The notes beneath the pieces were generated by a model, which saw only the letters and a program-made list of their open reading frames with translations, did no database searches and had not been told where the DNA came from. Shown one piece after another: positions 1 through 64,000 of a stretch of 64,000 nt of DNA (position 1 is its first letter; the number at the start of each line of letters is the position of its first letter). This DNA comes from Ruminococcus sp. GTDB taxonomy: Bacteria; Bacillota; Clostridia; Oscillospirales; Ruminococcaceae. The stretch spans positions 146,660 to 210,659 of the forward strand of contig JAFRXL010000043.1 in NCBI GenBank assembly GCA_017441505.1, in the 5' to 3' direction. The position numbers and the translations under genes are program-made.

Positions 1-2
1 TT

Positions 3-467
3 TTTCTTTCAGAAAGTCTGGATATGGAATTCTGGGGACGGCATCGTCATGTTATGGGACGCAGTGAGAATTGGTGGGAGAACCTGAAAATAGGCGGCGG
101 AGCTGCTCCAATTGAAACTGATAAGGGCTGGCTGCTCTTTTATCACGGAGTTGTAAACACCTGCAATGGCTACGTGTACAGCATTGGAGCTGCTATACTC
201 GATATAAACGAGCCGTCCAAAGTGCTTCACCGTTGTAAGAATTATATACTTACTCCGGAAGAGTGGTACGAGGAGCGTGGATTTGTGCCGAATGTTTGCT
301 TCCCGTGTGCGACTCTGACCGATGCTGATACAGGCAGGATAGCTATATACTATGGCTGTGCGGACAGCTATGTCGGCGTAGCTTTTACCACTGTTCGGGA
401 TATATGGGACTACATAATCAAGTTTGATTCAGTTAATGAATCAGATACTGAGATAGGCAGAAGATAA
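3..467 (+). CDS. GH130 glycoside phosphorylase, C-terminal part (5' end outside window)
   Basis: The reading frame is open from the window edge, so only the last ~155 residues are present. The motif FWGRHRHV, a glycine-rich stretch followed by WLLFYHGV, and the ending YYGCADSYVGVAFTTV are characteristic of GH130 beta-mannoside phosphorylases. These cleave beta-1,4-mannosyl-glucose or manno-oligosaccharides with phosphate and release mannose 1-phosphate in the cytoplasm. The conserved ending fits the mannosylglucose phosphorylase subgroup, but without the N-terminal half the exact substrate cannot be set. It ends at a strong terminator. In a fibre-degrading bacterium it would process imported mannan fragments. 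Confidence 0.85.
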   Translation, partial: FLSESLDMEFWGRHRHVMGRSENWWENLKIGGGAAPIETDKGWLLFYHGVVNTCNGYVYSIGAAILDINEPSKVLHRCKNYILTPEEWYEERGFVPNVCFPCATLTDADTGRIAIYYGCADSYVGVAFTTVRDIWDYIIKFDSVNESDTEIGRR

Positions 468-472
468 AGTTA

Positions 473-510
473 TCCCCTCATCATCGTTTTTGCGGTGATG
501 AGGGGATTTT
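473..510 (+). terminator. Rho-independent terminator after GH130 gene
   Basis: A perfect 11-bp inverted repeat (473-483 with 496-506, arm TCCCCTCATCA) is followed by a T run at 507-510. It begins 6 nt after the stop codon. Confidence 0.85.
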
Positions 511-524
511 CAATTTTGAAGCGT

Positions 525-1247
525 TTAGGATAATTGTCCGACTTTAGCTTTTGTTTTGATTTTTTTGCTGTCATCACGATCAACTTTTTTACGTGCAAGA
601 AGCTTATCCACACCAACAAATATTGCTCCTACCGCCATAAACGCAGCAAGGAGGATCAATATCCAGCGTACAACTCCGCCAACGCCTTCTTTTATTGGAT
701 CAAGGAAGAAATACGGATAAATAAGCGGGTCATCGCCATTATGGTCGAGAATAGAAGTATTGAATTTAAGGCAAGCAGCATGGAGATAAACGTATGCGAC
801 GTAAAGAAGAGGAAAAACGGCTGAAATAAATACATATTTGATATTGGTCTTATCTCTTTCGTAGAATAAGAACCAGTCTGCTATATACATTACAGGCAGT
901 ACCACATGGAACATATAGTTACCAACACGGTAATTCAGTGCCGGGTCTCTGCCGGGTTCATGTGCCAGCATGAGATTGAACACAAGAAATGTCAGCAATA
1001 TGCCAAGCATTCCGATGAATTTTAGTTTCGGACAAGCTGAAACAAAGCTGTCATCTTTTTTGCGTGCAGTTTGCACAAGACCTGCGAGCATTACTCCGAA
1101 ACACAGGAAATTACTGATATTCGTGAAGTAAATATAGAAGTCCCAGAAGAATTGATAGTTGAAAAAGCCAATGCATCCGAAAGTACCTACAAGTGCAAAT
1201 GCACAGTAGATCGACTCATAAATAAGTTGTACTGTTCTGTTTTTCAT
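525..1247 (-). CDS. Pr6Pr-type polytopic membrane protein
   Basis: The product is 240 residues with about six hydrophobic segments. It carries the pattern of the Pr6Pr integral membrane family: YFTNISNFL near residue 35, a histidine/proline helix (MFHVVLPVMYIADW) in the middle, then a YPYFFLDP motif before the last helix. A basic tail (KKIKTKAKVG) should be cytoplasmic. No biochemical role is established for the family that I can apply here. The start has an AGAGG ribosome site about 6 nt upstream. It converges with the GH130 gene. Confidence 0.7.
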   Translation of the reverse strand: MKNRTVQLIYESIYCAFALVGTFGCIGFFNYQFFWDFYIYFTNISNFLCFGVMLAGLVQTARKKDDSFVSACPKLKFIGMLGILLTFLVFNLMLAHEPGRDPALNYRVGNYMFHVVLPVMYIADWFLFYERDKTNIKYVFISAVFPLLYVAYVYLHAACLKFNTSILDHNGDDPLIYPYFFLDPIKEGVGGVVRWILILLAAFMAVGAIFVGVDKLLARKKVDRDDSKKIKTKAKVGQLS

Positions 1248-1302
1248 GATATTACCTCTTATGTTTTAATAATATTTTGTCGTTAATGGAAAGTCAGTAC
1301 TT

Positions 1303-2133
1303 CTAAATCATTCCGTCCATAAACATTTTCATCATCTCGTTAGTAAGACTGAGATCAGACGGCTGAAGTACAACATCTTCTCTTTTGACCCATTCAGCAT
1401 ATTTAAGTTCGGAGCTGTCCATATGTATTGTATCATCGCCGTCCACATCGCAATAGAAGCCAACAAGCAGGTCCGAAGCCATACCCCACGGCTGAGATTT
1501 ATAATAACGGATATTTTTCACTTTAACGCCTGTTTCTTCCATTACTTCACGCATAACAGTCTGTTCAAGAGTTTCACCTATTTCAGTAAAACCGGCTACA
1601 AGAGCATTATGTGCATAACCTGAACGATACTTTGTTATAAGTATCTTGTCTCCATTTATTACACCTACTATAACCGCAGGATTTATCCTCGGATAGATCA
1701 CATTACCGCATTTAGTACATCTCATCGCACGCTCATTAGTATCGTGTACAGTCCCGGAGCCGCATACTCCGCAAAAACGGCTTGAAGAGTACCATTTCCA
1801 AAGATGATAAGAAGTGTATGCAACAAGTAGTTCGATATTAGAGTTTACTTTCAGAGCTCTGAGTTCACGCATAGAGTAGGCTTCAAAACCGGATAGTTTT
1901 GGTTCATCACAGTTCATAGCGAGAAAGAAGCTGTTGTTATCAATTGAAAACAAATAAACATATTCTGTTTGTTTAGTCATGTCACTTAAAGTCGGAAAAA
2001 TGATTTTTTCATCCTTATCGTCATAGTGAGCATGGATTCTGTCATTGCAAAAAGAAATTATAAAACTATCTTGTGAAGGTGATCTATTTGAAAACGCATT
2101 ATATAGCTTGCTTGGAAAAATATCTTGGATCAT
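1303..2133 (-). CDS. nudC: NAD+ diphosphatase (NudC-type Nudix hydrolase)
   Basis: Cytoplasmic hydrolase predicted to cleave NAD(H) to NMN(H) and AMP; relatives also remove NAD caps from RNA. A four-cysteine zinc ribbon (CGVCG ... CTKCG) is followed by the Nudix box, GFTEIGETLEQTVMREVMEE followed by TG, and the downstream SQPWGMASDLLVGF typical of NudC. I chose the ATG at 2133 because it has a GGGAG site 7 nt upstream and a consensus promoter ends at 2210. An in-frame ATG at 2238 would lie inside that promoter. The product is 276 aa, the usual length. Confidence 0.9.
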   Translation of the reverse strand: MIQDIFPSKLYNAFSNRSPSQDSFIISFCNDRIHAHYDDKDEKIIFPTLSDMTKQTEYVYLFSIDNNSFFLAMNCDEPKLSGFEAYSMRELRALKVNSNIELLVAYTSYHLWKWYSSSRFCGVCGSGTVHDTNERAMRCTKCGNVIYPRINPAVIVGVINGDKILITKYRSGYAHNALVAGFTEIGETLEQTVMREVMEETGVKVKNIRYYKSQPWGMASDLLVGFYCDVDGDDTIHMDSSELKYAEWVKREDVVLQPSDLSLTNEMMKMFMDGMI

Positions 2134-2209
2134 AATTAACTCCCGAAAAATTTTCTTAGATAAGCACAGCACATATCCGTAATTCGGACAATAGTGCGTC
2201 ACACACTTA

Positions 2210-2238
2210 ATTATATCATGAACATAATATAATGTCAA
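2210..2238 (-). promoter_or_regulatory. Sigma-A promoter of nudC
   Basis: On the minus strand TTGACA (2238-2233) and TATAAT (2215-2210) are separated by 17 bp. Both hexamers are perfect consensus. The leader to the nudC ATG is about 70 nt. Confidence 0.85.
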
Positions 2239-2275
2239 ATGAAAAGGACCGATGGTGCTAACATCAGTCCTTTAT
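2239..2275 (-). terminator. Terminator after the Pro/Glu-rich protein gene
   Basis: On the minus strand a 12-bp stem (AAAGGACTGATG with CATCGGTCCTTT, one G-T pair) is followed by TTCATTT. It sits directly against the -35 box of nudC, so it insulates nudC from the upstream gene. The T tract is weak. Confidence 0.55.
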
Positions 2276-2328
2276 GTATATAAACTATCGTCCTTTATTT
2301 TTATGAGAGAATTATAGAGAGGGTGCAA

Positions 2329-3108
2329 TCAGTTTTCTTCAACAGTTTCCTCGGCAGCTTCTGTTGTATCTTCAACCTGTGTGTTTTCGATGTCCTTATG
2401 TGGACCGTGGTGAGGAGCTTTGTGCTCATGCGGCTTGATCTCTGGCTTCTCAGGAGCAGCAGGTGCCTCTGGAGCCGGAGCATTTTCGTCCTTTACTGGA
2501 GGAGTTGGTGGCTCTGGCTTTTCAGCATTCTCGTCAACAACCGGAGCTTCTGGCTTTACAGGTGGCTCTGCTTCCGGCTTTGCAGGAGCTTCAGCATCCT
2601 CAGGCTTTACGAGCTCAGCAGGCTTCTTATCGTCAAATTTGATTCCGTTAGTGCAGAAATCGAACCAATCTTTTTTAGCGTCGTCATCTTTGAAGTCGGA
2701 ATTATCGAAATCAAAAGATTTAACGATCATATCCTTGATCTCTTTTACACCGATAGGCTTAACTGGCTTAGCGATCTCCTCAGCAGGTGCTTCTGCCTCA
2801 TCTTCGTCCTTGACCTCAGGAGCAGGAGCTTCCTCGGAATCTTCGTCCTTAACTTCTGGTGCAGGGAGCTCTTCCTCTGTTGGAGCAGGAAGTTCTGGCT
2901 TTTCAGTTTCAGCAGCAGTTGTTTCCTCAACAATCTCAGCAGCATCTGTTGTTTCTTCAATAACAGTTTCTTCTACAGCTGTTGTGTTCTCAGCCTGCTT
3001 CTTTTCGTTTTTAGCAGCCTGATTGCTTGCAAATGCACTAACACTTGTAGCGACTGAAAGTACGGATGCAGCAGCGATCGCAGAGATCAAAGTTTTTTTG
3101 TTTTTCAT
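2329..3108 (-). CDS. Secreted Pro/Glu-rich low-complexity protein
   Basis: I do not recognise a family. The 259-residue product starts with a clear signal peptide (MKNKKTLISAIAAASV, cleavage probably near SAFA). An acidic stretch rich in Thr/Glu follows, then repeats of PAPEVKDED, a short region with globular character (about residues 130-165, containing DWFDFCTNGIKFDD), more Pro/Glu/Lys-rich sequence, and a His-rich patch HEHKAPHHGPHK near residue 230. It lies downstream of rsgI and sigI and carries a promoter motif like that of sigI. Its composition resembles the RsgI ectodomain. It is probably an extracellular or wall-associated, largely disordered protein. Confidence 0.7.
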   Translation of the reverse strand: MKNKKTLISAIAAASVLSVATSVSAFASNQAAKNEKKQAENTTAVEETVIEETTDAAEIVEETTAAETEKPELPAPTEEELPAPEVKDEDSEEAPAPEVKDEDEAEAPAEEIAKPVKPIGVKEIKDMIVKSFDFDNSDFKDDDAKKDWFDFCTNGIKFDDKKPAELVKPEDAEAPAKPEAEPPVKPEAPVVDENAEKPEPPTPPVKDENAPAPEAPAAPEKPEIKPHEHKAPHHGPHKDIENTQVEDTTEAAEETVEEN

Positions 3109-3182
3109 GATTAAAGACTCCTTTTTAATTATATTCTCCGTTACCGGAGTTTTTTCACGCTTTCTGCGTTCTGTTTATAGAT

Positions 3183-3210
3183 TACGATAGTTGATATGAA
3201 AAAGTGGGGT
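3183..3210 (-). promoter_or_regulatory. Candidate SigI-type promoter of the Pro/Glu-rich gene
   Basis: Reading the minus strand, ACCCC (3210-3206) is followed after 19 nt by CGTA (3186-3183) and then ATCTATAA. The same layout with near-identical boxes occurs ahead of sigI (5256-5284). SigI promoters in Bacillus and Clostridium thermocellum are described as ACCCC-like -35 and CGAA-like -10 elements. No good sigma-A promoter is visible in this interval. Confidence 0.55.
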
Positions 3211-3228
3211 AGTACAAAAAATTTTTGA

Positions 3229-3268
3229 AAAAAGCAAAGTCCGCATTTTTTTGCGGACTCTGCTCTTG
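3229..3268 (-). terminator. Terminator of the sigI-rsgI operon
   Basis: On the minus strand AGCAGAGTCCGC pairs with GCGGACTTTGCT around an A-rich loop (one or two wobble pairs), followed by a run of six T. It lies about 100 nt after the rsgI stop codon, with a palindromic element between. Confidence 0.75.
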
Positions 3269-3280
3269 AAGGTGATATAA

Positions 3281-3363
3281 GGCAACACCGCACAAAGCCC
3301 GCCTGACGGCTTTGCACTGAATCTACTGGCATATCTTCAACACAAGCTTTGTGCGGTGTTGCC
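3281..3363. repeat. 83-bp palindromic element with 18-bp perfect arms
   Basis: The arms GGCAACACCGCACAAAGC (3281-3298) and its exact complement (3346-3363) enclose 47 bp. Inside is a smaller inverted repeat, AAAGCC (3294-3299) with GGCTTT (3308-3313). The element lies 7 bp after the rsgI stop codon and before the operon terminator, so it appears inserted into the 3' untranslated region. Length and structure fit a small non-autonomous palindromic repeat. It could instead act as an RNA processing or stability element. Confidence 0.65.
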
Positions 3364-3370
3364 ATAAAAA

Positions 3371-4501
3371 TTATTGTAAGAAATCTGTATTTTCATCTAT
3401 TACAGTCAGTTCGTCGTCAGGTGAGGGGAGTTCATGAATCTCCGGAGCCGGAGCTTCATCATCAGGATGTACCGGAGATTCGATCAACTCCTTATGTGGT
3501 GGGTGATGAACTGGCAGAGGAATTTCGGGTTCTGCTGTTTTTTCTTTATCCGGAACAGGCAGTTCGTTTTTAATGGTATCATCAGGCTTTACCGGTAAAG
3601 CTATATCGTTTTCCTTTGTTTGAGTATCATTGATTTCTTCGTGCTTATTCTCATGTGGAAGAACATCCGGTTTCTTGTCGTCCTCATGAGGATCATTGAC
3701 ATTATTATTCTTATGTTCTGTTTTTATATTATCTTTTGGCGGAACGATCATTTCGTGCTGTACCGGCGGCTGTTCCTGAGAATTTTTATTTTGGATCTGT
3801 CCTTTATTTGTACGTATCTCGTCTTCAGGAGGCTGTACTTTCGGAGCAGTATCCGGAGTATGTTCGTGAACATCAGGTGCTTTGGCGGGTTCTGTAACGA
3901 AAGGTGTAGGAACAGTGGTCGAAACAAAAGTCTCACTTACTTTGCTGCTGAATTCATTCATATCACGAACATTGAGCTTGTAATCGGAGAAATCATTTTC
4001 AAAGTCAGATCTATTATTTGAGTATCCCTCCGAGGATATGAAAATATCTACAGGATCGTTTTCGGATATATAGCCCTTTGAAACGCCTATTTCTATCAAC
4101 TCATGAGCGGCAGTGAGCTTATCCTTGCCCTTAGCTTCATAGTCCTTGATTATTTCGTTTCCCTTGGAGCTGTCGCTTTTCAGATAAAGCACCTTGCCTT
4201 TTTTATTAAGGTACATTTTGATCTCAGCATCGGACGATATTAAGACGGTTGAGTAAACTTTGTAGTTCTGAACATAGTGATAATAACCTGTACCTGCAAC
4301 GATAGCCACGCAAGCTGCTGCGGCAGCCACCGTCATAACTATCCTGCGTTTACTTTTAGCAGTTTCGGTGTTTAGCATCAATATAGGGTCTGTAACGGTC
4401 TGTCCGACTTCATAATGTAAATTAGCGGCATTGACAAATCTTGAATCTTCGTCCATAAGTACTGCGTATCCCTTATGACATTCCATTACCATATATTTCA
4501 T
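3371..4501 (-). CDS. rsgI: RsgI-type membrane anti-sigma factor
   Basis: The product is 376 residues. Residues 1-45 (MKYMVMECHKGYAVLMDEDS onward) match the cytoplasmic RsgI N-terminal domain that binds SigI. One membrane segment lies at about 54-74, then a juxtamembrane domain at about 77-165, then a long Pro/Glu/His-rich ectodomain to the end. No carbohydrate-binding module or enzyme domain is visible, unlike many cellulosome-linked RsgI proteins. The Asn-Pro pair used for autocleavage in studied RsgI proteins is not evident in the juxtamembrane domain (there it reads VLISSDAEIKMYLN). The ATG overlaps the sigI stop by one base, indicating coupled translation. Confidence 0.85.
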   Translation of the reverse strand: MKYMVMECHKGYAVLMDEDSRFVNAANLHYEVGQTVTDPILMLNTETAKSKRRIVMTVAAAAACVAIVAGTGYYHYVQNYKVYSTVLISSDAEIKMYLNKKGKVLYLKSDSSKGNEIIKDYEAKGKDKLTAAHELIEIGVSKGYISENDPVDIFISSEGYSNNRSDFENDFSDYKLNVRDMNEFSSKVSETFVSTTVPTPFVTEPAKAPDVHEHTPDTAPKVQPPEDEIRTNKGQIQNKNSQEQPPVQHEMIVPPKDNIKTEHKNNNVNDPHEDDKKPDVLPHENKHEEINDTQTKENDIALPVKPDDTIKNELPVPDKEKTAEPEIPLPVHHPPHKELIESPVHPDDEAPAPEIHELPSPDDELTVIDENTDFLQ

Positions 4502-5226
4502 TATCTTTCACCGCCTTTCAGTACCTGCATGATATGTCCACGCATTATCTCGTATCCGTTTGTACAGATAAGAAGAACAGCCACAAGATAGCGTCGATGT
4601 CTTTCAAGTGATTTCCTTTCGACCTCAGCACCCTCAGCGAGTCTGGCGATAGGAACTTTCTTTGTCCTCAAAAAATCATTGAGTATCTCGGGATTATTTC
4701 TTGCATATCTGACAGCCTTCTGGCAAATTTCAAGAGTTCTGTGCTGTTTGGGGGAGTTTTCAGCAACATCGCTCATTGAAACGCCAAAATCATTCATCTG
4801 AGCAGAAAGCTCTTCGATCTCATTACGGGTAGCTTCACGAAGCTCATGTTCCTCATAATCATCGTGGTCATCGCTGATAGTATCGATAAGTTCGTTTTTA
4901 TCGTCGTCATCAGTTGATGAATCAAGTGAAATAAGACCTGAATTTCTTTTTTCTTTCCGGAAATTGTCGATAAGTCTGCTTCTGATCTGCAGGGAGGCAA
5001 ATTTTAAAAAAGCACCTTTCAGCCTTGAATAGTTCCGGATAGCTTCATAGAAAGCGAACATGGCTATACTCAGCTCATCGTCGCTGTTATCAGGCGAGCG
5101 TTTAAGGAATTTTGCAGTCTCTGACTTTATAAAAGGCATATATGTCTCAATAAGTTCATCAGCAGCCTGACTGTCCTTTTTAGCTCTGTATACTTTAGAA
5201 ACGAGTTCTTTTGCGTTTACGTCCAC
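4501..5226 (-). CDS. sigI: RNA polymerase sigma factor SigI
   Basis: Sigma-70-family factor of the SigI group, which activates heat-shock genes in Bacillus and cellulosome genes in Clostridium thermocellum. Conserved region 2 is visible (YMPFIKSETAKFL, then DDELSIAMFAFYEAIRNY and KGAFLKFASLQIRSRLIDNFRKE, which I cite here only by position, about residues 28-95). A C-terminal helix-turn-helix follows near residue 195. I chose the GTG at 5226 because a strong GGGGGGTGG ribosome site lies just upstream; an ATG 21 nt earlier lacks one. It is followed directly by rsgI and preceded by a SigI-like promoter, so autoregulation is likely. Confidence 0.85.
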   Translation of the reverse strand: MDVNAKELVSKVYRAKKDSQAADELIETYMPFIKSETAKFLKRSPDNSDDELSIAMFAFYEAIRNYSRLKGAFLKFASLQIRSRLIDNFRKEKRNSGLISLDSSTDDDDKNELIDTISDDHDDYEEHELREATRNEIEELSAQMNDFGVSMSDVAENSPKQHRTLEICQKAVRYARNNPEILNDFLRTKKVPIARLAEGAEVERKSLERHRRYLVAVLLICTNGYEIMRGHIMQVLKGGER

Positions 5227-5255
5227 TTGACCACCCCCCAAGATCAATTATAGAA

Positions 5256-5284
5256 TACGAATGGTATACCCTCAAAAACGGGGT
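5256..5284 (-). promoter_or_regulatory. Candidate autoregulatory SigI promoter
   Basis: On the minus strand ACCCC (5284-5280), a 20-nt spacer, then CGTA (5259-5256) followed by TTCTATAA. The boxes and the flanking TCTATAA match the element upstream of the Pro/Glu-rich gene (3183-3210). The spacer also contains a partial palindrome, GGGTATACC. Confidence 0.55.
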
Positions 5285-5348
5285 ATCAGGAAAAATTTCT
5301 ATATAAATAATAACAGAAACTGAAAATAATTTCAAGTATTGGAACTGA

Positions 5349-5377
5349 TTGAAATAAAATGTGATATGTGATATGAT
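5349..5377 (+). promoter_or_regulatory. Promoter of the ECF sigma operon
   Basis: TTGAAA (5349-5354), 17-bp spacer, TATGAT (5372-5377). The ECF sigma gene starts about 90 nt downstream. Confidence 0.6.
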
Positions 5378-5465
5378 AAAAAGGTGAAAAAATTTGTAAC
5401 GTTTTGAATTATCAAGCCACTAACATACAGAAGCTTCTGAAAAAAGGAAAGGAGGGGACAGGGCG

Positions 5466-5951
5466 ATGAAAAAAGAGATCGAGGAATACTATGAAAAATA
5501 CGGCAGAAAAGTCTATGCATATCTTCTTAGCATAACTCATGAACCAGATATATCTCAGGAGCTGATGCAGGAGACATTCTGTCAGGCTATAAAGTCGCTT
5601 GACAGATTTGAAGGCAAGTGTTCTGTATTTACGTGGTTGTGTCAGATAGCAAAGTACCTATGGCAGAATGAGCTGAAAAGAAGAAAATATCATCCTTCCA
5701 CCGACAAAGAGCCTGATCCTTCTGCACTTGATATAGGAGTCATACCGCCTGATAAAGCCGCAGAAAGTGCGAATTCTAAAATGTTCGTGCTGAAGCAGAT
5801 ACATAGTCTGCCTGAGAAAGAAAAAGAGGTTATTTTGCTAAGAGCAACAGGTTCTATGACATTTGCCGAAATAGGAGAGCTTTTTGGGAAAACTGAAAGT
5901 TGGGCGAGAGTGACATTCTATCGTGCAAAACATAAATTGAAAAAGGAGTGA
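5466..5951 (+). CDS. ECF-type RNA polymerase sigma factor
   Basis: The product is 161 aa with the two-domain ECF layout. Region 2 covers about residues 8-75 (LMQETFCQAIKSLDRFEG, then TWLCQIAKYLWQNELKRRKY). Region 4, about 105-160, carries a helix-turn-helix ending GKTESWARVTFYRAKHKLKK. A strong GGAGGGG site precedes the ATG. The anti-sigma gene follows after 4 nt, which is the usual arrangement. The regulon is unknown; the next operon downstream is the dockerin-CE2 esterase, but its promoter looks like a sigma-A promoter. Confidence 0.9.
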   Translation: MKKEIEEYYEKYGRKVYAYLLSITHEPDISQELMQETFCQAIKSLDRFEGKCSVFTWLCQIAKYLWQNELKRRKYHPSTDKEPDPSALDIGVIPPDKAAESANSKMFVLKQIHSLPEKEKEVILLRATGSMTFAEIGELFGKTESWARVTFYRAKHKLKKE

Positions 5952-5955
5952 TATT

Positions 5956-6729
5956 ATGAAATGTAACATTATAAGAGACCTTCTTCCACTCTATTGCGAT
6001 GACATGGCATCCGATGAGAGCAGGGAAGAGATAGATATACACCTTGCATCGTGTGAAGAATGCAAGAAAATATATGAAGATATGAAAAGCGGCAGGATAG
6101 AGATAAAAAATAATTTTGAAAATCTTGATCCTCTTAAAAAGGTACGCAGAAAAATTTGGACTATGCGTATTACAGCAGTTTTAGCAGTTATTGTAATGAT
6201 ATTTTCAGGCTGTTATTTCTTCCTGTGCAAAAATCCGTCACTTGCGAAAGCAAAGCAGGTTGACTGCACTACAGAGACTGATCTTTACGGTAAAGCCTAT
6301 CTGTACGAAAAAGACGGGAAGCGTGATTATGTATGTATACCTAATAATGCAGAATTTACGGAAGATACAGTGAAGGACTGTGTTTATATGGACGGTGAAC
6401 TGCTTAAAGATAAGGAAGGGAATAATGTACCTGCCGGCGGTGAAATGATTCCGGACGGACAAATTATTATTCATATTGATGTAGATACGTTCCTGACCTG
6501 CATTAAAACAAAACTTGACAGCTACGGCTCTAATGATGATCTCTGGATTTATCCGTGTCTGCCTTTCGGACAGGATATGGGGTGCTGTTATGAGTGTAAA
6601 GATGATCTCCGTCTGGAGTATTCAGTGGCTTACAGTCTGGTAACAGAAAATCAATTACTCACCATACACTGCAAGGATAAGGATATAAAGCTCGATATAA
6701 AGAAAATAGCTGAAGAAGCTATATCGTAA
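5956..6729 (+). CDS. Zinc-finger anti-sigma factor, membrane anchored
   Basis: The N-terminus has the zinc-binding anti-sigma pattern (CNIIRDLLPLYCDDMAS, then HLASCEECKKIYEDM, giving His-x3-Cys-x2-Cys at about residues 29-36). One membrane segment spans about residues 71-90 (ITAVLAVIVMIFSGCYFFL). The ~165-residue extracytoplasmic domain is not recognised. It should sequester the ECF sigma factor encoded immediately upstream and release it on an envelope signal. The operon ends at a terminator. Confidence 0.85.
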   Translation: MKCNIIRDLLPLYCDDMASDESREEIDIHLASCEECKKIYEDMKSGRIEIKNNFENLDPLKKVRRKIWTMRITAVLAVIVMIFSGCYFFLCKNPSLAKAKQVDCTTETDLYGKAYLYEKDGKRDYVCIPNNAEFTEDTVKDCVYMDGELLKDKEGNNVPAGGEMIPDGQIIIHIDVDTFLTCIKTKLDSYGSNDDLWIYPCLPFGQDMGCCYECKDDLRLEYSVAYSLVTENQLLTIHCKDKDIKLDIKKIAEEAIS

Positions 6730-6735
6730 ATTTGA

Positions 6736-6774
6736 AAAGCTGTGAAGTATCGCCTGCTTCACAGCTTTATTTTT
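6736..6774 (+). terminator. Terminator of the ECF sigma/anti-sigma operon
   Basis: Perfect 12-bp stem, AAAGCTGTGAAG (6736-6747) with CTTCACAGCTTT (6757-6768), followed by ATTTTT. Confidence 0.85.
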
Positions 6775-6872
6775 AACAATGATTTTATATCAGAAACCAC
6801 AACGTATGTAAAGATGTTTTATAATATGACAAAAAGTGGTCAGACAAGATATAAAAATGAACAAAAAATCTA

Positions 6873-6902
6873 TTGACAATTATTATACAAATGAGATATA
6901 AT
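6873..6902 (+). promoter_or_regulatory. Promoter of the CE2 esterase gene
   Basis: TTGACA (6873-6878), 18-bp spacer, TATAAT (6897-6902), both perfect consensus. The leader is about 55 nt with a GAAAGGGG ribosome site. Confidence 0.75.
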
Positions 6903-6962
6903 TATTTTGTAAATTATATATTTTTAAAGCATAGCGTACTATGAAAGGGGTGTTTTTTCTTT

Positions 6963-8681
6963 ATGAAAAAGAAAATAGTACCTGCTGCTTTAGCGGTATC
7001 GGCGGCTGCGGTCATAGGCACAAACGTCCACGCTGCCGGAGCTAAATATAACAGCAATGATCTGAAAGATCTAAACGATTATCTGCTCGGAAAGGGAGGA
7101 CTGAGCGGAGATTTCGACCTCGATGATGATGGCGTAGTCGACGGATTTGATATGGTTCTTATGAGGAGAGCAATGCTTGATCTGGGAGAATTCAAGCAGA
7201 CTGTTTGTCCTGCATCAGAGGAAAATGTCAAATTCATAGGCCGAAATTTGGTGAAAGACGATGTGACATGGCTCGTTCACAGCGGATCAGCAGTAGAATT
7301 TACGGTTACTGCAAGATCGGCTGAGCTCGATATTAACGCTGGATCAGGCATTTCCAGCGACAAGGATCAGGCTCCGAGATATGCCGTTCTCATCAACGAT
7401 GAAGTAATACTTGATGATGTTATTACAAGTTCAAAACGTACTGTTGAACTGTTCAGCGGTGAACAGCTAAGGACCGTTAAGGTCAAGGTAATACATCTTT
7501 CCGAGGCAAACAGCGGTGTTATGGGAGTTTCCGCTATAAGAACAGATTCAAGTATTTCTGATCCGGTAAAACCGACTCCGGAAAAAGACCTCCGGATAGA
7601 GTTTATAGGAGACTCAATAACCTGTGCCTATGGTGTAGAGGGAGCTTCACAGAATGAATCCTTCAAGACAACTACTGAAAACTTTATGAAATCCTATGCG
7701 TACCTTACTGCCCAGAAGCTTGATGCTGATTACAGTGCAGTAAGTTACAGCGGTCACGGAATTATTTCCGGATATACATCCGGCGAGAAGAATACCGGAC
7801 AGCTCGTTCCTCCATATTACGAGATGATCGGCAAATTCTCTCCGTATAACGTTTCATGGGATTTCTCAGCAAAGCCCAATGATGTGGTAGTTATAAATCT
7901 TGGAACAAATGATTCAAGCTACATCGATAAGGACTTTGAAGCACGTTCACCGGAATTTACCGTTGAATACGAAAAATTCCTTGTTCAGGTAAGAAAGAAT
8001 AATCCGGACGCATATATCATATGCACACTTGGTACAATGGGCGGAGCTGACGAATATAAGCTTATTGAGGAAGCAGTTGCCAATTACAAGAAAAATACCG
8101 GTGATGAGCGTATCATGAACTACTGGTCTGTTACGCACACTCAGTCCGACGGATATGGTTCTGACTGGCATCCAAGTGAGAAAACTCAGCAGCGTAGTGC
8201 ATATGTACTTGCCGATAAAATATGTCAGGTACTTGGCATTGAATCGGATCAGATAGGTCTTGATATGGCATCTGATGCAGAGTATGAGCTTGTTTGCGAC
8301 AAGGAGTCCGGAGCAAATGCGGCTTCTTACTTCTCTGATTATGACCGTTCATTCTGGATGAATACTGTAACAGGCGGAACTGAGCCTGATGACATCGAAG
8401 CAAGGGTAAAAGGCATAGATATAAAAGAAGGCGGAAAATATCGTCTTACATTCAAGTGCACTTCTCCTGCGGGAATGGAAATACCTGTTTTACTGAGAAG
8501 CAAAGACGGCTCCGAGGTGTATTATACAGGTAAATTCGCAGGCGGCGGAGAAAAAGTACCGTTTGAAACCGAGTTCACATCTCCGGCGACTGACAAAAAT
8601 GCTGAGATAGTGCTCCAGATCGGCGGAAAAGACTATTCAAATGTTTCACTGTATGAGTTAAAGCTCGAAAAGATAGGATAA
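6963..8681 (+). CDS. Cellulosomal CE2-type acetyl esterase with N-terminal dockerin
   Basis: Secreted esterase predicted to deacetylate xylan or mannan. Order along the 572 residues: signal peptide (1-24); dockerin-like segment (about 28-72) with a calcium loop from D52 to D63 (DLDDDGVVDGFD); a beta-sandwich typical of CE2 (about 88-195); an SGNH hydrolase domain (208-425) with GDSIT (nucleophile S218), GTND (314-317) and DWH (D401, H403); and a C-terminal beta-sandwich, probably carbohydrate binding (about 440-572). Only one clear calcium loop is seen, so the dockerin may be atypical or partial. Its N-terminal position is less common than a C-terminal one. Confidence 0.85.
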   Translation: MKKKIVPAALAVSAAAVIGTNVHAAGAKYNSNDLKDLNDYLLGKGGLSGDFDLDDDGVVDGFDMVLMRRAMLDLGEFKQTVCPASEENVKFIGRNLVKDDVTWLVHSGSAVEFTVTARSAELDINAGSGISSDKDQAPRYAVLINDEVILDDVITSSKRTVELFSGEQLRTVKVKVIHLSEANSGVMGVSAIRTDSSISDPVKPTPEKDLRIEFIGDSITCAYGVEGASQNESFKTTTENFMKSYAYLTAQKLDADYSAVSYSGHGIISGYTSGEKNTGQLVPPYYEMIGKFSPYNVSWDFSAKPNDVVVINLGTNDSSYIDKDFEARSPEFTVEYEKFLVQVRKNNPDAYIICTLGTMGGADEYKLIEEAVANYKKNTGDERIMNYWSVTHTQSDGYGSDWHPSEKTQQRSAYVLADKICQVLGIESDQIGLDMASDAEYELVCDKESGANAASYFSDYDRSFWMNTVTGGTEPDDIEARVKGIDIKEGGKYRLTFKCTSPAGMEIPVLLRSKDGSEVYYTGKFAGGGEKVPFETEFTSPATDKNAEIVLQIGGKDYSNVSLYELKLEKIG

Positions 8682-8695
8682 AGAGAGGTACTGAT

Positions 8696-9442
8696 ATGGT
8701 ATGTAAGACTTGCGGAACACAGCTTCAGAACGGAGCAACATTCTGTCCGAACTGTGGGCTTACAGTCCACTATCCACAGAATAATGGAAGGATAAGGCAG
8801 CCTGTGTATCCTCAGCAGCAGAATTACAATCAACAGCCTGCTTACGGCAGACAGCCTAATTATGTTCAGCAGCCTGCATATAATTATCAGCAGCCGAATT
8901 ACGGTTATCCGCCTCAAAATCAAAAGGCAATAAAAAGCACAGGCGGCATAAGTGCATATGTATATGTTTTTATTTTCATAATAATCGGAATGCTTACAGC
9001 AGGTGTATTTTATGTGTCAGCCTTTCAGACAAGATTAATGGAAGATAATTATGTCGGCACAAACCTTCTTTCGACCATTGCCGTGCTCAAAGAAGTAGGA
9101 TTCAGCGATTTTTCCGCTGAAATTGATGATGATATGACAATGCTGACAGTATATACCATGCTTGCGACAAGCGGAGTTACGCTGATATTTGCGGTTATTT
9201 CCTTTATAACGCTCTATCTGAAAAAGATACCATTGGCGGTAAAGATACTTGGTATATCGGCTATATTTCCGGCAGTGTCTTATATCATGCTTTTTATTGA
9301 AGGTGTACATATCAGATCCAAGAACAGTGACAGCGAAATACTCGGCGATCTTATCCGCCTAAGTCCTGCACCTGTTATAATGGCATTGATGTGTATCGGA
9401 GTTGCTATACTTTCATTTATGGCATCAAAGAAGTTAAAGTAA
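8696..9442 (+). CDS. Zinc-ribbon membrane protein with Tyr/Gln/Pro repeats
   Basis: The family is not assigned. Residues 3-20 form a zinc ribbon (CKTCGTQLQNGATFCPNCG). A low-complexity segment rich in QQPAYG/QPNY repeats follows (about 30-80), then four hydrophobic segments (about 88-110, 145-165, 178-195, 222-243). The layout of a cytoplasmic zinc ribbon, prion-like linker and membrane domain is common in Firmicutes but without defined function. It follows the CE2 gene by 14 nt, with AGAGAGG upstream of the ATG, so the two are probably cotranscribed. Confidence 0.65.
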   Translation: MVCKTCGTQLQNGATFCPNCGLTVHYPQNNGRIRQPVYPQQQNYNQQPAYGRQPNYVQQPAYNYQQPNYGYPPQNQKAIKSTGGISAYVYVFIFIIIGMLTAGVFYVSAFQTRLMEDNYVGTNLLSTIAVLKEVGFSDFSAEIDDDMTMLTVYTMLATSGVTLIFAVISFITLYLKKIPLAVKILGISAIFPAVSYIMLFIEGVHIRSKNSDSEILGDLIRLSPAPVIMALMCIGVAILSFMASKKLK

Positions 9443-9447
9443 TAATG

Positions 9448-9486
9448 TGCGGACCGGAGTTTTTTCTCTGGTCCGCAATATTTTTG
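9448..9486 (+). terminator. Terminator after zinc-ribbon membrane protein
   Basis: 12-bp stem, TGCGGACCGGAG (9448-9459) with CTCTGGTCCGCA (9466-9477, one wobble), followed by ATATTTTT. It directly precedes the next promoter. Confidence 0.8.
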
Positions 9487-9487
9487 C

Positions 9488-9516
9488 TTGACAATAGCCT
9501 GTAAAAAAAGTATAAT
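9488..9516 (+). promoter_or_regulatory. Sigma-A promoter
   Basis: TTGACA (9488-9493), 17-bp spacer, TATAAT (9511-9516), perfect consensus. It drives the small membrane protein and cyclophilin genes. Confidence 0.85.
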
Positions 9517-9582
9517 AATATTAATGTTTTGTTTTATATGAATGAAACTATAACATGGGATATTCCCGGAAGGGAGGATAAT

Positions 9583-10008
9583 ATGGAGACCCGTAGAGCT
9601 TTAGGTCTGCTTATAGCTGTTATGGCGTCTATCCTCGTAGTTCTTGCCGGAAGATCATGTGCAAGAAGCATTGATGACAAAAACAAGGAATCATCTAAGA
9701 AAAAGCTGAATAATGTTGTGCCTACAGTTACAGTATATGTTACTGTTACCGGTGAAGCTCCGGCAGTTGAATATGAGATACAGCCGCCGGCTGAAACATA
9801 TAATAATGATGATGTTCAGCCAAGTTCGGAATCCACTTCTGAAACAGAAGATGCTTCTGAAGATACTTCACTTGAAGCTGAAGCTGAAACAAGCACAAAA
9901 TCTATGCTGGATCAGTTCTGGGATAGTAAACAGCCAAATTATGTTGATCCATACGGCAGACTTGAAAAGAGTCAGACTCCTTCGTCTGTCAGGATAGAAA
10001 TTGGATAA
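9583..10008 (+). CDS. Small membrane-anchored acidic protein, function unknown
   Basis: Translation most likely starts at the ATG at 9583, which has GGAAGGGAGG upstream; an earlier in-frame ATG lacks a good site. The 141-aa product has one N-terminal membrane segment (ALGLLIAVMASILVVLAG), then a Lys-rich stretch and a Ser/Glu/Thr-rich, probably disordered extracellular tail. It overlaps or abuts the cyclophilin gene, so the two are one transcript. No homologous family is recognised. Confidence 0.6.
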   Translation: METRRALGLLIAVMASILVVLAGRSCARSIDDKNKESSKKKLNNVVPTVTVYVTVTGEAPAVEYEIQPPAETYNNDDVQPSSESTSETEDASEDTSLEAEAETSTKSMLDQFWDSKQPNYVDPYGRLEKSQTPSSVRIEIG

Positions 10009-10022
10009 TGGAGGAAAAACAA

Positions 10023-10493
10023 ATGGTAGTAATCGAAATGGAAAATGGTAAGAAGATAAAGATAGAGCTTTATCCTGATATAGCTCCTATTTCATGTGAA
10101 AATTTTGAAAAGCTCGTTAAGTCCGGCTTTTATGACGGACTTACTTTCCACAGAGTTATACCTGGCTTTATGATACAGGGCGGCTGTCCGAACGGAACAG
10201 GTACAGGCGGTCCGGGCTGGAATATCAAAGGAGAATTTGCAGCAAACGGCGTAAAGAACGATCTCAAGCACACAAGAGGAGTTCTTTCAATGGCACGTTC
10301 AATGATGCCTGATTCAGCAGGTTCTCAGTTCTTCATAATGCACGAGGACGCTCCTCACCTTGACGGTCAGTACGCTGCATTCGGAAAAGTCATCGAAGGT
10401 ATTGAGGTCGTTGACGAGATCGCTGCTGTTGCAACAGATTTCAGAGATAAGCCTGTACAGCCACAGGTAATGAAAAAAGTTACTATCGAATAA
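10023..10493 (+). CDS. Cyclophilin-type peptidyl-prolyl cis-trans isomerase
   Basis: Small cytoplasmic cyclophilin that catalyses proline isomerisation during folding. Visible motifs are FHRVIPGFMIQGG, GTGGPGW, GVLSMARS and SQFFIMHEDAPHLDGQY, covering the active-site Arg, Phe, Gln and His positions. The ATG at 10023 is preferred over the ATG at 10008, which overlaps the previous stop, because GGAGG lies 8 nt upstream of 10023. No signal peptide is present. Length (156 aa) is normal for bacterial PpiB types. Confidence 0.9.
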   Translation: MVVIEMENGKKIKIELYPDIAPISCENFEKLVKSGFYDGLTFHRVIPGFMIQGGCPNGTGTGGPGWNIKGEFAANGVKNDLKHTRGVLSMARSMMPDSAGSQFFIMHEDAPHLDGQYAAFGKVIEGIEVVDEIAAVATDFRDKPVQPQVMKKVTIE

Positions 10494-10502
10494 TGTCAGA
10501 TC

Positions 10503-10531
10503 GGGACTATCTGAAAGGTAGTCCCTTTTTG
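10503..10531 (+). terminator. Terminator after cyclophilin gene
   Basis: GGGACTATC pairs with GGTAGTCCC across a 5-nt loop, followed by five T. It starts 9 nt after the stop codon. Confidence 0.8.
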
Positions 10532-10687
10532 CGTTTTTAACATACAAAAGGACGAAGAATATATTAAATTTCGTCATTTTAATGTTACCAAAAACTTGAA
10601 AATATCTTTTCTTTCTTGTAATTTTGTGATATAATTTACTTGCGTATTTTATAATATCGTTATATTATTTCATAGAAGGGAGTATTT

Positions 10688-12964
10688 ATGAGATCAAAAA
10701 AATTTTTAGCGGCTGTTTTATCATTAGCTCTTACAATGAGTTCAATATCATTCGGAACAGCGACTGCTGCAGAAAAAACTGCGACTTCAGGTAAGAGCGA
10801 TAATACTCCTGCAACAAAACTTGTTGCAGGAGATGTGGACGGTGATGATGCTGTCAGCGGCAGTGATGCTGCACTTGTACTTTCGGAGTACGCACTTATC
10901 GCCAGTGAAAAGCCAGGCAACTTCAACGCTGAACAGAAAGAAGCAGCTGATGTAAACATTGATGGTTCTGTTGATGGTACAGATGCTTCACTCATCCTTA
11001 TGTTCTATGCTTACCGCTCAGAGATAAGCGATAAGACTATAACCGAATTCTTAAAGAGAAATAAGCTTTTGGTAGGCAATCCTTCCGGAAATACAGGTAC
11101 GACTACAAAGCCTGACACATCGGTAACTACTACAACAAAGAGTGTTTCCACAACTACTGTTTCAGGCGGCAAAGTAACTTCTACTACTGCCAAATCAACA
11201 ACAAGCGGTAAGGGAACATCTACAACTACAAAGTCAACTGTCAGCGGTAAGGCGACCACTACAACTGCCAAGACTACAGTAAGCGGCAAGGTATCTTCTA
11301 CTACTGCCAAGTCAACAACAAGCGGCAAGGGGACATTTACCACTACTAAGTCAACTGTAAGCGGTAAGGCGACTTCAACAACTGCCAAGACTACAGTAAG
11401 CGGCAAGGCATCCTCTACTACCGCCAAGTCAACTACAAGCGGCAAAGCATCATCTACGACTTCTAAATCAACGTCTACAAGCACAAAATCTGTTTTGACT
11501 ACAAGTACTGATACAACATCTGCTGTATCTACCACTTCTAAGTCCTCTTCTTCAACTTCAACAGGTTCAGTGACCACTACATATGCTGACCCTTACACAG
11601 TTCATGAGATAAAGCTCAGCAAGACTGAGGTCAAGCTCAATGTAGGCGAGAGCGATATTGTTATAGCTTCATTGCTTCCGGTATCTGCACCTAATAAGTC
11701 AGTTAAATGGACAAGTTCTGATGAGAAGACAGCAGTCGTTGATGTTGACGGATGCATAACAGCAAAGTCTGCCGGATTCTGTACTATAACAGTTCAGAGC
11801 GTTGACAATCCTGACGTTAAGAGCGAGATAAAAGTTACTGTTACCGACCCTAACGGTGTAACTGAGATACGTCTGAGCAAATATGAAATGTATCTTAATG
11901 TTGGAGAAAAAGGCTCTTCAAAGGCTACTATCCTCCCTCTGACAGCAAAGAACAAAGCTCAGAAATGGATAAGCTCCGATGAGACTGTAGCTACAGTTGA
12001 TAACGAAGGCACTATAACAGCACTCAAAAGCGGAACTTGTACAATAACAGTACTCAGCATAGCTGATCCTTCGGTAAAGGCTGATATAAAGCTCACGGTT
12101 ACAGAGAAGGATAAGGTAAGCGATATAAGACTGAGCAAGGTTGAACTCGACCTCAGAGTTGGTGAGGGAGATATGGTCATGATGATAATGCTCCCTTCAA
12201 CAGCAGCAAATAAGTCCGCTGTATGGTCAAGTTCTGACGAGAGCATTGCTGTAGTCGACAACGAAGGCTGGATAACAGGACTTAAAGAAGGTTCATGTGT
12301 AGTTACAGTAAAGAGCGTTTCAGACCCTGATGTAAAAGCCGAGGTAAAGGTAAACGTAAAGACAAACAGCAATTCATCTTCATCTGGAGATAAGACACCG
12401 TCCTCAATAACATATCCTTCAAATCATGTTGTACGTGTTATTGACGGCGTAACATTCATCGACGGAATACTCGTTGTCAATAAGACTTACGGACTTCCTG
12501 AAGACTATGCTCCGGGTGCTCTTAATCCTACAGCTAAAGAGCAGTTTGCTAAGCTTGCAGGTGACGCAGCTGTAGAGGGAATGAGCATATTTGTTTCATC
12601 AGGTTACCGTTCATATGCTGAACAGGAAAAGATATACAATAACTATGTAAGTACATTCGGCAAAACAAAAACAGATTTCGTTGCAGCTCGTCCGGGACAC
12701 TCCGAAAATCAGACCGGACTTGCTATTGACGTAAATTATATGAGCGACACATTCGCTTCATCGCCTGAGGCAAAGTGGCTCGCAGATAATGCCTATAAGT
12801 ACGGATTTATCATAAGGTATCCAAAGGGCAAAGAGAGCATTACAGGTTATCAGTATGAACCGTGGCATATAAGATATGTCGGAGCTGATACAGCTAAGGT
12901 GCTCCACGATAACAACTGGACACTTGAAGAGTATCTTGGAATAGATTCCTATTATCAGGACTGA
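10688..12964 (+). CDS. Dockerin - Thr/Ser linker - three BIG2 - VanY D,D-carboxypeptidase
   Basis: Secreted modular protein of 758 residues. Signal peptide about 1-28. A complete two-loop type I dockerin spans about 47-112 (DVDGDDAVSGSD and DVNIDGSVDGTD). A Thr/Ser/Lys-rich linker (about 135-298) holds SGKxTSTTxKST repeats. Three BIG2 immunoglobulin-like domains lie at about 304-385, 389-471 and 476-556. A C-terminal VanY/M15B peptidase (about 600-750) keeps SSGYRSY, PGHSENQTGLAIDV (zinc ligands H670, D677 or D680) and EPWHIRY (H726). VanY enzymes remove the terminal D-Ala from peptidoglycan precursors. A dockerin on a wall-acting enzyme is unusual. Confidence 0.85.
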   Translation: MRSKKFLAAVLSLALTMSSISFGTATAAEKTATSGKSDNTPATKLVAGDVDGDDAVSGSDAALVLSEYALIASEKPGNFNAEQKEAADVNIDGSVDGTDASLILMFYAYRSEISDKTITEFLKRNKLLVGNPSGNTGTTTKPDTSVTTTTKSVSTTTVSGGKVTSTTAKSTTSGKGTSTTTKSTVSGKATTTTAKTTVSGKVSSTTAKSTTSGKGTFTTTKSTVSGKATSTTAKTTVSGKASSTTAKSTTSGKASSTTSKSTSTSTKSVLTTSTDTTSAVSTTSKSSSSTSTGSVTTTYADPYTVHEIKLSKTEVKLNVGESDIVIASLLPVSAPNKSVKWTSSDEKTAVVDVDGCITAKSAGFCTITVQSVDNPDVKSEIKVTVTDPNGVTEIRLSKYEMYLNVGEKGSSKATILPLTAKNKAQKWISSDETVATVDNEGTITALKSGTCTITVLSIADPSVKADIKLTVTEKDKVSDIRLSKVELDLRVGEGDMVMMIMLPSTAANKSAVWSSSDESIAVVDNEGWITGLKEGSCVVTVKSVSDPDVKAEVKVNVKTNSNSSSSGDKTPSSITYPSNHVVRVIDGVTFIDGILVVNKTYGLPEDYAPGALNPTAKEQFAKLAGDAAVEGMSIFVSSGYRSYAEQEKIYNNYVSTFGKTKTDFVAARPGHSENQTGLAIDVNYMSDTFASSPEAKWLADNAYKYGFIIRYPKGKESITGYQYEPWHIRYVGADTAKVLHDNNWTLEEYLGIDSYYQD
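11156..11468 (+). repeat. Tandem repeats encoding the Thr/Ser linker
   Basis: Degenerate direct repeats of about 36 nt encode (S/T)TxSGKxTSTTxKS units inside the dockerin-VanY gene. The repeats keep the reading frame and should allow length change by recombination. They are coding and have no spacer structure, so this is not a CRISPR array. Confidence 0.75.
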
Positions 12965-12991
12965 TCTCAGCCATAACTGAATAGCATTATC

Positions 12992-13030
12992 TCCCCGAAA
13001 GTGATGATATGATCGCTTTCGGGGATTTTT
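12992..13030 (+). terminator. Terminator after dockerin-VanY gene
   Basis: TCCCCGAAAG (12992-13001) pairs with CTTTCGGGGA (13016-13025), followed by five T. Confidence 0.85.
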
Positions 13031-13031
13031 A

Positions 13032-13060
13032 TTGCTAATCAGCAAGAAATATGATATAAT
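13032..13060 (+). promoter_or_regulatory. Promoter of the glycerol-1-phosphate dehydrogenase-like operon
   Basis: TTGCTA (13032-13037), 17-bp spacer, TATAAT (13055-13060). The ATG lies 32 nt downstream with GAGGTGA as ribosome site. Confidence 0.7.
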
Positions 13061-13091
13061 AAAAATACATTTATTAATTCGAGGTGATATT

Positions 13092-14156
13092 ATGAATCAG
13101 CATACAAGATTCGATCTTCCGATATGTCTTGCAGTTGAGGAGGACGCTTTTTTTCATTCCGATGATATAATCAAGCGTTATATACCTGATATTATAGGTC
13201 AGAAGACTATAGTTATATCTGAGAAGTTCCTTATAGACATTTATAGAGAAAAGATAACTGATATTAGCAAGGATTTCGGCGATGCGGAGATCTTTGCAAT
13301 GAAAGAGGCAAGCTTTGACGAGGCTGTAGCTATAGCTAAGAAAGTATGTGTCGAGGACATAAAAGTCATAATCGGGATAGGCGGCGGAAGAGTACTTGAT
13401 ACAGCTAAGTATGCCGCACATATAAGTAAGGCTGTCTACATCTGTATGCCTACTTCACTGAGCAATGATTCACTTGCGTCACCTTTTTCAGTGCTTGAAA
13501 CATACGGAAAAGCTCGTAAGACCTTTGCCTGCAAGATACCAACTGCGATAATAGTAGATACAAATATGATAATCAATGCTCCGGAGGGTCAGACACTGTC
13601 CGGAATAGGCGATACGATAGCCAAGCATACTGCTCTGTTTGACTGGAAGCTTTCGGCGGCAAAAACGTCCGCACGAATAGACGATTTTGCATATGCTCTG
13701 AGCAGGATGAGTTATGACTCTGTATACCACTGCGACGAAAAGAATATGAAGAGCCGTGTATTTATCAGGATTCTATCAAGGGCACTTGTTATGGGCGGAC
13801 TTGCTATGGAGATAGCCGGTTCATCACGCCCGTGCAGCGGAAGTGAGCATCTTTTTGCACACGCAATTGAGGAGTACTATCCGGATATAAAAATATCACA
13901 CGGTCTTGCAGTAGCACTCGGAAGTGTACCAGCCTGCATTTTTCAGGGACAGGATGCAAAGGGACTTATTGATTTTTACGGCACTTACGGACTTGATATA
14001 TCCCCTGTGTCGTACGGAATAACAAAGGATATGTTTGCAGATATGTGGGATAAAGCCCGTACCGTAAGAACAGGAAGAATAACTATACTTGACGATATAT
14101 CGCTCGACAGAGTACAGCTTGATGAAATATACGATAGGATGGTGGAACGAAAATGA
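13092..14156 (+). CDS. Iron-containing alcohol dehydrogenase family, sn-glycerol-1-phosphate dehydrogenase-like (AraM type)
   Basis: Cytoplasmic NAD(P)-dependent dehydrogenase, 354 aa. The dinucleotide motif GIGGGRVLDTAKYAA, the stretch CMPTSLSNDSLASPF, and SGIGDTIAKHTALFDWKL match AraM/EgsA glycerol-1-phosphate dehydrogenases better than other members of the family. The later SSRPCSGSEHLFAHAIE and KISHGLAVALG supply the metal-binding histidines. Such enzymes reduce dihydroxyacetone phosphate to sn-glycerol 1-phosphate. The start was set at 13092 on the GAGGTGATATT site. A HAD phosphatase gene overlaps the stop by 4 nt. Confidence 0.75.
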   Translation: MNQHTRFDLPICLAVEEDAFFHSDDIIKRYIPDIIGQKTIVISEKFLIDIYREKITDISKDFGDAEIFAMKEASFDEAVAIAKKVCVEDIKVIIGIGGGRVLDTAKYAAHISKAVYICMPTSLSNDSLASPFSVLETYGKARKTFACKIPTAIIVDTNMIINAPEGQTLSGIGDTIAKHTALFDWKLSAAKTSARIDDFAYALSRMSYDSVYHCDEKNMKSRVFIRILSRALVMGGLAMEIAGSSRPCSGSEHLFAHAIEEYYPDIKISHGLAVALGSVPACIFQGQDAKGLIDFYGTYGLDISPVSYGITKDMFADMWDKARTVRTGRITILDDISLDRVQLDEIYDRMVERK

Positions 14157-14788
14157 AAAAAGGTCTGATATTTGATATGGACGGTACTTTGTGGGATTCA
14201 TCGGAGAATGTTGCTGCTTCATGGACTGAAAAATTAAGAGAGATAGGCTGCGAGCGTGAAGATGTGACAAAGGAAGATATAATGTCCGTTATGGGACTTA
14301 CAATGGACAAAGTTGCTGAGGGAGTATTCCGTGGCTATTCTGAAAAAGAACGTACTGAACTGCTTCAGCTGTGCTGTGAATATGAAAATGAGTATCTGCG
14401 TAAACACGGCGGAGTACTTTATCCGGAACTTGAAAAAACGCTTATACGTCTTAAAGAAAAAGGATTCAATTTGTATATCGTGAGCAACTGCCAGAGCGGA
14501 TATATCGAAGCTTTTCTTGAACATTACGGCTTTGGAAAATACTTTGACGACATAGAATGCTATGGAAATAACCTGAAAGGAAAAGGGGAGAACATCAAGC
14601 TTCTTGCCGAGAGAAATTCGCTTGATAATGCTTACTATATCGGTGATATTCAGGGCGACTATAACGCAACTATGGAAGCCGGTTATGACTTTATCCATGC
14701 AGCTTATGGATTCGGAAAAATAGAGCAGACTGTTCCGGAGCTCAAAAAGTTCAGCGAGCTTCCGGAACTGCTTGAAAGTCTTGGATAA
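14153..14788 (+). CDS. HAD-superfamily phosphatase (phosphoglycolate phosphatase-like)
   Basis: The 211-aa product keeps all HAD motifs: DMDGTLWDSS (motif I, residues 8-17), VSNCQSGY (motif II, about 116), Lys near 142, and GDIQGDYNATMEAG (motif III/IV). The alpha-helical cap between motifs I and II places it with phosphoglycolate phosphatase and beta-phosphoglucomutase relatives. It starts inside the upstream gene (ATGA overlap), so the two are translationally coupled. The pairing suggests it may dephosphorylate glycerol 1-phosphate, which is an inference from context only. Confidence 0.8.
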   Translation: MKKGLIFDMDGTLWDSSENVAASWTEKLREIGCEREDVTKEDIMSVMGLTMDKVAEGVFRGYSEKERTELLQLCCEYENEYLRKHGGVLYPELEKTLIRLKEKGFNLYIVSNCQSGYIEAFLEHYGFGKYFDDIECYGNNLKGKGENIKLLAERNSLDNAYYIGDIQGDYNATMEAGYDFIHAAYGFGKIEQTVPELKKFSELPELLESLG

Positions 14789-14824
14789 AAATATTAGGTC
14801 GCAATTTGTGAGAGTAATGATAAA

Positions 14825-16102
14825 ATGAATGAGATAAAGTGTCCGCACTGCGGCAAGGCATTCACCGTTGATGAAGCTGGATATGCTGCAATACTTAGTC
14901 AGGTGCGTACAAAAGAATTTGATAACGAGGTACATAAAAGACTTGAAGATGTTATGGAGTCCGCAAGAAAAGAGGGCGAGCTCAACCTAAACAAGGCACT
15001 TGCTGAAAAGGACAGCGAAATAAATGGCTTGAAGCTCCAATTGCAGCAGCTCGAATCTGACGCAAAGAATAGTCAGAGCCGTACAGAACTTGAAATATCA
15101 AAAGCTGTCGATAAAGAGAAGAAAGCTTTTAACGAGATAATTTCAGCCAATAATGCAGAGCTGAGCAAGCGAAACGAAGAGGTCACCAGACTTAATGCCG
15201 AACTTGAAAAAGCTCAGCTCAAAAGTCAGCTTGAACTCCGTGAAGCCGTTTCTCAGGTCGAGAGAGAGCGTGATACTCAAAAGGCTGAGTATGAGGCAAA
15301 GCTAAAGGCTCAGCAGGAGACACTTGACTATTATAAGGAACTGAAAATAAAAATGTCCACAAAAATGATAGGTGAGACACTTGAACAGCATTGTGAGAAC
15401 GCATTCAATATGATACGTGCGACCGCATTCCGCAACGCTGAATTCGGTAAGGACAACGATGTCCGTGAAGGCAGTAAGGGTGACTATATCTACCGTGAAA
15501 AAGACGTTGACGGCAACGAGCTGATCTCCATAATGTTTGAGATGAAAAACGAAATGGATACAACTGCGACTAAACACAAAAATGAGGACTTTTTTGCTAA
15601 GCTCGACAAGGACAGAAAAAATAAAAAATGTGAATACGCAGTACTTGTTTCACTCCTTGAATCAGATAGTGAGCTCTATAATCAGGGCATAGTCGATGTT
15701 TCATATGACTATGAGAAAATGTACGTAATACGTCCGCAGTTTTTTATCCCTATGATAACTATATTGCGTAATGCCGCCATGAATTCAATGGAGTACAAAC
15801 GTCAGCTTGCTGAGATAAAGAATCAGGAGATAGATATAACCCGTTTTGAAGAGCGTATTGAGGACTTCAAAACTGCGTTCTCCAAAAACTATACCCTTGC
15901 CGGTAAGCAGTTCAACAATGCTATTGAGGAAATCGACAAGACTATCGATCATCTAAATAAAGTCAAAGAGAATCTGCAAAAGTCGCTTAACAATCTCCGT
16001 CTTGCAAATGATAAGGCTCAGAATCAGCTTACTATAAAATCGCTTGCTAAGGACAACCCTACTATGCTTAATATGTTCAATGAGCTTGAAGAGAAACAGT
16101 AA
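14825..16102 (+). CDS. DUF2130 coiled-coil protein
   Basis: The 425-aa product begins with a zinc-ribbon-like CPHCGKAFTVDEAGYAAIL, followed by a long coiled coil (about residues 30-180, heptads rich in Glu/Lys/Gln). The conserved DUF2130 domain follows (about 180-330), with GETLEQHCENAFN, GSKGDYIYRE and FEMKNEMDTTATKHKNEDF. The D...E...K pattern in that domain resembles nuclease folds, but the family function is not established. A second coiled coil ends the protein. No membrane segment is present. Overall length and order are those of the family. Confidence 0.85.
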   Translation: MNEIKCPHCGKAFTVDEAGYAAILSQVRTKEFDNEVHKRLEDVMESARKEGELNLNKALAEKDSEINGLKLQLQQLESDAKNSQSRTELEISKAVDKEKKAFNEIISANNAELSKRNEEVTRLNAELEKAQLKSQLELREAVSQVERERDTQKAEYEAKLKAQQETLDYYKELKIKMSTKMIGETLEQHCENAFNMIRATAFRNAEFGKDNDVREGSKGDYIYREKDVDGNELISIMFEMKNEMDTTATKHKNEDFFAKLDKDRKNKKCEYAVLVSLLESDSELYNQGIVDVSYDYEKMYVIRPQFFIPMITILRNAAMNSMEYKRQLAEIKNQEIDITRFEERIEDFKTAFSKNYTLAGKQFNNAIEEIDKTIDHLNKVKENLQKSLNNLRLANDKAQNQLTIKSLAKDNPTMLNMFNELEEKQ

Positions 16103-16159
16103 GAGTTTGATTTTCTAAGAGTGATTTATTCTCCTCACCTCCTTCAAATGGGGATAAGA

Positions 16160-16190
16160 AAACCGCCTTGTTATGGGCGGTTTAGTTTGT
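16160..16190. terminator. Terminator between DUF2130 gene and the small minus-strand gene
   Basis: AAACCGCC (16160-16167) pairs with GGCGGTTT (16176-16183). It is T-rich on the plus side (AGTTTGTATT) and could also serve the converging small gene. Confidence 0.65.
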
Positions 16191-16191
16191 A

Positions 16192-16389
16192 TTAAAATTC
16201 ATCATCATGAGAATACAAATCAGGTAATTCAATTCCCTGTTTGATTGATTCCTTTATATCTGTCACATATTCACTATATTCGTCTGCCCCATACTCTGCA
16301 TTTTCATAGCCGTCAGGATTACATCCCCACTTAGCTTTATATTCTTTATACAAGCCTTCAAGCTCTTTGGTCATTTTTCCATAATACAT
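16192..16389 (-). CDS. Small acidic hypothetical protein next to a decayed toxin-like gene
   Basis: The 65-aa product starts at 16389, where GGAAGGTGAT precedes the ATG. It is acidic and Tyr-rich (YKEYKAKWGCNPDGYENAEY), with no membrane segment. The decayed gene upstream ends 5 nt before this start, so the two formed one operon. Small acidic proteins in that position are often immunity or accessory proteins for toxin domains, but I cannot name a family. Confidence 0.5.
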   Translation of the reverse strand: MYYGKMTKELEGLYKEYKAKWGCNPDGYENAEYGADEYSEYVTDIKESIKQGIELPDLYSHDDEF

Positions 16390-16395
16390 TAAATC

Positions 16396-16918
16396 ACCTT
16401 CCAAACTTTGATATTGCAGAAACAACATTGTTTACCTGAAGGGGAGTTTCAGGTAAAATATCACGAAGCATTTTTATGACATCATCGTTATCTTCAAAGT
16501 ACATTCTGCCATATATATATGTTTACCCTCAATAAGTCTTTGCCATAACTGAGCCATTTTATAATCAGGAACAAAATAATCATATGTATCTCCAAGGTCA
16601 TGTTTTTCATTAAACACAAAATCCTTGATAGATTGAATAAGTTTCTCCGAGAAACCGGTGTTTTCAGCTATTCAATTAACATCTGTAGTCATTTTCCGAA
16701 CAGCGTCATAATAACGTTTTGCGTGTGCCTTGGCTTTTTCATAGTCTTCACCCTCATAATCCAACGCACCGCTTATTGCTCCTGACTTTATTATACCACT
16801 TTCACCGGATTTGTCAACAGATGAATTATGAACATTGACCGGATTTCGTGACAGCAGCTCATTCCGCTCCTCAGCCGTGACCTTATTGGTGACCTTAGCA
16901 CCAACAGGCGGAACTCAC
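16396..16918 (-). pseudogene. Decayed toxin-like or phage-head-associated protein
   Basis: Reading the minus strand from 16918, a frame begins after a stop with VGAKVTNKVTAEERNELLS and GIIKSGAISGALDYEGEDYE. It then meets an in-frame TGA (after MTTDVN), continues with IAENTGFSEKLIQSIKDFVF and DYKMAQLWQRLIEG, and shifts frame within the AT run at 16510-16521. The other frame resumes with YFEDNDDVIKMLRDILPETP and ends SAISKFGR. I recall such sequences from C-terminal domains of clostridial polymorphic toxins or phage minor head proteins. The second half may come from a different gene after a deletion. No functional product is expected. Confidence 0.65.
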
Positions 16919-16993
16919 TATTTTGCACCGCAGATTAAAAGAAATCGTGTAATCACATCGACAAAATAACTTGTTTTGCGACATAAACATATC

Positions 16994-17022
16994 TTGACTA
17001 ATCGGCATTTTTAGTTTATAAT
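16994..17022 (+). promoter_or_regulatory. Promoter of the DacA-type gene
   Basis: TTGACT (16994-16999), 17-bp spacer, TATAAT (17017-17022). The interval 16919-16993 shows no other feature. Confidence 0.75.
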
Positions 17023-17121
17023 ATAAAAAGTGACTTTCCAATATCCGGAAAATCGCTATATATCAGGAAAACAAATGCTTACTCCTGAACAAAATAATAT
17101 TTTAAAGGCGATCATTAAATA

Positions 17122-18111
17122 ATGAAGTATAAACTAAGGACCGACAGGGTATTTTTAGTCGTTATTATTTTAATTGCGGCTATCATGCTTTGCCGATGCG
17201 TAAAGAGATCTCATTCATCTGATGAGAAGAAAAGTACAAAAGTACAAAAAATAGTAACATCTGAGACTACAACACCACTGGTGACAGCAAGTCCCACAAC
17301 GACGACCACTCCTGTAACGACATTTGCAAAGGTAGATTATCCGACTTGTGAAGCTGCTGCTTTGTACTGTGTTGAGGATAAACAGATATTATACAGTGAT
17401 AAAATAAATGAAAGAGTGTCTCCGGCAAGTCTTACCAAACTGCTGACCGCTATAACAGCATTGAAGTATGTCAGAAGCAATGAGATATGCACTGTTGGCT
17501 CGGAGCAAAGCATGGTACAGCCATATTCAAGTCTTTGCGGACTTGAACTGTATGATACACTTTCAATGCACGATCTTATAACAGGTCTACTGATGTCGTC
17601 CGGTAACGATGCTGCATATGCGATAGCAGCTTCAACAGCATATTCGTTGAATAATTCTGATATGACCGACTATGAGGCTGTTGACTATTTTGTTGACCTT
17701 ATGAATAAAACAGCAGCTGATATAGGCATGAGAGATAGTCACTTTACTACTCCGGACGGTTGGGACGATTCCGGACAATATGTAACAGCCGCTGACCTTA
17801 TCAAACTTGCAGAATATGCGTTGTCTGTCAATGAGATCAAAAAAATTGTCGGCACTGCACAGACTACTGCTTATACATCTGAGGGAAAGGCTTTTAACTG
17901 GACCAATTCAAACCTTTTTCTCGATGTCAACAGCGAATACTACTCAAGCAATGTATTCGGAATGAAAACCGGTACTACACTTTATGCCGGATATTCACTC
18001 ATTACTGCTTTTGAATCACACGGAAAGACCTATGTTTCTGTTGTTGCAGGATGTCAGTCAGACGAAGACAGATATGAACTGTCTCAAAAACTTATGGATT
18101 ATGTAAAATAA
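17122..18111 (+). CDS. Serine-type D-Ala-D-Ala carboxypeptidase (S11 family, DacA-like)
   Basis: Membrane-anchored enzyme that trims the terminal D-Ala of peptidoglycan stem peptides. Residues 10-28 form an N-terminal membrane anchor, followed by a Thr-rich linker (about 45-75). The peptidase domain has all three active-site motifs: SLTK (SxxK), SGN in MSSGNDAAYAIA, and KTGTT. The length (329 aa) is that of the catalytic domain without the usual C-terminal PBP5 beta domain. The start has only a weak ribosome site. The gene stands alone, between its own promoter and terminator. Confidence 0.9.
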   Translation: MKYKLRTDRVFLVVIILIAAIMLCRCVKRSHSSDEKKSTKVQKIVTSETTTPLVTASPTTTTTPVTTFAKVDYPTCEAAALYCVEDKQILYSDKINERVSPASLTKLLTAITALKYVRSNEICTVGSEQSMVQPYSSLCGLELYDTLSMHDLITGLLMSSGNDAAYAIAASTAYSLNNSDMTDYEAVDYFVDLMNKTAADIGMRDSHFTTPDGWDDSGQYVTAADLIKLAEYALSVNEIKKIVGTAQTTAYTSEGKAFNWTNSNLFLDVNSEYYSSNVFGMKTGTTLYAGYSLITAFESHGKTYVSVVAGCQSDEDRYELSQKLMDYVK

Positions 18112-18113
18112 AT

Positions 18114-18156
18114 AAAGCTGTATATTTACATGGAGATGTGAATATACAGCTTTTTA
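18114..18156 (+). terminator. Terminator after DacA-type gene
   Basis: 13-bp stem, AAAGCTGTATATT (18114-18126) with AATATACAGCTTT (18141-18153), followed by T residues. Confidence 0.85.
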
Positions 18157-18182
18157 ATATTCTTTCAGAATTCTTTTCTATC

Positions 18183-18215
18183 CATAAAAATAAGTCCTCA
18201 AAGAATGAGGACTTA
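18183..18215 (-). terminator. Terminator of tRNA-Pro transcript
   Basis: On the minus strand TAAGTCCTCA pairs with TGAGGACTTA, followed by TTTTTA. It lies 4 nt after the CCA end. Confidence 0.8.
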
Positions 18216-18219
18216 AACA

Positions 18220-18296
18220 TGGTCGAGGTGACAGGATTCGAACCTGCGGCCCCTACGTCCCGAACGTAGTACTCTACCAAACTGAGCCACACCTCG
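18220..18296 (-). tRNA. tRNA-Pro (anticodon CGG)
   Basis: The minus strand shows a 7-bp acceptor stem (CGAGGTG with CACCTCG), an anticodon stem CTACG/CGTAG with loop TTCGGGA (anticodon CGG), a T arm with GGTTCGAATCC, and an encoded CCA (18222-18220). All cloverleaf arms can be paired by eye. Confidence 0.93.
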
Positions 18297-18410
18297 ACAG
18301 CTTTATTATTATACACCATATTTGATAAAAAGTCAATAGCTGATGCGGAACAAAGAATTATTTTTATTTTTTATCTAAAAGTCAGGATTAAAAAGAAGCT
18401 ATTTTAGATA

Positions 18411-18439
18411 TTGACAATCATCTGACAAAGTTATATAAT
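18411..18439 (+). promoter_or_regulatory. Sigma-A promoter of the Cof-type HAD gene
   Basis: TTGACA (18411-18416), 17-bp spacer, TATAAT (18434-18439). The ATG is 27 nt downstream. Confidence 0.8.
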
Positions 18440-18465
18440 TATGAGAGTTGAACGGAGGTAATAAA

Positions 18466-19251
18466 ATGGCGGTTATATTTTTTGATATTGACGGAACTCT
18501 TGTTACTGAGGACGAAAGAGCGATAATACCTGAAAGTACAAGGGCTGCTATAGCGGAGACAAGACGCAGGGGGAATCTGACTTTTGTTAACAGTGGAAGG
18601 ACTGCATTCAATATAAGTCCGAGGGTAAAGGAGCTTGGATTTGACGGATATTTATGTGGATGCGGAACTCATATAGAGTACAAAGGCGAAGTGATTTTTT
18701 CGAGTACACTTGAACAGTCATTTTGCCGTAAGGTAGCGGAAATAGTAAGAAAGTGCAATATCACACCGGTATACGAGCATAGGGACGGTTATTTCTTTGA
18801 TGAAGAAGCTGTGATGACAGAGGGACTTCGTTATTTTATGGAAGTATTTGTTAACAGTGGCATAGATGTATCTGGACGAGTAGAGGACGATGACTTTGTA
18901 TTTGATAAGTTTGTAGTCTGGGTGAACGATAAGACTGATTTTGAGATGTTCAAACGAGAGATAAGTCCGTACTTTGAGATAATAGACCGAGGCGAAGGAT
19001 TCTATGAGAATGTACCTCATGGATACTCTAAGGCTACAGCGATAGAGAAGATACTGAAAAAGCTCAATATTCCAATAGATGAGGCATATGCGATAGGGGA
19101 CAGTATGAATGATCTGCCGATGCTGCAAGCAGTTCCGAACAGCATAGCAATGGGCGGAGCTGAAAAAATATATCCTTATGTTTCATACATTACAACTCCG
19201 ATTGAAGAAGACGGGATAGCAAATGCACTTAGACATTTTGGACTGATTTAA
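18466..19251 (+). CDS. Cof-type HAD-IIB sugar phosphatase
   Basis: The 261-aa product starts at 18466, with GGAGG 7 nt upstream. Motif I is FFDIDGTLV, motif II is VNSGRTAFN, and the C-terminal motifs are YSKATAIEKIL and AIGDSMNDLPML. The C2-type cap between motifs II and III marks the HAD-IIB (Cof) group, which hydrolyses sugar phosphates and related small phosphoesters in the cytoplasm. The substrate cannot be told from sequence. A small membrane protein gene follows 19 nt later. Confidence 0.85.
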   Translation: MAVIFFDIDGTLVTEDERAIIPESTRAAIAETRRRGNLTFVNSGRTAFNISPRVKELGFDGYLCGCGTHIEYKGEVIFSSTLEQSFCRKVAEIVRKCNITPVYEHRDGYFFDEEAVMTEGLRYFMEVFVNSGIDVSGRVEDDDFVFDKFVVWVNDKTDFEMFKREISPYFEIIDRGEGFYENVPHGYSKATAIEKILKKLNIPIDEAYAIGDSMNDLPMLQAVPNSIAMGGAEKIYPYVSYITTPIEEDGIANALRHFGLI

Positions 19252-19270
19252 TTTTTTAAAAAAATAGGAG

Positions 19271-19723
19271 ATGCGACAATTGAAGAAAATAAGTAAAGGA
19301 GCAGCAGTAGTACTTATAGTAATTGCAATAATAATCGTTATTGTAATTAAGCACAATTCGCATCCACCAAAGATGCATGACATTACTTTAGTTCGTGTGG
19401 AATATAATCAAAGAATCGCAAAGCTGCTCTCATTAAGACCTCAAATTGAAATAGAAGACGATGAACAAATCGAAAAACTTGTGGACTGCTTTAATGCAAG
19501 ATCATCTTACGAAACAGGCTGTGATTGTCCTTCACACGACATAATTATACATTTTATCTCAGATAAAAAAGAGTATACATATAACATTGGTATTACAGGA
19601 GATGTACGAATACAGTACTCTGAAAATCCGGATAAAGATATAGTCGGGATCGATATTGATCGAATCATAGCGGTTTTAAAGCAGGTTCCGGGGGATGAAA
19701 AACTAAAATATCCAATAGAGTGA
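19271..19723 (+). CDS. Small membrane-anchored hypothetical protein
   Basis: The 150-aa product has a basic N-terminus and one strong membrane segment (about residues 10-28, AVVLIVIAIIIVIVI), then a ~115-residue extracytoplasmic domain. An isolated CDCPSH motif lies at about residues 83-88. An AGGAG site precedes the ATG. No family is recognised. It probably shares a transcript with the HAD gene. Confidence 0.6.
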   Translation: MRQLKKISKGAAVVLIVIAIIIVIVIKHNSHPPKMHDITLVRVEYNQRIAKLLSLRPQIEIEDDEQIEKLVDCFNARSSYETGCDCPSHDIIIHFISDKKEYTYNIGITGDVRIQYSENPDKDIVGIDIDRIIAVLKQVPGDEKLKYPIE

Positions 19724-19795
19724 TTTGATTACCGAGACATTTTTTGTTTCAGTACTTTCTTATATATATTATATATAACCTCATATAAATAATTG

Positions 19796-19826
19796 ACCCG
19801 AAGCACTTAAAGTGCTTCGGGTTTTG
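19796..19826. terminator. Bidirectional terminator between convergent genes
   Basis: ACCCGAAGCACTT (19796-19808) pairs with AAGTGCTTCGGGT (19810-19822), with T runs on both strands. It separates the plus-strand small membrane protein from the minus-strand GH9 gene. Confidence 0.8.
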
Positions 19827-19836
19827 AGATTTTGGC

Positions 19837-22698
19837 TTATTTAGCATCCTTAGGATCAAGTGATTTTACGACCTTGATAAGGTACATCTGTATCTGGAGA
19901 GCATCTCTATTAGTGATGCCGCTTGTTCCGTTTTCATAAACGTCAGCATTGTAGCTTCCGTCAGAAGTTAAGTGATTTTTATCTGTACCATTCTCACCGA
20001 ACTCATCAGAATTAGCAAGTGACTGCATTATAAGAACAGAGTCATTCATCTTAACGTCACCGCTGCAGTTAGCATCGCCCCAAACAACATTCTTTGGTGC
20101 CGGCTCAGCCTTGACATCATCAGGAGTTGTACCGTCAGGCTCAACACCCCAAACGAGCTTGTTATCAGCGTAGAGAGTGATTCTGTCTGTTATAGCAGCT
20201 GCTTCGTTGTCATCAGCGAATGAAACGAGGTCATTATAGCTGTAGTCGTTCTTTGAATCCCACTTAGGATAGATATTCTTTTCAGGATCCATTTTAGTAG
20301 TAAGAGCGAACTGGTAAACACGGCTGCCGTAGAAGTCGCAGTCTTTCCACTGAACATCGATGTAGTAAGTACCCTTATCATCGTACTTGAAAGGACCTGT
20401 GAATTTAGCTTCGTTTTTACCGTCTGAATAGCTCTTTTCCTGATCGTAGTCGATGCGAGGAACGATATAGTCGATACCATATCCCTGTTCTTCGAGCTCA
20501 GAGATATTGAAGTAATATCTTGCTCTGATGTCGCTTTCAAACTTCGGAGGATCGATAGTTCTGTTGTAAACAACTAATTTAAGCTGAACGCTGCTGTCCT
20601 GTTCCTGATTCTTACCACCTGCAACGTAGAGACCAACAGGAAGCGGATTACCGTCTTTATCAACCTGATCGAATCCGTTCTTAGCATTTTTGGACATATC
20701 GAAGTCAGGGATAATGTGGTTCTTATCTTCGAGTTCCTTGCCCTTAGCACCGTAGAAGTAGTAGAGACCAGCGAGGTCGCCGCAGAAAGCAGCATTGTAG
20801 TCGTCAGTAACTTCGTTGTAGATGTATTCCTTAGTTTCATCGAGGTGGTAGTCGTTGAGGTCAGGACCGCCGACGAGAGCACCCCAGAGAGTGTGTACCT
20901 GTGCTATCGGGTCATCCATGCTCTGCTTAGCTGAGCAGTGAGATGAACGGTGGTGTGGGAGAGTAGCATAGCTGTTCTCGTAACCAACTTCGTAAGAATA
21001 GCCCATCGGGTTGTCGCCGAGGATGTATTCCATCTGATCCTTAGCCCATCTTGCGAACTTGAGGTCGCCTGTTTCCTTAGCATAAACCATAGCCTGAAGT
21101 CCGGCAGCAGTATTATAACGAGCACTACCGTAACCGGCAACAACAGCCCAGCCGTTAGGTGATTTAGCGATATAGTTACCCGGTTTTTCTTCGAGATCAG
21201 GGATCTGGTCGTAAGTGAAAGGCATATTCCAGAGGAAGTCGTCCATACCGAAGTACTTATGACCTGTAACTTCGGTGAACTGCTTTCTCATAGGCTTAAC
21301 TTTAGTTACATTGCCCTTTTCATCTTTCTGTTCGAGTTCCTTGCCTGCCTCTACAGCAGCAGCTGTCTCAGGGCTTACACCTGACCAGAATTCGAGGTTC
21401 CAGTTGAAGATATACCAGTCACGGGCTGTATTTGTAACAGGAGCGAGCTTAGCGAAAACGCCGCCCCATACGGTATCCCAGCAGTGTACCCAGATGTTCT
21501 GCCAGCAGTTACCTGTATCGGTCATGATACGCTTGAGGTAGCCAACATAAGGATAAGCACCCTTATCGTTAGGAGCAGACTCATCTACAGCGACGATATG
21601 ATCGATATAGTCATAATTTTCTGTACAGTAGTAGAGCCATACAGCAGCCCATGAGAGCTCATCATAGTCGTAGCTTGAAGTATAGAAACCACCGTCGTAG
21701 CCGAGGCTGAGGCAGTTAGGCGTTGTACCAGGAGTCCATGTCTCCATATGGGTCTCTCTTGCGAACTCATAGAGAGCCTTAGCGTATTTTAGGCACTTTT
21801 CAGCATAAGCCTTATCAGTGTCCTTGAAGTTGAGGTAGTTTACAGCAAGAGAAGCAGCTGCACCGGCACACTGGTCGGAAGCAGGCATTTCTGTTGTAGC
21901 AAAGTAAGCAGGACGCTTAACACCGCATGAAGAGGACGCTACTACGGTACCGTCGACCTGAAGCTCAGGAGGACACCAGTAGTTATGGTCGTTATTACCT
22001 TCGCCGACCTGATAACAGTAAGCAACAACTTTTCCGTCATCATCGAGGAAAGTAGCCTTCATGAAGTAGTCGTTTATCCAGCGGAGCTCATCCTCAACGT
22101 GCTTATCAAGACCGAGCTCTTTATATGCTTCTGGGAACTCGTAGTAACCCCAACCAAGAGTTGAAGCGGAGTAACTTCCCGGAAGACCGAACTTAACGTG
22201 GTCTCCGGCATCGTGCCAGCCGCCGGTAAGGTCGAGAGTACCGTTACCGTCAGGATCGAGATATTTTTTATTTGCATCGATGAACTTCTGGGACATATTT
22301 ACGCCGACGTAAAGAGAGGGATCTGTAGAACCGTCCTCAGGCTTAGCTTTACCGCTGTCTCCTGTACCGGTACCCTGACCGTCACCGAGTTCTTCGTCAG
22401 TTTTACCTTTATTGACTTTTGGCATAGGATTCATAGGCTGAAGAGGGATCTCTGCGTCTTTAATGTGGCAATCGCCTCTCCATGAGTAGTAGCCGTCTTC
22501 AGCGACTTCATCACCGCATTTATTGGCATCATAGAAACAGAGGGCGAGCTGAAGAGCCTCAGCAAAGTTATCGTAGTTGTTTGGATTCTCAGGATCTACA
22601 TATGCAGCATTACCTGTAGCTGGTATGCAGTTAGTCACGAGCATAGCGGCTGTAGACAGAGCTGCAACAGTTTTTTTGAAAAATCCCGTCTTATTCAT
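19837..22698 (-). CDS. Cellulosomal GH9 endoglucanase with CBM3-like module and dockerin
   Basis: Secreted 953-residue cellulase. Signal peptide about 1-32. The GH9 catalytic domain runs from about 41 to 656, with WRGD (73-76), GGWHDAGDHVKF (nucleophile/base D163 and D166), PHHRSSH (581-587) and YNEVTDDYNAAF (acid E629). Residues about 80-157 contain a Gly/Asp-rich insertion between two conserved blocks that are normally close. A CBM3c-like beta-sandwich (about 675-850) should feed chains to the active site. A C-terminal dockerin (about 873-945) has loops GDANCSGDVKMND and, after a long insert, an Asp-containing second loop. It is preceded by yerC at 22 bp. Confidence 0.92.
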   Translation of the reverse strand: MNKTGFFKKTVAALSTAAMLVTNCIPATGNAAYVDPENPNNYDNFAEALQLALCFYDANKCGDEVAEDGYYSWRGDCHIKDAEIPLQPMNPMPKVNKGKTDEELGDGQGTGTGDSGKAKPEDGSTDPSLYVGVNMSQKFIDANKKYLDPDGNGTLDLTGGWHDAGDHVKFGLPGSYSASTLGWGYYEFPEAYKELGLDKHVEDELRWINDYFMKATFLDDDGKVVAYCYQVGEGNNDHNYWCPPELQVDGTVVASSSCGVKRPAYFATTEMPASDQCAGAAASLAVNYLNFKDTDKAYAEKCLKYAKALYEFARETHMETWTPGTTPNCLSLGYDGGFYTSSYDYDELSWAAVWLYYCTENYDYIDHIVAVDESAPNDKGAYPYVGYLKRIMTDTGNCWQNIWVHCWDTVWGGVFAKLAPVTNTARDWYIFNWNLEFWSGVSPETAAAVEAGKELEQKDEKGNVTKVKPMRKQFTEVTGHKYFGMDDFLWNMPFTYDQIPDLEEKPGNYIAKSPNGWAVVAGYGSARYNTAAGLQAMVYAKETGDLKFARWAKDQMEYILGDNPMGYSYEVGYENSYATLPHHRSSHCSAKQSMDDPIAQVHTLWGALVGGPDLNDYHLDETKEYIYNEVTDDYNAAFCGDLAGLYYFYGAKGKELEDKNHIIPDFDMSKNAKNGFDQVDKDGNPLPVGLYVAGGKNQEQDSSVQLKLVVYNRTIDPPKFESDIRARYYFNISELEEQGYGIDYIVPRIDYDQEKSYSDGKNEAKFTGPFKYDDKGTYYIDVQWKDCDFYGSRVYQFALTTKMDPEKNIYPKWDSKNDYSYNDLVSFADDNEAAAITDRITLYADNKLVWGVEPDGTTPDDVKAEPAPKNVVWGDANCSGDVKMNDSVLIMQSLANSDEFGENGTDKNHLTSDGSYNADVYENGTSGITNRDALQIQMYLIKVVKSLDPKDAK

Positions 22699-22720
22699 TC
22701 AGATACTGTCCTTTCCCGGT

Positions 22721-23026
22721 TTATTTTTTGGATTTAGATTTATCGGCAAGACGCTTAAAGACCATTTCGTAACCGTCATTACCGTCTTTGAGGGAACGGT
22801 TGACACGGCTTATCGTCGCTGTGCTTGCACCGGTTTCGGTGACGATGCTGTTATAGACTCTGTGCTCGTCGAGCAATTTAGCGACCTGAAGTCTCTGGGC
22901 GAAAGCTTTCAGTTCGATGCTTGTGCAGAGGTCATCAAAGAATTTATAGCAGTCATCAACATTTTCGAGAGTAAGGATAGCCTCAAAGAGGAGATCCATA
23001 CTTTCTGATCTAATCTTGTCGATCAT
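22721..23026 (-). CDS. YerC/YecD-type TrpR-like transcriptional regulator
   Basis: The 101-aa product has the TrpR-repressor-like fold signature: an N-terminal helix (LFEAILTLENVDDCYKFFDD), then LKAFAQRLQVAKLL and a helix-turn-helix GASTATISRVNRSLKDG. This matches the YerC/YecD family of Firmicutes, whose ligand is not established. The start has GGAG about 8 nt upstream. It is the first gene of a transcript that continues into the GH9 cellulase with only 22 bp between, so it may control that gene or its own promoter. Confidence 0.85.
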   Translation of the reverse strand: MIDKIRSESMDLLFEAILTLENVDDCYKFFDDLCTSIELKAFAQRLQVAKLLDEHRVYNSIVTETGASTATISRVNRSLKDGNDGYEMVFKRLADKSKSKK

Positions 23027-23049
23027 AGTAATACTCCAATCTGCCGTAA

Positions 23050-23230
23050 GGCGTAAAGTTAACGATTTTATACTTTACATTTTAACACATTATCTCGCAA
23101 AAGTAAAGTAGTTTTGCAGACAAAAATGCAATAAAATAAAAATCGATATATGACTATACACCTTTGAGTATATGATACCATATTATAAACAAAAAGTAAA
23201 GATTTTTTTGTAAAGTTCGCAAAAATTGGC
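23050..23230. promoter_or_regulatory. AT-rich control region with repeated GTAAAG motifs, upstream of yerC-GH9
   Basis: Between the divergent yerC and lon genes, GTAAAG or its complement CTTTAC occurs at least four times: in TACTTTACATT near 23070, AAAAGTAAAGTAG near 23100, AAAGTAAAGATT near 23195 and TGTAAAGTTCGC near 23210. Two of these have CGCAAAA beside them. The spacing and repeated core suggest operator sites. No clear sigma-A promoter for yerC could be fixed. Confidence 0.4.
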
Positions 23231-23326
23231 TGATATCCACAAATATGAGCAAAAAATGTATTGAGTTTGGTTAAAGGAAGGTTAAAATAATACTTAAATC
23301 ATATAAATATACCAGCATATTACCAC

Positions 23327-23355
23327 TTGCAATTTATATAAGTTTATAGTATAAT
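23327..23355 (+). promoter_or_regulatory. Promoter of lon
   Basis: TTGCAA (23327-23332), 17-bp spacer, TATAAT (23350-23355). The lon ATG is about 65 nt downstream. Confidence 0.7.
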
Positions 23356-23420
23356 GGTATTACCGAGTTTGTCGGTATTGAAAGGATAAATAAGATAACG
23401 ATAGAAATGTGGTGAAGTAA

Positions 23421-25766
23421 ATGGAACAAACCATTAAAAGCGATAAAAATACAGAGACCGGGAATGTTTTTTATACTATAGCAATGAGGGGACTTGTTGC
23501 GTTCCCGAAAATGGTGATGCATTTTGATGTATCCAGAGATAAATCCGTTAAAGCGATAGAACGTGCTCTTAAAGAGGACGGCAAGCTGTTTCTTGTAACA
23601 CAGCATGAAGCTTATGTAGACGATCCGAAGTCCACAGACCTTTATAAAGTGGGCGTAGTTGCCGAGATAAAGCAGGTGCTCAAACTGCCGGACAACATAA
23701 TGAAAGTCCTTGTAGAGGGCGAGTACAAAGCAAATCTTGTACGCCTTATAGATGACGGAGAAGCACTCAAAGCCGAGATAAAGAGAAGTCCTACATATTC
23801 AAGGGCAAAATATGATGAAGTCGAGGCAGAAGCTCTCATGCGTTCTGTAAAGGACGTATTTGAGCGTTATTCCTCTTTCTTCCCAAAAATGCCAAAAGAG
23901 CTTCTTACCTCGGTTATGACACAGGATTCTCCGATAAAACTATTTGAGACAGTAACGTTCAACTGCAACCTCAATTACAGAGATAAGCAGACTCTTCTTG
24001 AAGAATCTAATATCATAAATAAGCTCTCCGTACTTTTTGCCTGCCTCACATCAGAGGTCGAGATACTTGAACTTGAAAATCTCATAAATGAGCAGACTAA
24101 AAACAGTATCGACAAGGGACAAAAGGAGTTCTATCTCCGTGAGCAGCTCAGAGTTATACAGGAGCAGCTCGGTGAAGATGACGGCGAAGAAGCTTTCGGC
24201 TACATAAGCGATATTATGGAGCTGAAACTCGATGAAAAGAGCAAAGAGAAGCTTCTTAAAGAAGCAGATAAACTCACAAAGCTGCCTCCGTCATCTCAGG
24301 AAGCATTTGTTATAAAGAACTACCTTGATACTGTTCTTGACCTTCCTTGGGGCAAATATACAAAGGCAAAGCTTTCTATCGAGAAAGCAGAAGCAGTGCT
24401 CGAAAAGGAGCATTATGGACTTAAAAAGGTCAAGGAGCGTATCCTTGAATTTCTCGCAGTTCATATGCTAAATCCTGAAATAAAGGGACAGATAATCTGT
24501 CTTGCAGGCCCTCCCGGTATCGGTAAGACTTCTATTGCTAAGTCTATAGCAAAAGCAATGGGCAGGAAGTACGCAAGAGTCTCTCTCGGCGGAGTTCGTG
24601 ATGAAGCAGACATAAGAGGTCACAGAAAGACCTACGTCGGAGCTATGCCCGGACGTATAATTACTGCTTTACAGCAGGCTGGCTCAGCAAATCCGCTTAT
24701 ACTTTTTGATGAGATAGATAAGCTTTGCAGTGATATAAAGGGCGACCCTTCATCTGCTATGCTCGAAGTCCTTGACAGTGAACAGAACAATGCTTTCAGA
24801 GATCACTTTATAGAAGTGCCTTTTGACCTCAGCAAGTGCGTATTCATAACAACAGCCAACAATATCTCAGCTATCCCGGGACCTCTCCTCGACAGAATGG
24901 AAGTTATCGAACTTCCAAGCTACACAGCAGAGGAAAAGTTCCACATAGCTAAAGAACATCTTGTTCCTAAGCAGCTGAAGGAACACGGACTCAAAGCGTC
25001 ACAGCTCAAGATAGCAGACGAGACTTTGCATGATATTATTCAGTTCTACACTAAGGAAGCAGGTGTTCGTACTCTTGAAAGAAATATCGCATCACTTTGC
25101 AGAAAGTCGGCAAAGAAGATAGCTTCCGGAGAGGCTAAGCGTATCACTATCAAGAGCAAAGACCTCCAGTCTTATCTCGGTATCAAGAAGTATCTTGCAG
25201 ATATATCATCGAGAAAAGATCAGGTCGGAGTTGTAAACGGACTTGCGTGGACGTCAGTCGGCGGAGTTCTCATGCCGCTTGAAGTGCTCGTATTGAAAGG
25301 AACAGGTAAAATTGAAGTTACCGGTTCACTTGGAGATGTAATGAAGGAAAGTGCGAAGATAGCGGTCAGCTACGTAAGAAGCGTTGCCGACAAATACGGC
25401 ATTGACCCTGATTTCTACAAGAACAATGACCTTCACATACACGCACCGGAGGGAGCAGTCCCTAAGGACGGTCCTTCTGCCGGAGTTACCATGACTACAG
25501 CACTCGTTTCTGCACTTTCAGGTATTCCTGTGCGTTCGGATGTAGCTATGACCGGTGAGATAACTCTCCACGGCAGAGTGCTTCCTATAGGCGGTCTTAG
25601 GGAAAAGACAATGGCTGCATACAAAGCAGGCATAAAGACAGTCCTTATTCCGGTCGATAATAAGCCTGACCTCGATGAAGTCGACGATGTTGTAAAAGAA
25701 GCTATCGAGTTCATACCTGCTGACAAGCTTGAAACAGTACTCGATACAGCACTTATCAAAAAATAA
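23421..25766 (+). CDS. lon: ATP-dependent protease Lon (La)
   Basis: Cytoplasmic AAA+ serine protease of 781 aa, normal length. The N-terminal substrate-binding domain spans about 17-205. The AAA domain has Walker A GPPGIGKTS (about 363-371) and Walker B LILFDEIDK. The C-terminal protease domain has the Ser in PKDGPSAGVTM (about S686) and the Lys in REKTMAAYKAG (about K729), forming the Ser-Lys dyad. The start has GGTGA upstream. The engB gene follows at 18 bp, an order also seen in Bacillus (lonA-ysxC). Confidence 0.96.
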   Translation: MEQTIKSDKNTETGNVFYTIAMRGLVAFPKMVMHFDVSRDKSVKAIERALKEDGKLFLVTQHEAYVDDPKSTDLYKVGVVAEIKQVLKLPDNIMKVLVEGEYKANLVRLIDDGEALKAEIKRSPTYSRAKYDEVEAEALMRSVKDVFERYSSFFPKMPKELLTSVMTQDSPIKLFETVTFNCNLNYRDKQTLLEESNIINKLSVLFACLTSEVEILELENLINEQTKNSIDKGQKEFYLREQLRVIQEQLGEDDGEEAFGYISDIMELKLDEKSKEKLLKEADKLTKLPPSSQEAFVIKNYLDTVLDLPWGKYTKAKLSIEKAEAVLEKEHYGLKKVKERILEFLAVHMLNPEIKGQIICLAGPPGIGKTSIAKSIAKAMGRKYARVSLGGVRDEADIRGHRKTYVGAMPGRIITALQQAGSANPLILFDEIDKLCSDIKGDPSSAMLEVLDSEQNNAFRDHFIEVPFDLSKCVFITTANNISAIPGPLLDRMEVIELPSYTAEEKFHIAKEHLVPKQLKEHGLKASQLKIADETLHDIIQFYTKEAGVRTLERNIASLCRKSAKKIASGEAKRITIKSKDLQSYLGIKKYLADISSRKDQVGVVNGLAWTSVGGVLMPLEVLVLKGTGKIEVTGSLGDVMKESAKIAVSYVRSVADKYGIDPDFYKNNDLHIHAPEGAVPKDGPSAGVTMTTALVSALSGIPVRSDVAMTGEITLHGRVLPIGGLREKTMAAYKAGIKTVLIPVDNKPDLDEVDDVVKEAIEFIPADKLETVLDTALIKK

Positions 25767-25784
25767 AGAACAGGAGCTGATAAC

Positions 25785-26402
25785 ATGAAGCTCAATTATA
25801 ACAAAGCGGAATTTACTGCTGCTTACGGAAAATTTTCACAGATACCTGCTCCGGAGAGGATAGAGATAGCTTTTGCGGGACATTCAAATGTCGGAAAGTC
25901 GACATTGATAAACAAGCTCTTCAACAGGAAGAATCTTGCAAGAGTAAGCTCAGTACCGGGCAAAACCGCTACTATAAACTTCTATGGTCTGGAGAACATC
26001 TATTTTGTAGACCTCCCGGGATATGGCTACGCTAAGGTAGCTAAGTCTGAAAAAGAACGCTGGGCTGGACTGATAGAAGGCTACCTCAGCTCTGACCGTG
26101 ACATACGTCTGGTATTTATGCTTGTGGATATGCGTCATGCCCCGACTAAAGACGACCTTCACATGATAAATTATCTTATAGACAAAGAGATGCCGTTTGT
26201 TCTTGTCCTGACTAAAGCTGACAAGCTGAACAAGACCGAACGTGCTAAGCGTATGGAGGCTTTTAACACCGAAATACCTTACTTTGATGAAATGCACGTT
26301 ATACCGTTTTCTTCACAGACTTTCGAGGGTGTCGAGGAATTGCGGTCTATCGTAGAGGATATCGCTTCCGATGAAGAACAGGAAGAGTATGCCGAAGAAT
26401 GA
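25785..26402 (+). CDS. engB: Ribosome biogenesis GTPase EngB (YsxC/YihA)
   Basis: Cytoplasmic TRAFAC-class GTPase needed for assembly of the large ribosomal subunit. The G motifs are visible: GHSNVGKST (G1, about 28-36), a Thr-containing G2 (GKTATINFY), DLPGYGYA (G3), TKAD (G4) and a Ser-Ser G5 (IPFSSQT). The 205-aa length is normal. The C-terminus is acidic (EEQEEYAEE). It is cotranscribed with lon. Confidence 0.95.
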   Translation: MKLNYNKAEFTAAYGKFSQIPAPERIEIAFAGHSNVGKSTLINKLFNRKNLARVSSVPGKTATINFYGLENIYFVDLPGYGYAKVAKSEKERWAGLIEGYLSSDRDIRLVFMLVDMRHAPTKDDLHMINYLIDKEMPFVLVLTKADKLNKTERAKRMEAFNTEIPYFDEMHVIPFSSQTFEGVEELRSIVEDIASDEEQEEYAEE

Positions 26403-26468
26403 AACATTGCTTATTTCAGCAACAATGGCGTTGCTGGATAATATATTAACCTGAAAGGATTGTTGAAT

Positions 26469-27767
26469 ATGTACGTATCCGAAGATCTCAATATCAATGA
26501 GAAAGGTAACCTTACTATCGGCGGTGTTGACACAGTGGCACTTGCTGAGGAGTACGGTACTCCGCTTTACGTAATGGATGAAGACCTTATTCGTTCAAAT
26601 CTCAGAAGATTCCACGAAAGCATCAAAAAGTGCTACGGAGGCAGGGGAGAAGTCCACTATGCGAGCAAGGCGTTTTCCTGCATGGAAATGTGCCGTATAG
26701 TTGCGAGCGAGGGTGACGGACTTGACGCTGTTTCAATAGGTGAACTCTATACTGCACTCAAAGCAGGATTCCCTATGGAGAAAGTCGGCTTCCACGGAAA
26801 CAACAAGTCTGACGAAGAGCTTGCTTTTGCACTCGATAACGGTGTCGGACACATAATCGTTGACAATATCTCTGAGCTTGAACGCCTTGAAAAGATAGCA
26901 AGCTCCAAGAATAAGATAGCACATATCATGTTCAGAATAAAGCCTGGCATCGACGCTCATACTCACCAGTTTGTAATGACCGGTCAGATAGACAGTAAAT
27001 TCGGTTTTGCACTTGAAACAGGCGAAGCTTTTGAAGCTGTAAAGAAGGCTCTTTTCTGCAAGAATGTAAAGCTCGTGGGACTTCACTGCCATATCGGTTC
27101 ACAGATATTTGATATAGCACCTTTTGAAGCAGCTGCAAAGGTAATGCTTGAATTTATAGCTAAGATAAGAGATGAACTCGGATATACAGTTCCCGGACTC
27201 AACCTCGGCGGCGGATTCGGTATAAAGTACCTCGAAGAGCATGACCCTGTACCATTCGAGCAGTATATGGAAAGAGTATCAGCTGTAGTAGCTGAGGAGT
27301 GCAGCAAACTCAACCTCGAACAGCCATACATATACATCGAACCGGGCCGTTCAATAGCAGCATCAGCCGGTATAACACTGTACACTGTAGGTGCAAGAAA
27401 AGAGATACCTAATATCAGAACTTATGTTTCTGTAGACGGCGGAATGGCTGATAATCCGAGATATATCCTCTATCAGTCTGAGTACGAAGCTGTAGTTGCC
27501 AATAAAGCAGGTGAGGAGCGTAACGAGAAGGTCACTATCGCCGGAAGATGCTGTGAGAGCGGAGATCTCATCGGTGAAAATATGCCTTTACAGCACGCAG
27601 AGAGCGGTGATATTATTGCAGTTCTTGCTACAGGTGCGTACAATTACTCCATGTCATCAAACTACAACAGACTCCAGAAGCCGGCAGTTGTAATGGTAAG
27701 CGAGGGGAAGTCACGCATTGTTGTAAAGCGTGAATCACTTGATGATATTATTAAAAACGACGTATGA
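26469..27767 (+). CDS. lysA: Diaminopimelate decarboxylase
   Basis: PLP enzyme that decarboxylates meso-diaminopimelate to L-lysine, the last step of lysine synthesis. The PLP lysine is in HYASKAFSCMEM (about K66). Further motifs are GLHCHIGSQIFD, NLGGGFGI, EPGRSI and GRCCESGDLIGE, with the CESGD cysteine acting across the dimer. I chose the ATG at 26469, 10 nt after AAAGGA; an upstream TTG has no good site. It is a single gene ending in a strong terminator. Confidence 0.95.
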   Translation: MYVSEDLNINEKGNLTIGGVDTVALAEEYGTPLYVMDEDLIRSNLRRFHESIKKCYGGRGEVHYASKAFSCMEMCRIVASEGDGLDAVSIGELYTALKAGFPMEKVGFHGNNKSDEELAFALDNGVGHIIVDNISELERLEKIASSKNKIAHIMFRIKPGIDAHTHQFVMTGQIDSKFGFALETGEAFEAVKKALFCKNVKLVGLHCHIGSQIFDIAPFEAAAKVMLEFIAKIRDELGYTVPGLNLGGGFGIKYLEEHDPVPFEQYMERVSAVVAEECSKLNLEQPYIYIEPGRSIAASAGITLYTVGARKEIPNIRTYVSVDGGMADNPRYILYQSEYEAVVANKAGEERNEKVTIAGRCCESGDLIGENMPLQHAESGDIIAVLATGAYNYSMSSNYNRLQKPAVVMVSEGKSRIVVKRESLDDIIKNDV

Positions 27768-27773
27768 TATTTT

Positions 27774-27803
27774 GTCCCCTGATTTTCAGGGGACAACTTT
27801 TTT
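27774..27803 (+). terminator. Terminator after lysA
   Basis: GTCCCCTGA (27774-27782) pairs with TCAGGGGAC (27786-27794), followed by AAC and six T. Confidence 0.9.
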
Positions 27804-27817
27804 AAGGGAGCAGAATT

Positions 27818-28357
27818 ATGAGCACTATTGAAAACGGAAAACTCGTACTTATTAAAAAGTATATACCTGATATTCATATCGACCTGAGATATGCGACCAA
27901 TAATAATTTCACAGGTCAGAAGATATACAGTTCGTCGGAGGCTTATTTGTGCTATGGGACTGTCCGGAAGCTTATAAAAGTTCAGGACAGACTGAAAGAG
28001 TTCGGACTAAGTCTTCTGGTCTGGGATGCGTACAGGCCATATGAAGCTCAGAAAAAACTGTGGGAGGTCTATCCAGACCCACGATATGTCGCCGACCCAA
28101 GAAACGGACTAACTGCACATTGCTTCGGGAATACAGTTGACGTTGGACTTGTTACTCTTGCCGGCGAACTCGTTGAACTGCCTTCTGAGTTTGACGAGTT
28201 TTCATCAAAAGCTGACCGTGATTACTCTGATGCAACAGAAAAAGCTGCACACAATGCAAAACTCCTTGAAAAAATCATGGAAGAAGAAGGTTTTATCGGA
28301 TATTCTGAGGAATGGTGGCATTATTCAGATACCGAAAAATATGAACTTATAAAATAA
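27818..28357 (+). CDS. D-Ala-D-Ala dipeptidase, VanX/DdpX-like (M15D)
   Basis: The 179-aa product has no signal peptide, so it acts in the cytoplasm. Motifs of the M15D zinc peptidases are present: DLRYATNNNF near residue 24, WDAYRPYEAQ near 68, AHCFGNTVDVGLV (zinc ligands His and Asp, about 98-105) and EEWWHYSD (catalytic Glu and zinc His, about 166-171). VanX cleaves D-Ala-D-Ala; chromosomal relatives recycle dipeptides from the wall. It is not next to vanH/vanA or a two-component system, so vancomycin resistance is not indicated. Confidence 0.85.
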   Translation: MSTIENGKLVLIKKYIPDIHIDLRYATNNNFTGQKIYSSSEAYLCYGTVRKLIKVQDRLKEFGLSLLVWDAYRPYEAQKKLWEVYPDPRYVADPRNGLTAHCFGNTVDVGLVTLAGELVELPSEFDEFSSKADRDYSDATEKAAHNAKLLEKIMEEEGFIGYSEEWWHYSDTEKYELIK

Positions 28358-28382
28358 AATCATAAAACAGTTTGTTTAATTC

Positions 28383-28411
28383 TTGACAAAGATGTAGAAA
28401 TGTAGTAAAAT
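28383..28411 (+). promoter_or_regulatory. Promoter of the aconitase operon
   Basis: TTGACA (28383-28388), 17-bp spacer, TAAAAT (28406-28411). Confidence 0.75.
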
Positions 28412-28449
28412 TAAAATGTATTCTTATGTAATGAAAGGAATTGATCTCT

Positions 28450-30387
28450 ATGGGTTTAACTTTAACAGAAAAAATTCTCAGAGCACATCTTGTTGACGGT
28501 GAGTACGTCAAGGGTCAGGAGATCGGTATAAAGATCGATCAGACACTTACTCAGGACGCTACAGGTACAATGGCTTACCTCGAATTCGAGGCTATCGGCG
28601 TGCCAAGAGTCAAGACAGAACGCTCAGTAGCTTATATTGACCATAATACACTTCAGAACGGTTTTGAAAATGCTGACGACCACCGCTTCATCGGAAGCGT
28701 TGCAAAGAAGCACGGTATCTATTTCTCACGTCCGGGTAACGGTATCTGCCATCAGGTACACCTTGAGAGATTCGGTATCCCCGGAAAGACTCTCATCGGT
28801 TCGGACAGCCATACTCCTACAGGCGGCGGAATCGGTATGATCGCTATAGGTGCCGGCGGACTTGACGTTGCTGTTGCAATGGGCGGCGGTGCTTACTACA
28901 TAACTTGCCCTAAGGTCGTTAAGGTTGAACTTACAGGCAAGCTTCAGCCATGGGTAGCTGCAAAGGACGTTATCCTTGAAGTTCTCCGCAGACTTTCCGT
29001 AAAAGGCGGTGTAGGCAAGGTAATCGAGTACTGCGGCGAAGGCGTAAAGACACTTTCAGTTCCTGAGAGAGCTACTATCACAAACATGGGTGCAGAGCTT
29101 GGTGCTACAACATCTATATTCCCATCTGACGAGATCACAAAGCAGTTTCTCAAAGCTCAGCAGCGTGAAGAAGTATGGACTCCTCTTTCTGCTGATGCTG
29201 ATGCTGTATATGATGAAGAGCTTACTATAGACCTCAGCAAACTCGTTCCGCTTGCTGCCTGTCCGCATTCTCCTGACAACGTTAAGAGCGTTGAGGAGAT
29301 CGGCAGACTGAAAGTAGATCAGGTTTGTATCGGTTCATGCACAAACTCTTCACTCCTTGATATGCTCAAAGTTGCACATATCTTAAAGGGCAAGACTGTT
29401 GATCCAAGTGTATCACTTGCTATCGCTCCCGGTTCAAAGCAGGTTCTCAATATGCTCGCACAGAACGGTGCTCTCTCCGATCTTATCGAAGCCGGTGCAC
29501 GTATACTTGAAAGTGCGTGCGGTCCATGTATCGGTATGGGACAGTCACCTAACTCCGGCGGTATCTCACTCAGAACCTTCAACAGAAACTTTGAGGGACG
29601 TTCCGGAACAAAGGACGGTCAGATCTACCTTGTATCACCTGAAATGGCTGCTGTATCAGCTCTTACAGGCTACCTCACAGACCCAAGAGAGCTCGGAGAT
29701 ATGCCAGAGTTCAAACTCCCTGAGATATTCACAATAAACGATAATATGGTAGTTCCTCCTGCTTCAGAGGAAGAAATGGACAGCGTAGAGATACTCCGTG
29801 GTCCGAACATCAAGCCATATCCTGAAACTTCACCGCTTCTTGAGACTATTGATGCTCCTGTATCACTCAAGGTCGGCGACAATATCACTACTGACCACAT
29901 TATGCCTGCCGGAGCTAAGATACTTCCGCTCCGTTCCAATATTCCGAAGATCTCACAGCACTGCTTCGCTGTTTGTGACGAGAGCTTCCCTGAGAGAGCT
30001 AAGTCACTCGGAAAGAGCATCATCGTAGGCGGTTCTAACTACGGTCAGGGTTCATCACGTGAGCACGCTGCACTTGCTCCGCTTTACCTCGGAGTAAAGG
30101 CTGTTCTCGTAAAGTCATTCGCAAGAATCCACAGAGCTAACCTCATCAATGCCGGAATCCTTCCGCTCACATTCGTAAATGAAGCTGATTACGATTCTAT
30201 CGCACAGGGTGATGAGCTCGTTCTTGCTGATGTAAGAAAGGCAGTAGAGGCAGGAAAGTCTGAGCTTACAGTCGTTAACAAGACTAATGGCAAGGAGATC
30301 CCTGTACTCTGCGAACTTTCCGGACGTACAAAGGATATTATGCTCGCAGGCGGACTTCTCGATTTCACAAGAGAGTCAATGAAGTGA
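28450..30387 (+). CDS. Aconitate hydratase
   Basis: Cytoplasmic [4Fe-4S] enzyme converting citrate to isocitrate. The 645-residue product matches the short single-chain aconitase group found in clostridia. Cluster ligands lie in GSCTNSS (about Cys 297) and ACGPCIGMG (about Cys 357 and 360). Substrate motifs include GSDSHTPTGGG and, in the swivel domain, NYGQGSSREHAALAP. The ATG at 28450 follows AAAGGA by 10 nt. It is followed by a PARG-like gene and icd, making a citrate-to-2-oxoglutarate segment, probably for glutamate synthesis in an anaerobe. Confidence 0.93.
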   Translation: MGLTLTEKILRAHLVDGEYVKGQEIGIKIDQTLTQDATGTMAYLEFEAIGVPRVKTERSVAYIDHNTLQNGFENADDHRFIGSVAKKHGIYFSRPGNGICHQVHLERFGIPGKTLIGSDSHTPTGGGIGMIAIGAGGLDVAVAMGGGAYYITCPKVVKVELTGKLQPWVAAKDVILEVLRRLSVKGGVGKVIEYCGEGVKTLSVPERATITNMGAELGATTSIFPSDEITKQFLKAQQREEVWTPLSADADAVYDEELTIDLSKLVPLAACPHSPDNVKSVEEIGRLKVDQVCIGSCTNSSLLDMLKVAHILKGKTVDPSVSLAIAPGSKQVLNMLAQNGALSDLIEAGARILESACGPCIGMGQSPNSGGISLRTFNRNFEGRSGTKDGQIYLVSPEMAAVSALTGYLTDPRELGDMPEFKLPEIFTINDNMVVPPASEEEMDSVEILRGPNIKPYPETSPLLETIDAPVSLKVGDNITTDHIMPAGAKILPLRSNIPKISQHCFAVCDESFPERAKSLGKSIIVGGSNYGQGSSREHAALAPLYLGVKAVLVKSFARIHRANLINAGILPLTFVNEADYDSIAQGDELVLADVRKAVEAGKSELTVVNKTNGKEIPVLCELSGRTKDIMLAGGLLDFTRESMK

Positions 30388-30411
30388 TTCTGATATAGTG
30401 TCAGGAGGTTT

Positions 30412-31125
30412 ATGATGTCGTATATAGGTATAAAACGTGAAAATGACCGCTTTTATAAACAGAACGTTTTTCCGGAAATGGTCTCTGATGCTATAGACGA
30501 ACTCCCTGAGCCTTCTGAGGCGGCACGTAAATCGGTGTATTCAATTGCTGATAATACCGAAAATGTCACAACTATCGGAGCTATCCTCAGATATGCTGCG
30601 GACAAGCGTGTTGCTGCACTTAATTTTGCAAACGCAATGTATGCAGGCGGAGGCTATGTCCTCGGAGGCAATGCACAGGAGGAAAGCCTGTGCAGAGCTT
30701 CTATGCTGTATTACACAATAAAGACCTGCAAAAAATATTACCGTAAAAACAGACTGCATATACTTCCGGATTATACCGATATGATGATATGGTCTGAAAA
30801 TGTACCGATAATACGTGACGAAAACGGTGAAATGCTGGAGAATCAATTAAAATGTGATTTCATAACTTGTCCGGCAGTAAACCGTACTTTCGCTAAATTT
30901 ATCATGTCCGGCGGAAAGATCAGGAAGATAATGCGAAGAAGAATAAAACGCATAATAACACTCGCTGTTATGAAGAAGCCGGATGTGCTTATTCTCGGTG
31001 CATTCGGATGCGGAATATTCGGAAATCGCAGAAAAGACGTTTTCACGATGTTCGAGGAAATGATAAATAAATACATTCCGGATGACATTCAGGTAATATT
31101 TGCTGTTCCGGACAGCAGACGATAA
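30412..31125 (+). CDS. TIGR02452-type microbial PARG/macro-domain protein
   Basis: The 237-aa product matches the bacterial poly(ADP-ribose) glycohydrolase-like family. The N-terminal part has [23 protein letters not shown] by position 70-92, carrying the diphosphate loop [17 protein letters not shown] with the tandem Glu. The later macro-domain part has [17 protein letters not shown] and FAVPDS. Relatives remove ADP-ribose from proteins. AGGAGG precedes the tandem ATG codons. It sits between aconitase (24 bp) and isocitrate dehydrogenase (41 bp) on the same strand, an unexpected place. Confidence 0.8.
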
Positions 31126-31166
31126 AATCAAATACTTATTTACTTCTAAAAGGAGGTACGATACCA

Positions 31167-32378
31167 ATGGCAAAGATAATAATGAAAACTCCTCTCGTTG
31201 AAATGGACGGAGATGAGATGACAAGAATACTCTGGCAGTGGATCAAGGAAACTCTTCTTGAACCATATGTAGAGCTTAATACTGAGTACTATGACCTCGG
31301 ACTCAAACACCGTGAGGAAACTAAAGATCAGGTAACTATCGATTCAGCTGAAGCTACAAAGAAGTACGGAGTAGCTGTAAAGTGTGCGACTATCACACCT
31401 AATGCTGCAAGAATGCCTGAGTATAATCTTACACAGATGTGGAAGTCACCTAACGGTACTATCCGTGCAGCTCTCGACGGAACTGTATTCCGTACACCTA
31501 TCATCGTTAAGGGAATAGAGCCATATATCCCTACATGGACAAAGCCTATAACTATCGCTCGTCATGCTTACGGTGACGTATATAAGAATACAGAGATGCG
31601 TGTAAATAAGGGCAGCAAGGCTGAGCTCGTTGTAACTGACGAGAACGGCAATGAGACCCGTGAGCTTATCCACGATTTCTCAAAGTGTGACGGTATCATT
31701 CAGGGACTTCACAACCTCGATGACTCTATCGCAGGCTTTGCAAGAGCTTGTCTTAACTACGGTCTTGACCTCAAGCAGGACGTTTGGTTCGCATCAAAAG
31801 ATACTATCTCAAAGAAATATGACCACCGTTTCAAGGACATTTTCCAGGAGATCTTTGATAAGGAATATAAGGAAAAATATGAGGCAGCTGGCATCGAGTA
31901 CTTCTATACACTCATCGATGACGCTGTAGCAAGAGTTATCCGTTCAAACGGCGGATATATCTGGGCTTGCAAGAACTACGACGGTGACGTTATGTCCGAC
32001 ATGGTATCTACAGCATACGGCAGTCTTGCTATGATGACTTCCGTTCTCGTTTCACCAGACGGCATCTATGAGTATGAGGCTGCACACGGAACTGTTCAGC
32101 GTCACTACTACAAGTACCTCAAGGGCGAGGAGACTTCAACAAACTCTGTTGCAACTATCTTCGCATGGAGCGGTGCACTCCGCAAGAGAGGCGAGCTTGA
32201 TAATACTCCTGAGCTCTGTGATTTCGCAGATAAGCTTGAAAAGGCTACTATACAGACTATCGAGGACGGCGTTATGACCGGTGACCTTTACCTTATTTCA
32301 AAGCTTGATAATAAGAAGAAGGTAGATTCAAAGACTTTCCTTGACGAAATAAAGGTCAGACTTGATAAATTAATGTAA
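31167..32378 (+). CDS. icd: NADP-dependent isocitrate dehydrogenase
   Basis: Cytoplasmic enzyme converting isocitrate to 2-oxoglutarate with NADP+. The 403-aa protein belongs to the dimeric group that includes eukaryotic enzymes: [13 protein letters not shown] at the start, the substrate loop [17 protein letters not shown], metal ligands in [11 protein letters not shown], and [12 protein letters not shown] near the NADP site. AAAGGAGG lies 10 nt before the ATG. It follows aconitase and the PARG-like gene in the same direction and precedes rex. Confidence 0.95.
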
Positions 32379-32415
32379 TTTTGTTCACTGCGGTGCAGAG
32401 AAAGAGGCACGTAAA

Positions 32416-33069
32416 ATGTCAAAAAACGCAATATCTAATTCAGTAATAAGACGTTTGCCAAGATATTACCGTTTTCTCGGTGAGCTTGAAGCCAATGGAT
32501 ATGTACGCATTTCTTCAAGAGAGCTTTCTGAAAAAATGGGACTTACGGCATCTCAGATACGTCAGGATTTCAATTGCTTCGGTGAGTTCGGACAACAGGG
32601 ATATGGATATAATGTTACTGATCTCCGTGGAGAAATAGGACATATACTCGGACTTGACAAGCTGACTCCGATGATACTTCTTGGTGCGGGAAATCTCGGT
32701 ACAGCCATAGCTTCTCATATAGATTTTCATAACAAAGGCTTCGATCTGATCGGTGCATTCGACACAAATACGGATGTTATCGGCAAGAAGATCGGAGATA
32801 TATCCGTTCAGGGTATCGATGAACTTGAACACTTCTGTACTGACAGTAAACCGGTGGCGGCGATCCTTTGTGTTCCGACTGCTGCTGCGGAGAAAATGGT
32901 CGATGTGCTGATAAGCTATGGCATAAAAGCTTTCTGGAATTTCACGCATTATGATATGAGAGCCGGCAGAAAGGGCATAACAGTTGAAAATGTACATCTC
33001 GGTGACAGTCTGACTACTCTTTCGTATGGTCTTAATTCTATGGAAGAAAGCGAAACTGAAAATAAATAA
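32416..33069 (+). CDS. rex: Redox-sensing transcriptional repressor Rex
   Basis: The 217-aa protein has the Rex winged-helix domain (residues 1-80, VIRRLPRYYRFLGEL, SRELSEKMGLTASQIRQDF, FGQQGYGYNV) and a Rossmann domain with GAGNLGTAIASH and, later, AFWNFTHYDM. Rex senses the NADH/NAD+ ratio and releases DNA when NADH is high, derepressing fermentation and NADH-reoxidising genes. It lies between icd and the fumC/hdr/flx/fumarate-reductase cluster. Two candidate Rex sites follow it. Confidence 0.95.
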   Translation: MSKNAISNSVIRRLPRYYRFLGELEANGYVRISSRELSEKMGLTASQIRQDFNCFGEFGQQGYGYNVTDLRGEIGHILGLDKLTPMILLGAGNLGTAIASHIDFHNKGFDLIGAFDTNTDVIGKKIGDISVQGIDELEHFCTDSKPVAAILCVPTAAAEKMVDVLISYGIKAFWNFTHYDMRAGRKGITVENVHLGDSLTTLSYGLNSMEESETENK

Positions 33070-33074
33070 CCAGT

Positions 33075-33116
33075 AATTTACTGCCGTACAGATCTATGTC
33101 CGGCAGTAAATTTTAA
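33075..33116 (+). terminator. Terminator after rex
   Basis: AATTTACTGCCG (33075-33086) pairs with CGGCAGTAAATT (33101-33112), followed by TTAAG. It separates rex from fumC. Confidence 0.8.
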
Positions 33117-33589
33117 GGATAAATGTGAAAAAATTATCAATCATAATATGGTGATATTCTAAAATGTATATTTTGATATTCTGAATTAGAATTCCAAAAA
33201 GATTCGATTATAAGCGGAAATATATACTACAGGGAAAAATACAGCTGGTTAGCAATACACCGGATAAAAAATAAATTGTGGACTAAATATAATATATCAC
33301 TGATTTTATGCTATTATAAGCTTGAAATAAGACAAAAGCAACAAAAATATAATTGTAGTACTGAATTATATATAGTTATAAATATGGAATATAAATTCAC
33401 ATATATATCTTTAAAAAAATATTCAAAAAATGACCGGTCATACAATTGTGAATTTTATATCAATATCTGAATAGCGATATTCTTAAACTGCATTTGAAAT
33501 TATGCTGTCTTGCTGATATACTATAAATATAAAGTTGATTTTGGCGACCGTATCTGCGGTCCCGTGAGAATAAAAATCAGGGAGAGGAT
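33117..33589 (+). promoter_or_regulatory. AT-rich intergenic region before fumC with two Rex-like sites
   Basis: No gene is seen in these ~470 bp. Two segments resemble the Rex operator TTGTGAAWWWWTTCACAA: ATGTGAAAAAATTATCAA at 33123-33140 and TTGTGAATTTTATATCAA at 33446-33463, each differing at three or four positions, mainly in the second half. The stretch 33250-33480 is very AT-rich. GGGAGAGG at about 33580 is the fumC ribosome site. The promoter could not be fixed with confidence. Confidence 0.35.
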
Positions 33590-34972
33590 ATGTATATGGA
33601 TTACCGTATTGAACATGATTCAATGGGTGAGGTAAAAGTGCCTGCTGATAAGTACTGGGCGGCTCAGACAGAACGCAGTCACGAAAATTTTCTAATCGGT
33701 GTAGGCATAGAAACAATGCCGAGGGAGATAACTTACGCTTTTGGTATTCTGAAAAAGGCTGCGGCAATGGCTAACCATTCATTGAAGCCGGATAGAATGA
33801 CCGATGAAAAGCTTTCAGTTATATCTCAGGCTTGTGACGAAGTTATCAGCGGTTCTCTTAACGAGCATTTTCCGCTTGTTGTATGGCAGACCGGAAGCGG
33901 TACGCAGTCCAACATGAATGCTAACGAAGTTATAGCCAACAGAGGAAATGAACTTGCCGGGGAAAAGCTGCTTCATCCGAATGATGATATAAATATGAGT
34001 CAGTCCTCAAACGATACATTTCCGACCGCAATGCATATCGCAGCTGTACTTGCCATAGAGAATAAGGTCGTACCTGCTGTCGACACTCTTATCGCTACAT
34101 TCAAAAAGCTTGAAGCAGAAAATGAGGGCATCGTAAAAAGCGGACGTACTCATCTTCAGGACGCTACTCCGATAAAATTCTCTCAGGAGATAAGCGGCTG
34201 GAGAGCTTCTCTTGAGAAGGATAAGAAGATGCTCCTTTCAGCTTGTGAGGAGCTTAAAGAACTCGCTCTCGGCGGAACAGCAGTAGGTACCGGACTTAAC
34301 GCTCCGAAGGGATTTGCAGAAAAAGCTGCCGAGGCAGTAAGTGAGCTGACCGGAAAGAAGTTTATAACCTCACCAAATAAGTTCCACTCTCTTACATCAA
34401 AGGACGAGATAGTATTTGCTCATGGTGCTCTTAAAGCTCTTGCGGCTGACATGATGAAGATAGCTAACGATGTAAGATGGCTTGCATCCGGTCCGAGAGA
34501 CGGTCTTGGCGAGATATTTATCCCGGAGAACGAGCCGGGGTCATCTATCATGCCGGGAAAAGTAAATCCGACACAGTGCGAACAGGTAACAATGGTCGCA
34601 GTGCAGGTAATGGGAAATGATGTGACTGTAGGCATGGCTGCATCACAGGGCAACTTTGAGCTCAATGTTTTCATGCCTGTTTGTGCGTATAATTTCTTGC
34701 AGTCCGCAAGACTTCTTGCTGAGTCTATCACAAGCTTCAACAAGAACTGTGCTGTGGGAATAAAGGCAAACAAAGAAAAAATGCACCATAACCTGCATAA
34801 TTCACTAATGCTTGTAACAGCTCTCAATCCTTACATAGGGTACGAGAATGCTGCGAAAACAGCAAAGAAAGCCTTTAAGGACAATATTTCCCTTAAAGAA
34901 GCTTGTGTGGAGCTTGGCTTCCTCACAGCTGAAAAATTTGACGAGGTATTTCACCCAGAGGAAATGGTTTAA
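33590..34972 (+). CDS. fumC: Fumarate hydratase class II
   Basis: Oxygen-stable, iron-free fumarase converting malate and fumarate. The 460-aa product has the superfamily signature GSSIMPGKVNP and the class II motifs GSGTQSNMNANEV, SSNDTFPTAMH and the TxLQDATPI region (GRTHLQDATPIKFSQE). It begins with a GGGAGAGG site; an ATG two codons later could also be used. It is the first gene of the cluster hdrBCA-mvhD-flx-fumarate reductase, so in the cell it probably supplies fumarate from malate to the reductase encoded downstream. Confidence 0.95.
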   Translation: MYMDYRIEHDSMGEVKVPADKYWAAQTERSHENFLIGVGIETMPREITYAFGILKKAAAMANHSLKPDRMTDEKLSVISQACDEVISGSLNEHFPLVVWQTGSGTQSNMNANEVIANRGNELAGEKLLHPNDDINMSQSSNDTFPTAMHIAAVLAIENKVVPAVDTLIATFKKLEAENEGIVKSGRTHLQDATPIKFSQEISGWRASLEKDKKMLLSACEELKELALGGTAVGTGLNAPKGFAEKAAEAVSELTGKKFITSPNKFHSLTSKDEIVFAHGALKALAADMMKIANDVRWLASGPRDGLGEIFIPENEPGSSIMPGKVNPTQCEQVTMVAVQVMGNDVTVGMAASQGNFELNVFMPVCAYNFLQSARLLAESITSFNKNCAVGIKANKEKMHHNLHNSLMLVTALNPYIGYENAAKTAKKAFKDNISLKEACVELGFLTAEKFDEVFHPEEMV

Positions 34973-34995
34973 TATACACGAAAGGAAGCGTACAT

Positions 34996-35793
34996 ATGAA
35001 TACTTTCACATACTATCCAGGCTGTACGCTCAGGACCAAAGCTAAAGATCTTGATACTTACGCAAGATCTTCCGCTGAGGCTCTTGGTATCGCTCTTGAA
35101 GAGCCTGCTGACTGGCAGTGCTGCGGCGGAGCGTATACAACAGCTAAGGATGAGATCGCAACAAAGCTCTCAGCAGTAAGAACTCTCAACGCTGCTAAAG
35201 AGCACGACAGACCGCTTATCACAGTCTGTTCAGCTTGTCACAACGTGATAAAGCAGACTAATTATGACATTATCAATGATGAGGATATGGCTTCAAAGAT
35301 AAATAATTATCTGAAGCTCGCAGAGCCTTATAACGGCGAGACAACTGTGTATCACTATCTTGAAATGCTCAGGGATGTAGTTGGTTTCGATAACCTTGCA
35401 CAAAAGGTAGTAAACCCATTCAAGGGCAAAAAGATAGCAGCATACTACGGATGTCTTCTTCTCCGTCCATCAAAGGCACTGGCAATGGATGATCCTGAAA
35501 ATCCAACAATAATGGAGGATTTCATCAAAGCTATCGGCGGAACTCCCGTTATTTACGCCCAGAGAAATGAGTGCTGCGGCGGATATATCACTATGGAGGA
35601 CAAGGCTCAGGCATCAAAGAGAAGCAACGCAGTTATGACCTCAGCTGAGGATCAGGGGGCTGATATGATCATCACCGCCTGTCCATTGTGTCTCTACAAT
35701 CTGAAGAAGAATTCAGATTCAGAGCTTCCGGTATATTACTTCACAGAGCTTCTTGCTGAGGCTCTCGGACTCAAGGAGGGTAACAATGAATAA
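34996..35793 (+). CDS. hdrB: Heterodisulfide reductase subunit B-like (HdrB)
   Basis: The 265-aa product has two CCG domains, each Cx(n)CCGx(n)CxxC, as in HdrB, which bind the noncubane [4Fe-4S] clusters at the disulfide-reducing site. The first has YYPGCTLR, QCCGGAY and CSACHNV; the second has YYGCLLLRP, ECCGGYI and CPLCLYN. In methanogens HdrB reduces CoM-S-S-CoB; bacteria lack that substrate, so here the electron acceptor must differ. The gene starts 23 bp after fumC and overlaps hdrC by 8 nt. Confidence 0.92.
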   Translation: MNTFTYYPGCTLRTKAKDLDTYARSSAEALGIALEEPADWQCCGGAYTTAKDEIATKLSAVRTLNAAKEHDRPLITVCSACHNVIKQTNYDIINDEDMASKINNYLKLAEPYNGETTVYHYLEMLRDVVGFDNLAQKVVNPFKGKKIAAYYGCLLLRPSKALAMDDPENPTIMEDFIKAIGGTPVIYAQRNECCGGYITMEDKAQASKRSNAVMTSAEDQGADMIITACPLCLYNLKKNSDSELPVYYFTELLAEALGLKEGNNE

Positions 35794-36169
35794 GAACCTC
35801 AAGGAACAAGTTCTTCGTGCCAGCGGAGTTAATGTTCTTAAATGTATGCGTTGCGGAAAGTGCTCCGGCACCTGCCCCTCCTACGATGAAATGGAATATC
35901 ATCCGCATCAGTTTGTGTATATGGTAGAGAAAGGCGATATAGAGCCGCTTCTGAACTCAAAGTCACTTTATAAATGCCTTACCTGCTTTGCTTGTGTAGA
36001 GAGATGTCCAAGAAATGTCGAGCCTGCAAAGGTCGTAGAAGCAGTAAGACTTGCCGCAGTACGTCAGCAGGGCAACAACCATATGTCACCGGCACAGCTT
36101 CCGGAAATGCTCGATGATGACCTGCCGCAGCAGGCTATCGTAACTGCATTCAGAAAATACGTAAAGTAA
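35786..36169 (+). CDS. hdrC: Heterodisulfide reductase subunit C-like (HdrC)
   Basis: Small ferredoxin-like subunit of 127 aa with two [4Fe-4S] motifs, CMRCGKCSGTCPSY and CLTCFACVERCPRN. It should pass electrons from HdrA to HdrB. I chose the ATG at 35786, which overlaps the hdrB stop and has AAGGAGGG upstream; an in-frame codon at 35753 lies inside hdrB and has no ribosome site. hdrA follows after 15 bp. Confidence 0.92.
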   Translation: MNKNLKEQVLRASGVNVLKCMRCGKCSGTCPSYDEMEYHPHQFVYMVEKGDIEPLLNSKSLYKCLTCFACVERCPRNVEPAKVVEAVRLAAVRQQGNNHMSPAQLPEMLDDDLPQQAIVTAFRKYVK

Positions 36170-36184
36170 GGAGGAGATATTACT

Positions 36185-38176
36185 ATGCAGAGAATAGGTG
36201 TATTTGTCTGTCATTGCGGAACGAATATAGCTGCAACAGTTGACGTGAAAGCTGTCGCAGAGGCACTCGGTCACGAGCCGGGAGTAGTCATCTCCCAGGA
36301 CTATCAGTATATGTGTTCTGAATCGGGACAGAATCTCGTAAAGAACGCTATAAAAGAACACAGCCTTACCGGTGTTGTAATATGTTCATGCTCACCAAGA
36401 ATGCATGAGAACACTTTCAGAAAAGCAGCAGCTGCTGCCGGACTTAACCCATACCTCGTAGAGATAGCAAATATCCGTGAACAGTGTTCATGGATACACA
36501 AGGATATAGCTACAGCCTCTGAAAAAGCAATAATCCTCGGCAGAGCTGCCATAGCTAAGGTACATCTCAATGCACCTCTTATAGCAGGCGAAAGTCCTGT
36601 AGCCAAGAGAGCTCTCGTTATCGGCGGAGGTATCGCAGGTATCCAGACTGCTCTTGATATTGCAGAAGCAGGATTCGATGTTGACATCGTAGAAAAACAG
36701 CCTACTATCGGCGGTAAAATGGCTCAGATAGACAAGACTTTCCCGACTCTTGACTGTGCCGCTTGTATCCTTACACCAAAAATGGTCGAGGCTTCACAGA
36801 ATGAGAAAATACATATCCACTCATTCAGTGAAGTAACAGATGTAAAGGGATTCGTAGGTAACTTCACTGTTACAATAAAAAAGAAAGCTCGTTTTGTTGA
36901 CGAGACTAAGTGTACCGGATGCGGACTTTGTACAGAAAAATGTCCTATGAAGAAAGTTCCTAATGAGTTCAATATGGGACTCGATAACAGAACAGCAATA
37001 TATATCCCTTTTGCTCAGGCAGTACCGAAGGTCGCAACTATCGACCCTAATTACTGTATGATGCTTAAAAACGGCAAATGCGGAGTTTGCTCAAAGGTAT
37101 GTTCAGTCGGAGCTATCAACTATAAGCAGCAGGACAGATTCATTGAAGAAAAATACGGTGCTATCGTAGTTGCTACCGGATTCAATCCTATAAAGCTCGA
37201 TAAATATGATGAATTCGCATATAACCAGTCGCCTGATGTTGTTACATCACTTGAACTTGAAAGACTTATGAATGCTGCCGGACCTAACGGCGGTACACTC
37301 CTTCGTCCTTCTGATAAGACACATCCTCACAAGATAGTATTTGTGCAGTGCGTTGGTTCAAGATGCGACGACAGCAAGGGTAAGCCTTATTGCTCAAAGA
37401 TATGCTGTATGTATACAGCTAAGCACGCAATGCTTATCCGTGAGAAATATCCGGATACAGAAGTATATGTATTCTATATCGACGTTCGTACTCCGGGCAA
37501 GAACTTTGACGAGTTCTACCGCAGAGCTGTAGAGCAGTATAACGTACATTACATAAAGGGCATGGTCGGCAAGGTAACTCCTAAGAGCGACGGAAAACTT
37601 GCAGTTCAGGCGTCTGACCTTCTCTCAAATGAGCAGCTCCACATCGATGCTGACATGGTAGTGCTTGCAGCTGCCATTGAACCGGACAAAACTGCACGTC
37701 CGCTTGCAACAATGCTCACGACACAAATGGATACAAACGACTTCTTCACTGAAGCACATCCTAAGCTTCGTCCTGTAGAGAGTGCAACAGCAGGTATATT
37801 CCTTTCCGGTGCCTGTCAGGGTCCAAAGGACATTCCGGAGACCGTAGCACAGGCAAGTGCAGCCGCAGCAAAGGCTATCGGACTTCTCTGCAAGAACAGT
37901 ATTACCTGCAATCCGTGTGTTGCTCATTCAGATGAGCTTATGTGCAACGGCTGTTCATCATGCGAAAAGGTTTGTCCATACGGTGCTATCACATATATCG
38001 ATAAAGAGTTCAGAATGCCTGACAGAACAACTGCAATACGCAGAGTTGCAAGTGTCAATCCGGCTGTGTGTCAGGGATGCGGAGCTTGTACTGTTGCTTG
38101 TCCGTCAGGTGCTATGGACCTCAACGGCTTCTCTAACAGTCAGATAATGGCGGAGGTAGATGCAATATGCAAATGA
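36185..38176 (+). CDS. hdrA: Heterodisulfide reductase subunit A-like flavoprotein (HdrA)
   Basis: The 663-aa product has the HdrA order: N-terminal GVFVCHCGTNIA, an FAD domain with VIGGGIAGIQTALDIAEAG (about 143-161), an internal ferredoxin motif CTGCGLCTEKCP (about 243), a C-terminal double ferredoxin (CNGCSSCEKVCP and CQGCGACTVACP). HdrA is the flavin-based electron-bifurcating centre of Hdr complexes. Extra cysteine motifs (CAACILTP; CVGSRCDDSKGKPYC) are also present. It overlaps mvhD by 10 nt, so the subunits are made together. Confidence 0.93.
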   Translation: MQRIGVFVCHCGTNIAATVDVKAVAEALGHEPGVVISQDYQYMCSESGQNLVKNAIKEHSLTGVVICSCSPRMHENTFRKAAAAAGLNPYLVEIANIREQCSWIHKDIATASEKAIILGRAAIAKVHLNAPLIAGESPVAKRALVIGGGIAGIQTALDIAEAGFDVDIVEKQPTIGGKMAQIDKTFPTLDCAACILTPKMVEASQNEKIHIHSFSEVTDVKGFVGNFTVTIKKKARFVDETKCTGCGLCTEKCPMKKVPNEFNMGLDNRTAIYIPFAQAVPKVATIDPNYCMMLKNGKCGVCSKVCSVGAINYKQQDRFIEEKYGAIVVATGFNPIKLDKYDEFAYNQSPDVVTSLELERLMNAAGPNGGTLLRPSDKTHPHKIVFVQCVGSRCDDSKGKPYCSKICCMYTAKHAMLIREKYPDTEVYVFYIDVRTPGKNFDEFYRRAVEQYNVHYIKGMVGKVTPKSDGKLAVQASDLLSNEQLHIDADMVVLAAAIEPDKTARPLATMLTTQMDTNDFFTEAHPKLRPVESATAGIFLSGACQGPKDIPETVAQASAAAAKAIGLLCKNSITCNPCVAHSDELMCNGCSSCEKVCPYGAITYIDKEFRMPDRTTAIRRVASVNPAVCQGCGACTVACPSGAMDLNGFSNSQIMAEVDAICK

Positions 38177-38613
38177 ATGAAAATAAAGAATTTGAGCCGC
38201 TGATAGTTGCATTCTGCTGCAACTGGTGTTCCTATGCAGGAGCAGATCTTTCCGGTACAAACAGACTTAATTACCCGACTAATGTAAAGATAATCAGAGT
38301 TCCTTGTTCATGCAGAGTTAATCCTATGTTTATCCTGCGTGCTTTCCAGAGAGGTGCAGACGGAGTTATCCTCTGCGGATGTCACCCGGGGGACTGCCAC
38401 TATACTTCAGGCAACTATTTCACAAGAAGAAGAATGACCCTTCTTTTCAGTATGCTTGATTTCCTCGGAATTGAAAGAGACAGAACAAGAGTTGAATGGG
38501 TATCAGCAGCAGAAGGTGCTAAGTTTGCAGCTACTATGAATGAATTCACAGAAGCAGTAAAAAAACTTGGTCCTAACCGCAGATTGGAGGATTTACGATG
38601 CAGGAAGCAATAA
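38167..38613 (+). CDS. mvhD: MvhD/FlxD-type [2Fe-2S] electron-transfer subunit
   Basis: The 148-aa product matches the hydrogenase delta subunit family: FCCNWCSYAGADLSG near the N-terminus, VPCSCRVNP, and GCHPGDCHYTSGNYF. In MvhADG-HdrABC and in FlxABCD-HdrABC this protein links the electron-donating module to HdrA. No hydrogenase large or small subunit gene is present here, which points to the Flx (NAD(P)H) version. It overlaps hdrA at its start and the next gene at its end (16 nt). Confidence 0.9.
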   Translation: MQMNENKEFEPLIVAFCCNWCSYAGADLSGTNRLNYPTNVKIIRVPCSCRVNPMFILRAFQRGADGVILCGCHPGDCHYTSGNYFTRRRMTLLFSMLDFLGIERDRTRVEWVSAAEGAKFAATMNEFTEAVKKLGPNRRLEDLRCRKQ

Positions 38614-39569
38614 TAAATAAAGCAAAACAGCTTCTGGCTGACGGCACTGTAGATCGTGTGATCGGCTGGAAAAAGGGAGAGTTCGCTTACGATATTACTC
38701 CGGCAGTTTTTGGATCAGCTGAAGAGATAGATGCTGATTTTGTGTATGATGATTTTACATCTGCCAATGTTTCAAAGTATCTTGTCAAAGAGACTAAGAA
38801 AGAGGGAAAGGTCCTTGTTTTCCTTAAACCTTGCGATACATACAGTCTGAATCAGCTCATTAAGGAGCACAGAGTTGACCGTGAAAAGGTATATGTTGTC
38901 GGAATACCTGGCGGTCCTAAGCTTGATATTGAAAAGATAAAGGCTAAGGGCATAAGCGGAATCCTCAGCGTAAAGAATGAGAATTATACTCTGAAAATAG
39001 AAACTATCTACGGCGAGGAGACTATGCCGTTCAGCGAGGCTATACTCGATAAGTGTGCATCATGCAAGAGCAAAAAGCACGTAGTTTATGACGAGCTGAT
39101 AGGTGAGGACGGAGAAGTCCTTGAGTCAAACCGCTTCGATATGGTGGAACAGCTTGAAAATATGACAGCTGAGGAACGCTATAATTTCTGGAGAGAGCAG
39201 CTTTCAAAGTGTATCCGCTGCAATGCGTGCCGCAACGTCTGTCCTGCCTGCACTTGTGAGAAGTGCGTATTCGATAATCCTACCTCAGGTGTTGAGAATA
39301 AGGCTGCTTCAGACAGCTTTGAGGAGAATATGTTCCACATCATCCGAGCTTTCCATGTTGCCGGAAGATGTACCGACTGCGGCGAGTGTTCAAGAGTTTG
39401 CCCTCAGAATATACCGCTCCACCTCCTCAACAGAAAGTTCATCAAGGATATAAATTCGCTTTACGGTGAGTATCAGGCAGGCGAGGATACAACATCCCGT
39501 GCTCCGCTTACAAACTATACTTTTGATGACTGCGAAGCAAGTATCGTACATGAAAGGGGAGTTGAGTAA
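38598..39569 (+). CDS. Iron-sulfur subunit, FrhB-like/FlxC-like
   Basis: The 323-aa product has an N-terminal region like coenzyme F420 hydrogenase beta/FdhB relatives (FLKPCDTYSLNQLI; CASCKSKKHVVYDEL) and a C-terminal double ferredoxin (CIRCNACRNVCPACTC and CTDCGECSRVCPQ). It lies between mvhD and the AsrA-like gene, the position of the additional Fe-S subunit in flx clusters. It shares one base with the next start. The assignment as FlxC rests on gene order and domain type. Confidence 0.75.
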   Translation: MQEAIINKAKQLLADGTVDRVIGWKKGEFAYDITPAVFGSAEEIDADFVYDDFTSANVSKYLVKETKKEGKVLVFLKPCDTYSLNQLIKEHRVDREKVYVVGIPGGPKLDIEKIKAKGISGILSVKNENYTLKIETIYGEETMPFSEAILDKCASCKSKKHVVYDELIGEDGEVLESNRFDMVEQLENMTAEERYNFWREQLSKCIRCNACRNVCPACTCEKCVFDNPTSGVENKAASDSFEENMFHIIRAFHVAGRCTDCGECSRVCPQNIPLHLLNRKFIKDINSLYGEYQAGEDTTSRAPLTNYTFDDCEASIVHERGVE

Positions 39570-40588
39570 TGCTAAGAATATCACTTGATAAGATCGACGA
39601 ATTATTTGAAGCTGTAAATTCTCAGCAGGCTCTCTATATCCCTACTGACCGCAAAGACGGTGCAGCTGAGTACAAAAAGTACGAGAGCGGCATGAAAATG
39701 AGCAATAAGCTCAATACAGTCCGCAGTGCAAAAGACTTCTTCTTCCCACAGACTGAAAATCTTGTAGAGTTCAAGATGGAAGGAAAAAAGATAGAAGTCA
39801 AGGACATCAGAGAGGAATCTGAAGATTTCGTTATCTTTGGAGTTCGTGCCTGCGACGCAAGAAGCTTCACGATCCTTGATAAAGTCTACCTTGTTGAGCC
39901 TGTTGACAGCTTCTATAAAAATCGCCGTGACCACGGTACAGTAGTTACTATGGCTTGTACAAGACCTTCCGAGACCTGTTTCTGTCAGACTTTCGGCATC
40001 GACCCTACTGCTCCCGAAGGGGACGCAGCTTGCTGGAGCGACGGTTCATTCCTTTATTTCAAAGCAAATACTGACAAGGGACAGAAGTTCATAGATTCTA
40101 TCAGCTCACTCCTTGATGACGGCGATACCGCTGAGCTTGACAAGGCTATAGAAAAGACTAAAACAATAATGTCGAAGCTTCCTCTTGCAAACCTCTCAAC
40201 AGAGAATTTCGGAGGAGACAAGCTCAACGAATACTTCAATTCCGATAAGTGGGGAGAGCTTTCTGAAAGCTGTCTCGGCTGCGGTACCTGCACTTTTGTT
40301 TGCCCGACCTGTCAGTGCTATGACATCAAGGACTTCAACACAGGCGACGGTATCAAGCGTTTCCGCTGCTGGGATTCATGTATGTATTCAGACTTTACCA
40401 AAATGGCTCACGGAAATCCAAGACTTACTCAGCTTGAACGTTTCCGTCAGAGATTCATGCATAAGCTCGTATATTTCCCGAAGAATAATGAGGGAGAATT
40501 CGGCTGTGTAGGATGCGGAAGATGTCTTTCCAAGTGTCCTATCTCAATGAATATAGTCAAGGTAATGAAAGCATTGGAGGTAAAGTGA
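39569..40588 (+). CDS. 4Fe-4S dicluster subunit, AsrA-like/FlxB-like
   Basis: The 339-aa product resembles anaerobic sulfite reductase subunit A. Its ~220-residue N-terminal part contains FGVRACDARSFTILDKVY and CFCQTFGIDP. A C-terminal double ferredoxin has CLGCGTCTFVCPTCQCYD and CVGCGRCLSKCP. In Asr and Flx complexes this subunit pairs with the FAD/NAD(P)H subunit encoded next. No siroheme subunit (AsrC) follows, so sulfite reduction is not the role. Its stop overlaps the next ATG (TGATG). Confidence 0.8.
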   Translation: MLRISLDKIDELFEAVNSQQALYIPTDRKDGAAEYKKYESGMKMSNKLNTVRSAKDFFFPQTENLVEFKMEGKKIEVKDIREESEDFVIFGVRACDARSFTILDKVYLVEPVDSFYKNRRDHGTVVTMACTRPSETCFCQTFGIDPTAPEGDAACWSDGSFLYFKANTDKGQKFIDSISSLLDDGDTAELDKAIEKTKTIMSKLPLANLSTENFGGDKLNEYFNSDKWGELSESCLGCGTCTFVCPTCQCYDIKDFNTGDGIKRFRCWDSCMYSDFTKMAHGNPRLTQLERFRQRFMHKLVYFPKNNEGEFGCVGCGRCLSKCPISMNIVKVMKALEVK

Positions 40589-41418
40589 TGAACAGTAACG
40601 ATACATTGATCCCATATATCGGCGTCGTTACAGATATTCGTATCGACACTCCCGATGTAAAAACATTCCGAGTTGAAGCTCCGGAGGGCGGCAAGGTCTT
40701 TGAGCATATGCCAGGACAGTGTGCAATGCTTTCTATCCCAGGTGTAGGCGAGGCAATGTTCTCGATAACATCATCCCCTACAAACAAAGAGTTCATGGAG
40801 TTCAGCATCAAGAAGTGCGGATGCCTTACAAACTGGCTCCACGCAATGGATGTCGGACAGATGATAACTATCAGAGGACCATACGGCAATGCATTCCCTG
40901 TTGAAACAGAGCTCAAGGGAAAAGACCTTCTCTTTATTGCCGGAGGTATCGGACTTGCTCCGCTTCGTTCGGTTATAAATTACGTCCGTGATAACAGAGA
41001 TAACTACGGTGATGTTCAGATAGTATACGGCTCACGCTCAAAGGATGACCTTGTTGATTACAAGGAGATACTCGATGAATGGATGAGCGACAAGGGTATA
41101 GACGTAAACCTCACTATCGATAATCCGCAGGAAGGCTGGGACGGTCACGTAGGATTCGTTCCTAACTATGTAAAAGAACTTAATCCTTCTACAAGCAAGA
41201 CTGTTCTCGTCTGCGGACCGCCTATAATGATAAAGTTTACTCTTGCCGGTCTTAAAGAGCTTGGCTTTACAGAGACTCAGGTGTATACTACTATGGAACT
41301 TCGTATGAAATGCGGTGTCGGAAAATGCGGAAGATGCAACATAGGAAATAAATATGTGTGCAAGGACGGCCCTGTTTTCCGTTTCGATCAGCTTGACGAG
41401 CTGCCGGATGAATATTGA
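40588..41418 (+). CDS. NAD(P)H/FAD oxidoreductase subunit, FlxA/AsrB-like
   Basis: The 276-aa product has a ferredoxin-NADP reductase fold: an FAD-binding barrel (FSITSSPTNKEF; RGPYGNAFPVE), an NAD(P) domain (IAGGIGLAPLRSVINYV; VCGPPIMIKFT), and a C-terminal [2Fe-2S] cysteine set (KCGVGKCGRCNIG, then VCKDGPVF). It is the likely NADH entry point of the whole complex. The ATG at 40588 overlaps the upstream stop and has GGAGG just before it. The fumarate-reductase-like genes follow after 18 bp. Confidence 0.85.
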   Translation: MNSNDTLIPYIGVVTDIRIDTPDVKTFRVEAPEGGKVFEHMPGQCAMLSIPGVGEAMFSITSSPTNKEFMEFSIKKCGCLTNWLHAMDVGQMITIRGPYGNAFPVETELKGKDLLFIAGGIGLAPLRSVINYVRDNRDNYGDVQIVYGSRSKDDLVDYKEILDEWMSDKGIDVNLTIDNPQEGWDGHVGFVPNYVKELNPSTSKTVLVCGPPIMIKFTLAGLKELGFTETQVYTTMELRMKCGVGKCGRCNIGNKYVCKDGPVFRFDQLDELPDEY

Positions 41419-41436
41419 TGATAAGGAGCAAACAAC

Positions 41437-42120
41437 ATGGATAATATGATTAATGTTTACCTGTTCGGTAAGAAGTATCAGGTGCCGGCAGGACTTACAA
41501 TAATGACAGCAATGGAATACGCAGGCTATGAACTCGTAAGAGGATGCGGATGCAGAAACGGTTTCTGCGGAGCCTGTGCTACGATATACAGGATAAAAGG
41601 CGAGTCTGAACTCCACGGATGTCTTGCCTGTCAGACAGAGGTACAGGAAAATATGTACGTTGCAACTCTGCCTTTCTTCCCGCTTGAAAAGAAAATATAC
41701 AGCATAGAGGAGATCAAACCGGATCAGCAGGTAATGATGCAGCTCTACCCTGAGATATATGCCTGTGTAGGATGTAACGCTTGCACTAAGGCTTGTACTC
41801 AGGAACTCAATGTTATGCAGTATATCGCATACGCCCAGAGAGGCGAGTACGACAAGTGTGCTGAGGAGAGCTTCGACTGTGTAATGTGCGGAGTATGTTC
41901 ATCACGCTGTCCTGCCGGGATCTCACATCCACAGGTCGCTATGCTTGCAAGAAGACTCAACGGTAAGTACATAGCTCCTGAATGTCAGCATCTTGCAGAC
42001 CGTGTAAACGAAGTCAATGAGGGCATCTATGATGAGAAAATGGCTGAGCTTATGGCAAAAGCTGTCGACAGTGTACAGGAACTCAAAGATATGTACAATA
42101 ACAGAGAGATAGAAAAGTAA
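41437..42120 (+). CDS. Fumarate reductase/succinate dehydrogenase iron-sulfur subunit-like
   Basis: The 227-aa product has an N-terminal plant-type [2Fe-2S] domain (GCGCRNGFCGACA, then HGCLACQTEV) and a C-terminal pair of ferredoxin motifs (CVGCNACTKACTQ and CVMCGVCSSRCP). This layout matches SdhB/FrdB/TfrB, but both C-terminal motifs are ferredoxin-like, so the usual [3Fe-4S] site next to a quinone is not obvious. That fits a soluble enzyme without quinone. The flavoprotein gene follows after 12 bp. No membrane-anchor subunit gene (SdhC/FrdC) is present. Confidence 0.85.
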   Translation: MDNMINVYLFGKKYQVPAGLTIMTAMEYAGYELVRGCGCRNGFCGACATIYRIKGESELHGCLACQTEVQENMYVATLPFFPLEKKIYSIEEIKPDQQVMMQLYPEIYACVGCNACTKACTQELNVMQYIAYAQRGEYDKCAEESFDCVMCGVCSSRCPAGISHPQVAMLARRLNGKYIAPECQHLADRVNEVNEGIYDEKMAELMAKAVDSVQELKDMYNNREIEK

Positions 42121-42132
42121 GGAGGAGCAGAG

Positions 42133-43737
42133 ATGTATAAGATAGATAAACTTAACGAGCTTGCAAAGGTAGTTGCAGCTAAGAGAGCAGAAAATACTCC
42201 TCTTGAACCAAGAAGAATGACTGCTGAGGAAAAGGATGACCTTCTTGCTCACTTCCATCCGGATTACAAGCAGGATGAGTTCACAGTACTTTCAGCAGGC
42301 GTGAATAAGGGCGACAAAGTTCCTACACAGCTTGCAGAGCTTTTACAGGGCAAGAGCCGTATCAGTGCATCCGATGTTGACCTCAGCAATCCGGATTATG
42401 AAACTGATGTACTTATCATCGGCGGCGGCGGAGCAGGTGCATCCGCAGCTATCGAAGCAGACGAAGCAGGCGTTAAAGCTATGATCGTAACAAAGCTTCG
42501 TATCGGTGACGCAAATACAATGATGGCAGAAGGCGGAATACAGGCAGCTGATAAGCCAAATGATTCTCCGGCTATCCACTTCCTCGACGCTTTCGGCGGC
42601 GGACATTTTGCTGCAAAGCCTGAACTCGTAAAGAAGCTCGTAACCAAAGCTCCTGAGGCTATCCAGTGGCTCAACAAGCTCGGAGTTGAGTTCGATAAGG
42701 AAGCAGACGGAACAATGGTAACAACTCACGGCGGCGGTACATCACGCAAGAGAATGCACGCTGCAAAGGACTATTCCGGTGCGGAGATAATGCGTACTCT
42801 CCGTGACGAGGTGCTCAACAGAGGTATACCTGTTGTTGACTTTACCGCTGCGATAGAGATAATTCTTGATAAAGACGGCAAGGCTGCCGGTGCAGTGCTT
42901 ATGAATATGGAGACTAAGGAGCTGCTCGTTGCAAAGGCAAAGACAGTTATCATCGCAACAGGCGGTGCAGGACGTCTCCACTATCAGGGCTTCCCGACTT
43001 CAAACCACTACGGTGCAACAGCTGACGGACTTATCCTCGGCTACAGAGTCGGAGCAAAGCTCCTCTACGCTGATACACTTCAGTATCATCCGACAGGAAC
43101 AGGCTATCCGGAGCAGATATTCGGTGCACTGGTTACTGAGAAGGTACGTTCACTCGGAGCAAAGCTCGTTAATATCGACGGTGACGTTTTCATGCATCCG
43201 CTTGAGACTCGTGACGTTACTGCTGCTTCTATCATCCGTGAGTGTACAGAAAGGAATAAGGGTGTCGAGACAAATCTCGGTAAGGCAGTATGGCTCGATA
43301 CTCCAATGATAGAGTTAAAGCACGGCGAAGGAACTATCGAGAAGCGTATCCCTGCAATGATGAGAATGTTCGGTAAATACGGCATAGATATTCGCAAAGA
43401 ACCTATCCTCGTTTACCCGACACTTCACTATCAGAACGGCGGACTTGACATAACTGACGACTGTGCAACAGGAGTCGAGAATCTTTACGCAGCCGGTGAG
43501 GTCGCCGGAGGTATACACGGAAGAAACCGACTTATGGGCAACTCACTGCTTGATGTTATCGTATTCGGAAGAAATGCCGGTATCTACGCAGCTGCAAAGG
43601 CTAAGGATACTGCTTCACCGGAGGGGCTTACTCTTGACCATATCGAAAAGTTCAACAAAGAACTCGCAGAAGCAGGCGTAGCAGGTGAGACTGCATCACC
43701 AATGCTGCTTCCACATTACGCAAGAAAGTCAAAATAA
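42133..43737 (+). CDS. Soluble fumarate reductase/succinate dehydrogenase flavoprotein subunit
   Basis: The 534-aa product is an FAD-dependent member of the SdhA/FrdA/L-aspartate oxidase family: IIGGGGAGASAAIEADEAG (about 95-113), AEGGIQAADKPNDS, the substrate loop TTHGGGTSRKRMHAAKD, TLQYHPTG, the catalytic-Arg region (TERNKGVETNLGKAVWLD), and GGIHGRNRLMGNSLLDVIVFG near the C-terminus. It lacks most of the C-terminal domain of quinone-linked SdhA. With the Fe-S gene just upstream it forms a soluble two-subunit reductase, comparable in type to the thiol:fumarate reductase of methanogens. Expected reaction: fumarate to succinate. Confidence 0.85.
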   Translation: MYKIDKLNELAKVVAAKRAENTPLEPRRMTAEEKDDLLAHFHPDYKQDEFTVLSAGVNKGDKVPTQLAELLQGKSRISASDVDLSNPDYETDVLIIGGGGAGASAAIEADEAGVKAMIVTKLRIGDANTMMAEGGIQAADKPNDSPAIHFLDAFGGGHFAAKPELVKKLVTKAPEAIQWLNKLGVEFDKEADGTMVTTHGGGTSRKRMHAAKDYSGAEIMRTLRDEVLNRGIPVVDFTAAIEIILDKDGKAAGAVLMNMETKELLVAKAKTVIIATGGAGRLHYQGFPTSNHYGATADGLILGYRVGAKLLYADTLQYHPTGTGYPEQIFGALVTEKVRSLGAKLVNIDGDVFMHPLETRDVTAASIIRECTERNKGVETNLGKAVWLDTPMIELKHGEGTIEKRIPAMMRMFGKYGIDIRKEPILVYPTLHYQNGGLDITDDCATGVENLYAAGEVAGGIHGRNRLMGNSLLDVIVFGRNAGIYAAAKAKDTASPEGLTLDHIEKFNKELAEAGVAGETASPMLLPHYARKSK

Positions 43738-43801
43738 TGATAAACGGGACGCTCCGGCGTCCCGCTGTTACGTAATAAAAAGAAAGTTAGAGTGATAAAT
43801 A

Positions 43802-45043
43802 ATGGAATTATTTAATGGTATTCTGGCAGTAAAAGGAATAACATTCCTTATGTTTTCTGTGCTTGGGATTGCAGCTCTCGGATATATACTCGGCAGGGTC
43901 ACAATAAAGGGTATATCTCTTGGAACAGCAGGAGTTTTCCTTGTGGCACTCCTCTTCGGATGCATTTTCCACGAAGAACTCACCGGACAGCTTGTGACAA
44001 ACATAAAAGACGGAACAGGTTCGATAGTTGACAAAGTATCATTCGTAGATTCGGCATTGAAAATAGTCGATAATATCGGACTTATACTTTTTGTAACGGC
44101 AGTAGGATTTATTGCCGGACCAAATTTCTTCGGAAATTTCAAGAAGAATTTCAAATCTTATGTAGTTCTTGCAGTAATAATCATTTTCAGCGGCGGACTT
44201 GCCTGTGCCGGATGTATTGCAGTTGGCAGAAACTTCACAGACCTCAGCAATGATGAATTCACAGCACTTATGACTGGAATCCTTTCAGGTGCTCTTACAA
44301 GTACACCAGGATTTTCAGCTGCAAAGGATGCAGCTCCGGATTATCAGGGAGCAGTATCAGTAGGATATGGTATCGCCTATATTTTCGGAGTTCTCGGAGT
44401 AGTTCTCTTTGTGCAGATCATTCCAAAAATACTCGGAGCAAACATGGCAAAAGAGCGTGAATTGCTTGGTACTGCTGCAAAGAAAGCTGAGGCTAAAAAG
44501 AAAGAATCCAAACTTATACAAATGGATGATTTCGGAATAATGCCGTTTGCTCTTGCAGCAACTCTCGGAATTATTGTAGGAGCATTCAAGTTTAAGAATT
44601 TCTCACTTTCAACAACAGGAGGATGTCTCCTTGTTTCACTTCTGTTCGGTCATTTCGGAAAGATCGGAAAGGTCAATATTATGCCAAAAGACACAACTCT
44701 CAAGGTTTTCAGAGAGCTTGGACTTATGCTTTTCCTCATAGGTGCGGGCGTGTCCGGCGGAGCAAAGTTTGCTGAGTATTTCAAGGCAATTTATTTTGTG
44801 TATGGAATAATAATGACAATAGTACCTATGGTGCTTGGATTCCTTTTTGCGAAATACGTCCTCAAACTAAGCCTTCTCAACAACCTCGGTTCAATTACCG
44901 GAGGCATGACATCAACTCCGGCACTGGGAACACTTATCAGTACAGCAGGAACAGAAAATGTTGCATCAGCATATGCCGCAACATATCCTGTAGCACTTAT
45001 CTCAGTAGTTCTCGTATCTCAGTTTTTGATAATGCTATTTTAG
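43802..45043 (+). CDS. AspT/YbjL-type (AAEX) antiporter lacking central RCK domains
   Basis: The 413-aa membrane protein is an internal duplication with the AAEX hallmark in both halves: SGALTSTPGFSAAKDA and GGMTSTPALGTLISTAGTEN, the latter followed by AYAATYPVAL. About ten membrane segments are visible. The hydrophilic centre (about 217-240, KKAEAKKKESK) is short; typical members of ~550 aa carry two TrkA-C domains there. Family members exchange aspartate/alanine or export succinate (SucE of Corynebacterium). Its place 64 bp after the fumarate reductase gene suggests dicarboxylate export. Confidence 0.8.
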   Translation: MELFNGILAVKGITFLMFSVLGIAALGYILGRVTIKGISLGTAGVFLVALLFGCIFHEELTGQLVTNIKDGTGSIVDKVSFVDSALKIVDNIGLILFVTAVGFIAGPNFFGNFKKNFKSYVVLAVIIIFSGGLACAGCIAVGRNFTDLSNDEFTALMTGILSGALTSTPGFSAAKDAAPDYQGAVSVGYGIAYIFGVLGVVLFVQIIPKILGANMAKERELLGTAAKKAEAKKKESKLIQMDDFGIMPFALAATLGIIVGAFKFKNFSLSTTGGCLLVSLLFGHFGKIGKVNIMPKDTTLKVFRELGLMLFLIGAGVSGGAKFAEYFKAIYFVYGIIMTIVPMVLGFLFAKYVLKLSLLNNLGSITGGMTSTPALGTLISTAGTENVASAYAATYPVALISVVLVSQFLIMLF

Positions 45044-45049
45044 CCTCAG

Positions 45050-45077
45050 AGCCGTTCCTGTTCGGGAACGGCTTTTG
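45050..45077 (+). terminator. Terminator after the AAEX transporter
   Basis: AGCCGTTCC (45050-45058) pairs with GGAACGGCT (45065-45073), followed by TTTGTT. This is the first convincing terminator after fumC, so the cluster could be one ~11-kb transcript. Confidence 0.75.
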
Positions 45078-45215
45078 TTATATATGCATAATAAAATCAG
45101 TACTGATTTGTGCAATCATACAAAGATGAAACTTTAATCGTCTTTTTTGCCAATCAAAAAACACTTGTTTATGAAAGAACGCAGAGTTCTGATAAAACAA
45201 TGGAGGTAGAAAATA

Positions 45216-46832
45216 ATGAAAAAAATTTCATCTTTAATTCTTGCTTTAACTTTTATCGTCAGTGCAGTATCGTGTGACGTTAAGGTCAATGGTTCATCAA
45301 GCAGCGATACAGCACTTGTATCTGTGGAAGCGTCAGAGCAGACTAAACTCACTAATCATATGACGGAAAAAGAACGCAGTATGGTCAAAGTCGGAAAGCT
45401 GACCGTATTCGACCACGAGATGAATAATGATGGAAAAATTGTTCCCGATGACGGTATCTACTTTGAAATATGGAGTTCAAATGATTGGATAGAGTATTAT
45501 AAGCACTACCGAGAAAATTATCCTGATGATAAAAGTATGACCGATCATGACATTGAAGAAGTATTAAAAGATTATTCAGAAAATCCTTCACCTGACATGA
45601 TAACAAATATTTATATAGGCGGTGAACCGGTATTTACGTTCGGTGCAGAACCTCAGTTAGGATATGACGGCGGAGAAATTACGATACAGAAGCAGCCTCC
45701 GGTAAGCATTTTAACTGAAGAAAATGGAGATATTGATTATATCGATGAAAATGGCGATCACTTAACTGAGGAGGAATACAATAAAATCATTGACGAATTT
45801 TATGCTGAGAAACATGAGCTGACCTTTAAAAATTTTGAAGAATTAAAGCCTTATTTGCATGAAACAATAGAAAAGGGAGCTAAAAATGTCCAGATGCCCA
45901 CACCTAAAATGGAGGATAATTATGAAAAGACAGTGAAGGCATGGGAAGCGGTGATAAATAATTCTTACAAAACAGTGCCGGCAGGTACAATGCAAAAATT
46001 GGTGAAAGCAGAACAAAATTCTGAAAAAGGCTGGGAGATAGATCACGAAAAAATAATGGCTATCGAGCCGTATGTCAAAGAATATAATATCTACGATGAA
46101 CAGCTTGACACAAATTTTGTAGTTCACGTAACTCTCCCGCCAGACTTTGATCCGGAAAAAACTTACCCTGCATACGTTCTCACTGATGCTGTATGGCGAT
46201 TCAATAACTGTGCCGATATGCGTAAAGCTATGGAGGAGGGGAAGGCTGATGATGTTATCCTTGTAAGCATTGGCTATGACTATTCTATAGACGGTTCAAA
46301 TGATGAGTACAGGATAAAATATTTCTGTGACCGCTGTGAGGATTTTCTCAGCTTCATCACAGATGACCTTATGCCGTATCTTGGAGAGGAATATAATATA
46401 GACAACAGTAATTCGACATTGTTTGGTCACTCACTTGGCGGAACTTTTGCACACTATGCTGCGTTTAACTCAGATAAGTTTGATAACCAGCCATTTGGCA
46501 ATTACATTATAGGAAGTCCGGCATTCTGGTCACCGGGATTTCTCCCATATACTGACGGTGACGAATTCAAGAGAGAGTACGGCTACTTCGACCGCAATGA
46601 CAGCTTTGACAAGAAGCTTTTTATTTGCGGAGGAGCTGACGAAGATCCGGTATATGATGCTTACTACGGTGAAAATGACTCAACACTTGAAGGTATCCAG
46701 CATCTTATGGAGAGACTTGAAAGTTACGGCGTGACTACAGCAGAGTGCAAGATATATCCTGATTCTCAGCACTATCAGTTCATACCGGAAATGCTTGTAG
46801 AAGTCCTTGAAAAGTATTATCCTGCATCATGA
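45216..46832 (+). CDS. Putative lipoprotein esterase (esterase D-type alpha/beta hydrolase)
   Basis: The 538-aa product begins with a signal sequence ending SAVSCD, a possible lipobox. Residues about 35-270 are acidic and not assigned. The C-terminal ~270 residues form an alpha/beta hydrolase of the putative esterase family: LMPYLGEEYNID followed by the nucleophile elbow FGHSLGGTFAHYA, then an acid region (FICGGADEDPVYD) and a His in DSQHYQFIP. Relatives include CE1 feruloyl/acetyl esterases and siderophore esterases; a plant cell wall substrate is plausible but not shown. GGAGG precedes the ATG. No dockerin is seen. Confidence 0.75.
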   Translation: MKKISSLILALTFIVSAVSCDVKVNGSSSSDTALVSVEASEQTKLTNHMTEKERSMVKVGKLTVFDHEMNNDGKIVPDDGIYFEIWSSNDWIEYYKHYRENYPDDKSMTDHDIEEVLKDYSENPSPDMITNIYIGGEPVFTFGAEPQLGYDGGEITIQKQPPVSILTEENGDIDYIDENGDHLTEEEYNKIIDEFYAEKHELTFKNFEELKPYLHETIEKGAKNVQMPTPKMEDNYEKTVKAWEAVINNSYKTVPAGTMQKLVKAEQNSEKGWEIDHEKIMAIEPYVKEYNIYDEQLDTNFVVHVTLPPDFDPEKTYPAYVLTDAVWRFNNCADMRKAMEEGKADDVILVSIGYDYSIDGSNDEYRIKYFCDRCEDFLSFITDDLMPYLGEEYNIDNSNSTLFGHSLGGTFAHYAAFNSDKFDNQPFGNYIIGSPAFWSPGFLPYTDGDEFKREYGYFDRNDSFDKKLFICGGADEDPVYDAYYGENDSTLEGIQHLMERLESYGVTTAECKIYPDSQHYQFIPEMLVEVLEKYYPAS

Positions 46833-46848
46833 CGCAACAGCAGGTTGC

Positions 46849-46876
46849 TTGCATTTTCGCTCAGAAATGGTATAAT
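46849..46876 (+). promoter_or_regulatory. Promoter of the HTH/zinc-ribbon gene
   Basis: TTGCAT (46849-46854), 16-bp spacer, TATAAT (46871-46876). Confidence 0.55.
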
Positions 46877-46899
46877 GTATTCAGGAGGTGATGATCCTT

Positions 46900-47340
46900 A
46901 TGGATACAAAAGAAATTATACTTGATCTAAGAACGAAAAAAGGACTCTCACAGGATGAACTTGCACAGAAGGTATATGTCACCCGACAAGCAGTATCACG
47001 CTGGGAAAACGGCGAAACAGTACCTAATACCGAAACGCTTAAACTGCTCTCTAAGCTGTTTGACGTGTCGATAAATACATTGCTCGGAGAGCCGAGAAAG
47101 CTGATATGTCAGTGCTGTGGTATGCCTCTTGACGATACTACAATAAGTAAAGAGCCGGACGGCGAATTTAATGAGGAGTACTGCAAGTGGTGCTACACTG
47201 ACGGAAAGTTCACTTACACCAGTATGGAGCAGCTCAAAGAATTCATGATAGGTCATATGTCCAACGAGCAGTGGAAGCCGGAGGAAGTGAAGACTTATCT
47301 TGACGGATTTCTCCCAAAACTCGCACACTGGAAAAAATAA
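46900..47340 (+). CDS. XRE-family HTH regulator with C-terminal zinc ribbon
   Basis: The 146-aa product has a Cro/CI-type helix-turn-helix (LSQDELAQKVYVTRQAVSRW, about residues 15-34). It is followed by a four-cysteine zinc-ribbon domain (CQCCGMPL, CKWCYTDGKFTY) with an HMSNEQW helix typical of the zf-ribbon family in Firmicutes. The AGGAGG site fits the ATG at 46900 better than the GTG 12 nt upstream. The target is unknown. It stands alone with its own promoter and terminator. Confidence 0.8.
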   Translation: MDTKEIILDLRTKKGLSQDELAQKVYVTRQAVSRWENGETVPNTETLKLLSKLFDVSINTLLGEPRKLICQCCGMPLDDTTISKEPDGEFNEEYCKWCYTDGKFTYTSMEQLKEFMIGHMSNEQWKPEEVKTYLDGFLPKLAHWKK

Positions 47341-47345
47341 AACAA

Positions 47346-47387
47346 AGCCCGAAAGCGAATCTGATGAAACGCTTTCGGGCTGTATTT
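47346..47387. terminator. Terminator between convergent genes
   Basis: Perfect 12-bp stem, AGCCCGAAAGCG (47346-47357) with CGCTTTCGGGCT (47370-47381), followed by GTATTT. Confidence 0.8.
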
Positions 47388-47403
47388 ATACATATAACAG
47401 AAG

Positions 47404-47859
47404 CTACATTCCCATGTATTTATGAAATCCATGCTGTTTGTTTTCAATATCGAAAATTTCAATGTAGGGAATTTTATCTTTATAGACCCAACATTCGATA
47501 AATAAAGGTTTTACAACAAAAAGCCGTTCATTATCCAAAGATGTATAAGCATCGTATGAGCCTTTGAAACATTCTTCAAATATACTACAGAAAGCTGCAT
47601 TATTTAAAGGGTGACCTATTTCTTCGCATATTCCTTCAATTTGCATATTATCTATACATAGTGCAACATTTTTATTGCTCATAAGCTGATGATATTTTCT
47701 AAATGTTTTATCCGTTTGAAAATAAAATCTGCCGTCTATCTGTACAACGCTCATCATTCTTGACGAGACTTTATCATTTTCTGATGTTGAAAGAACCATT
47801 TTTCTTCCTTTGCCAAAATGAGAAAGGAAAGTTAGAAATTTATCATGAAATGATGTCAT
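47404..47859 (-). CDS. Pyridoxamine 5'-phosphate oxidase-like flavin-binding protein
   Basis: The 151-aa product has the split-barrel fold pattern of the PNPOx-like family: MVLSTSENDKVSSRMMSVV, FYFQTDKTFRKYHQL and NKNVALCIDNMQIEG. Such proteins bind FMN, F420 or heme and often reduce small molecules; this one is not specific enough to assign. It lies 5 nt after pyrE on the same strand, so it is probably the last gene of the pyrE transcript. Confidence 0.75.
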   Translation of the reverse strand: MTSFHDKFLTFLSHFGKGRKMVLSTSENDKVSSRMMSVVQIDGRFYFQTDKTFRKYHQLMSNKNVALCIDNMQIEGICEEIGHPLNNAAFCSIFEECFKGSYDAYTSLDNERLFVVKPLFIECWVYKDKIPYIEIFDIENKQHGFHKYMGM

Positions 47860-47864
47860 ATTTA

Positions 47865-48518
47865 TTATTTAACACCGTAAGTCTCTCTGTATTCGAGCAT
47901 CTTATCAAGATATTCCTTACCCGGAACAATATCGTTCTTAATGGCATCGATAATGTCTTCCATGGTAACGATAGGGTAAACAGTAACACCGAAGTCACGT
48001 TTAACTTCCTGAACAGCAGAGAGCTCGCCGGTACCTTTTTCCATACGGTCAACAGTAATTACCATGCCTGTAACATTTACATCCGCAGCAGTCATAAGCT
48101 TAGGCATTGACTCACGGAGGGCCTTACCGGAGGTCATAACGTCATCAATGATAACGACTTTTTCGCCGTCTGTAAGAGTTTTTCCTACGAACATACCGCC
48201 CTCGCCGTGGTCTTTAGCTTCTTTACGGTCAAAGCAGTAAGAAATGTCAACGCCGAATTTATTGCTGAGAGCAACAACAGCTGAAACAGCAAGTGGGACA
48301 CCCTTATATGCAGGTCCGAAGAGAGTGTCTACAGGGATATTGTTCTCGTGGATGCATTCTGCATAATATTCACCGAGCTTAGCAAGCTGAGCACCTGTTT
48401 TGTAATTTCCGCAGTTGATGAAATATGGAGCTTTTCTGCCGCTTTTCAGTGTGAATTCACCGAAAGTAAGTACGCCGCAGTCGACCATAAATTTGATAAA
48501 GCTTTCTTTGTAAGTCAT
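47865..48518 (-). CDS. pyrE: Orotate phosphoribosyltransferase
   Basis: Cytoplasmic enzyme joining orotate with PRPP to give orotidine 5'-phosphate in pyrimidine synthesis. The PRPP motif VVIIDDVMTSGKALRES is intact, and FTLKSGRKAPYFINCG binds orotate. The ATG at 48518 has CGGAGG 7 nt upstream; a more upstream start adds a tail not typical of the family. The 217-aa length is normal. No other pyrimidine gene is in the window. Confidence 0.93.
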   Translation of the reverse strand: MTYKESFIKFMVDCGVLTFGEFTLKSGRKAPYFINCGNYKTGAQLAKLGEYYAECIHENNIPVDTLFGPAYKGVPLAVSAVVALSNKFGVDISYCFDRKEAKDHGEGGMFVGKTLTDGEKVVIIDDVMTSGKALRESMPKLMTAADVNVTGMVITVDRMEKGTGELSAVQEVKRDFGVTVYPIVTMEDIIDAIKNDIVPGKEYLDKMLEYRETYGVK

Positions 48519-48566
48519 AATACAACCTCCGTTAGGATTAATTAAACTGCACAAGCAGTAAAAAAC

Positions 48567-48920
48567 TTATTTTTTTACGAATGCAAATCCGCATTTCGGA
48601 CAGCGTGGGTAATCTATATCCATATCGAATCCGCAGACCGGACAGCTTTTCAGTGGGAGCCTGTCGATGTCATCATCGAGGTCTTTGTTGAAGCTTCCGG
48701 CAAAATTGACCGGTTTAGTGAAGCGGAAGATACCTGTCATAGCACCGCATTCAGGACAGTAGAAGCCCGTAGTCCTGTCAAGAGGCGTTTCGCAGTACTG
48801 CACGTTATTCTTATAAAATGCAGCAACAGGATAAGCACGGTATATCCCCTTATCAGTGCTGTGCTGTTCCATTCTGAATTCGCCCTGCATCATTTCACTG
48901 CCGCAGAATCCACATATCAT
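48567..48920 (-). CDS. Double zinc-ribbon hypothetical protein
   Basis: The start at 48920 follows GGGGGTG; a longer frame to 49019 includes an unlikely hydrophobic leader. The 117-aa product has three CxxC pairs and one more: CGFCG at the N-terminus, CPECG in the middle, CPVCG and CPKCG at the C-terminus. These make two zinc ribbons. No enzymatic motif is visible. It is 48 nt upstream of pyrE on the same strand and may be cotranscribed. Confidence 0.65.
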   Translation of the reverse strand: MICGFCGSEMMQGEFRMEQHSTDKGIYRAYPVAAFYKNNVQYCETPLDRTTGFYCPECGAMTGIFRFTKPVNFAGSFNKDLDDDIDRLPLKSCPVCGFDMDIDYPRCPKCGFAFVKK

Positions 48921-49035
48921 AATGATGACACCCCCAAAAGAAATATTGAACATATATATTATACAACATTTTTTACTGCAATGCAAGAGTATATATTTTG
49001 ACATAATAAAAATCTGCACAAAAAATAAAAAACCT

Positions 49036-49064
49036 CTTGCAAATATGAGTAAGAGAGGTTATAA
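49036..49064 (+). promoter_or_regulatory. Promoter of the SGNH-like membrane protein gene
   Basis: TTGCAA (49036-49041), 17-bp spacer, TATAAT (49059-49064). A stem (AACCTCTT with AAGAGAGGTT) spans the spacer and could affect expression. Confidence 0.6.
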
Positions 49065-49111
49065 TATATAAGATGGCATTGTGCCGAAAGTAAAAATAAT
49101 AAGGAGTTCTT

Positions 49112-49972
49112 ATGAGTAAAAAAGGAACAGTCCACCATATATCGAGTAAAAAACGCAGCCGTCCGAAGGTGAGATTCAACTTCTGGGTGCTGGTGATAAT
49201 TTTTGTAATATCATTCGGAGCTTGTTTCGGTTTATATATGTTAGCTGCCAACACTCACGATGACTTTTTGGATGATGACGATAAGTCGTCGTCGGCAGTA
49301 CAGGAAGTCGGTGGTGACGGCGAGGATAAACAGGATGCAACAGCTGCAACGGATGCAGATACAGCAGCAGAAGCTGCTCCTCAGGTTAACATAACAAATC
49401 CTGTACCGCAGTCGGAAGCTGTCGATGAGTCATATTTTGATAATACCTGCATTATAACCGACTCAACACTTTTAGATATAGCATCTTACACTAATTTAAA
49501 GGATGTCATCGGAAGTGCCGAACTTAACGCTTCAAACTGCACCAGTTTACAGATAACTTCCGCATACGGAGTGGTAACTGCAATAGAAACAGTCCAGCTG
49601 AAGAAGCCTGCAAACCTTTATATAATGCTTGGCAGCGATATTGGATCAGCTGAGATCGATGCTATGATAGCAGCATACACCGATCTTGTAGACAGCGTCC
49701 ACAGCTACCTCAAAGATACAAAGATATACGTTATGCAGCTCCCACCGGTCGCATATGACACTGAGACTGTGACTAACGCACGTATAGACGAATATAACAG
49801 CAAGCTTCTTGCCATGGCTACTAATTCCGGAGTTTATTGCATTGATACAAACGTTGTTCTGAAATCAGCAGAAGGAACACTTGCACCGGAGTACTGGTCA
49901 GCTGAAGAAGGAAAAATGACTGAGGCTGCATATAAGGCTATAAGCGATTATATAAGAACACATATAGCATAA
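49112..49972 (+). CDS. Membrane-anchored degenerate SGNH-like protein
   Basis: The 286-aa product has a basic N-terminus, one membrane segment (about 25-46), an acidic Ala/Asp/Ser-rich linker, and a ~185-residue extracellular domain. The domain follows the SGNH hydrolase plan: a first block IITDSTLLD where GDS is expected, NLYIMLGSDIG where GTND is expected, QLPPV, and a final block EEGKMTEAAYKAISDYI where DGxHLxxxGY is expected. The His of the last block is missing and the GTND Asn is lost. It is probably a non-catalytic binding protein. Confidence 0.65.
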   Translation: MSKKGTVHHISSKKRSRPKVRFNFWVLVIIFVISFGACFGLYMLAANTHDDFLDDDDKSSSAVQEVGGDGEDKQDATAATDADTAAEAAPQVNITNPVPQSEAVDESYFDNTCIITDSTLLDIASYTNLKDVIGSAELNASNCTSLQITSAYGVVTAIETVQLKKPANLYIMLGSDIGSAEIDAMIAAYTDLVDSVHSYLKDTKIYVMQLPPVAYDTETVTNARIDEYNSKLLAMATNSGVYCIDTNVVLKSAEGTLAPEYWSAEEGKMTEAAYKAISDYIRTHIA

Positions 49973-49979
49973 CACTGAA

Positions 49980-50014
49980 TGTGTACCACAATATATTGTG
50001 GTACACATTTTTTT
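49980..50014 (+). terminator. Terminator with a NrdR-box-like core
   Basis: Perfect 14-bp inverted repeat (49980-49993 with 49994-50007) followed by seven T. Its centre, CCACAATATATTGTGG, resembles the NrdR operator consensus. It may therefore act both as terminator and as a distal operator for nrdD. Confidence 0.75.
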
Positions 50015-50134
50015 GATGTATAGTTTGTTTTATAATCTTTTATGATAGGTAAAAATTATTTTTTTAATAAATATTTGTGAGTATTCGCATATATAACAGA
50101 GAAAAGTGTTGAGTTGATTCGTTATTATATACAA

Positions 50135-50203
50135 TTGACTTTGATGCTGTTATGCATTATACTAATATATGAAGAAAAAGAAAGAGACACAATATATAGT
50201 GGT
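50135..50203 (+). promoter_or_regulatory. nrdD promoter with candidate NrdR box
   Basis: TTGACT (50135-50140), 17-bp spacer, TATACT (50158-50163). ACACAATATATAGTGG at 50187-50202 matches the NrdR box pattern ACACWATATATWGTGT closely. It lies in the early leader, where a bound repressor would block transcription. A GGAGGT ribosome site follows. Confidence 0.6.
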
Positions 50204-50220
50204 TGGAGGTAAAGTGCTAA

Positions 50221-52539
50221 ATGATAATATACATTATTAAAAGAGACGGAAGAAAAGTTCCTTTTAATATACAAAAGATCGCAAACGCTATATTTAAAGC
50301 AGCTCAGACTCGTGGCGGTACAGACTTTAATGTCGCTATGGACGTTGCAGTTGAGGTTTGCAGAGTGTATGAGGAGCAGAATCCGGGCAAAGTGCCAACA
50401 GTAGAAGAAATACAGGACCTCGTTGAAAAGATACTTATCGAAAAAGGTCACGCACAGACTGCCAAGGCTTATATTCTCTATCGTTATGAACGTACACGTT
50501 CTCGTGAGATGAAGACTAACCTCATGTGTGTTCTCAACGAGCTTACATTCAGTCCGGCTAAGGACAGTGATATAAAGCGTGAAAACGCTAATATCGACGG
50601 CGATACTGCAATGGGTACAATGCTCAAATACGGTTCTGTCTCAGCTAAGGAGTACTACGAGATGTATGTGCTTGAGCCGGCTCACGCAAAGGCTCATAGA
50701 GAGGGCGACATACATATCCATGACCTTGATTTCTATACATTGACCACTACCTGCTGTCAGATAGACCTTAAAAAGCTCTTCACAAATGGTTTTTCTACAG
50801 GTCACGGTTATCTCCGTGAACCAAACGATATATCAAGCTATTCCGCTCTTGCTTGTATTGCCATACAGTCAAACCAGAACGATCAGCACGGCGGTCAGAG
50901 CATACCAACATTTGATTACGCTATGGCTGACGGCGTAAAAAAGACTTATGCTTCAAGATATATTCAGAACGTCGCAAGAGCTTTATCGCTCATCGGCGGA
51001 GTGGAAAATGAAACTGAAACAGCAAAGTCGATAAAGGATGAGATCAGCGAAAAATACGGTCTCAGACCAATTCTTGCAAATGATAACGGCTATCAGGAGA
51101 AGGAAATGGAGCTCCTCCTGAATTATGTCGATAAGGATACAGCTGAAAAAATACAGGCGTTCGCAAAGAAAAATGCCGAAAAGGAAGCCGACAGAGCTAC
51201 ATATCAGGCTATGGAAGCTCTTATCCATAACCTTAATACCATGAACAGCCGTGCAGGTGCTCAGACACCGTTCAGCTCAATAAACTACGGAACCGATACA
51301 TCTCCGGAAGGAAGAATGGTAATAAAGAACGTCCTTCTCGCACAGGAAGCAGGACTCGGAAACGGCGAGACTCCTATCTTCCCGATCCATATTTTCAAGA
51401 TCAAGGACGGCATAAACTATAATCCGACAGACCCGAACTATGACCTGTTCAAACTCGCCTGTCGTGTGTCTGCAAAGAGACTTTTCCCGAACTTCTCATT
51501 TATAGATGCTCCGTACAATCTAAAGTACTATAAAGAGGGCGATCCGGACACTGAGATAGCTTACATGGGATGCCGTACAAGAGTTATCGGCAATAACTAT
51601 GATCCGTCAAGAGAGATAGTAACAGGCAGAGGAAACCTCAGCTTCACATCTATCAATCTTCCGAGACTTGCTATTAAATCAGACCATAACGTAGGTCTTT
51701 TCTTCGAGAAGCTTGAAGCTATGATGGACCTCGCTATTGACCAGCTCATGCATAGATTCCGCATACAGTGTCAGAAGAGAGTAAGAAACTTCCCATTCCT
51801 TATGGGACAGGGAATATGGATAGACTCCGATAAGCTCTCTCCGGACGACACTATCGGCGATGTACTGAAACACGGAACATTGTCAGTCGGATTTATCGGA
51901 CTTGCAGAAGCTCTTAAAGCTCTTATCGGAGCTCATCACGGAGAAAGTGAGGAAGCTCGTGAGCTCGGTATCGAGATAGTCACAGCTATGAGAGCACGTC
52001 TTGATGAAGAGGCTAAGCGTACAGGACTTAACTTCTCACTTCTCGCTACACCTGCCGAAGGTCTTTCCGGTCGTTTCGTTCGTATGGACGCTAAGAAATA
52101 CGGCATTATCGAAGGTGTAACTGACCGTGATTACTATACAAACTCATTCCACGTACCGGTTTATTATCCGATAAGTGCCTTTGAGAAGATAAAGATAGAA
52201 GCTCCGTATCACGAGCTTACAAATGCCGGACATATAAGCTATATTGAGCTTGACGGCGACCCGCTTGAAAATCTTGCTGCTTTCGAAAAGATAGTACGCT
52301 GCATGAAGGAGTCCGGAATAGGCTATGGAGCTATAAATCATCCTGTTGACCGTGACCCTTGCTGCGGATATACCGGTATAATAGGTGATACCTGTCCATG
52401 CTGCGGACGTAAGGAGCATGATAACTCCGTTGCCTTTGACCGCATCCGTCGTATTACCGGATACCTTGTAGGTACGCTCGACCGCTTCAATAACGGAAAG
52501 CGTTCGGAAGAAAGGGACAGAGTAAAACATAATATATAA
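50221..52539 (+). CDS. nrdD: Anaerobic ribonucleoside-triphosphate reductase
   Basis: Class III reductase that makes dNTPs under anaerobic conditions by glycyl-radical chemistry. The N-terminal ATP-cone (residues 1-95, IIKRDGRKVPFNIQKIANAI) gives allosteric control. The large barrel contains HDLDFYTLTTTCCQ and NLSFTSINLPRL. The C-terminus has the zinc site CCGYTGIIGDTCPCCGRKE and the glycyl-radical region RITGYLVG. Length (772 aa) is normal. The activase gene follows at 9 bp. Confidence 0.96.
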   Translation: MIIYIIKRDGRKVPFNIQKIANAIFKAAQTRGGTDFNVAMDVAVEVCRVYEEQNPGKVPTVEEIQDLVEKILIEKGHAQTAKAYILYRYERTRSREMKTNLMCVLNELTFSPAKDSDIKRENANIDGDTAMGTMLKYGSVSAKEYYEMYVLEPAHAKAHREGDIHIHDLDFYTLTTTCCQIDLKKLFTNGFSTGHGYLREPNDISSYSALACIAIQSNQNDQHGGQSIPTFDYAMADGVKKTYASRYIQNVARALSLIGGVENETETAKSIKDEISEKYGLRPILANDNGYQEKEMELLLNYVDKDTAEKIQAFAKKNAEKEADRATYQAMEALIHNLNTMNSRAGAQTPFSSINYGTDTSPEGRMVIKNVLLAQEAGLGNGETPIFPIHIFKIKDGINYNPTDPNYDLFKLACRVSAKRLFPNFSFIDAPYNLKYYKEGDPDTEIAYMGCRTRVIGNNYDPSREIVTGRGNLSFTSINLPRLAIKSDHNVGLFFEKLEAMMDLAIDQLMHRFRIQCQKRVRNFPFLMGQGIWIDSDKLSPDDTIGDVLKHGTLSVGFIGLAEALKALIGAHHGESEEARELGIEIVTAMRARLDEEAKRTGLNFSLLATPAEGLSGRFVRMDAKKYGIIEGVTDRDYYTNSFHVPVYYPISAFEKIKIEAPYHELTNAGHISYIELDGDPLENLAAFEKIVRCMKESGIGYGAINHPVDRDPCCGYTGIIGDTCPCCGRKEHDNSVAFDRIRRITGYLVGTLDRFNNGKRSEERDRVKHNI

Positions 52540-52548
52540 GGTGATAAA

Positions 52549-53049
52549 ATGAAACTCAGGATAGCTGGGACTGTAAATGATTCAATAGTAGACGGTCCCG
52601 GAATAAGGTTTACAATATTCACACAAGGCTGCCCTCACAACTGTGAGGGCTGTCATAATCCCCAGACCCATTCGTTTGAGGGCGGGGAGATAGTCGATAC
52701 AGACGAGCTTCTTGAAAAAATAAAGGGGAATCCGCTCCTTGACGGTGTGACTTTCAGTGGCGGAGAGCCTTTCTGTCAGGCTGAGGCACTTGCTGAGCTT
52801 GGAAAGAAAGTGAAAGAGCTCGGCATGAACGTCATAACTTATACAGGTTATACTTTTGAGAAGCTCTGGTCTGAACGTGACAAAGAGCACTGGGGCGAAC
52901 TTCTTGAAGTTACCGATCATCTCATTGACGGTCCTTTCGTACTTGCTCAGAAGGACTGGGAGATAAAATTCAGGGGGAGTTCAAATCAGCGATATATAGA
53001 CTGTCAGGCATCGTTAAAAGAGGGCAGGGCAGTTGAATGCGAACCATAA
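52549..53049 (+). CDS. nrdG: Anaerobic ribonucleotide reductase-activating protein (radical SAM)
   Basis: The 166-aa product has the radical SAM cluster motif CPHNCEGCH (CxxxCxxC) near residue 28, the nearby NDSIVDGPGIRFTIF, and GVTFSGGEPFCQ. It generates the glycyl radical on NrdD using S-adenosylmethionine. It is cotranscribed with nrdD and ends at a terminator. Confidence 0.95.
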   Translation: MKLRIAGTVNDSIVDGPGIRFTIFTQGCPHNCEGCHNPQTHSFEGGEIVDTDELLEKIKGNPLLDGVTFSGGEPFCQAEALAELGKKVKELGMNVITYTGYTFEKLWSERDKEHWGELLEVTDHLIDGPFVLAQKDWEIKFRGSSNQRYIDCQASLKEGRAVECEP

Positions 53050-53090
53050 AAAGTCCGGAAGCAATTAAAGCTTCCGGACTTTCTTTTATA
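53050..53090 (+). terminator. Terminator after nrdG
   Basis: Perfect 13-bp stem, AAAGTCCGGAAGC (53050-53062) with GCTTCCGGACTTT (53070-53082), followed by CTTTTAT. Confidence 0.9.
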
Positions 53091-53111
53091 ATCAAGTTAG
53101 TCATAATTTTT

Positions 53112-53308
53112 CAGGGCAAAAAAATCCGCCTTGCCGTCATATAGTGAATGAAACCCGCACTCAGCAGGTGGGTAAACGCCCGAATGTTTCTCGCTCCCTT
53201 CTTCCCGTGGGGAGGTCTGCAGTCCGCAAACGGAGCTGAATTCCCTTAGAAAATGTGTTGGATCAAATGAACTATACTTCACCGAACAAGGCAGAATATT
53301 TATTTGTT
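53112..53308 (-). ncRNA. ssrS: Candidate 6S RNA
   Basis: The minus strand has a strong promoter, no sensible reading frame, and a T run (53124-53118) at the end. The ~195-nt transcript can close end to end: GCCTTG near the 5' end pairs with CAAGGC near the 3' end, and TATAGT pairs with ACTATA further in. Inside, TTCAGC pairs with GCTGAG, and CTCCC with GGGAG forms the tip. A long unpaired 5' strand in the middle (GATCCAACACATTTTCTAAG) gives the large central bubble of 6S RNA, which binds RNA polymerase. The assignment is from shape and size only. Confidence 0.55.
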
Positions 53309-53314
53309 GTATAT

Positions 53315-53343
53315 ATTATAACACATACAAAGTAAAAAATCAA
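53315..53343 (-). promoter_or_regulatory. Promoter of the candidate 6S RNA
   Basis: On the minus strand TTGATT (53343-53338), 17-bp spacer, TATAAT (53320-53315). Confidence 0.75.
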
Positions 53344-53382
53344 TACTTTTTTTATGGAAAATTATTAAAAAACGGTAAAAAT

Positions 53383-53676
53383 TTATGATTCATCGAAAGC
53401 TTCCTGCATACGTTCGAGGAAAAATGCAGATACACGGTCGAATTCATCGTCATCATCAATAGAAGCGAGTATCTCCTCGCCGTTCTCCTCAATAGTTTTA
53501 AGGAAGATCAGATCGCAGTCTGCGTTCAGAAAATCGTCATCTTCAATAGCTGGGACCATAGCAAAGTACTGTTCGCCGTCAAGCTCAGCAGCATCGATAA
53601 GCTCAAAATTCTTTTTGTTACCCTCATCATCGATAAGCTCGAAAAGCTCAGGGGTATATTCATTCATTTCAGACAT
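53383..53676 (-). CDS. DUF1292 (YrzB-like) acidic protein
   Basis: The ~97-aa product matches the DUF1292 family: FELIDDEGNKKNFELIDAAE, then GEQYFAMVPA and NADCDLIFLKTIEENGEE. It is strongly acidic and cytoplasmic, and its role is unknown. In many Firmicutes the family is encoded near alaS-yrrL, not here. The start at 53676 has GGAG about 10 nt upstream; upstream in-frame codons extend into a non-conserved leader. Confidence 0.8.
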   Translation of the reverse strand: MSEMNEYTPELFELIDDEGNKKNFELIDAAELDGEQYFAMVPAIEDDDFLNADCDLIFLKTIEENGEEILASIDDDDEFDRVSAFFLERMQEAFDES

Positions 53677-53856
53677 AGATATGCTCCAATCCGGCGTAAG
53701 CCATGTAATGTACTTATTATACACTATTACAGGATAAAAAGCAAGAGGAAATGATTGACGGAATTGTGCTTTGGCTATTATGCACTATAGAGCGTGTGGT
53801 CGATTGTTACAAATGCCGAAATACACTAAAATATATCAAAATCTTAAAAATAACTA

Positions 53857-53885
53857 TTGACTTTTGCTAAAGGATGTGGTAATAT
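53857..53885 (+). promoter_or_regulatory. Promoter of the large noncoding RNA
   Basis: TTGACT (53857-53862), 17-bp spacer, TAATAT (53880-53885). TATAAT at 53885-53890 is an alternative -10 with poorer spacing. Confidence 0.6.
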
Positions 53886-53891
53886 ATAATC

Positions 53892-54656
53892 AAGGAAAGG
53901 GAAAGACCTAAGGACGAAAGTCAAGGGAGTTCCCAAAGCTGAATTTACTTGGACTGAGGGTCAAACCTCAATGTAAATTATTCTATGCGGAAGGGAGAGT
54001 GAGTCCAATGGAAGAAACTCCAGTACAGCAGCGTGAAGCCGGTGGGCTTGCTGAGTAATTGAATCGAATTAGAGGGAATATAGGTCACATAGACTTGTTC
54101 CAACGATTGAAGTTACGAAATAATATGATTTGATTATAAAGCTGACGTATTGCTGAATTGGAAAAACGGCTTCATGTCTAAACTCAATTTGGATACAGGA
54201 TTATCTGAAATTTCGACAATGAGTCTTTAGATATATTGCTAAAATTTTAGTGAAAAGGTTGGATTCCAATGAGAATTTAGGAAAAACTTTAAAATATTGC
54301 AATGCTCATGCCGGAGCGGACGGCTTCGGGTGGAATGTGAGTAAATACAATTAAAAGGTGATTCCAATGGGAAAAATTTACATCGCTTAATTACTTTATA
54401 ATATGGTCTGTCTTTGCATCATGATCTGAAGTGTAATTGCTGTAGCAATTAGCAGCAAAATATGCAGAGTAGAGTGATGAATGGCTTTGATAGGCTCGTA
54501 AAGGATGATGTACTATGAAAATGAGGTACAGATTAGAATTCTGATATGAAAGGAATGAGTCCAAAGGGTAATTTAGCAAAGTGATGAAAGTCGCTTAAAA
54601 TTATAAAATACAATTGAATATTAATAGAAGCCCCGAAGGTCTCTCGGGGCTTTTTA
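53892..54656 (+). ncRNA. Large structured noncoding RNA (~765 nt), ROOL-like candidate
   Basis: A promoter and a strong terminator bracket ~765 nt without any protein-coding frame on either strand that has a ribosome site. Many local stems are visible by eye: GGAC-GAAA-GTC; AATTTAC (near 53943) with GTAAATT enclosing TGAGG/CCTCA; CAGC...GCTG enclosing AAGCC/GGCTT; AATTGCT with AGCAATT near 54440. A motif GA(G/T)TCCAA(T/A)GG recurs at 54001, 54261, 54360 and 54557 after purine-rich leaders. Size, purine-rich joints and host type fit the large ornate RNAs (ROOL, GOLLD, OLE); ROOL, first found in rumen bacteria, is my best guess. It lacks RNase P and tmRNA signatures. Confidence 0.65.
54629..54656. 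terminator. Terminator between the large RNA and rarA
   Basis: AGCCCCGA (54629-54636) pairs with TCGGGGCT (54644-54651), followed by TTTTAT. It can serve both the RNA and the convergent rarA gene. Confidence 0.85.
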
Positions 54657-54658
54657 TG

Positions 54659-55930
54659 TTACTTGATTTTTTCAAGAAGACTTTTACGGTACAAAAGTGC
54701 AGACTGCTCCTGCTTATTATCTCCGAATTCATAATAAACACGATCTTTCAGAGCGTCCGGCAGATATTGCTGCTTTACATAATGGTATGGGAAATTATGG
54801 GGATAAAGATAATGCTGACCAACTACAGCAGCTCCGCTGCCGTCAAAATGTTTGTTTTGCAGGTGGCGTGGGAAATCAAGTGCATCACAGCTCTTTACAT
54901 CAGCCAAAGCCGCATCTATAGCCATACAAGCACTGTTGGACTTTGGTGCGGTCGCAAGCAGGATAGTAGCCTCAGCTATCGGGAGCTTAGCTTCCGGAAG
55001 TCCGAGCTGAAGTGCAGAATCTACGCAGGCTTTGGTCACGACAATTGCCTGCGGATAGGCGAGACCGACATCTTCACTTGCAATGCAGAGCAGTCGGCGG
55101 CAGAGCGAGATAATGTCTCCGGCTTCGATAAGTCTTGCAGCATAGTGCAGAGCAGCATTTTCGTCCGATCCACGCACCGACTTATGGAACGCTGAGAGGA
55201 TGTCATAATGCTGATCTCCGTCACGGTCGTACCGCATATTGCTGCGTTGAGCAAGTATCTTCAATGAATCCTCAGTTATGGTAACCTTACCGTCAGAGGC
55301 TTCACCGCAAAGTACAGCGAGCTCCGCAGTATTCATTGCTTTTCTTACATCTCCTCCGCAGCTGAATGCGATCGTTTTCAAAATTTCGTCATCAGCGACT
55401 ATTTCGTATCCGTTTTCCTCCGAGAGAATATTGAATGCCCGCTGGATAGCCGGAATCAGCTGTTGTGCTGAGACCGGTTTGAATTCAAATACGGTACTCC
55501 GGCTTATAACAGCGTTATATACCGAAAAATACGGGTTTTCTGTGGTCGACGCAATAAGAGTGATGTCACCGTTTTCAATGTACTCCAGCAGACTTTGCTG
55601 CTGCTTTTTATTAAGGTACTGTATCTCATCAAGATAAAGAAGAATACCGTTTTCGCTTCCAAACGTACCTATCTCCGCAACTACATCCTTTATGTCGGAA
55701 ATGGATGCGTTCGTACCGTTGAGTTTATACAGCGACATTCCGCAGTTTTCGGCGATAATTCGGGCAACAGTGGTCTTTCCCACTCCAGACGGACCGTAAA
55801 AAATCATGTTTGGTACAGTACCGCTTTCAATTATTTTGCGGAGCGGCTTTCCAGCTCCGAGAATATGCTCCTGACCAACTACATCGGCAAGAGTTTTAGG
55901 TCTGATCTTATCTGCTAATGGTGCGGACAT
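54659..55930 (-). CDS. rarA: Replication-associated recombination ATPase RarA (MgsA)
   Basis: Clamp-loader-like AAA+ ATPase that acts at stalled replication forks. The 423-aa product starts MSAPLADKIRPKTLADVVGQ, then Walker A GPSGVGKTTVA (about 45-55), Walker B ILLYLDEIQYL, sensor 1 STTENPYFSV, and the C-terminal tetramerisation domain (SAFHKSVRGSDENAALHYAA; then ARLIEAGDI). Length is normal. AAGGAG precedes the ATG. It lies 17 bp downstream of the GNAT gene, so the two share a transcript. Confidence 0.94.
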   Translation of the reverse strand: MSAPLADKIRPKTLADVVGQEHILGAGKPLRKIIESGTVPNMIFYGPSGVGKTTVARIIAENCGMSLYKLNGTNASISDIKDVVAEIGTFGSENGILLYLDEIQYLNKKQQQSLLEYIENGDITLIASTTENPYFSVYNAVISRSTVFEFKPVSAQQLIPAIQRAFNILSEENGYEIVADDEILKTIAFSCGGDVRKAMNTAELAVLCGEASDGKVTITEDSLKILAQRSNMRYDRDGDQHYDILSAFHKSVRGSDENAALHYAARLIEAGDIISLCRRLLCIASEDVGLAYPQAIVVTKACVDSALQLGLPEAKLPIAEATILLATAPKSNSACMAIDAALADVKSCDALDFPRHLQNKHFDGSGAAVVGQHYLYPHNFPYHYVKQQYLPDALKDRVYYEFGDNKQEQSALLYRKSLLEKIK

Positions 55931-55947
55931 TGTTTTTCTCCTTTATC

Positions 55948-56409
55948 TTATTTAAAATTATCAGCGAGTTCCATTTTCAACAGCGGTACCCATTCGTCCT
56001 CTATCATTTTTTCGCCTGTGAGCTTGAATCCGTGACTTTGATAAAATGCAATACCTCTCGTATTATACTCCAGTGCCCACAGAAAAGAAATACCACATTC
56101 ATTTACTGCGTATTCAAGCAGTTTCGCACCGATTCCCTGACTTTGAAACTGTGGCTCGACATATAATTTTTCAAGCTCATTTCCATTGACTCGCATGATG
56201 CCTTTTATGATGCCGTCATTATAGACATAAGTCCTTTTTATCATGTCGGCATCATTCAGAAATTCAGCGGCTGTGTCCATTACGTTCAGTTCTCCGAAAT
56301 AAAATGGGTCGTTTTTGAAAAAGGGATAGAAATTTACACGATAATTGGTGACTATGATTTCTGCAACTCTTGATGCATCGGATTCTGTTGCCTGACGGAT
56401 ATTTCTCAT
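55948..56409 (-). CDS. GNAT-family N-acetyltransferase
   Basis: The 153-aa product has the GNAT acetyl-CoA loop in LYVEPQFQSQGIGAKLLEYA (about residues 80-99, Q-x-x-G-I-G) and the closing motif NTRGIAFYQSHGFKLTGE. The substrate cannot be predicted. GGAG lies 8 nt before the ATG. It is first in a two-gene unit with rarA. Confidence 0.85.
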   Translation of the reverse strand: MRNIRQATESDASRVAEIIVTNYRVNFYPFFKNDPFYFGELNVMDTAAEFLNDADMIKRTYVYNDGIIKGIMRVNGNELEKLYVEPQFQSQGIGAKLLEYAVNECGISFLWALEYNTRGIAFYQSHGFKLTGEKMIEDEWVPLLKMELADNFK

Positions 56410-56434
56410 AACTTACTCCATTATATAATTTTAA

Positions 56435-56459
56435 AGGGACGGACAGCTCGTCCGTCCCT
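56435..56459 (-). terminator. Terminator after glyA
   Basis: AGGGACGGAC (56435-56444) pairs with GTCCGTCCCT (56450-56459). On the minus strand it is followed by TTAAAATT, a weak T tract. It lies 14 nt after the glyA stop. Confidence 0.6.
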
Positions 56460-56472
56460 AAATATTAACAAA

Positions 56473-57729
56473 TTACTTATAAAGTGGGAACTTCTCGCAG
56501 ATAGCGTTAACGCCGGCACGGATCTCGTCAGCCTTGTTCTCGAAATCAGTAGCACAGAGGTAGATGTACTCAGCGATCTTTTCCATTTCCTCAACGCCGA
56601 GACCTCTTGTAGTAACAGCAGGAGTACCGATTCTGATACCGCTTGTTACGAAAGGCTTTTCAGGGTCATTGTGGATAGCGTTCTTATTTACAGTGATGTA
56701 AACCTCGTCAAGTCTGTGCTCAAGCTCCTTACCGGTGATATTGAACGGACGGAGGTCAACGAGCATAAGGTGGTTATCAGTACCGCCGGAAACGAGGTTG
56801 AATCCTCTCTTGAGGAGACCGTCAGCGAGAGCCTTAGCGTTAGCAACGATTCTCTGCTGATAGTCCTTGAACTCAGGCTTGAGGGCCTCACCGAAGCAAA
56901 CAGCCTTAGCAGCGATTGTATGCATAAGAGGACCACCCTGAGTACCTGGGAATATAGCGGAATTTATCTTCTTAGCGAGGAACTCGTTGTTTGTGAGGAT
57001 AAGACCGCCTCTTGGTCCACGGAGGGTCTTGTGAGTTGTAGTGGTAACGATGTCAGCATAAGGAACAGGTGACTCGTGGCAGCCAGCAGCAACAAGACCA
57101 GCGATATGAGCCATATCAACCATAAGGAGAGCACCGACAGCTCTTGCGATCTCTGAGAGACGCTTGAAATCGAGAGCACGTGGATAAGCAGAAGCACCGG
57201 CAACGATAAGTTTAGGCTTATTCTTGTTTGCGAGCTTGTAGACTTCATCATAGTTTATTGTCTCGGTCTCGTCATCAAGTCCATAAGAAACGAAGTTGAA
57301 GAACTTACCGGAGATATTAACAGGTGAACCGTGAGTGAGGTGACCACCGTCTGCAAGGCTCATACCGAGAACAGTATCGCCTGGCTGGAGAAGAGCGAAG
57401 TAAACAGCAGTGTTAGCCTGAGCACCGGAATGTGGCTGTACGTTAGCATACTTAGCACCGAAGAGTTTGCAAGCTCTTTCGATAGCGATAGCCTCTACCT
57501 CATCAACGCACTGGCATCCGCCGTAGTAACGTTTTCCCGGATAACCCTCAGCATATTTATTAGTAAGAACACTGCCCATAGCAGCCATTACAGCAGGGGA
57601 AACGATATTCTCACTTGCGATGAGTTCGAGATTTCTCTGCTGACGAGCAAGCTCCTTGTCCATAGCTTCGCCAACAGCAGGATCATAGCCTTTAACGAAA
57701 CCGATTGAATCCATAAGATCGTTGTACAT
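56473..57729 (-). CDS. glyA: Serine hydroxymethyltransferase
   Basis: PLP enzyme converting serine and tetrahydrofolate to glycine and methylene-tetrahydrofolate. The 418-aa product has [24 protein letters not shown], the PLP lysine motif [14 protein letters not shown], and [11 protein letters not shown]. The ATG at 57729 has AAAGGAG 10 nt upstream; a GTG 9 nt earlier is less likely. Length is normal. It is a single gene. Confidence 0.95.
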
Positions 57730-57861
57730 TTTAAGCACTCCTTTGAATAATATTTAAGAAATAAACTTATACGAATATTTACCATATAATTATACAATAA
57801 ATCCGCAGAAATTTCAATAGGTAAAGTAAAAAAACTTTTAAAGAATATCAGACCGTCAAAA

Positions 57862-58743
57862 TTACGGATGTAAACCGCAGTCAACAAGGAAGGTATCAAG
57901 CGTCATATCCGGATTATTTGAGCGGAGAGCGTAATAGCTTAATGCGAGTGAAGCATCAGAGCCGTCAACAGAGCCGTCAAAATTTATATCGCCGTTTTTA
58001 ACAACGAGCTCATTCGGAACATATCCGGAAACGCTGCCGTTGTTTGCATAATGGTAGAGAATAAGACTTGCATCAGAGCCGTCTATATCGCTGCTGCCGT
58101 CAACATCACCGATATTTGGCACGTAATTGATCTCATAAGAACCTATTGACTTATCCTGTCCGATAGGGTAAACCGAGATAGTTGCTTTATCACTGCCTTT
58201 GAAAGCTTCATCAAGCGTATTCGGCTGAACTGTACAGGTAGATGTAATATCGGTCTCTGAAACTGTTTCTTTGTAATTGCCGTTTTTATCAAGAGTACTG
58301 GTCTGAGTGGTCATTGTTATAGTAACTTTTAGTCCGTTAGAAAACACTTTTCCTTTATCAGCAAGATATGTTTTTATTGCAGGGTACTGTTTTAATGAGA
58401 TAACAGCAGTACGTGAAAGAGCTTTTATAGTTGTATTCTGAGTAATTGTCATAGGAGTTTGGTCCCATGCAGCGAAAGCACGTTCAGTATTCACGTCGAC
58501 GTGTTCTTTCATAGAGGACGTATCGATCTTAGAGTAGTCGATGATCTCATTTTTAGAAACCGTCACCTTAGTGAAGACGTTGCCGTTGAAATCAAGACAG
58601 GTGAGGGTATATGTAACAGGCTTCTGTGGGTCAGACTGAGAGACATTAGATGTCAGTTTGCCGAGTGCCAAAGTCTGCATCGGAGCAGATGCTGTCCACA
58701 TTGCGGACGCTGTCAAAAGAGCTATTAGCGGTTTGATCTTCAT
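57862..58743 (-). CDS. Dockerin-bearing secreted protein of unknown function
   Basis: The 293-aa product has a signal peptide (1-26), a ~190-residue region with no recognised catalytic domain (rich in Thr, Lys and beta-type sequence, containing VTYTLTCLDFNGNVFTKVTV), and a complete C-terminal dockerin (about 212-282) with loops GDVDGSSDIDGSDAS and GDINFDGSVDGSDAS. It should attach to a cohesin of the cellulosome. A small membrane protein is encoded 27 bp upstream on the same strand. Confidence 0.8.
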   Translation of the reverse strand: MKIKPLIALLTASAMWTASAPMQTLALGKLTSNVSQSDPQKPVTYTLTCLDFNGNVFTKVTVSKNEIIDYSKIDTSSMKEHVDVNTERAFAAWDQTPMTITQNTTIKALSRTAVISLKQYPAIKTYLADKGKVFSNGLKVTITMTTQTSTLDKNGNYKETVSETDITSTCTVQPNTLDEAFKGSDKATISVYPIGQDKSIGSYEINYVPNIGDVDGSSDIDGSDASLILYHYANNGSVSGYVPNELVVKNGDINFDGSVDGSDASLALSYYALRSNNPDMTLDTFLVDCGLHP

Positions 58744-58770
58744 TAATTTAACCTCCTGATAATGGTCGTA

Positions 58771-59010
58771 TTAGCTGTCGTGCTTATTTTTGTTTTTTTC
58801 ATTTGACCTTTTCCTGCGTAACCTGAATGTTATAAAAGCAGAAATGATCGATGAAATTGTAAAAATAAGAAGAACTATTATAATAGTTACCCCTTTTGAA
58901 GGAGAGCGCGTGCTGTCATCAGCAGCGAATGAACTGAGAAGTTCTAAAGGAAACATAGTGAAAATTGATGAAATTGCAGCAGAGATCAATATTTTAAGTT
59001 TATCAGACAC
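58771..59010 (-). CDS. Small membrane protein upstream of the dockerin gene
   Basis: Likely GTG start at 59010 with GGAGAG 6 nt upstream. The 79-aa product has a hydrophobic N-terminal segment (ILISAAISSIFTMFPLELL), a short polar stretch, a second membrane segment (VTIIIVLLIFTISSIISAF) and a strongly basic tail (RLRRKRSNEKNKNKH). The order signal-short ectodomain-membrane-basic tail resembles a sorting signal without an LPxTG motif. The role is unknown; cotranscription with the dockerin gene is likely. Confidence 0.6.
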   Translation of the reverse strand: MSDKLKILISAAISSIFTMFPLELLSSFAADDSTRSPSKGVTIIIVLLIFTISSIISAFITFRLRRKRSNEKNKNKHDS

Positions 59011-59082
59011 AAGTATCTCTCCTTTTCTTTTACATTGAGTATATCATATTTCATAAAATTTGTCTATAGGCAATATGATAAA

Positions 59083-59108
59083 TAAAAAACCGCACAGAAA
59101 GTGCGGTT
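59083..59108 (-). terminator. Terminator of tRNA-Leu transcript
   Basis: On the minus strand AACCGCAC pairs with GTGCGGTT across a 5-nt loop, followed by TTTTT. Confidence 0.8.
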
Positions 59109-59117
59109 CATGCTGAT

Positions 59118-59204
59118 TGGTGCCGCTGACCGGACTTGAACCGGTACGGATTTTACTCCGAGGGATTTTAAGTCCCTTGTGTCTGCCTATTCCACCACAG
59201 CGGC
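59118..59204 (-). tRNA. tRNA-Leu (anticodon TAA)
   Basis: The minus strand has acceptor arms GCCGCTG/CAGCGGC, an anticodon stem AGGGA/TCCCT with loop containing TAA, a long variable arm (CGGAGTAAAATCCG), a T arm with GGTTCAAGTCC, and an encoded CCA. The long variable arm confirms a leucine type. Confidence 0.93.
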
Positions 59205-59217
59205 AATCAACTTTAAT

Positions 59218-59246
59218 ATTATATCATATATATTTGTGGTTGTCAA
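59218..59246 (-). promoter_or_regulatory. Promoter of tRNA-Leu
   Basis: On the minus strand TTGACA (59246-59241), 17-bp spacer, TATAAT (59223-59218), perfect consensus. Confidence 0.85.
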
Positions 59247-59364
59247 GTATTTTTAAAAAAATTGTATTTTATATTTGAAAAATAATTTGGAATTGATATA
59301 TAGTAGGGTGTAATTCTGGGAGTTCATATTAAAGTTGGGTGTTATAGTCAGCAAGTGTGCCCCT

Positions 59365-59399
59365 CCGCATCACTGGTGATTTAGTGGTGCGGGGTTTTT
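59365..59399 (+). terminator. Plus-strand terminator with no obvious gene
   Basis: CCGCATCACT (59365-59374) pairs with AGTGGTGCGG (59383-59392, one wobble), followed by GG and five T. The T run is on the plus strand, but the neighbouring gene (59402-60241) is on the minus strand and no plus-strand gene lies upstream. Confidence 0.55.
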
Positions 59400-59401
59400 G
59401 G

Positions 59402-60241
59402 TTATGGTAAGTCTTTCAGTAGAGGCTGAAGCTTCTTTATTATCTTACTGACATTTTCTCCGGGTATAATTTTACACAATTCACTATTAACCTGCTGACG
59501 TGTAGTAGCGTTTACAAGGATGCTAATGATTTGTTCACGTTTTTCCTTGTATACACCGTTTTTGAAATGCTGTCCATATACGGATCTGAACTGTGCTTCA
59601 CGCTTCTTTTTGTCAATTTTTGGTTTTGCTTTCGTAGAGGAAAGATTTTTTATAAATTCTTTGAATGCTTTATATAATGCAGGAATATTGCTGCTTGGTA
59701 TAAGTTTGGTCAATTCCGTATTGAGTGATTGCTTATCTTTGGAATTGAGTAGTAAAGAAATAATGGCTTCTTTTTTTGCTGCATATGGTGCTTTATTGAA
59801 TTTCTGACCGAAAAGAGTACGTATCTGTGCTTCTTTTGTTGATTTAGTACTTGTTTTTTGGGTGGGGTGCTTTTTGGCTGTTGCTCCCTGCAGTTCCTTT
59901 TTTCGTGAAACTGAAATACCGAGCTCCTTTTTCCAGAATTTTATAACATTATCGAAATCTGTATCATTGCTTATAATTACGATATTACATTTTGATTTTC
60001 CAGCCAAATACCCCAGATAAGAACCTATATGTATATCCGCCGACTGTTTACCGGCAGGTATTTCTATCATTTTCAGTTCAGCAGCACCATGATTAGCGAT
60101 TTCAGCCATATCAATTTTACGTGCATTTTGTGTGAAGAAAATAATAATATGTTCAGAAGCCGTCAAATTCTTACAGCCTGACAAACCTTTGCTTCCTACA
60201 TTTTCATAATCAACTAAGTAATATGTATCTATTCTAATCAC
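59402..60241 (-). CDS. PIN-like/NYN nuclease with two C-terminal repeats
   Basis: The 279-aa product has an N-terminal PIN-like domain (about 1-120) with the acidic residues expected for metal binding: YYLVDYENVG, a central SADIHIGSYLGYL, and IISNDTDFDNVI. After a basic Thr/Lys linker, two copies of a ~55-residue helical module follow (about 140-195 and 210-275), each starting REAQxRxxxGQxF or similar and ending in a KxIPxxN region. The domain suggests RNA cleavage. The repeat module is not one I can name. It is the first gene of the accessory segment right of tRNA-Leu. Confidence 0.7.
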   Translation of the reverse strand: MIRIDTYYLVDYENVGSKGLSGCKNLTASEHIIIFFTQNARKIDMAEIANHGAAELKMIEIPAGKQSADIHIGSYLGYLAGKSKCNIVIISNDTDFDNVIKFWKKELGISVSRKKELQGATAKKHPTQKTSTKSTKEAQIRTLFGQKFNKAPYAAKKEAIISLLLNSKDKQSLNTELTKLIPSSNIPALYKAFKEFIKNLSSTKAKPKIDKKKREAQFRSVYGQHFKNGVYKEKREQIISILVNATTRQQVNSELCKIIPGENVSKIIKKLQPLLKDLP

Positions 60242-60350
60242 CTTCTTTTATGTGCATGATAACATTTCCACGCACTCAACCATATATCGCTTTCACAATT
60301 TTTGATTAGCCTGTTTTCCCTCGATTTTACATACTTATTTCAAATAGAAA

Positions 60351-60713
60351 TCAAAGGAAAATCTCATCCTTATGTTCCTCAACAAATTTGCTGAGGCATT
60401 CATAGAGAGAAGGCGAAAACTCATAATATGAATCATCCGTATCAACCCAATCATTTTCTTCTTCTTCATTTGTAAGTGCTTTCTTAAAATTATCTGCAAT
60501 ATCTTTGTATCCAATAAAAAGAAGTGCATCATATAATGCCTGAAAATCCGTATCAGGGTAACAATCAAAGTAGCCGCTGTGTCCGCCGCTGTTCATTTCA
60601 GTATCATACCAAAAACACAGGACAGCTTTCTGCTGCAATTCTGATAATTCTTCCACTTCACGATCACATATTTCGTCTATAAATCTGTTCCATCTTAAAT
60701 TTTTTTCATCCAT
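60351..60713 (-). CDS. DUF4375 (DMP19-like) protein
   Basis: The 120-aa, strongly acidic product matches DUF4375: LSELQQKAVLCFWYDTEMN, then GGHSGYFDCYPD and LYDALLFIGYKDIADNFKKA. The family includes DMP19 of Neisseria, a DNA-mimic protein, although most members are uncharacterised and often occur near toxin-immunity loci. GGAATTAT lies upstream of the ATG. The gene is isolated by ~110 bp from the PIN-like gene. Confidence 0.75.
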   Translation of the reverse strand: MDEKNLRWNRFIDEICDREVEELSELQQKAVLCFWYDTEMNSGGHSGYFDCYPDTDFQALYDALLFIGYKDIADNFKKALTNEEEENDWVDTDDSYYEFSPSLYECLSKFVEEHKDEIFL

Positions 60714-61126
60714 AGCTTTTATAATTCCTTTCTAAATTATATGTTCTCCTTTGACATCAATACTACGCACTCAACGTGCCTCGATATTCTCAATTTGATG
60801 TCAGAACCGCAGAATCATCGGTTTATATGTTCTCGGAAAAAGGTCAATGGCTTTTCTGCGTTTTCGGAAATAGGTCGGATACCGTTACATAAGACTCCAA
60901 AGTGCCAAAGTGACACTTTGAAATGGCGCTATGAGAATGCCAAAGACTGCTGATTATAGTATAGCATGATTCACAGGAAAAAGCAAGGGGATAGAGGATG
61001 TTCACATTGCTTCTGATATCTATATGCTCATAGAAAACATAATTAGAATATCCGGCTTTGAGAAACCACATAGTAACGAAAAAGCAGTAGCTGAATGATT
61101 AATCCGGCTACTGCTTTGCATATTAC
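60714..61126. other. Intergenic stretch without a supported gene
   Basis: About 410 bp with no reading frame that has both a ribosome site and plausible composition. A 9-bp inverted repeat, TGACATCAA (60752-60760) with TTGATGTCA (60795-60803), and a short direct or inverted pair AAAGTGCCAAAGTGACACTTT near 60900 are present. It may hold remnants of older insertions. Confidence 0.4.
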
Positions 61127-61348
61127 TCAGTGATCTTCATGGATTCCATGACCATATCCGTCCTTTTCATTCCACCACTCATGATGATGATAACCCGGCT
61201 GACCAGAAACAGGCGAGACGATATCAAGTCTTGTCATATGACCGTCATCACCATACAGCGCTTTTCCACTCTGTTCGTAATGTCCATCCGAGTCAACGGT
61301 TCTGTATGTGTCTCTGCCTTCACTCTGGTTGTACTTATGCTTACTCAT
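61127..61348 (-). CDS. Small hydrophilic protein, His/Gly/Tyr-rich
   Basis: The 73-aa product starts at an ATG with GAGGAGG 7 nt upstream. It is very polar, with many Tyr, His, Gly and Asp and a C-terminal stretch GYHHHEWWNEKDGYGHG. It has no membrane segment and no cysteine. The family is unknown. It lies 16 nt after the next small gene on the same strand; both have excellent ribosome sites, so they appear to be real and cotranscribed. Confidence 0.6.
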   Translation of the reverse strand: MSKHKYNQSEGRDTYRTVDSDGHYEQSGKALYGDDGHMTRLDIVSPVSGQPGYHHHEWWNEKDGYGHGIHEDH

Positions 61349-61364
61349 TTTGCTTCCTCCTCTC

Positions 61365-61607
61365 TTAGTCGTTATGGGATTTCATGGATGTAATGCGGCC
61401 GTCACGAACAACGAAGTCGATCTGCTGATGCCCCTTTGTATTATCTGCGGGTTCAACATCCTTGATGATGGTGCTTCCATCAGAAGCTGTCTGGTAAGTG
61501 TAAACTCCACCAACATCAGAACGTCTGAAAGCATCAATTTTTCCGCTGTCAACATCTCTCTGATAGTCAGCATCGGATCTGTCTCTCGGGTCAAAGAACT
61601 TTTTCAT
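61365..61607 (-). CDS. Small hydrophilic protein
   Basis: The 80-aa product has a strong AAAGGAGG site before its ATG. The sequence (FFDPRDRSDADYQRDVDSGK, then FRRSDVGGVYTYQTASDGS) is polar and charged, with a predicted beta-rich C-terminal half (QQIDFVVRDGRITSMKS). No family is recognised. It is the first of a two-gene unit with the His-rich protein. Confidence 0.6.
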   Translation of the reverse strand: MKKFFDPRDRSDADYQRDVDSGKIDAFRRSDVGGVYTYQTASDGSTIIKDVEPADNTKGHQQIDFVVRDGRITSMKSHND

Positions 61608-61721
61608 AAGATTTCCTCCTTTAAATATGGGTGGATGGTTTATATGTGATCGAACTAATGCTAGTCATAGCTTAAGTCCGTCATTACTCTTATATACGAA
61701 GCTTTCTCAAAATCTCCACAT

Positions 61722-62203
61722 TTATGATGTTTTGATACTTACTTCGCCGCCGGCAGCTTTAATTTCTTTAGCAAATCTTACAGCTTCTTTTTTATTATTG
61801 AAACCGACTTCCAACGGCAAATGATCAAGTTTCTCATTTGCGTTTCTTATATTATCATTTGTAAAGTGAGCAATAATATCAGCCATTTTAAGCCTATTTC
61901 CTTTACAACTGGTGATAACCACATGATGTTTCTTTTTAGTTTCTTTTCTTTCCTGTTCTTCCTCTGCTTCCAGTTCTGCTATTTTAGCATCTATCCTTGA
62001 TACAAGATCATCAATATCAATGCTTCCTGAACTTTGTGAAAATGGAGATCTCTGATTGTTCCATCATCACAGCAACGCAATTGAGATTAATTTGATCCTC
62101 CGGAGCAGCCTCGAACAATCCATATGTTAGTCCCTTTCCATAGTTTGCTGATGCGTCAGTCCAGAATTTATCTGAATGTCCATCGTAAGGATACACTCCA
62201 TCA
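61722..62203 (-). pseudogene. Broken gene interrupted at the serine recombinase junction
   Basis: On the minus strand a frame runs from about 62203 (FDGVYPYDGHSDKFWTDASA, then YGKGLTYGLFEAAPEDQ and NCVAVMMEQSEISIF). Near 62040 the sequence shifts frame to SIDIDDLVSRIDAKIAELEA, a Lys/Glu linker, and ends with KKEAVRFAKEIKAAGGEVSI. The last part resembles the C-terminal fold of ribosomal protein L7/L12-type domains. No start codon or ribosome site is found in the second frame, and the first part is cut off where the recombinase gene begins. A frameshift plus 5' truncation is the simplest reading. Confidence 0.6.
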
Positions 62204-62204
62204 A

Positions 62205-63758
62205 ATGAACGTTATTACAATACCTGCGAAGCCGCAGAAAGGCAATGCCGCCGCTAAGGAAGAAATCAAGTGTCTGCGTGTGGCGGCATACTGCCGTGTC
62301 AGCACAGACAACGAGGAACAGGCATCCAGTTATGAGAGCCAGATCCAGCACTATACTGAGTACATCAATTCCAAGCCCGAATGGGTAATGGTCAGGGGGT
62401 ACGCGGATGATGGAATCTCGGCGACCTCGACCAAAGGCAGAGAGGAATTCAATGCGATGATCGAGGACTGCAAAAAGGGGCTGATCGACATGATCCTGAC
62501 AAAATCAATCAGCCGTTTTGCCCGAAACACCGTGGACTGCCTGAACTATATCCGTATGCTGAAGGGTATGAATATCCCTGTGTACTTTGAGAAAGAATCC
62601 ATCAATACGATGGACACAAGGGGAGAGGTCCTCCTGACGATCATGGCATCCTTGGCACAGCAGGAATCCGAATCTCTCAGTAAAAATACGAAAATGGGTA
62701 TTCATTACCGCTTTCAGCAGGGAAAGGTGATGGTCAATGCCCGGAACTTCCTCGGCTACGACAAGGATGAGGACGGACATCTTATTGTCAACCCGGAACA
62801 GGCTGAAATCGTCAAGCGTATTTTCAGAGAGTACCTTGAAGGGAAAAGCTGCAAGAAGATCGCACAAGGCTTAGAGCGTGACGGCATCCTGACCTCTCGT
62901 GGAAAGGCAAAATGGCATGACACATCGATTCGTAAGATACTTGAAAACGAGAAGTATATGGGTGACGCGCTCCTGCAAAAGACCTACACCATTGACTTCC
63001 TGAACAAGAAGCGTGGTAAAAACAACGGTATCCTGCCGAAGTACTACATCGAGGACGACCATGAGCCGATCATTCCGAAGGAGATCTTCCTCATGGTGCA
63101 GGAGGAAATGGCACGGTGCAGTGAACAGAACGCTTGCTTCGGCAGACGGAAGAGCTTCAGTGCAAACCACCCGTTCTCAAAAATCGTATTCTGCGCAGAA
63201 TGCGGTGAGGAGTATCGCAGAATCCATTGGAACAACCGAGGCAAGAAATCAATTGTGTGGCGGTGCCTGACAAGGCTGGAGCATAAAGACGAGTGCCATG
63301 CAAAAACGCTCAACGAGGGGATACTGATAGAAGCATTTCTCGACGTGCTCAACGAAATAGTCGGTAACAGTGATGCTTATCTGGAACGGCTGAAGGTGAA
63401 CCTTGAAGCTGCGATCAATGCGGCGAATCCGGAAAGTGCCGCTGCACTGGCTGCAAGAATGGCTGAACTTCAGCAGGAACTGATCGACCGCACAGAGCAC
63501 CGTGAGAATTATGATGACATCACCGATGAAATTCTCCGCCTGCGTGAACTTCAGGCACAGGCAGATATGGACGGCACAGCGAAGTCGGAACACAAGAAAC
63601 GGATAAGACAACTTCAACGGTTTATTGAACAGCAGAAGAATACGGTTTTAGTGTTTGACGGCAGTCTTGTAAAGAAGCTGCTTGAAAAAGTGACTGTGTA
63701 CGATGACTATCTGGAGTTTCTGTTCAAGTCCGGTGTGACGGTCAGCGTGGAAAAGTGA
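62205..63758 (+). CDS. Large serine recombinase (site-specific integrase)
   Basis: The 517-residue product has the resolvase domain (RVAAYCRVSTDNEEQASSYE near residue 24, catalytic Ser in CRVST; TKSISRFARN with the Arg residues). The recombinase domain follows (about 180-270, FLGYDKDEDGHLIVNPEQAE onward), then a zinc ribbon (FCAECGEEY ... WRCLTR ... DECHAKT, about 325-370) and a coiled coil. Such enzymes excise and insert conjugative or mobilisable elements without host factors. The ATG at 62205 has no strong ribosome site. Base composition is GC-richer than the neighbours, a sign of transfer. It is likely at one end of an element. Confidence 0.9.
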   Translation: MNVITIPAKPQKGNAAAKEEIKCLRVAAYCRVSTDNEEQASSYESQIQHYTEYINSKPEWVMVRGYADDGISATSTKGREEFNAMIEDCKKGLIDMILTKSISRFARNTVDCLNYIRMLKGMNIPVYFEKESINTMDTRGEVLLTIMASLAQQESESLSKNTKMGIHYRFQQGKVMVNARNFLGYDKDEDGHLIVNPEQAEIVKRIFREYLEGKSCKKIAQGLERDGILTSRGKAKWHDTSIRKILENEKYMGDALLQKTYTIDFLNKKRGKNNGILPKYYIEDDHEPIIPKEIFLMVQEEMARCSEQNACFGRRKSFSANHPFSKIVFCAECGEEYRRIHWNNRGKKSIVWRCLTRLEHKDECHAKTLNEGILIEAFLDVLNEIVGNSDAYLERLKVNLEAAINAANPESAAALAARMAELQQELIDRTEHRENYDDITDEILRLRELQAQADMDGTAKSEHKKRIRQLQRFIEQQKNTVLVFDGSLVKKLLEKVTVYDDYLEFLFKSGVTVSVEK

Positions 63759-63770
63759 ATATGATAATAA

Positions 63771-63822
63771 GGGCTGCTGGTATCGCGTGATATTGTTCAC
63801 ACGGTATCAGCAGCCTTTTTTC
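63771..63822 (+). terminator. Terminator after the serine recombinase
   Basis: GGCTGCTG...TATC pairs with GGTATCAGCAGCC (ends 63815) in a long stem, followed by six T. Confidence 0.8.
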
Positions 63823-63831
63823 GTTTACCCC

Positions 63832-63860
63832 TTGCATTTCTACATATACCATGCTATAAT
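63832..63860 (+). promoter_or_regulatory. Sigma-A promoter of the right-edge gene
   Basis: TTGCAT (63832-63837), 17-bp spacer, TATAAT (63855-63860). Confidence 0.7.
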
Positions 63861-63910
63861 GAAGATAAGCAGCAATATGCCGCAAATTCAAAGAATGGTA
63901 GGTGGATTAT

Positions 63911-64000
63911 ATGAAACTCAAAAATATCACAGCAGTTTTTTTAACTGCAACATTGTTATTCTCGTCTGTGCCGGTATCATATCCGTCATCTATATTTGCA
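63911..64000 (+). CDS. Secreted protein, N-terminal signal peptide only (3' end outside window)
   Basis: The first 30 codons encode a basic start and a hydrophobic core (KLKNITAVFLTATLLFSSVP), a typical signal peptide. TAGGTGG lies upstream of the ATG. The mature part is not in the window. Confidence 0.6.
   Translation, partial: MKLKNITAVFLTATLLFSSVPVSYPSSIFA

Follow-up and report, generated by a model that had tools for sequence, protein, structure and literature searches.

A Flx-Hdr operon joined to a soluble fumarate reductase pair in Ruminococcus: most likely an NADH:ferredoxin, fumarate oxidoreductase

Closest described systems

The FlxABCD-HdrABC complex of Desulfovibrio vulgaris, reportedly described by Ramos in 2015, has the same seven kinds of subunit as the operon described here and, likewise, NADH as its donor; to our knowledge no FrdBA pair is joined to it, and its proposed high-potential partner is the thiol protein DsrC. 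In contrast to that proposal, DsrC was absent from all of the eight Ruminococcus flavefaciens-type genomes searched (0/8), and a DsrC route for the Flx-Hdr genes is rejected on that ground. The methanogen thiol:fumarate reductase TfrAB resembles the pair studied here in that TfrA is the best curated (NCBIfam) profile for FrdA (343.6 bits vs. a cut-off of 718); it differs in that both FrdA and FrdB (40.3 bits against TfrB, cut-off 385) fall below the curated cut-offs and in that the HdrB-like part, fused to an SdhB-like part in TfrB (the profile spans are consistent with both parts), is here a separate gene.

A coupling of fumarate to ferredoxin reduction has already been hypothesised for Pseudoclostridium thermosuccinogenes (PMC7282089, citing preprint 10.20944/preprints201912.0288); in the accessible part of that article it is assumed rather than demonstrated. 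The “succinate operon” printed there (CDQ83_RS03365-03315) combines a fumarase gene with genes for an NADH dehydrogenase/heterodisulfide reductase complex (RS03360-30), for fumarate reductase (RS03325-20) and for a putative transporter. It thus matches, by printed gene list, the window studied here (the whole 64,000-nucleotide stretch of DNA that was analysed) in holding fumarase, Flx-Hdr, a fumarate reductase pair and a transporter in one run, although P. thermosuccinogenes belongs to another genus and is a thermophile. According to the same part of the article, the operon was up about 4-fold under CO2 limitation, not significantly for all subunits (PMC7282089).

As far as the accessible text of two further papers goes, the rTCA clusters of tubeworm symbionts and Thioflavicoccus have tfrAB intermingled with flxABCD-hdrABC and korABCD (PMC6315080, PMC11636981). 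The symbiont clusters are alike in linking fumarate reductase genes to Flx-Hdr, with direct electron delivery proposed (PMC6315080), and unlike the window in being gammaproteobacterial, of TfrAB type and interspersed with OGOR genes; the expression pattern of tfrAB differed from that of the rest of the symbiont cluster (PMC11636981). In the MetFV-HdrABC-MvhD complex of Moorella thermoacetica, HdrABC-MvhD is similarly proposed to pass NADH electrons to a non-disulfide substrate enzyme, but the substrate is methylene-tetrahydrofolate and Flx subunits are not named in the accessible part of that paper (PMC5861303). Within the literature searched, outside which most subscription papers lie, no purification or assay of a complex like the one proposed here was found among the matches listed, nor was the phrase “bifurcating fumarate reductase” or its variants.

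The gene run and its subunits

The source genome is a Ruminococcus flavefaciens-like MAG of a rumen bacterium. The sequence-only reading had described nine adjoining genes, overlapping or nearly touching, preceded by fumC and ending in a frdBA pair that lacks a membrane anchor, and this layout was borne out: all nine ORFs were found on the forward (+) strand at 34996-43737, in the order hdrB, hdrC, hdrA, mvhD/flxD, flxC, flxB, flxA, frdB and frdA, with successive spacings of -8, 15, -10, -16, -1, -1, 18 and 12 bp (no gap above 18 bp). The most likely starts of hdrC (ATG 35786) and flxA (ATG 40588) differ from the mechanical ORF list. A class II fumarase gene, fumC (33590..34972, +; TIGR00979, 706 bits, cut-off 664.75), ends 23 bp before hdrB, and a gene for an AspT/YidE/YbjL-type transporter (43802..45043, +; TIGR01625, 134 bits, cut-off 71.95) starts 64 bp after frdA; given these distances, the 11 genes from fumC through the transporter probably form one transcription unit. 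The operon contains no membrane-anchor gene, and no gene for a disulfide substrate was recognised within it.

The window holds a complete FlxABCD-HdrABC set (HdrA, HdrB, HdrC, FlxA, FlxB, FlxC and FlxD/MvhD). HdrB (34996..35793) matches solved HdrB chains and has two CCG motifs, with ten ligand cysteines that are all 100% conserved (75 loci); its best NCBIfam profiles are an SdhE-type anchor and HdrB, each below cut-off. Because both non-cubane cluster motifs are kept, HdrB may carry a disulfide site. HdrC (35786..36169) belongs to a 4Fe-4S dicluster family and has two 4Fe-4S motifs. HdrA (36185..38176), an HdrA2-like FAD subunit whose ferredoxin motifs lie in an insertion and at the C-terminus, is likely the bifurcating site: it aligns with the HdrA of 5odc over residues 3-660 of 663 (E 8.5e-208) and scores 799 bits against NCBIfam HdrA2, under the cut-off of 1100. 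K413 of HdrA lines up with K409 in chain 5odc_A; no mention of this lysine was found in the accessible part of PMC5861303, and it is given no weight here. The remaining subunits are encoded by mvhD/flxD (38167..38613; a 2Fe-2S subunit, Pfam FlpD, 186.6 bits), flxC (38598..39569; an Fe-S subunit), flxB (39569..40588; an AsrA/sulfhydrogenase-beta-like Fe-S subunit, Pfam Fer4_22, with 173.5 bits against NCBIfam ShyB, below cut-off) and flxA (40588..41418; a NAD(P)H/FAD subunit with Pfam NAD_binding_1, FAD_binding_6 and the 2Fe-2S domain DHODB_Fe-S_bind). Conservation of the cluster-ligand cysteines (both CCG motifs of HdrB, the 4Fe-4S motifs of HdrC and the ferredoxin motifs of HdrA) was 0.99-1.00 across the 75 loci.

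FrdB (41437..42120; 227 aa) is an Fe-S subunit with Fer2_4 and 4Fe-4S domains, carrying one 2Fe-2S and two CxxCxxCxxxC motifs and no 3Fe-4S motif; a Pfam profile search found no CCG domain in it, that is, no HdrB-like part. Its motif 2 (assigned by motif order) reads CxxCxxCxxxCP where complex II has [3Fe-4S], a pattern that suits a 4Fe-4S cluster and not the quinone-side 3Fe-4S. FrdA (42133..43737), a FAD_binding_2 flavoprotein with an N-terminal extension of ~85 residues, is like quinol:fumarate reductase/complex II in FAD-domain sequence and active-site residues, keeping the fumarate-site residues H319, T335, E336, R360, H432 and R466; in contrast to complex II, FrdBA has no membrane anchor, no C-terminal domain on FrdA and no covalent-FAD histidine (Asn128 occupies its position), and a 4Fe-4S motif replaces 3Fe-4S. 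Absence of that histidine favours fumarate reduction.

A quinone-linked complex II was rejected on the missing anchor, covalent-FAD histidine and 3Fe-4S motif. L-aspartate oxidase (NadB) was rejected as well: FrdA has Gly at the position of the Glu that we take to be the NadB signature residue and reaches 272.1 bits against TIGR00551 (cut-off 452.75), and the genome has a separate NadB-like gene (449 of 472 bits) on a different contig, with a single gene between it and nadC or next to that distance; the NadB-like protein of this genome, too, falls just short of the TIGR00551 cut-off at 432.1 bits. The fumarate reductase type that the sequence-only reading had proposed for FrdBA is supported, neither quinone-linked nor NadB, by the active-site residues kept, the NadB Glu absent and the complex-II marks absent.

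Among the same eight R. flavefaciens-type genomes, none had the complex-II anchor (Sdh_cyt, PF01127) and none had menD or MqnC over cut-off (weaker matches fell below it), quinone absence being judged on these two marker families; this agrees with the quinone-independent setting that had been suggested for succinate formation. RnfC, [FeFe]-hydrogenase and GTP-PEPCK were all over cut-off in 8/8, and ATP-PEPCK was rejected as the oxaloacetate entry (0/8). Rumen bacterial succinate feeds propionate formation. The operon would account for quinone-free succinate formation in this gut bacterium, and it bears on the conversion of fumarate to succinate in Clostridia without quinones, R. flavefaciens among them. 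R. flavefaciens is listed as a succinate producer and R. albus is not (PMC9785684 Table 2).

Distribution of the arrangement

What is new here is comparative and sharpens the testing of a published idea: nearly every genome of the genus has FrdB, HdrA counts show a single copy of the operon (13/13 checked genomes of genus and order), the presence of HdrA matches that of FrdA without exception in the tested genomes of the order, and several lineages link FrdBA to Flx-Hdr. FrdB was present in 68/72 genus genomes, and one of the four without it (G004) shows a partial frdA where a contig ends. Comparison of gene order across the genus and order upheld the linkage (the sequence-only reading had put forward such a comparison among Ruminococcus genomes as a check): flxA lies beside frdB on the same strand in all 96 fetched loci with both genes, within 100 bp in 95. 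All nine genes are full length in 75/97 compared loci (a set in which at least four are the same contig reached twice); the other 22 are mostly contig-end cuts, with a broken or incomplete gene in L023 (the same as L052), L051, L053 and L066. The nine-gene arrangement is far beyond chance. The flanking genes follow it, fumC and hdrB being on the same strand in 76/76 loci with both (<100 bp apart in 64), and the transporter and frdA in 87/87 (<100 bp apart in 55). Elsewhere in the order, HdrA (E<=1e-80) was found in 5/5 genomes with FrdA and in 0/18 without it, a count that leaves out G039.

Across the phylum, FrdBA with a complete Flx-Hdr set occurs in three gene orders (hdrBCA-flxDCBA-frdBA, frdBA-hdrBCA-flxDCBA and hdrCBA-flxDCBA-frdBA) that occupy distinct positions in the FrdA tree, L014 being left out of the tree count (its contig begins inside frdB); a single clade of Flx-Hdr-joined FrdA was rejected (p-AU 0.017). 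Longer stretches showed flxCBA after mvhD in all four of L146, L153, L154 and L178. In 12 fetched phylum genomes Flx-Hdr is at a locus separate from frdBA, and HdrA was not found in 4/28 FrdA-bearing phylum genomes. In six genomes frdBA is accompanied by genes for malic enzyme and class I fumarase (confirmed for L155), with Flx-Hdr elsewhere in the five of these that were fetched. At L157, where the contig start is close, frdBA stands with a CoA-transferase gene and no malic enzyme/fumarase arrangement was borne out; frdA is present in L155 and L170 (tblastn), L177 is cut by the contig end, and L159 has frdA with no frdB match. Four loci read hdrC-hdrB-frdB-frdA without an adjoining hdrA (HdrA is elsewhere in all four genomes), and this order suggests a contact between HdrB and FrdB.

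FrdBA also occurs without Hdr, and coupling to Flx-Hdr is therefore not obligatory; judged by its gene neighborhoods, FrdBA across the phylum is a module with varied putative electron inputs. The expectation that frdBA would keep company with hdr-flx in relatives held in the fetched loci of the genus and order, where they are always together when the contig allows a check, and failed in the distant phylum, where they are often apart or no HdrA was found. We consider the chances evenly balanced that this modular, quinone-free pair was joined to Flx-Hdr in three FrdA lineages and gene orders, with fumarate as a recurrent acceptor of HdrA bifurcation, HdrC-HdrB as the socket, and other donors serving other lineages.

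Electron flow and the alternatives

The operon most likely encodes a soluble NADH:ferredoxin, fumarate oxidoreductase. From the observed gene content, gene order, ligands, active-site residues and co-occurrence we infer a single complex in which NADH would enter at FlxA and electrons would pass by FlxB/FlxC and MvhD/FlxD to the FAD of HdrA; HdrA would split them, one path running through its ferredoxin domains to ferredoxin and the other through HdrC, HdrB and FrdB to the FAD of FrdA, where fumarate would become succinate. Bifurcation in this direction and stoichiometry would sum to 2 NADH + fumarate + 2 Fd(ox) -> 2 NAD+ + succinate + 2 Fd(red). FumC would supply the fumarate, the transporter is perhaps the succinate exporter, and reduced ferredoxin would be re-oxidised by Rnf (yielding an ion gradient) or by hydrogenase. 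The energetics permit the coupled reaction (standard free energy ~-49 kJ at Fd -420 mV, -33 at -500 mV).

Coupling of Flx-Hdr to FrdBA, taken alone, seems to us highly probable, and coupling together with bifurcation of NADH electrons between ferredoxin and fumarate reasonably probable. In the accessible part of PMC5861303, HdrABC genes by themselves are held to be no proof of bifurcation. The proposed split of NADH electrons between fumarate and ferredoxin gains from the type of FrdBA, the gene linkage, the quinone-free setting and the energetics, and loses from the frequent separation of frdBA and Flx-Hdr in distant phylum genomes. If bifurcating, the complex would yield two reduced ferredoxins per succinate, which Rnf could convert to an ion gradient; energy would then be drawn from fumarate reduction without a quinone or a membrane-bound reductase, and fumarate would join the short list of HdrA acceptors.

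One Flx-Hdr-Frd complex in which HdrA merely relays electrons would simply reduce fumarate with NADH and leave ferredoxin uninvolved. Uncoupled transfer from NADH to fumarate is strongly downhill (~-68 kJ), and Hydrogenobacter thermophilus has a soluble fumarate reductase that uses NADH; we nevertheless think this unlikely, since both the inserted and the C-terminal ferredoxin motifs of HdrA are intact, its alignment with 5odc HdrA covers nearly the full length, and the whole HdrABC-MvhD set seems needless for a simple relay. It is quite unlikely, too, that HdrB reduces a small-molecule or protein disulfide and that FrdBA is a separate fumarate reductase with a thiol or other donor, merely sharing the operon. 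The ten conserved HdrB cysteines, the many phylum loci with FrdBA and no adjoining Hdr, and TfrA as best profile all speak for such a division; the missing DsrC, the lack of a recognised disulfide-substrate gene in the operon, the three gene orders, the union of SdhB-like and HdrB-like parts in TfrB, and the HdrB-FrdB contact suggested by the four hdrC-hdrB-frdB-frdA loci (though HdrA is elsewhere in those genomes) speak against it.

Reverse running (confurcation), with succinate and reduced ferredoxin oxidised together and NAD+ reduced, might fit the malic enzyme and class I fumarase layout of the six phylum genomes, which could serve succinate oxidation; the lack of the covalent-FAD histidine, the excretion of succinate by R. 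flavefaciens and the transporter gene at the operon end make it very improbable. Least credible is that FrdA acts on some other unsaturated acid: urocanate reductase is among its relatives with solved structures, but the fumarate-site residues are kept, fumC stands in the same gene run, and in 22/39 fetched phylum FrdA loci the neighbours include a gene for malic enzyme, pyruvate carboxylase or a fumarase-type protein.

The NADH/NAD+-sensing repressor gene rex (32416..33069, +; NCBIfam NF003990, 278 bits, cut-off 233) adjoins the operon in genus loci whose contigs reach that far. A candidate Rex-like box upstream of fumC (33446..33463, +), with 3 mismatches to what we take to be the Rex consensus, does not exceed chance expectation when the window is taken by itself, and support for it comes only from comparison among related upstream regions: 17/43 fumC upstream regions have at least 3 mismatches, and 23/43 have a box of 2 mismatches at -115 to -161.

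The operon and its surroundings in Ruminococcus

The nine genes that the sequence-only reading had placed in one tight + strand run (hdrB, hdrC, hdrA, mvhD/flxD, flxC, flxB, flxA, frdB and frdA) were borne out at window positions 34996-43737: of the eight junctions, six are overlaps or gaps of at most 12 bp, and the widest gap (flxA to frdB) is 18 bp. The most likely start codons of hdrC and flxA are ATG 35786 and ATG 40588, which differ from those of the mechanical ORF list. A class II fumC (TIGR00979, over cut-off) lies 23 bp upstream of the run and a gene for an AspT/YidE-type transporter 64 bp downstream. The gene names are consistent with the Pfam domains of the products, and almost the full length of the window HdrA can be aligned with HdrA of the solved complex 5odc (E 8.5e-208). 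None of the nine proteins scores above cut-off for any of the NCBIfam models listed: the set is divergent and does not correspond to textbook equivalogs. Just 5' of rex-fumC the window carries genes for aconitase (28441-30387) and NADP isocitrate dehydrogenase (31167-32378), both over cut-off, which places the oxidative branch of a split TCA cycle next to the reductive one; the gene order icd-rex-fumC is seen again at the genus loci. At 62124-63758 lies a large CcrB/XisF-like serine recombinase, under the curated cut-offs.

The window comes from a 2.24 Mb MAG (completeness 79.6%). Among named records the closest is L030, a Ruminococcus MAG from sheep rumen whose FrdB is 99% identical; further records of Ruminococcus and R. 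flavefaciens come next. FrdB is present in 68 of 72 genus genomes, a count that includes the window's own genome and otherwise only genomes at least 90% complete, and the isolates FD-1, 007c, ATCC 19208, YAD2003, YRD2003 and YL228 carry the operon. We compared 97 loci (the window, 16 relatives and 80 named contigs), at least four of which repeat a contig already included. The whole set of nine is present at full length in 75, and the other 22 are mostly cut by contig ends, a few having a broken or incomplete gene. Among loci holding both genes, neighbors lie on one strand throughout: hdrB-hdrC in 78/78, hdrA-mvhD in 88/88, frdB-frdA in 97/97, flxA-frdB in 96/96 (at most 100 bp apart in 95), fumC-hdrB in 76/76 (64 within 100 bp) and frdA-transporter in 87/87 (55 within 100 bp), the informative part of this adjacency being hdr and flx, as the loci were retrieved via FrdB or FrdA. 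MAG UBA2900 has two operon copies (L023/L052 and L024/L063), one with fumC, flxC, flxA and frdA in pieces, which may reflect a strain mixture. The operon is also found on a contig whose record is titled uncultured Treponema (L088); its sequence is close to the Clostridia copies, by either transfer or mis-binning.

Where genus contigs extend far enough, rex lies upstream of the operon. A Rex-like box with two mismatches stands at -115 to -161 of fumC in 23 of 43 upstream regions, which are related sequences, and a further three have a box with at most two mismatches elsewhere, a level reached by 1.4% of block shuffles; the other 17, the window's own among them, have three or more, and the window's box (33446-33463) would not stand out by itself. 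We infer that the NADH/NAD+ ratio may control the operon.

Sites, genome background and energetics of the proposed coupling

Compared with E. coli K-12 FrdA, SdhA and NadB, FrdA lacks the C-terminal domain and retains the catalytic residues H319, T335, E336, R360, H432 and R466, made up of histidines, arginines and a Thr-Glu pair. It has Asn128 at the position of the FAD-linking histidine of complex II and a Gly at that of the NadB marker Glu; a NadB-like gene, separate from frdA, lies one gene away from nadC. The N-terminal extension of about 85 residues is a trait of the whole family, including members with no adjoining Hdr, since the phylum matches begin at profile positions 1-5. FrdB has one 2Fe-2S and two CxxCxxCxxxC motifs, and by motif order its Cys151 corresponds to Val in E. 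coli FrdB and Ile in SdhB (3Fe-4S motif), a placement read by eye as the motifs were out of register in the automatic alignment. All ten ligand cysteines of HdrB, the eight of HdrC and the ferredoxin motifs of HdrA are kept.

Across eight genomes, the window's and seven of R. flavefaciens type, RnfC (over cut-off; in the window's genome with rnfD and rnfA adjoining, both over cut-off), [FeFe]-hydrogenase and GTP-PEPCK were each found in 8/8, and ATP-PEPCK, the Sdh_cyt anchor and DsrC each in 0/8. The quinone markers menD and MqnC were each over cut-off in 0/8; sub-cut-off matches in 8/8 (strongest menD in genome G457, 163.9 of 244.2 bits) were taken as paralogs. This gene content makes a quinone-free route from PEP through oxaloacetate and fumarate to succinate plausible and gives reduced ferredoxin its outlets. 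The fumarate/succinate potential is +33 mV. With NADH at -320 mV and ferredoxin at -420 mV, as listed in PMC5861303, the standard free energy of the coupled reaction computes to about -49 kJ per fumarate; at a ferredoxin potential of -500 mV the value becomes -33 kJ. A passage of the same paper offers a precedent in the Moorella MetFV-HdrABC-MvhD complex, where HdrABC is proposed to serve a non-disulfide substrate enzyme.

The sequence-only reading suggested that Flx-Hdr may split NADH electrons between ferredoxin and fumarate, with FrdBA making succinate. Its gene observation is confirmed and its mechanism is plausible and better supported than before, but the hypothesis is not new, because passages of two papers already propose such coupling: PMC7282089 describes a "succinate operon" in P. 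thermosuccinogenes and assumes, with reference to a 2019 preprint, a link between its fumarate reductase and the reduction of ferredoxin, and PMC6315080 proposes electron delivery from flx-hdr to tfrAB and OGOR. The P. thermosuccinogenes operon is reported as about 4-fold up under CO2 limitation, not significantly for all subunits (PMC7282089). CRISPRi is available for that species (PMC9044749). Among the matches listed in the literature searched, we found no biochemical test of the hypothesis.

Table 2 of PMC9785684 gives acetate, succinate, formate and H2 as products of R. flavefaciens and acetate, ethanol, H2 and CO2 as those of R. albus. The true growth yields on cellulose given there are 0.23-0.30 for R. 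flavefaciens FD-1 against 0.11 for R. albus 7; the difference would fit additional conservation of energy but may have many other causes. PMC8865330 agrees and adds that a little succinate is made by some R. albus strains, and methanogen co-culture is described as lowering R. flavefaciens succinate (PMC7174568, citing Latham and Wolin, 1977).

FrdBA and Flx-Hdr across the order and phylum

The 23 other genomes of the order that were tested carry either both FrdA and HdrA (5) or neither (18), a co-occurrence with a nominal Fisher p of 3e-5 that ignores kinship. Each of these five genomes, like each of the eight R. flavefaciens-type genomes, has one copy of HdrA (E ≤ 1e-80), and in these 13 Flx-Hdr looks dedicated to FrdBA.

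FrdA was found (E ≤ 1e-100) in 39 of 398 genomes of the phylum, the window's included, and we surveyed the neighbors at 39 loci from the 38 non-window genomes, each neighbor family being named from one or a few of its members. Complete Flx-Hdr lies nearby in five; in 11 (two contig-cut) a large HdrA-like FAD/Fe-S protein accompanies Hdr subunits, four have HdrC-HdrB only, and six have malic enzyme and class I fumarase with no Hdr. Pyruvate carboxylase, a cytochrome b561-type protein, and FMN-binding or cytochrome-c-type genes mark three loci each; two have no clear partner (one also no frdB), one was not typed and one is contig-cut. Of the 39 stretches, 22 hold a gene for malic enzyme, pyruvate carboxylase or a protein of fumarase type; the two fumC-like genes among these (38-40% identity to window FumC) could be aspartase-type. 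HdrA was present somewhere in 24 of the 28 searched among these 38 genomes and not found at E ≤ 1e-80 in four, and at 12 separate HdrA loci Flx-Hdr (complete in 11, contig-cut in one) stands without FrdBA; FrdBA thus does not depend on Flx-Hdr in general.

On a quick FrdA tree (22 of 56 labelled rows; some labels were corrected once the tree had been viewed) the Flx-Hdr-linked rows take four state changes, at least three forced by starred branches, and a single clade of them is rejected (p-AU 0.017); the linkage also occurs in three gene orders. Whether FrdBA and Flx-Hdr came together several times or an ancient linkage was lost and reshuffled again and again, either history speaks for a functional tie between the two.

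At the phylum locus L143 (8535-11744) an HdrA-like protein of 1000-1500 aa lies between the hdr genes and frdBA, as at L144, L161, L169, L171, L173, L174 and L176; that of L143, the one scanned, has Pyr_redox_2 and many 4Fe-4S matches, and such proteins are possibly another electron input to the same FrdBA. Four loci (L147, L152, L160 and L162) have an hdrC-hdrB-frdB-frdA run without adjoining hdrA, with class I fumarase genes beside three of them; the run resembles a fumarate reductase of TfrB type in split form. Beside a stand-alone Flx-Hdr, L184:3272-3790 is a 173-aa ORF, C_GCAxxG_C_C by Pfam and split-Soret-cytochrome-like below cut-off, and one equally long is located close to flxA at L187:3088-3606; the 173-aa ORF is a possible partner of Flx-Hdr where FrdBA lies elsewhere. 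A single genome holds two FrdA genes of the family (G149:C1:1756798-1758396 and 1846859-1848472) with differing neighbors, one without frdB. Three hdrA genes have one in-frame TGA (G310:C63:17720-19696, G138:C153:20362-22338 and G092:C65:34612-36585), possibly encoding selenocysteine in HdrA of stand-alone Flx-Hdr.
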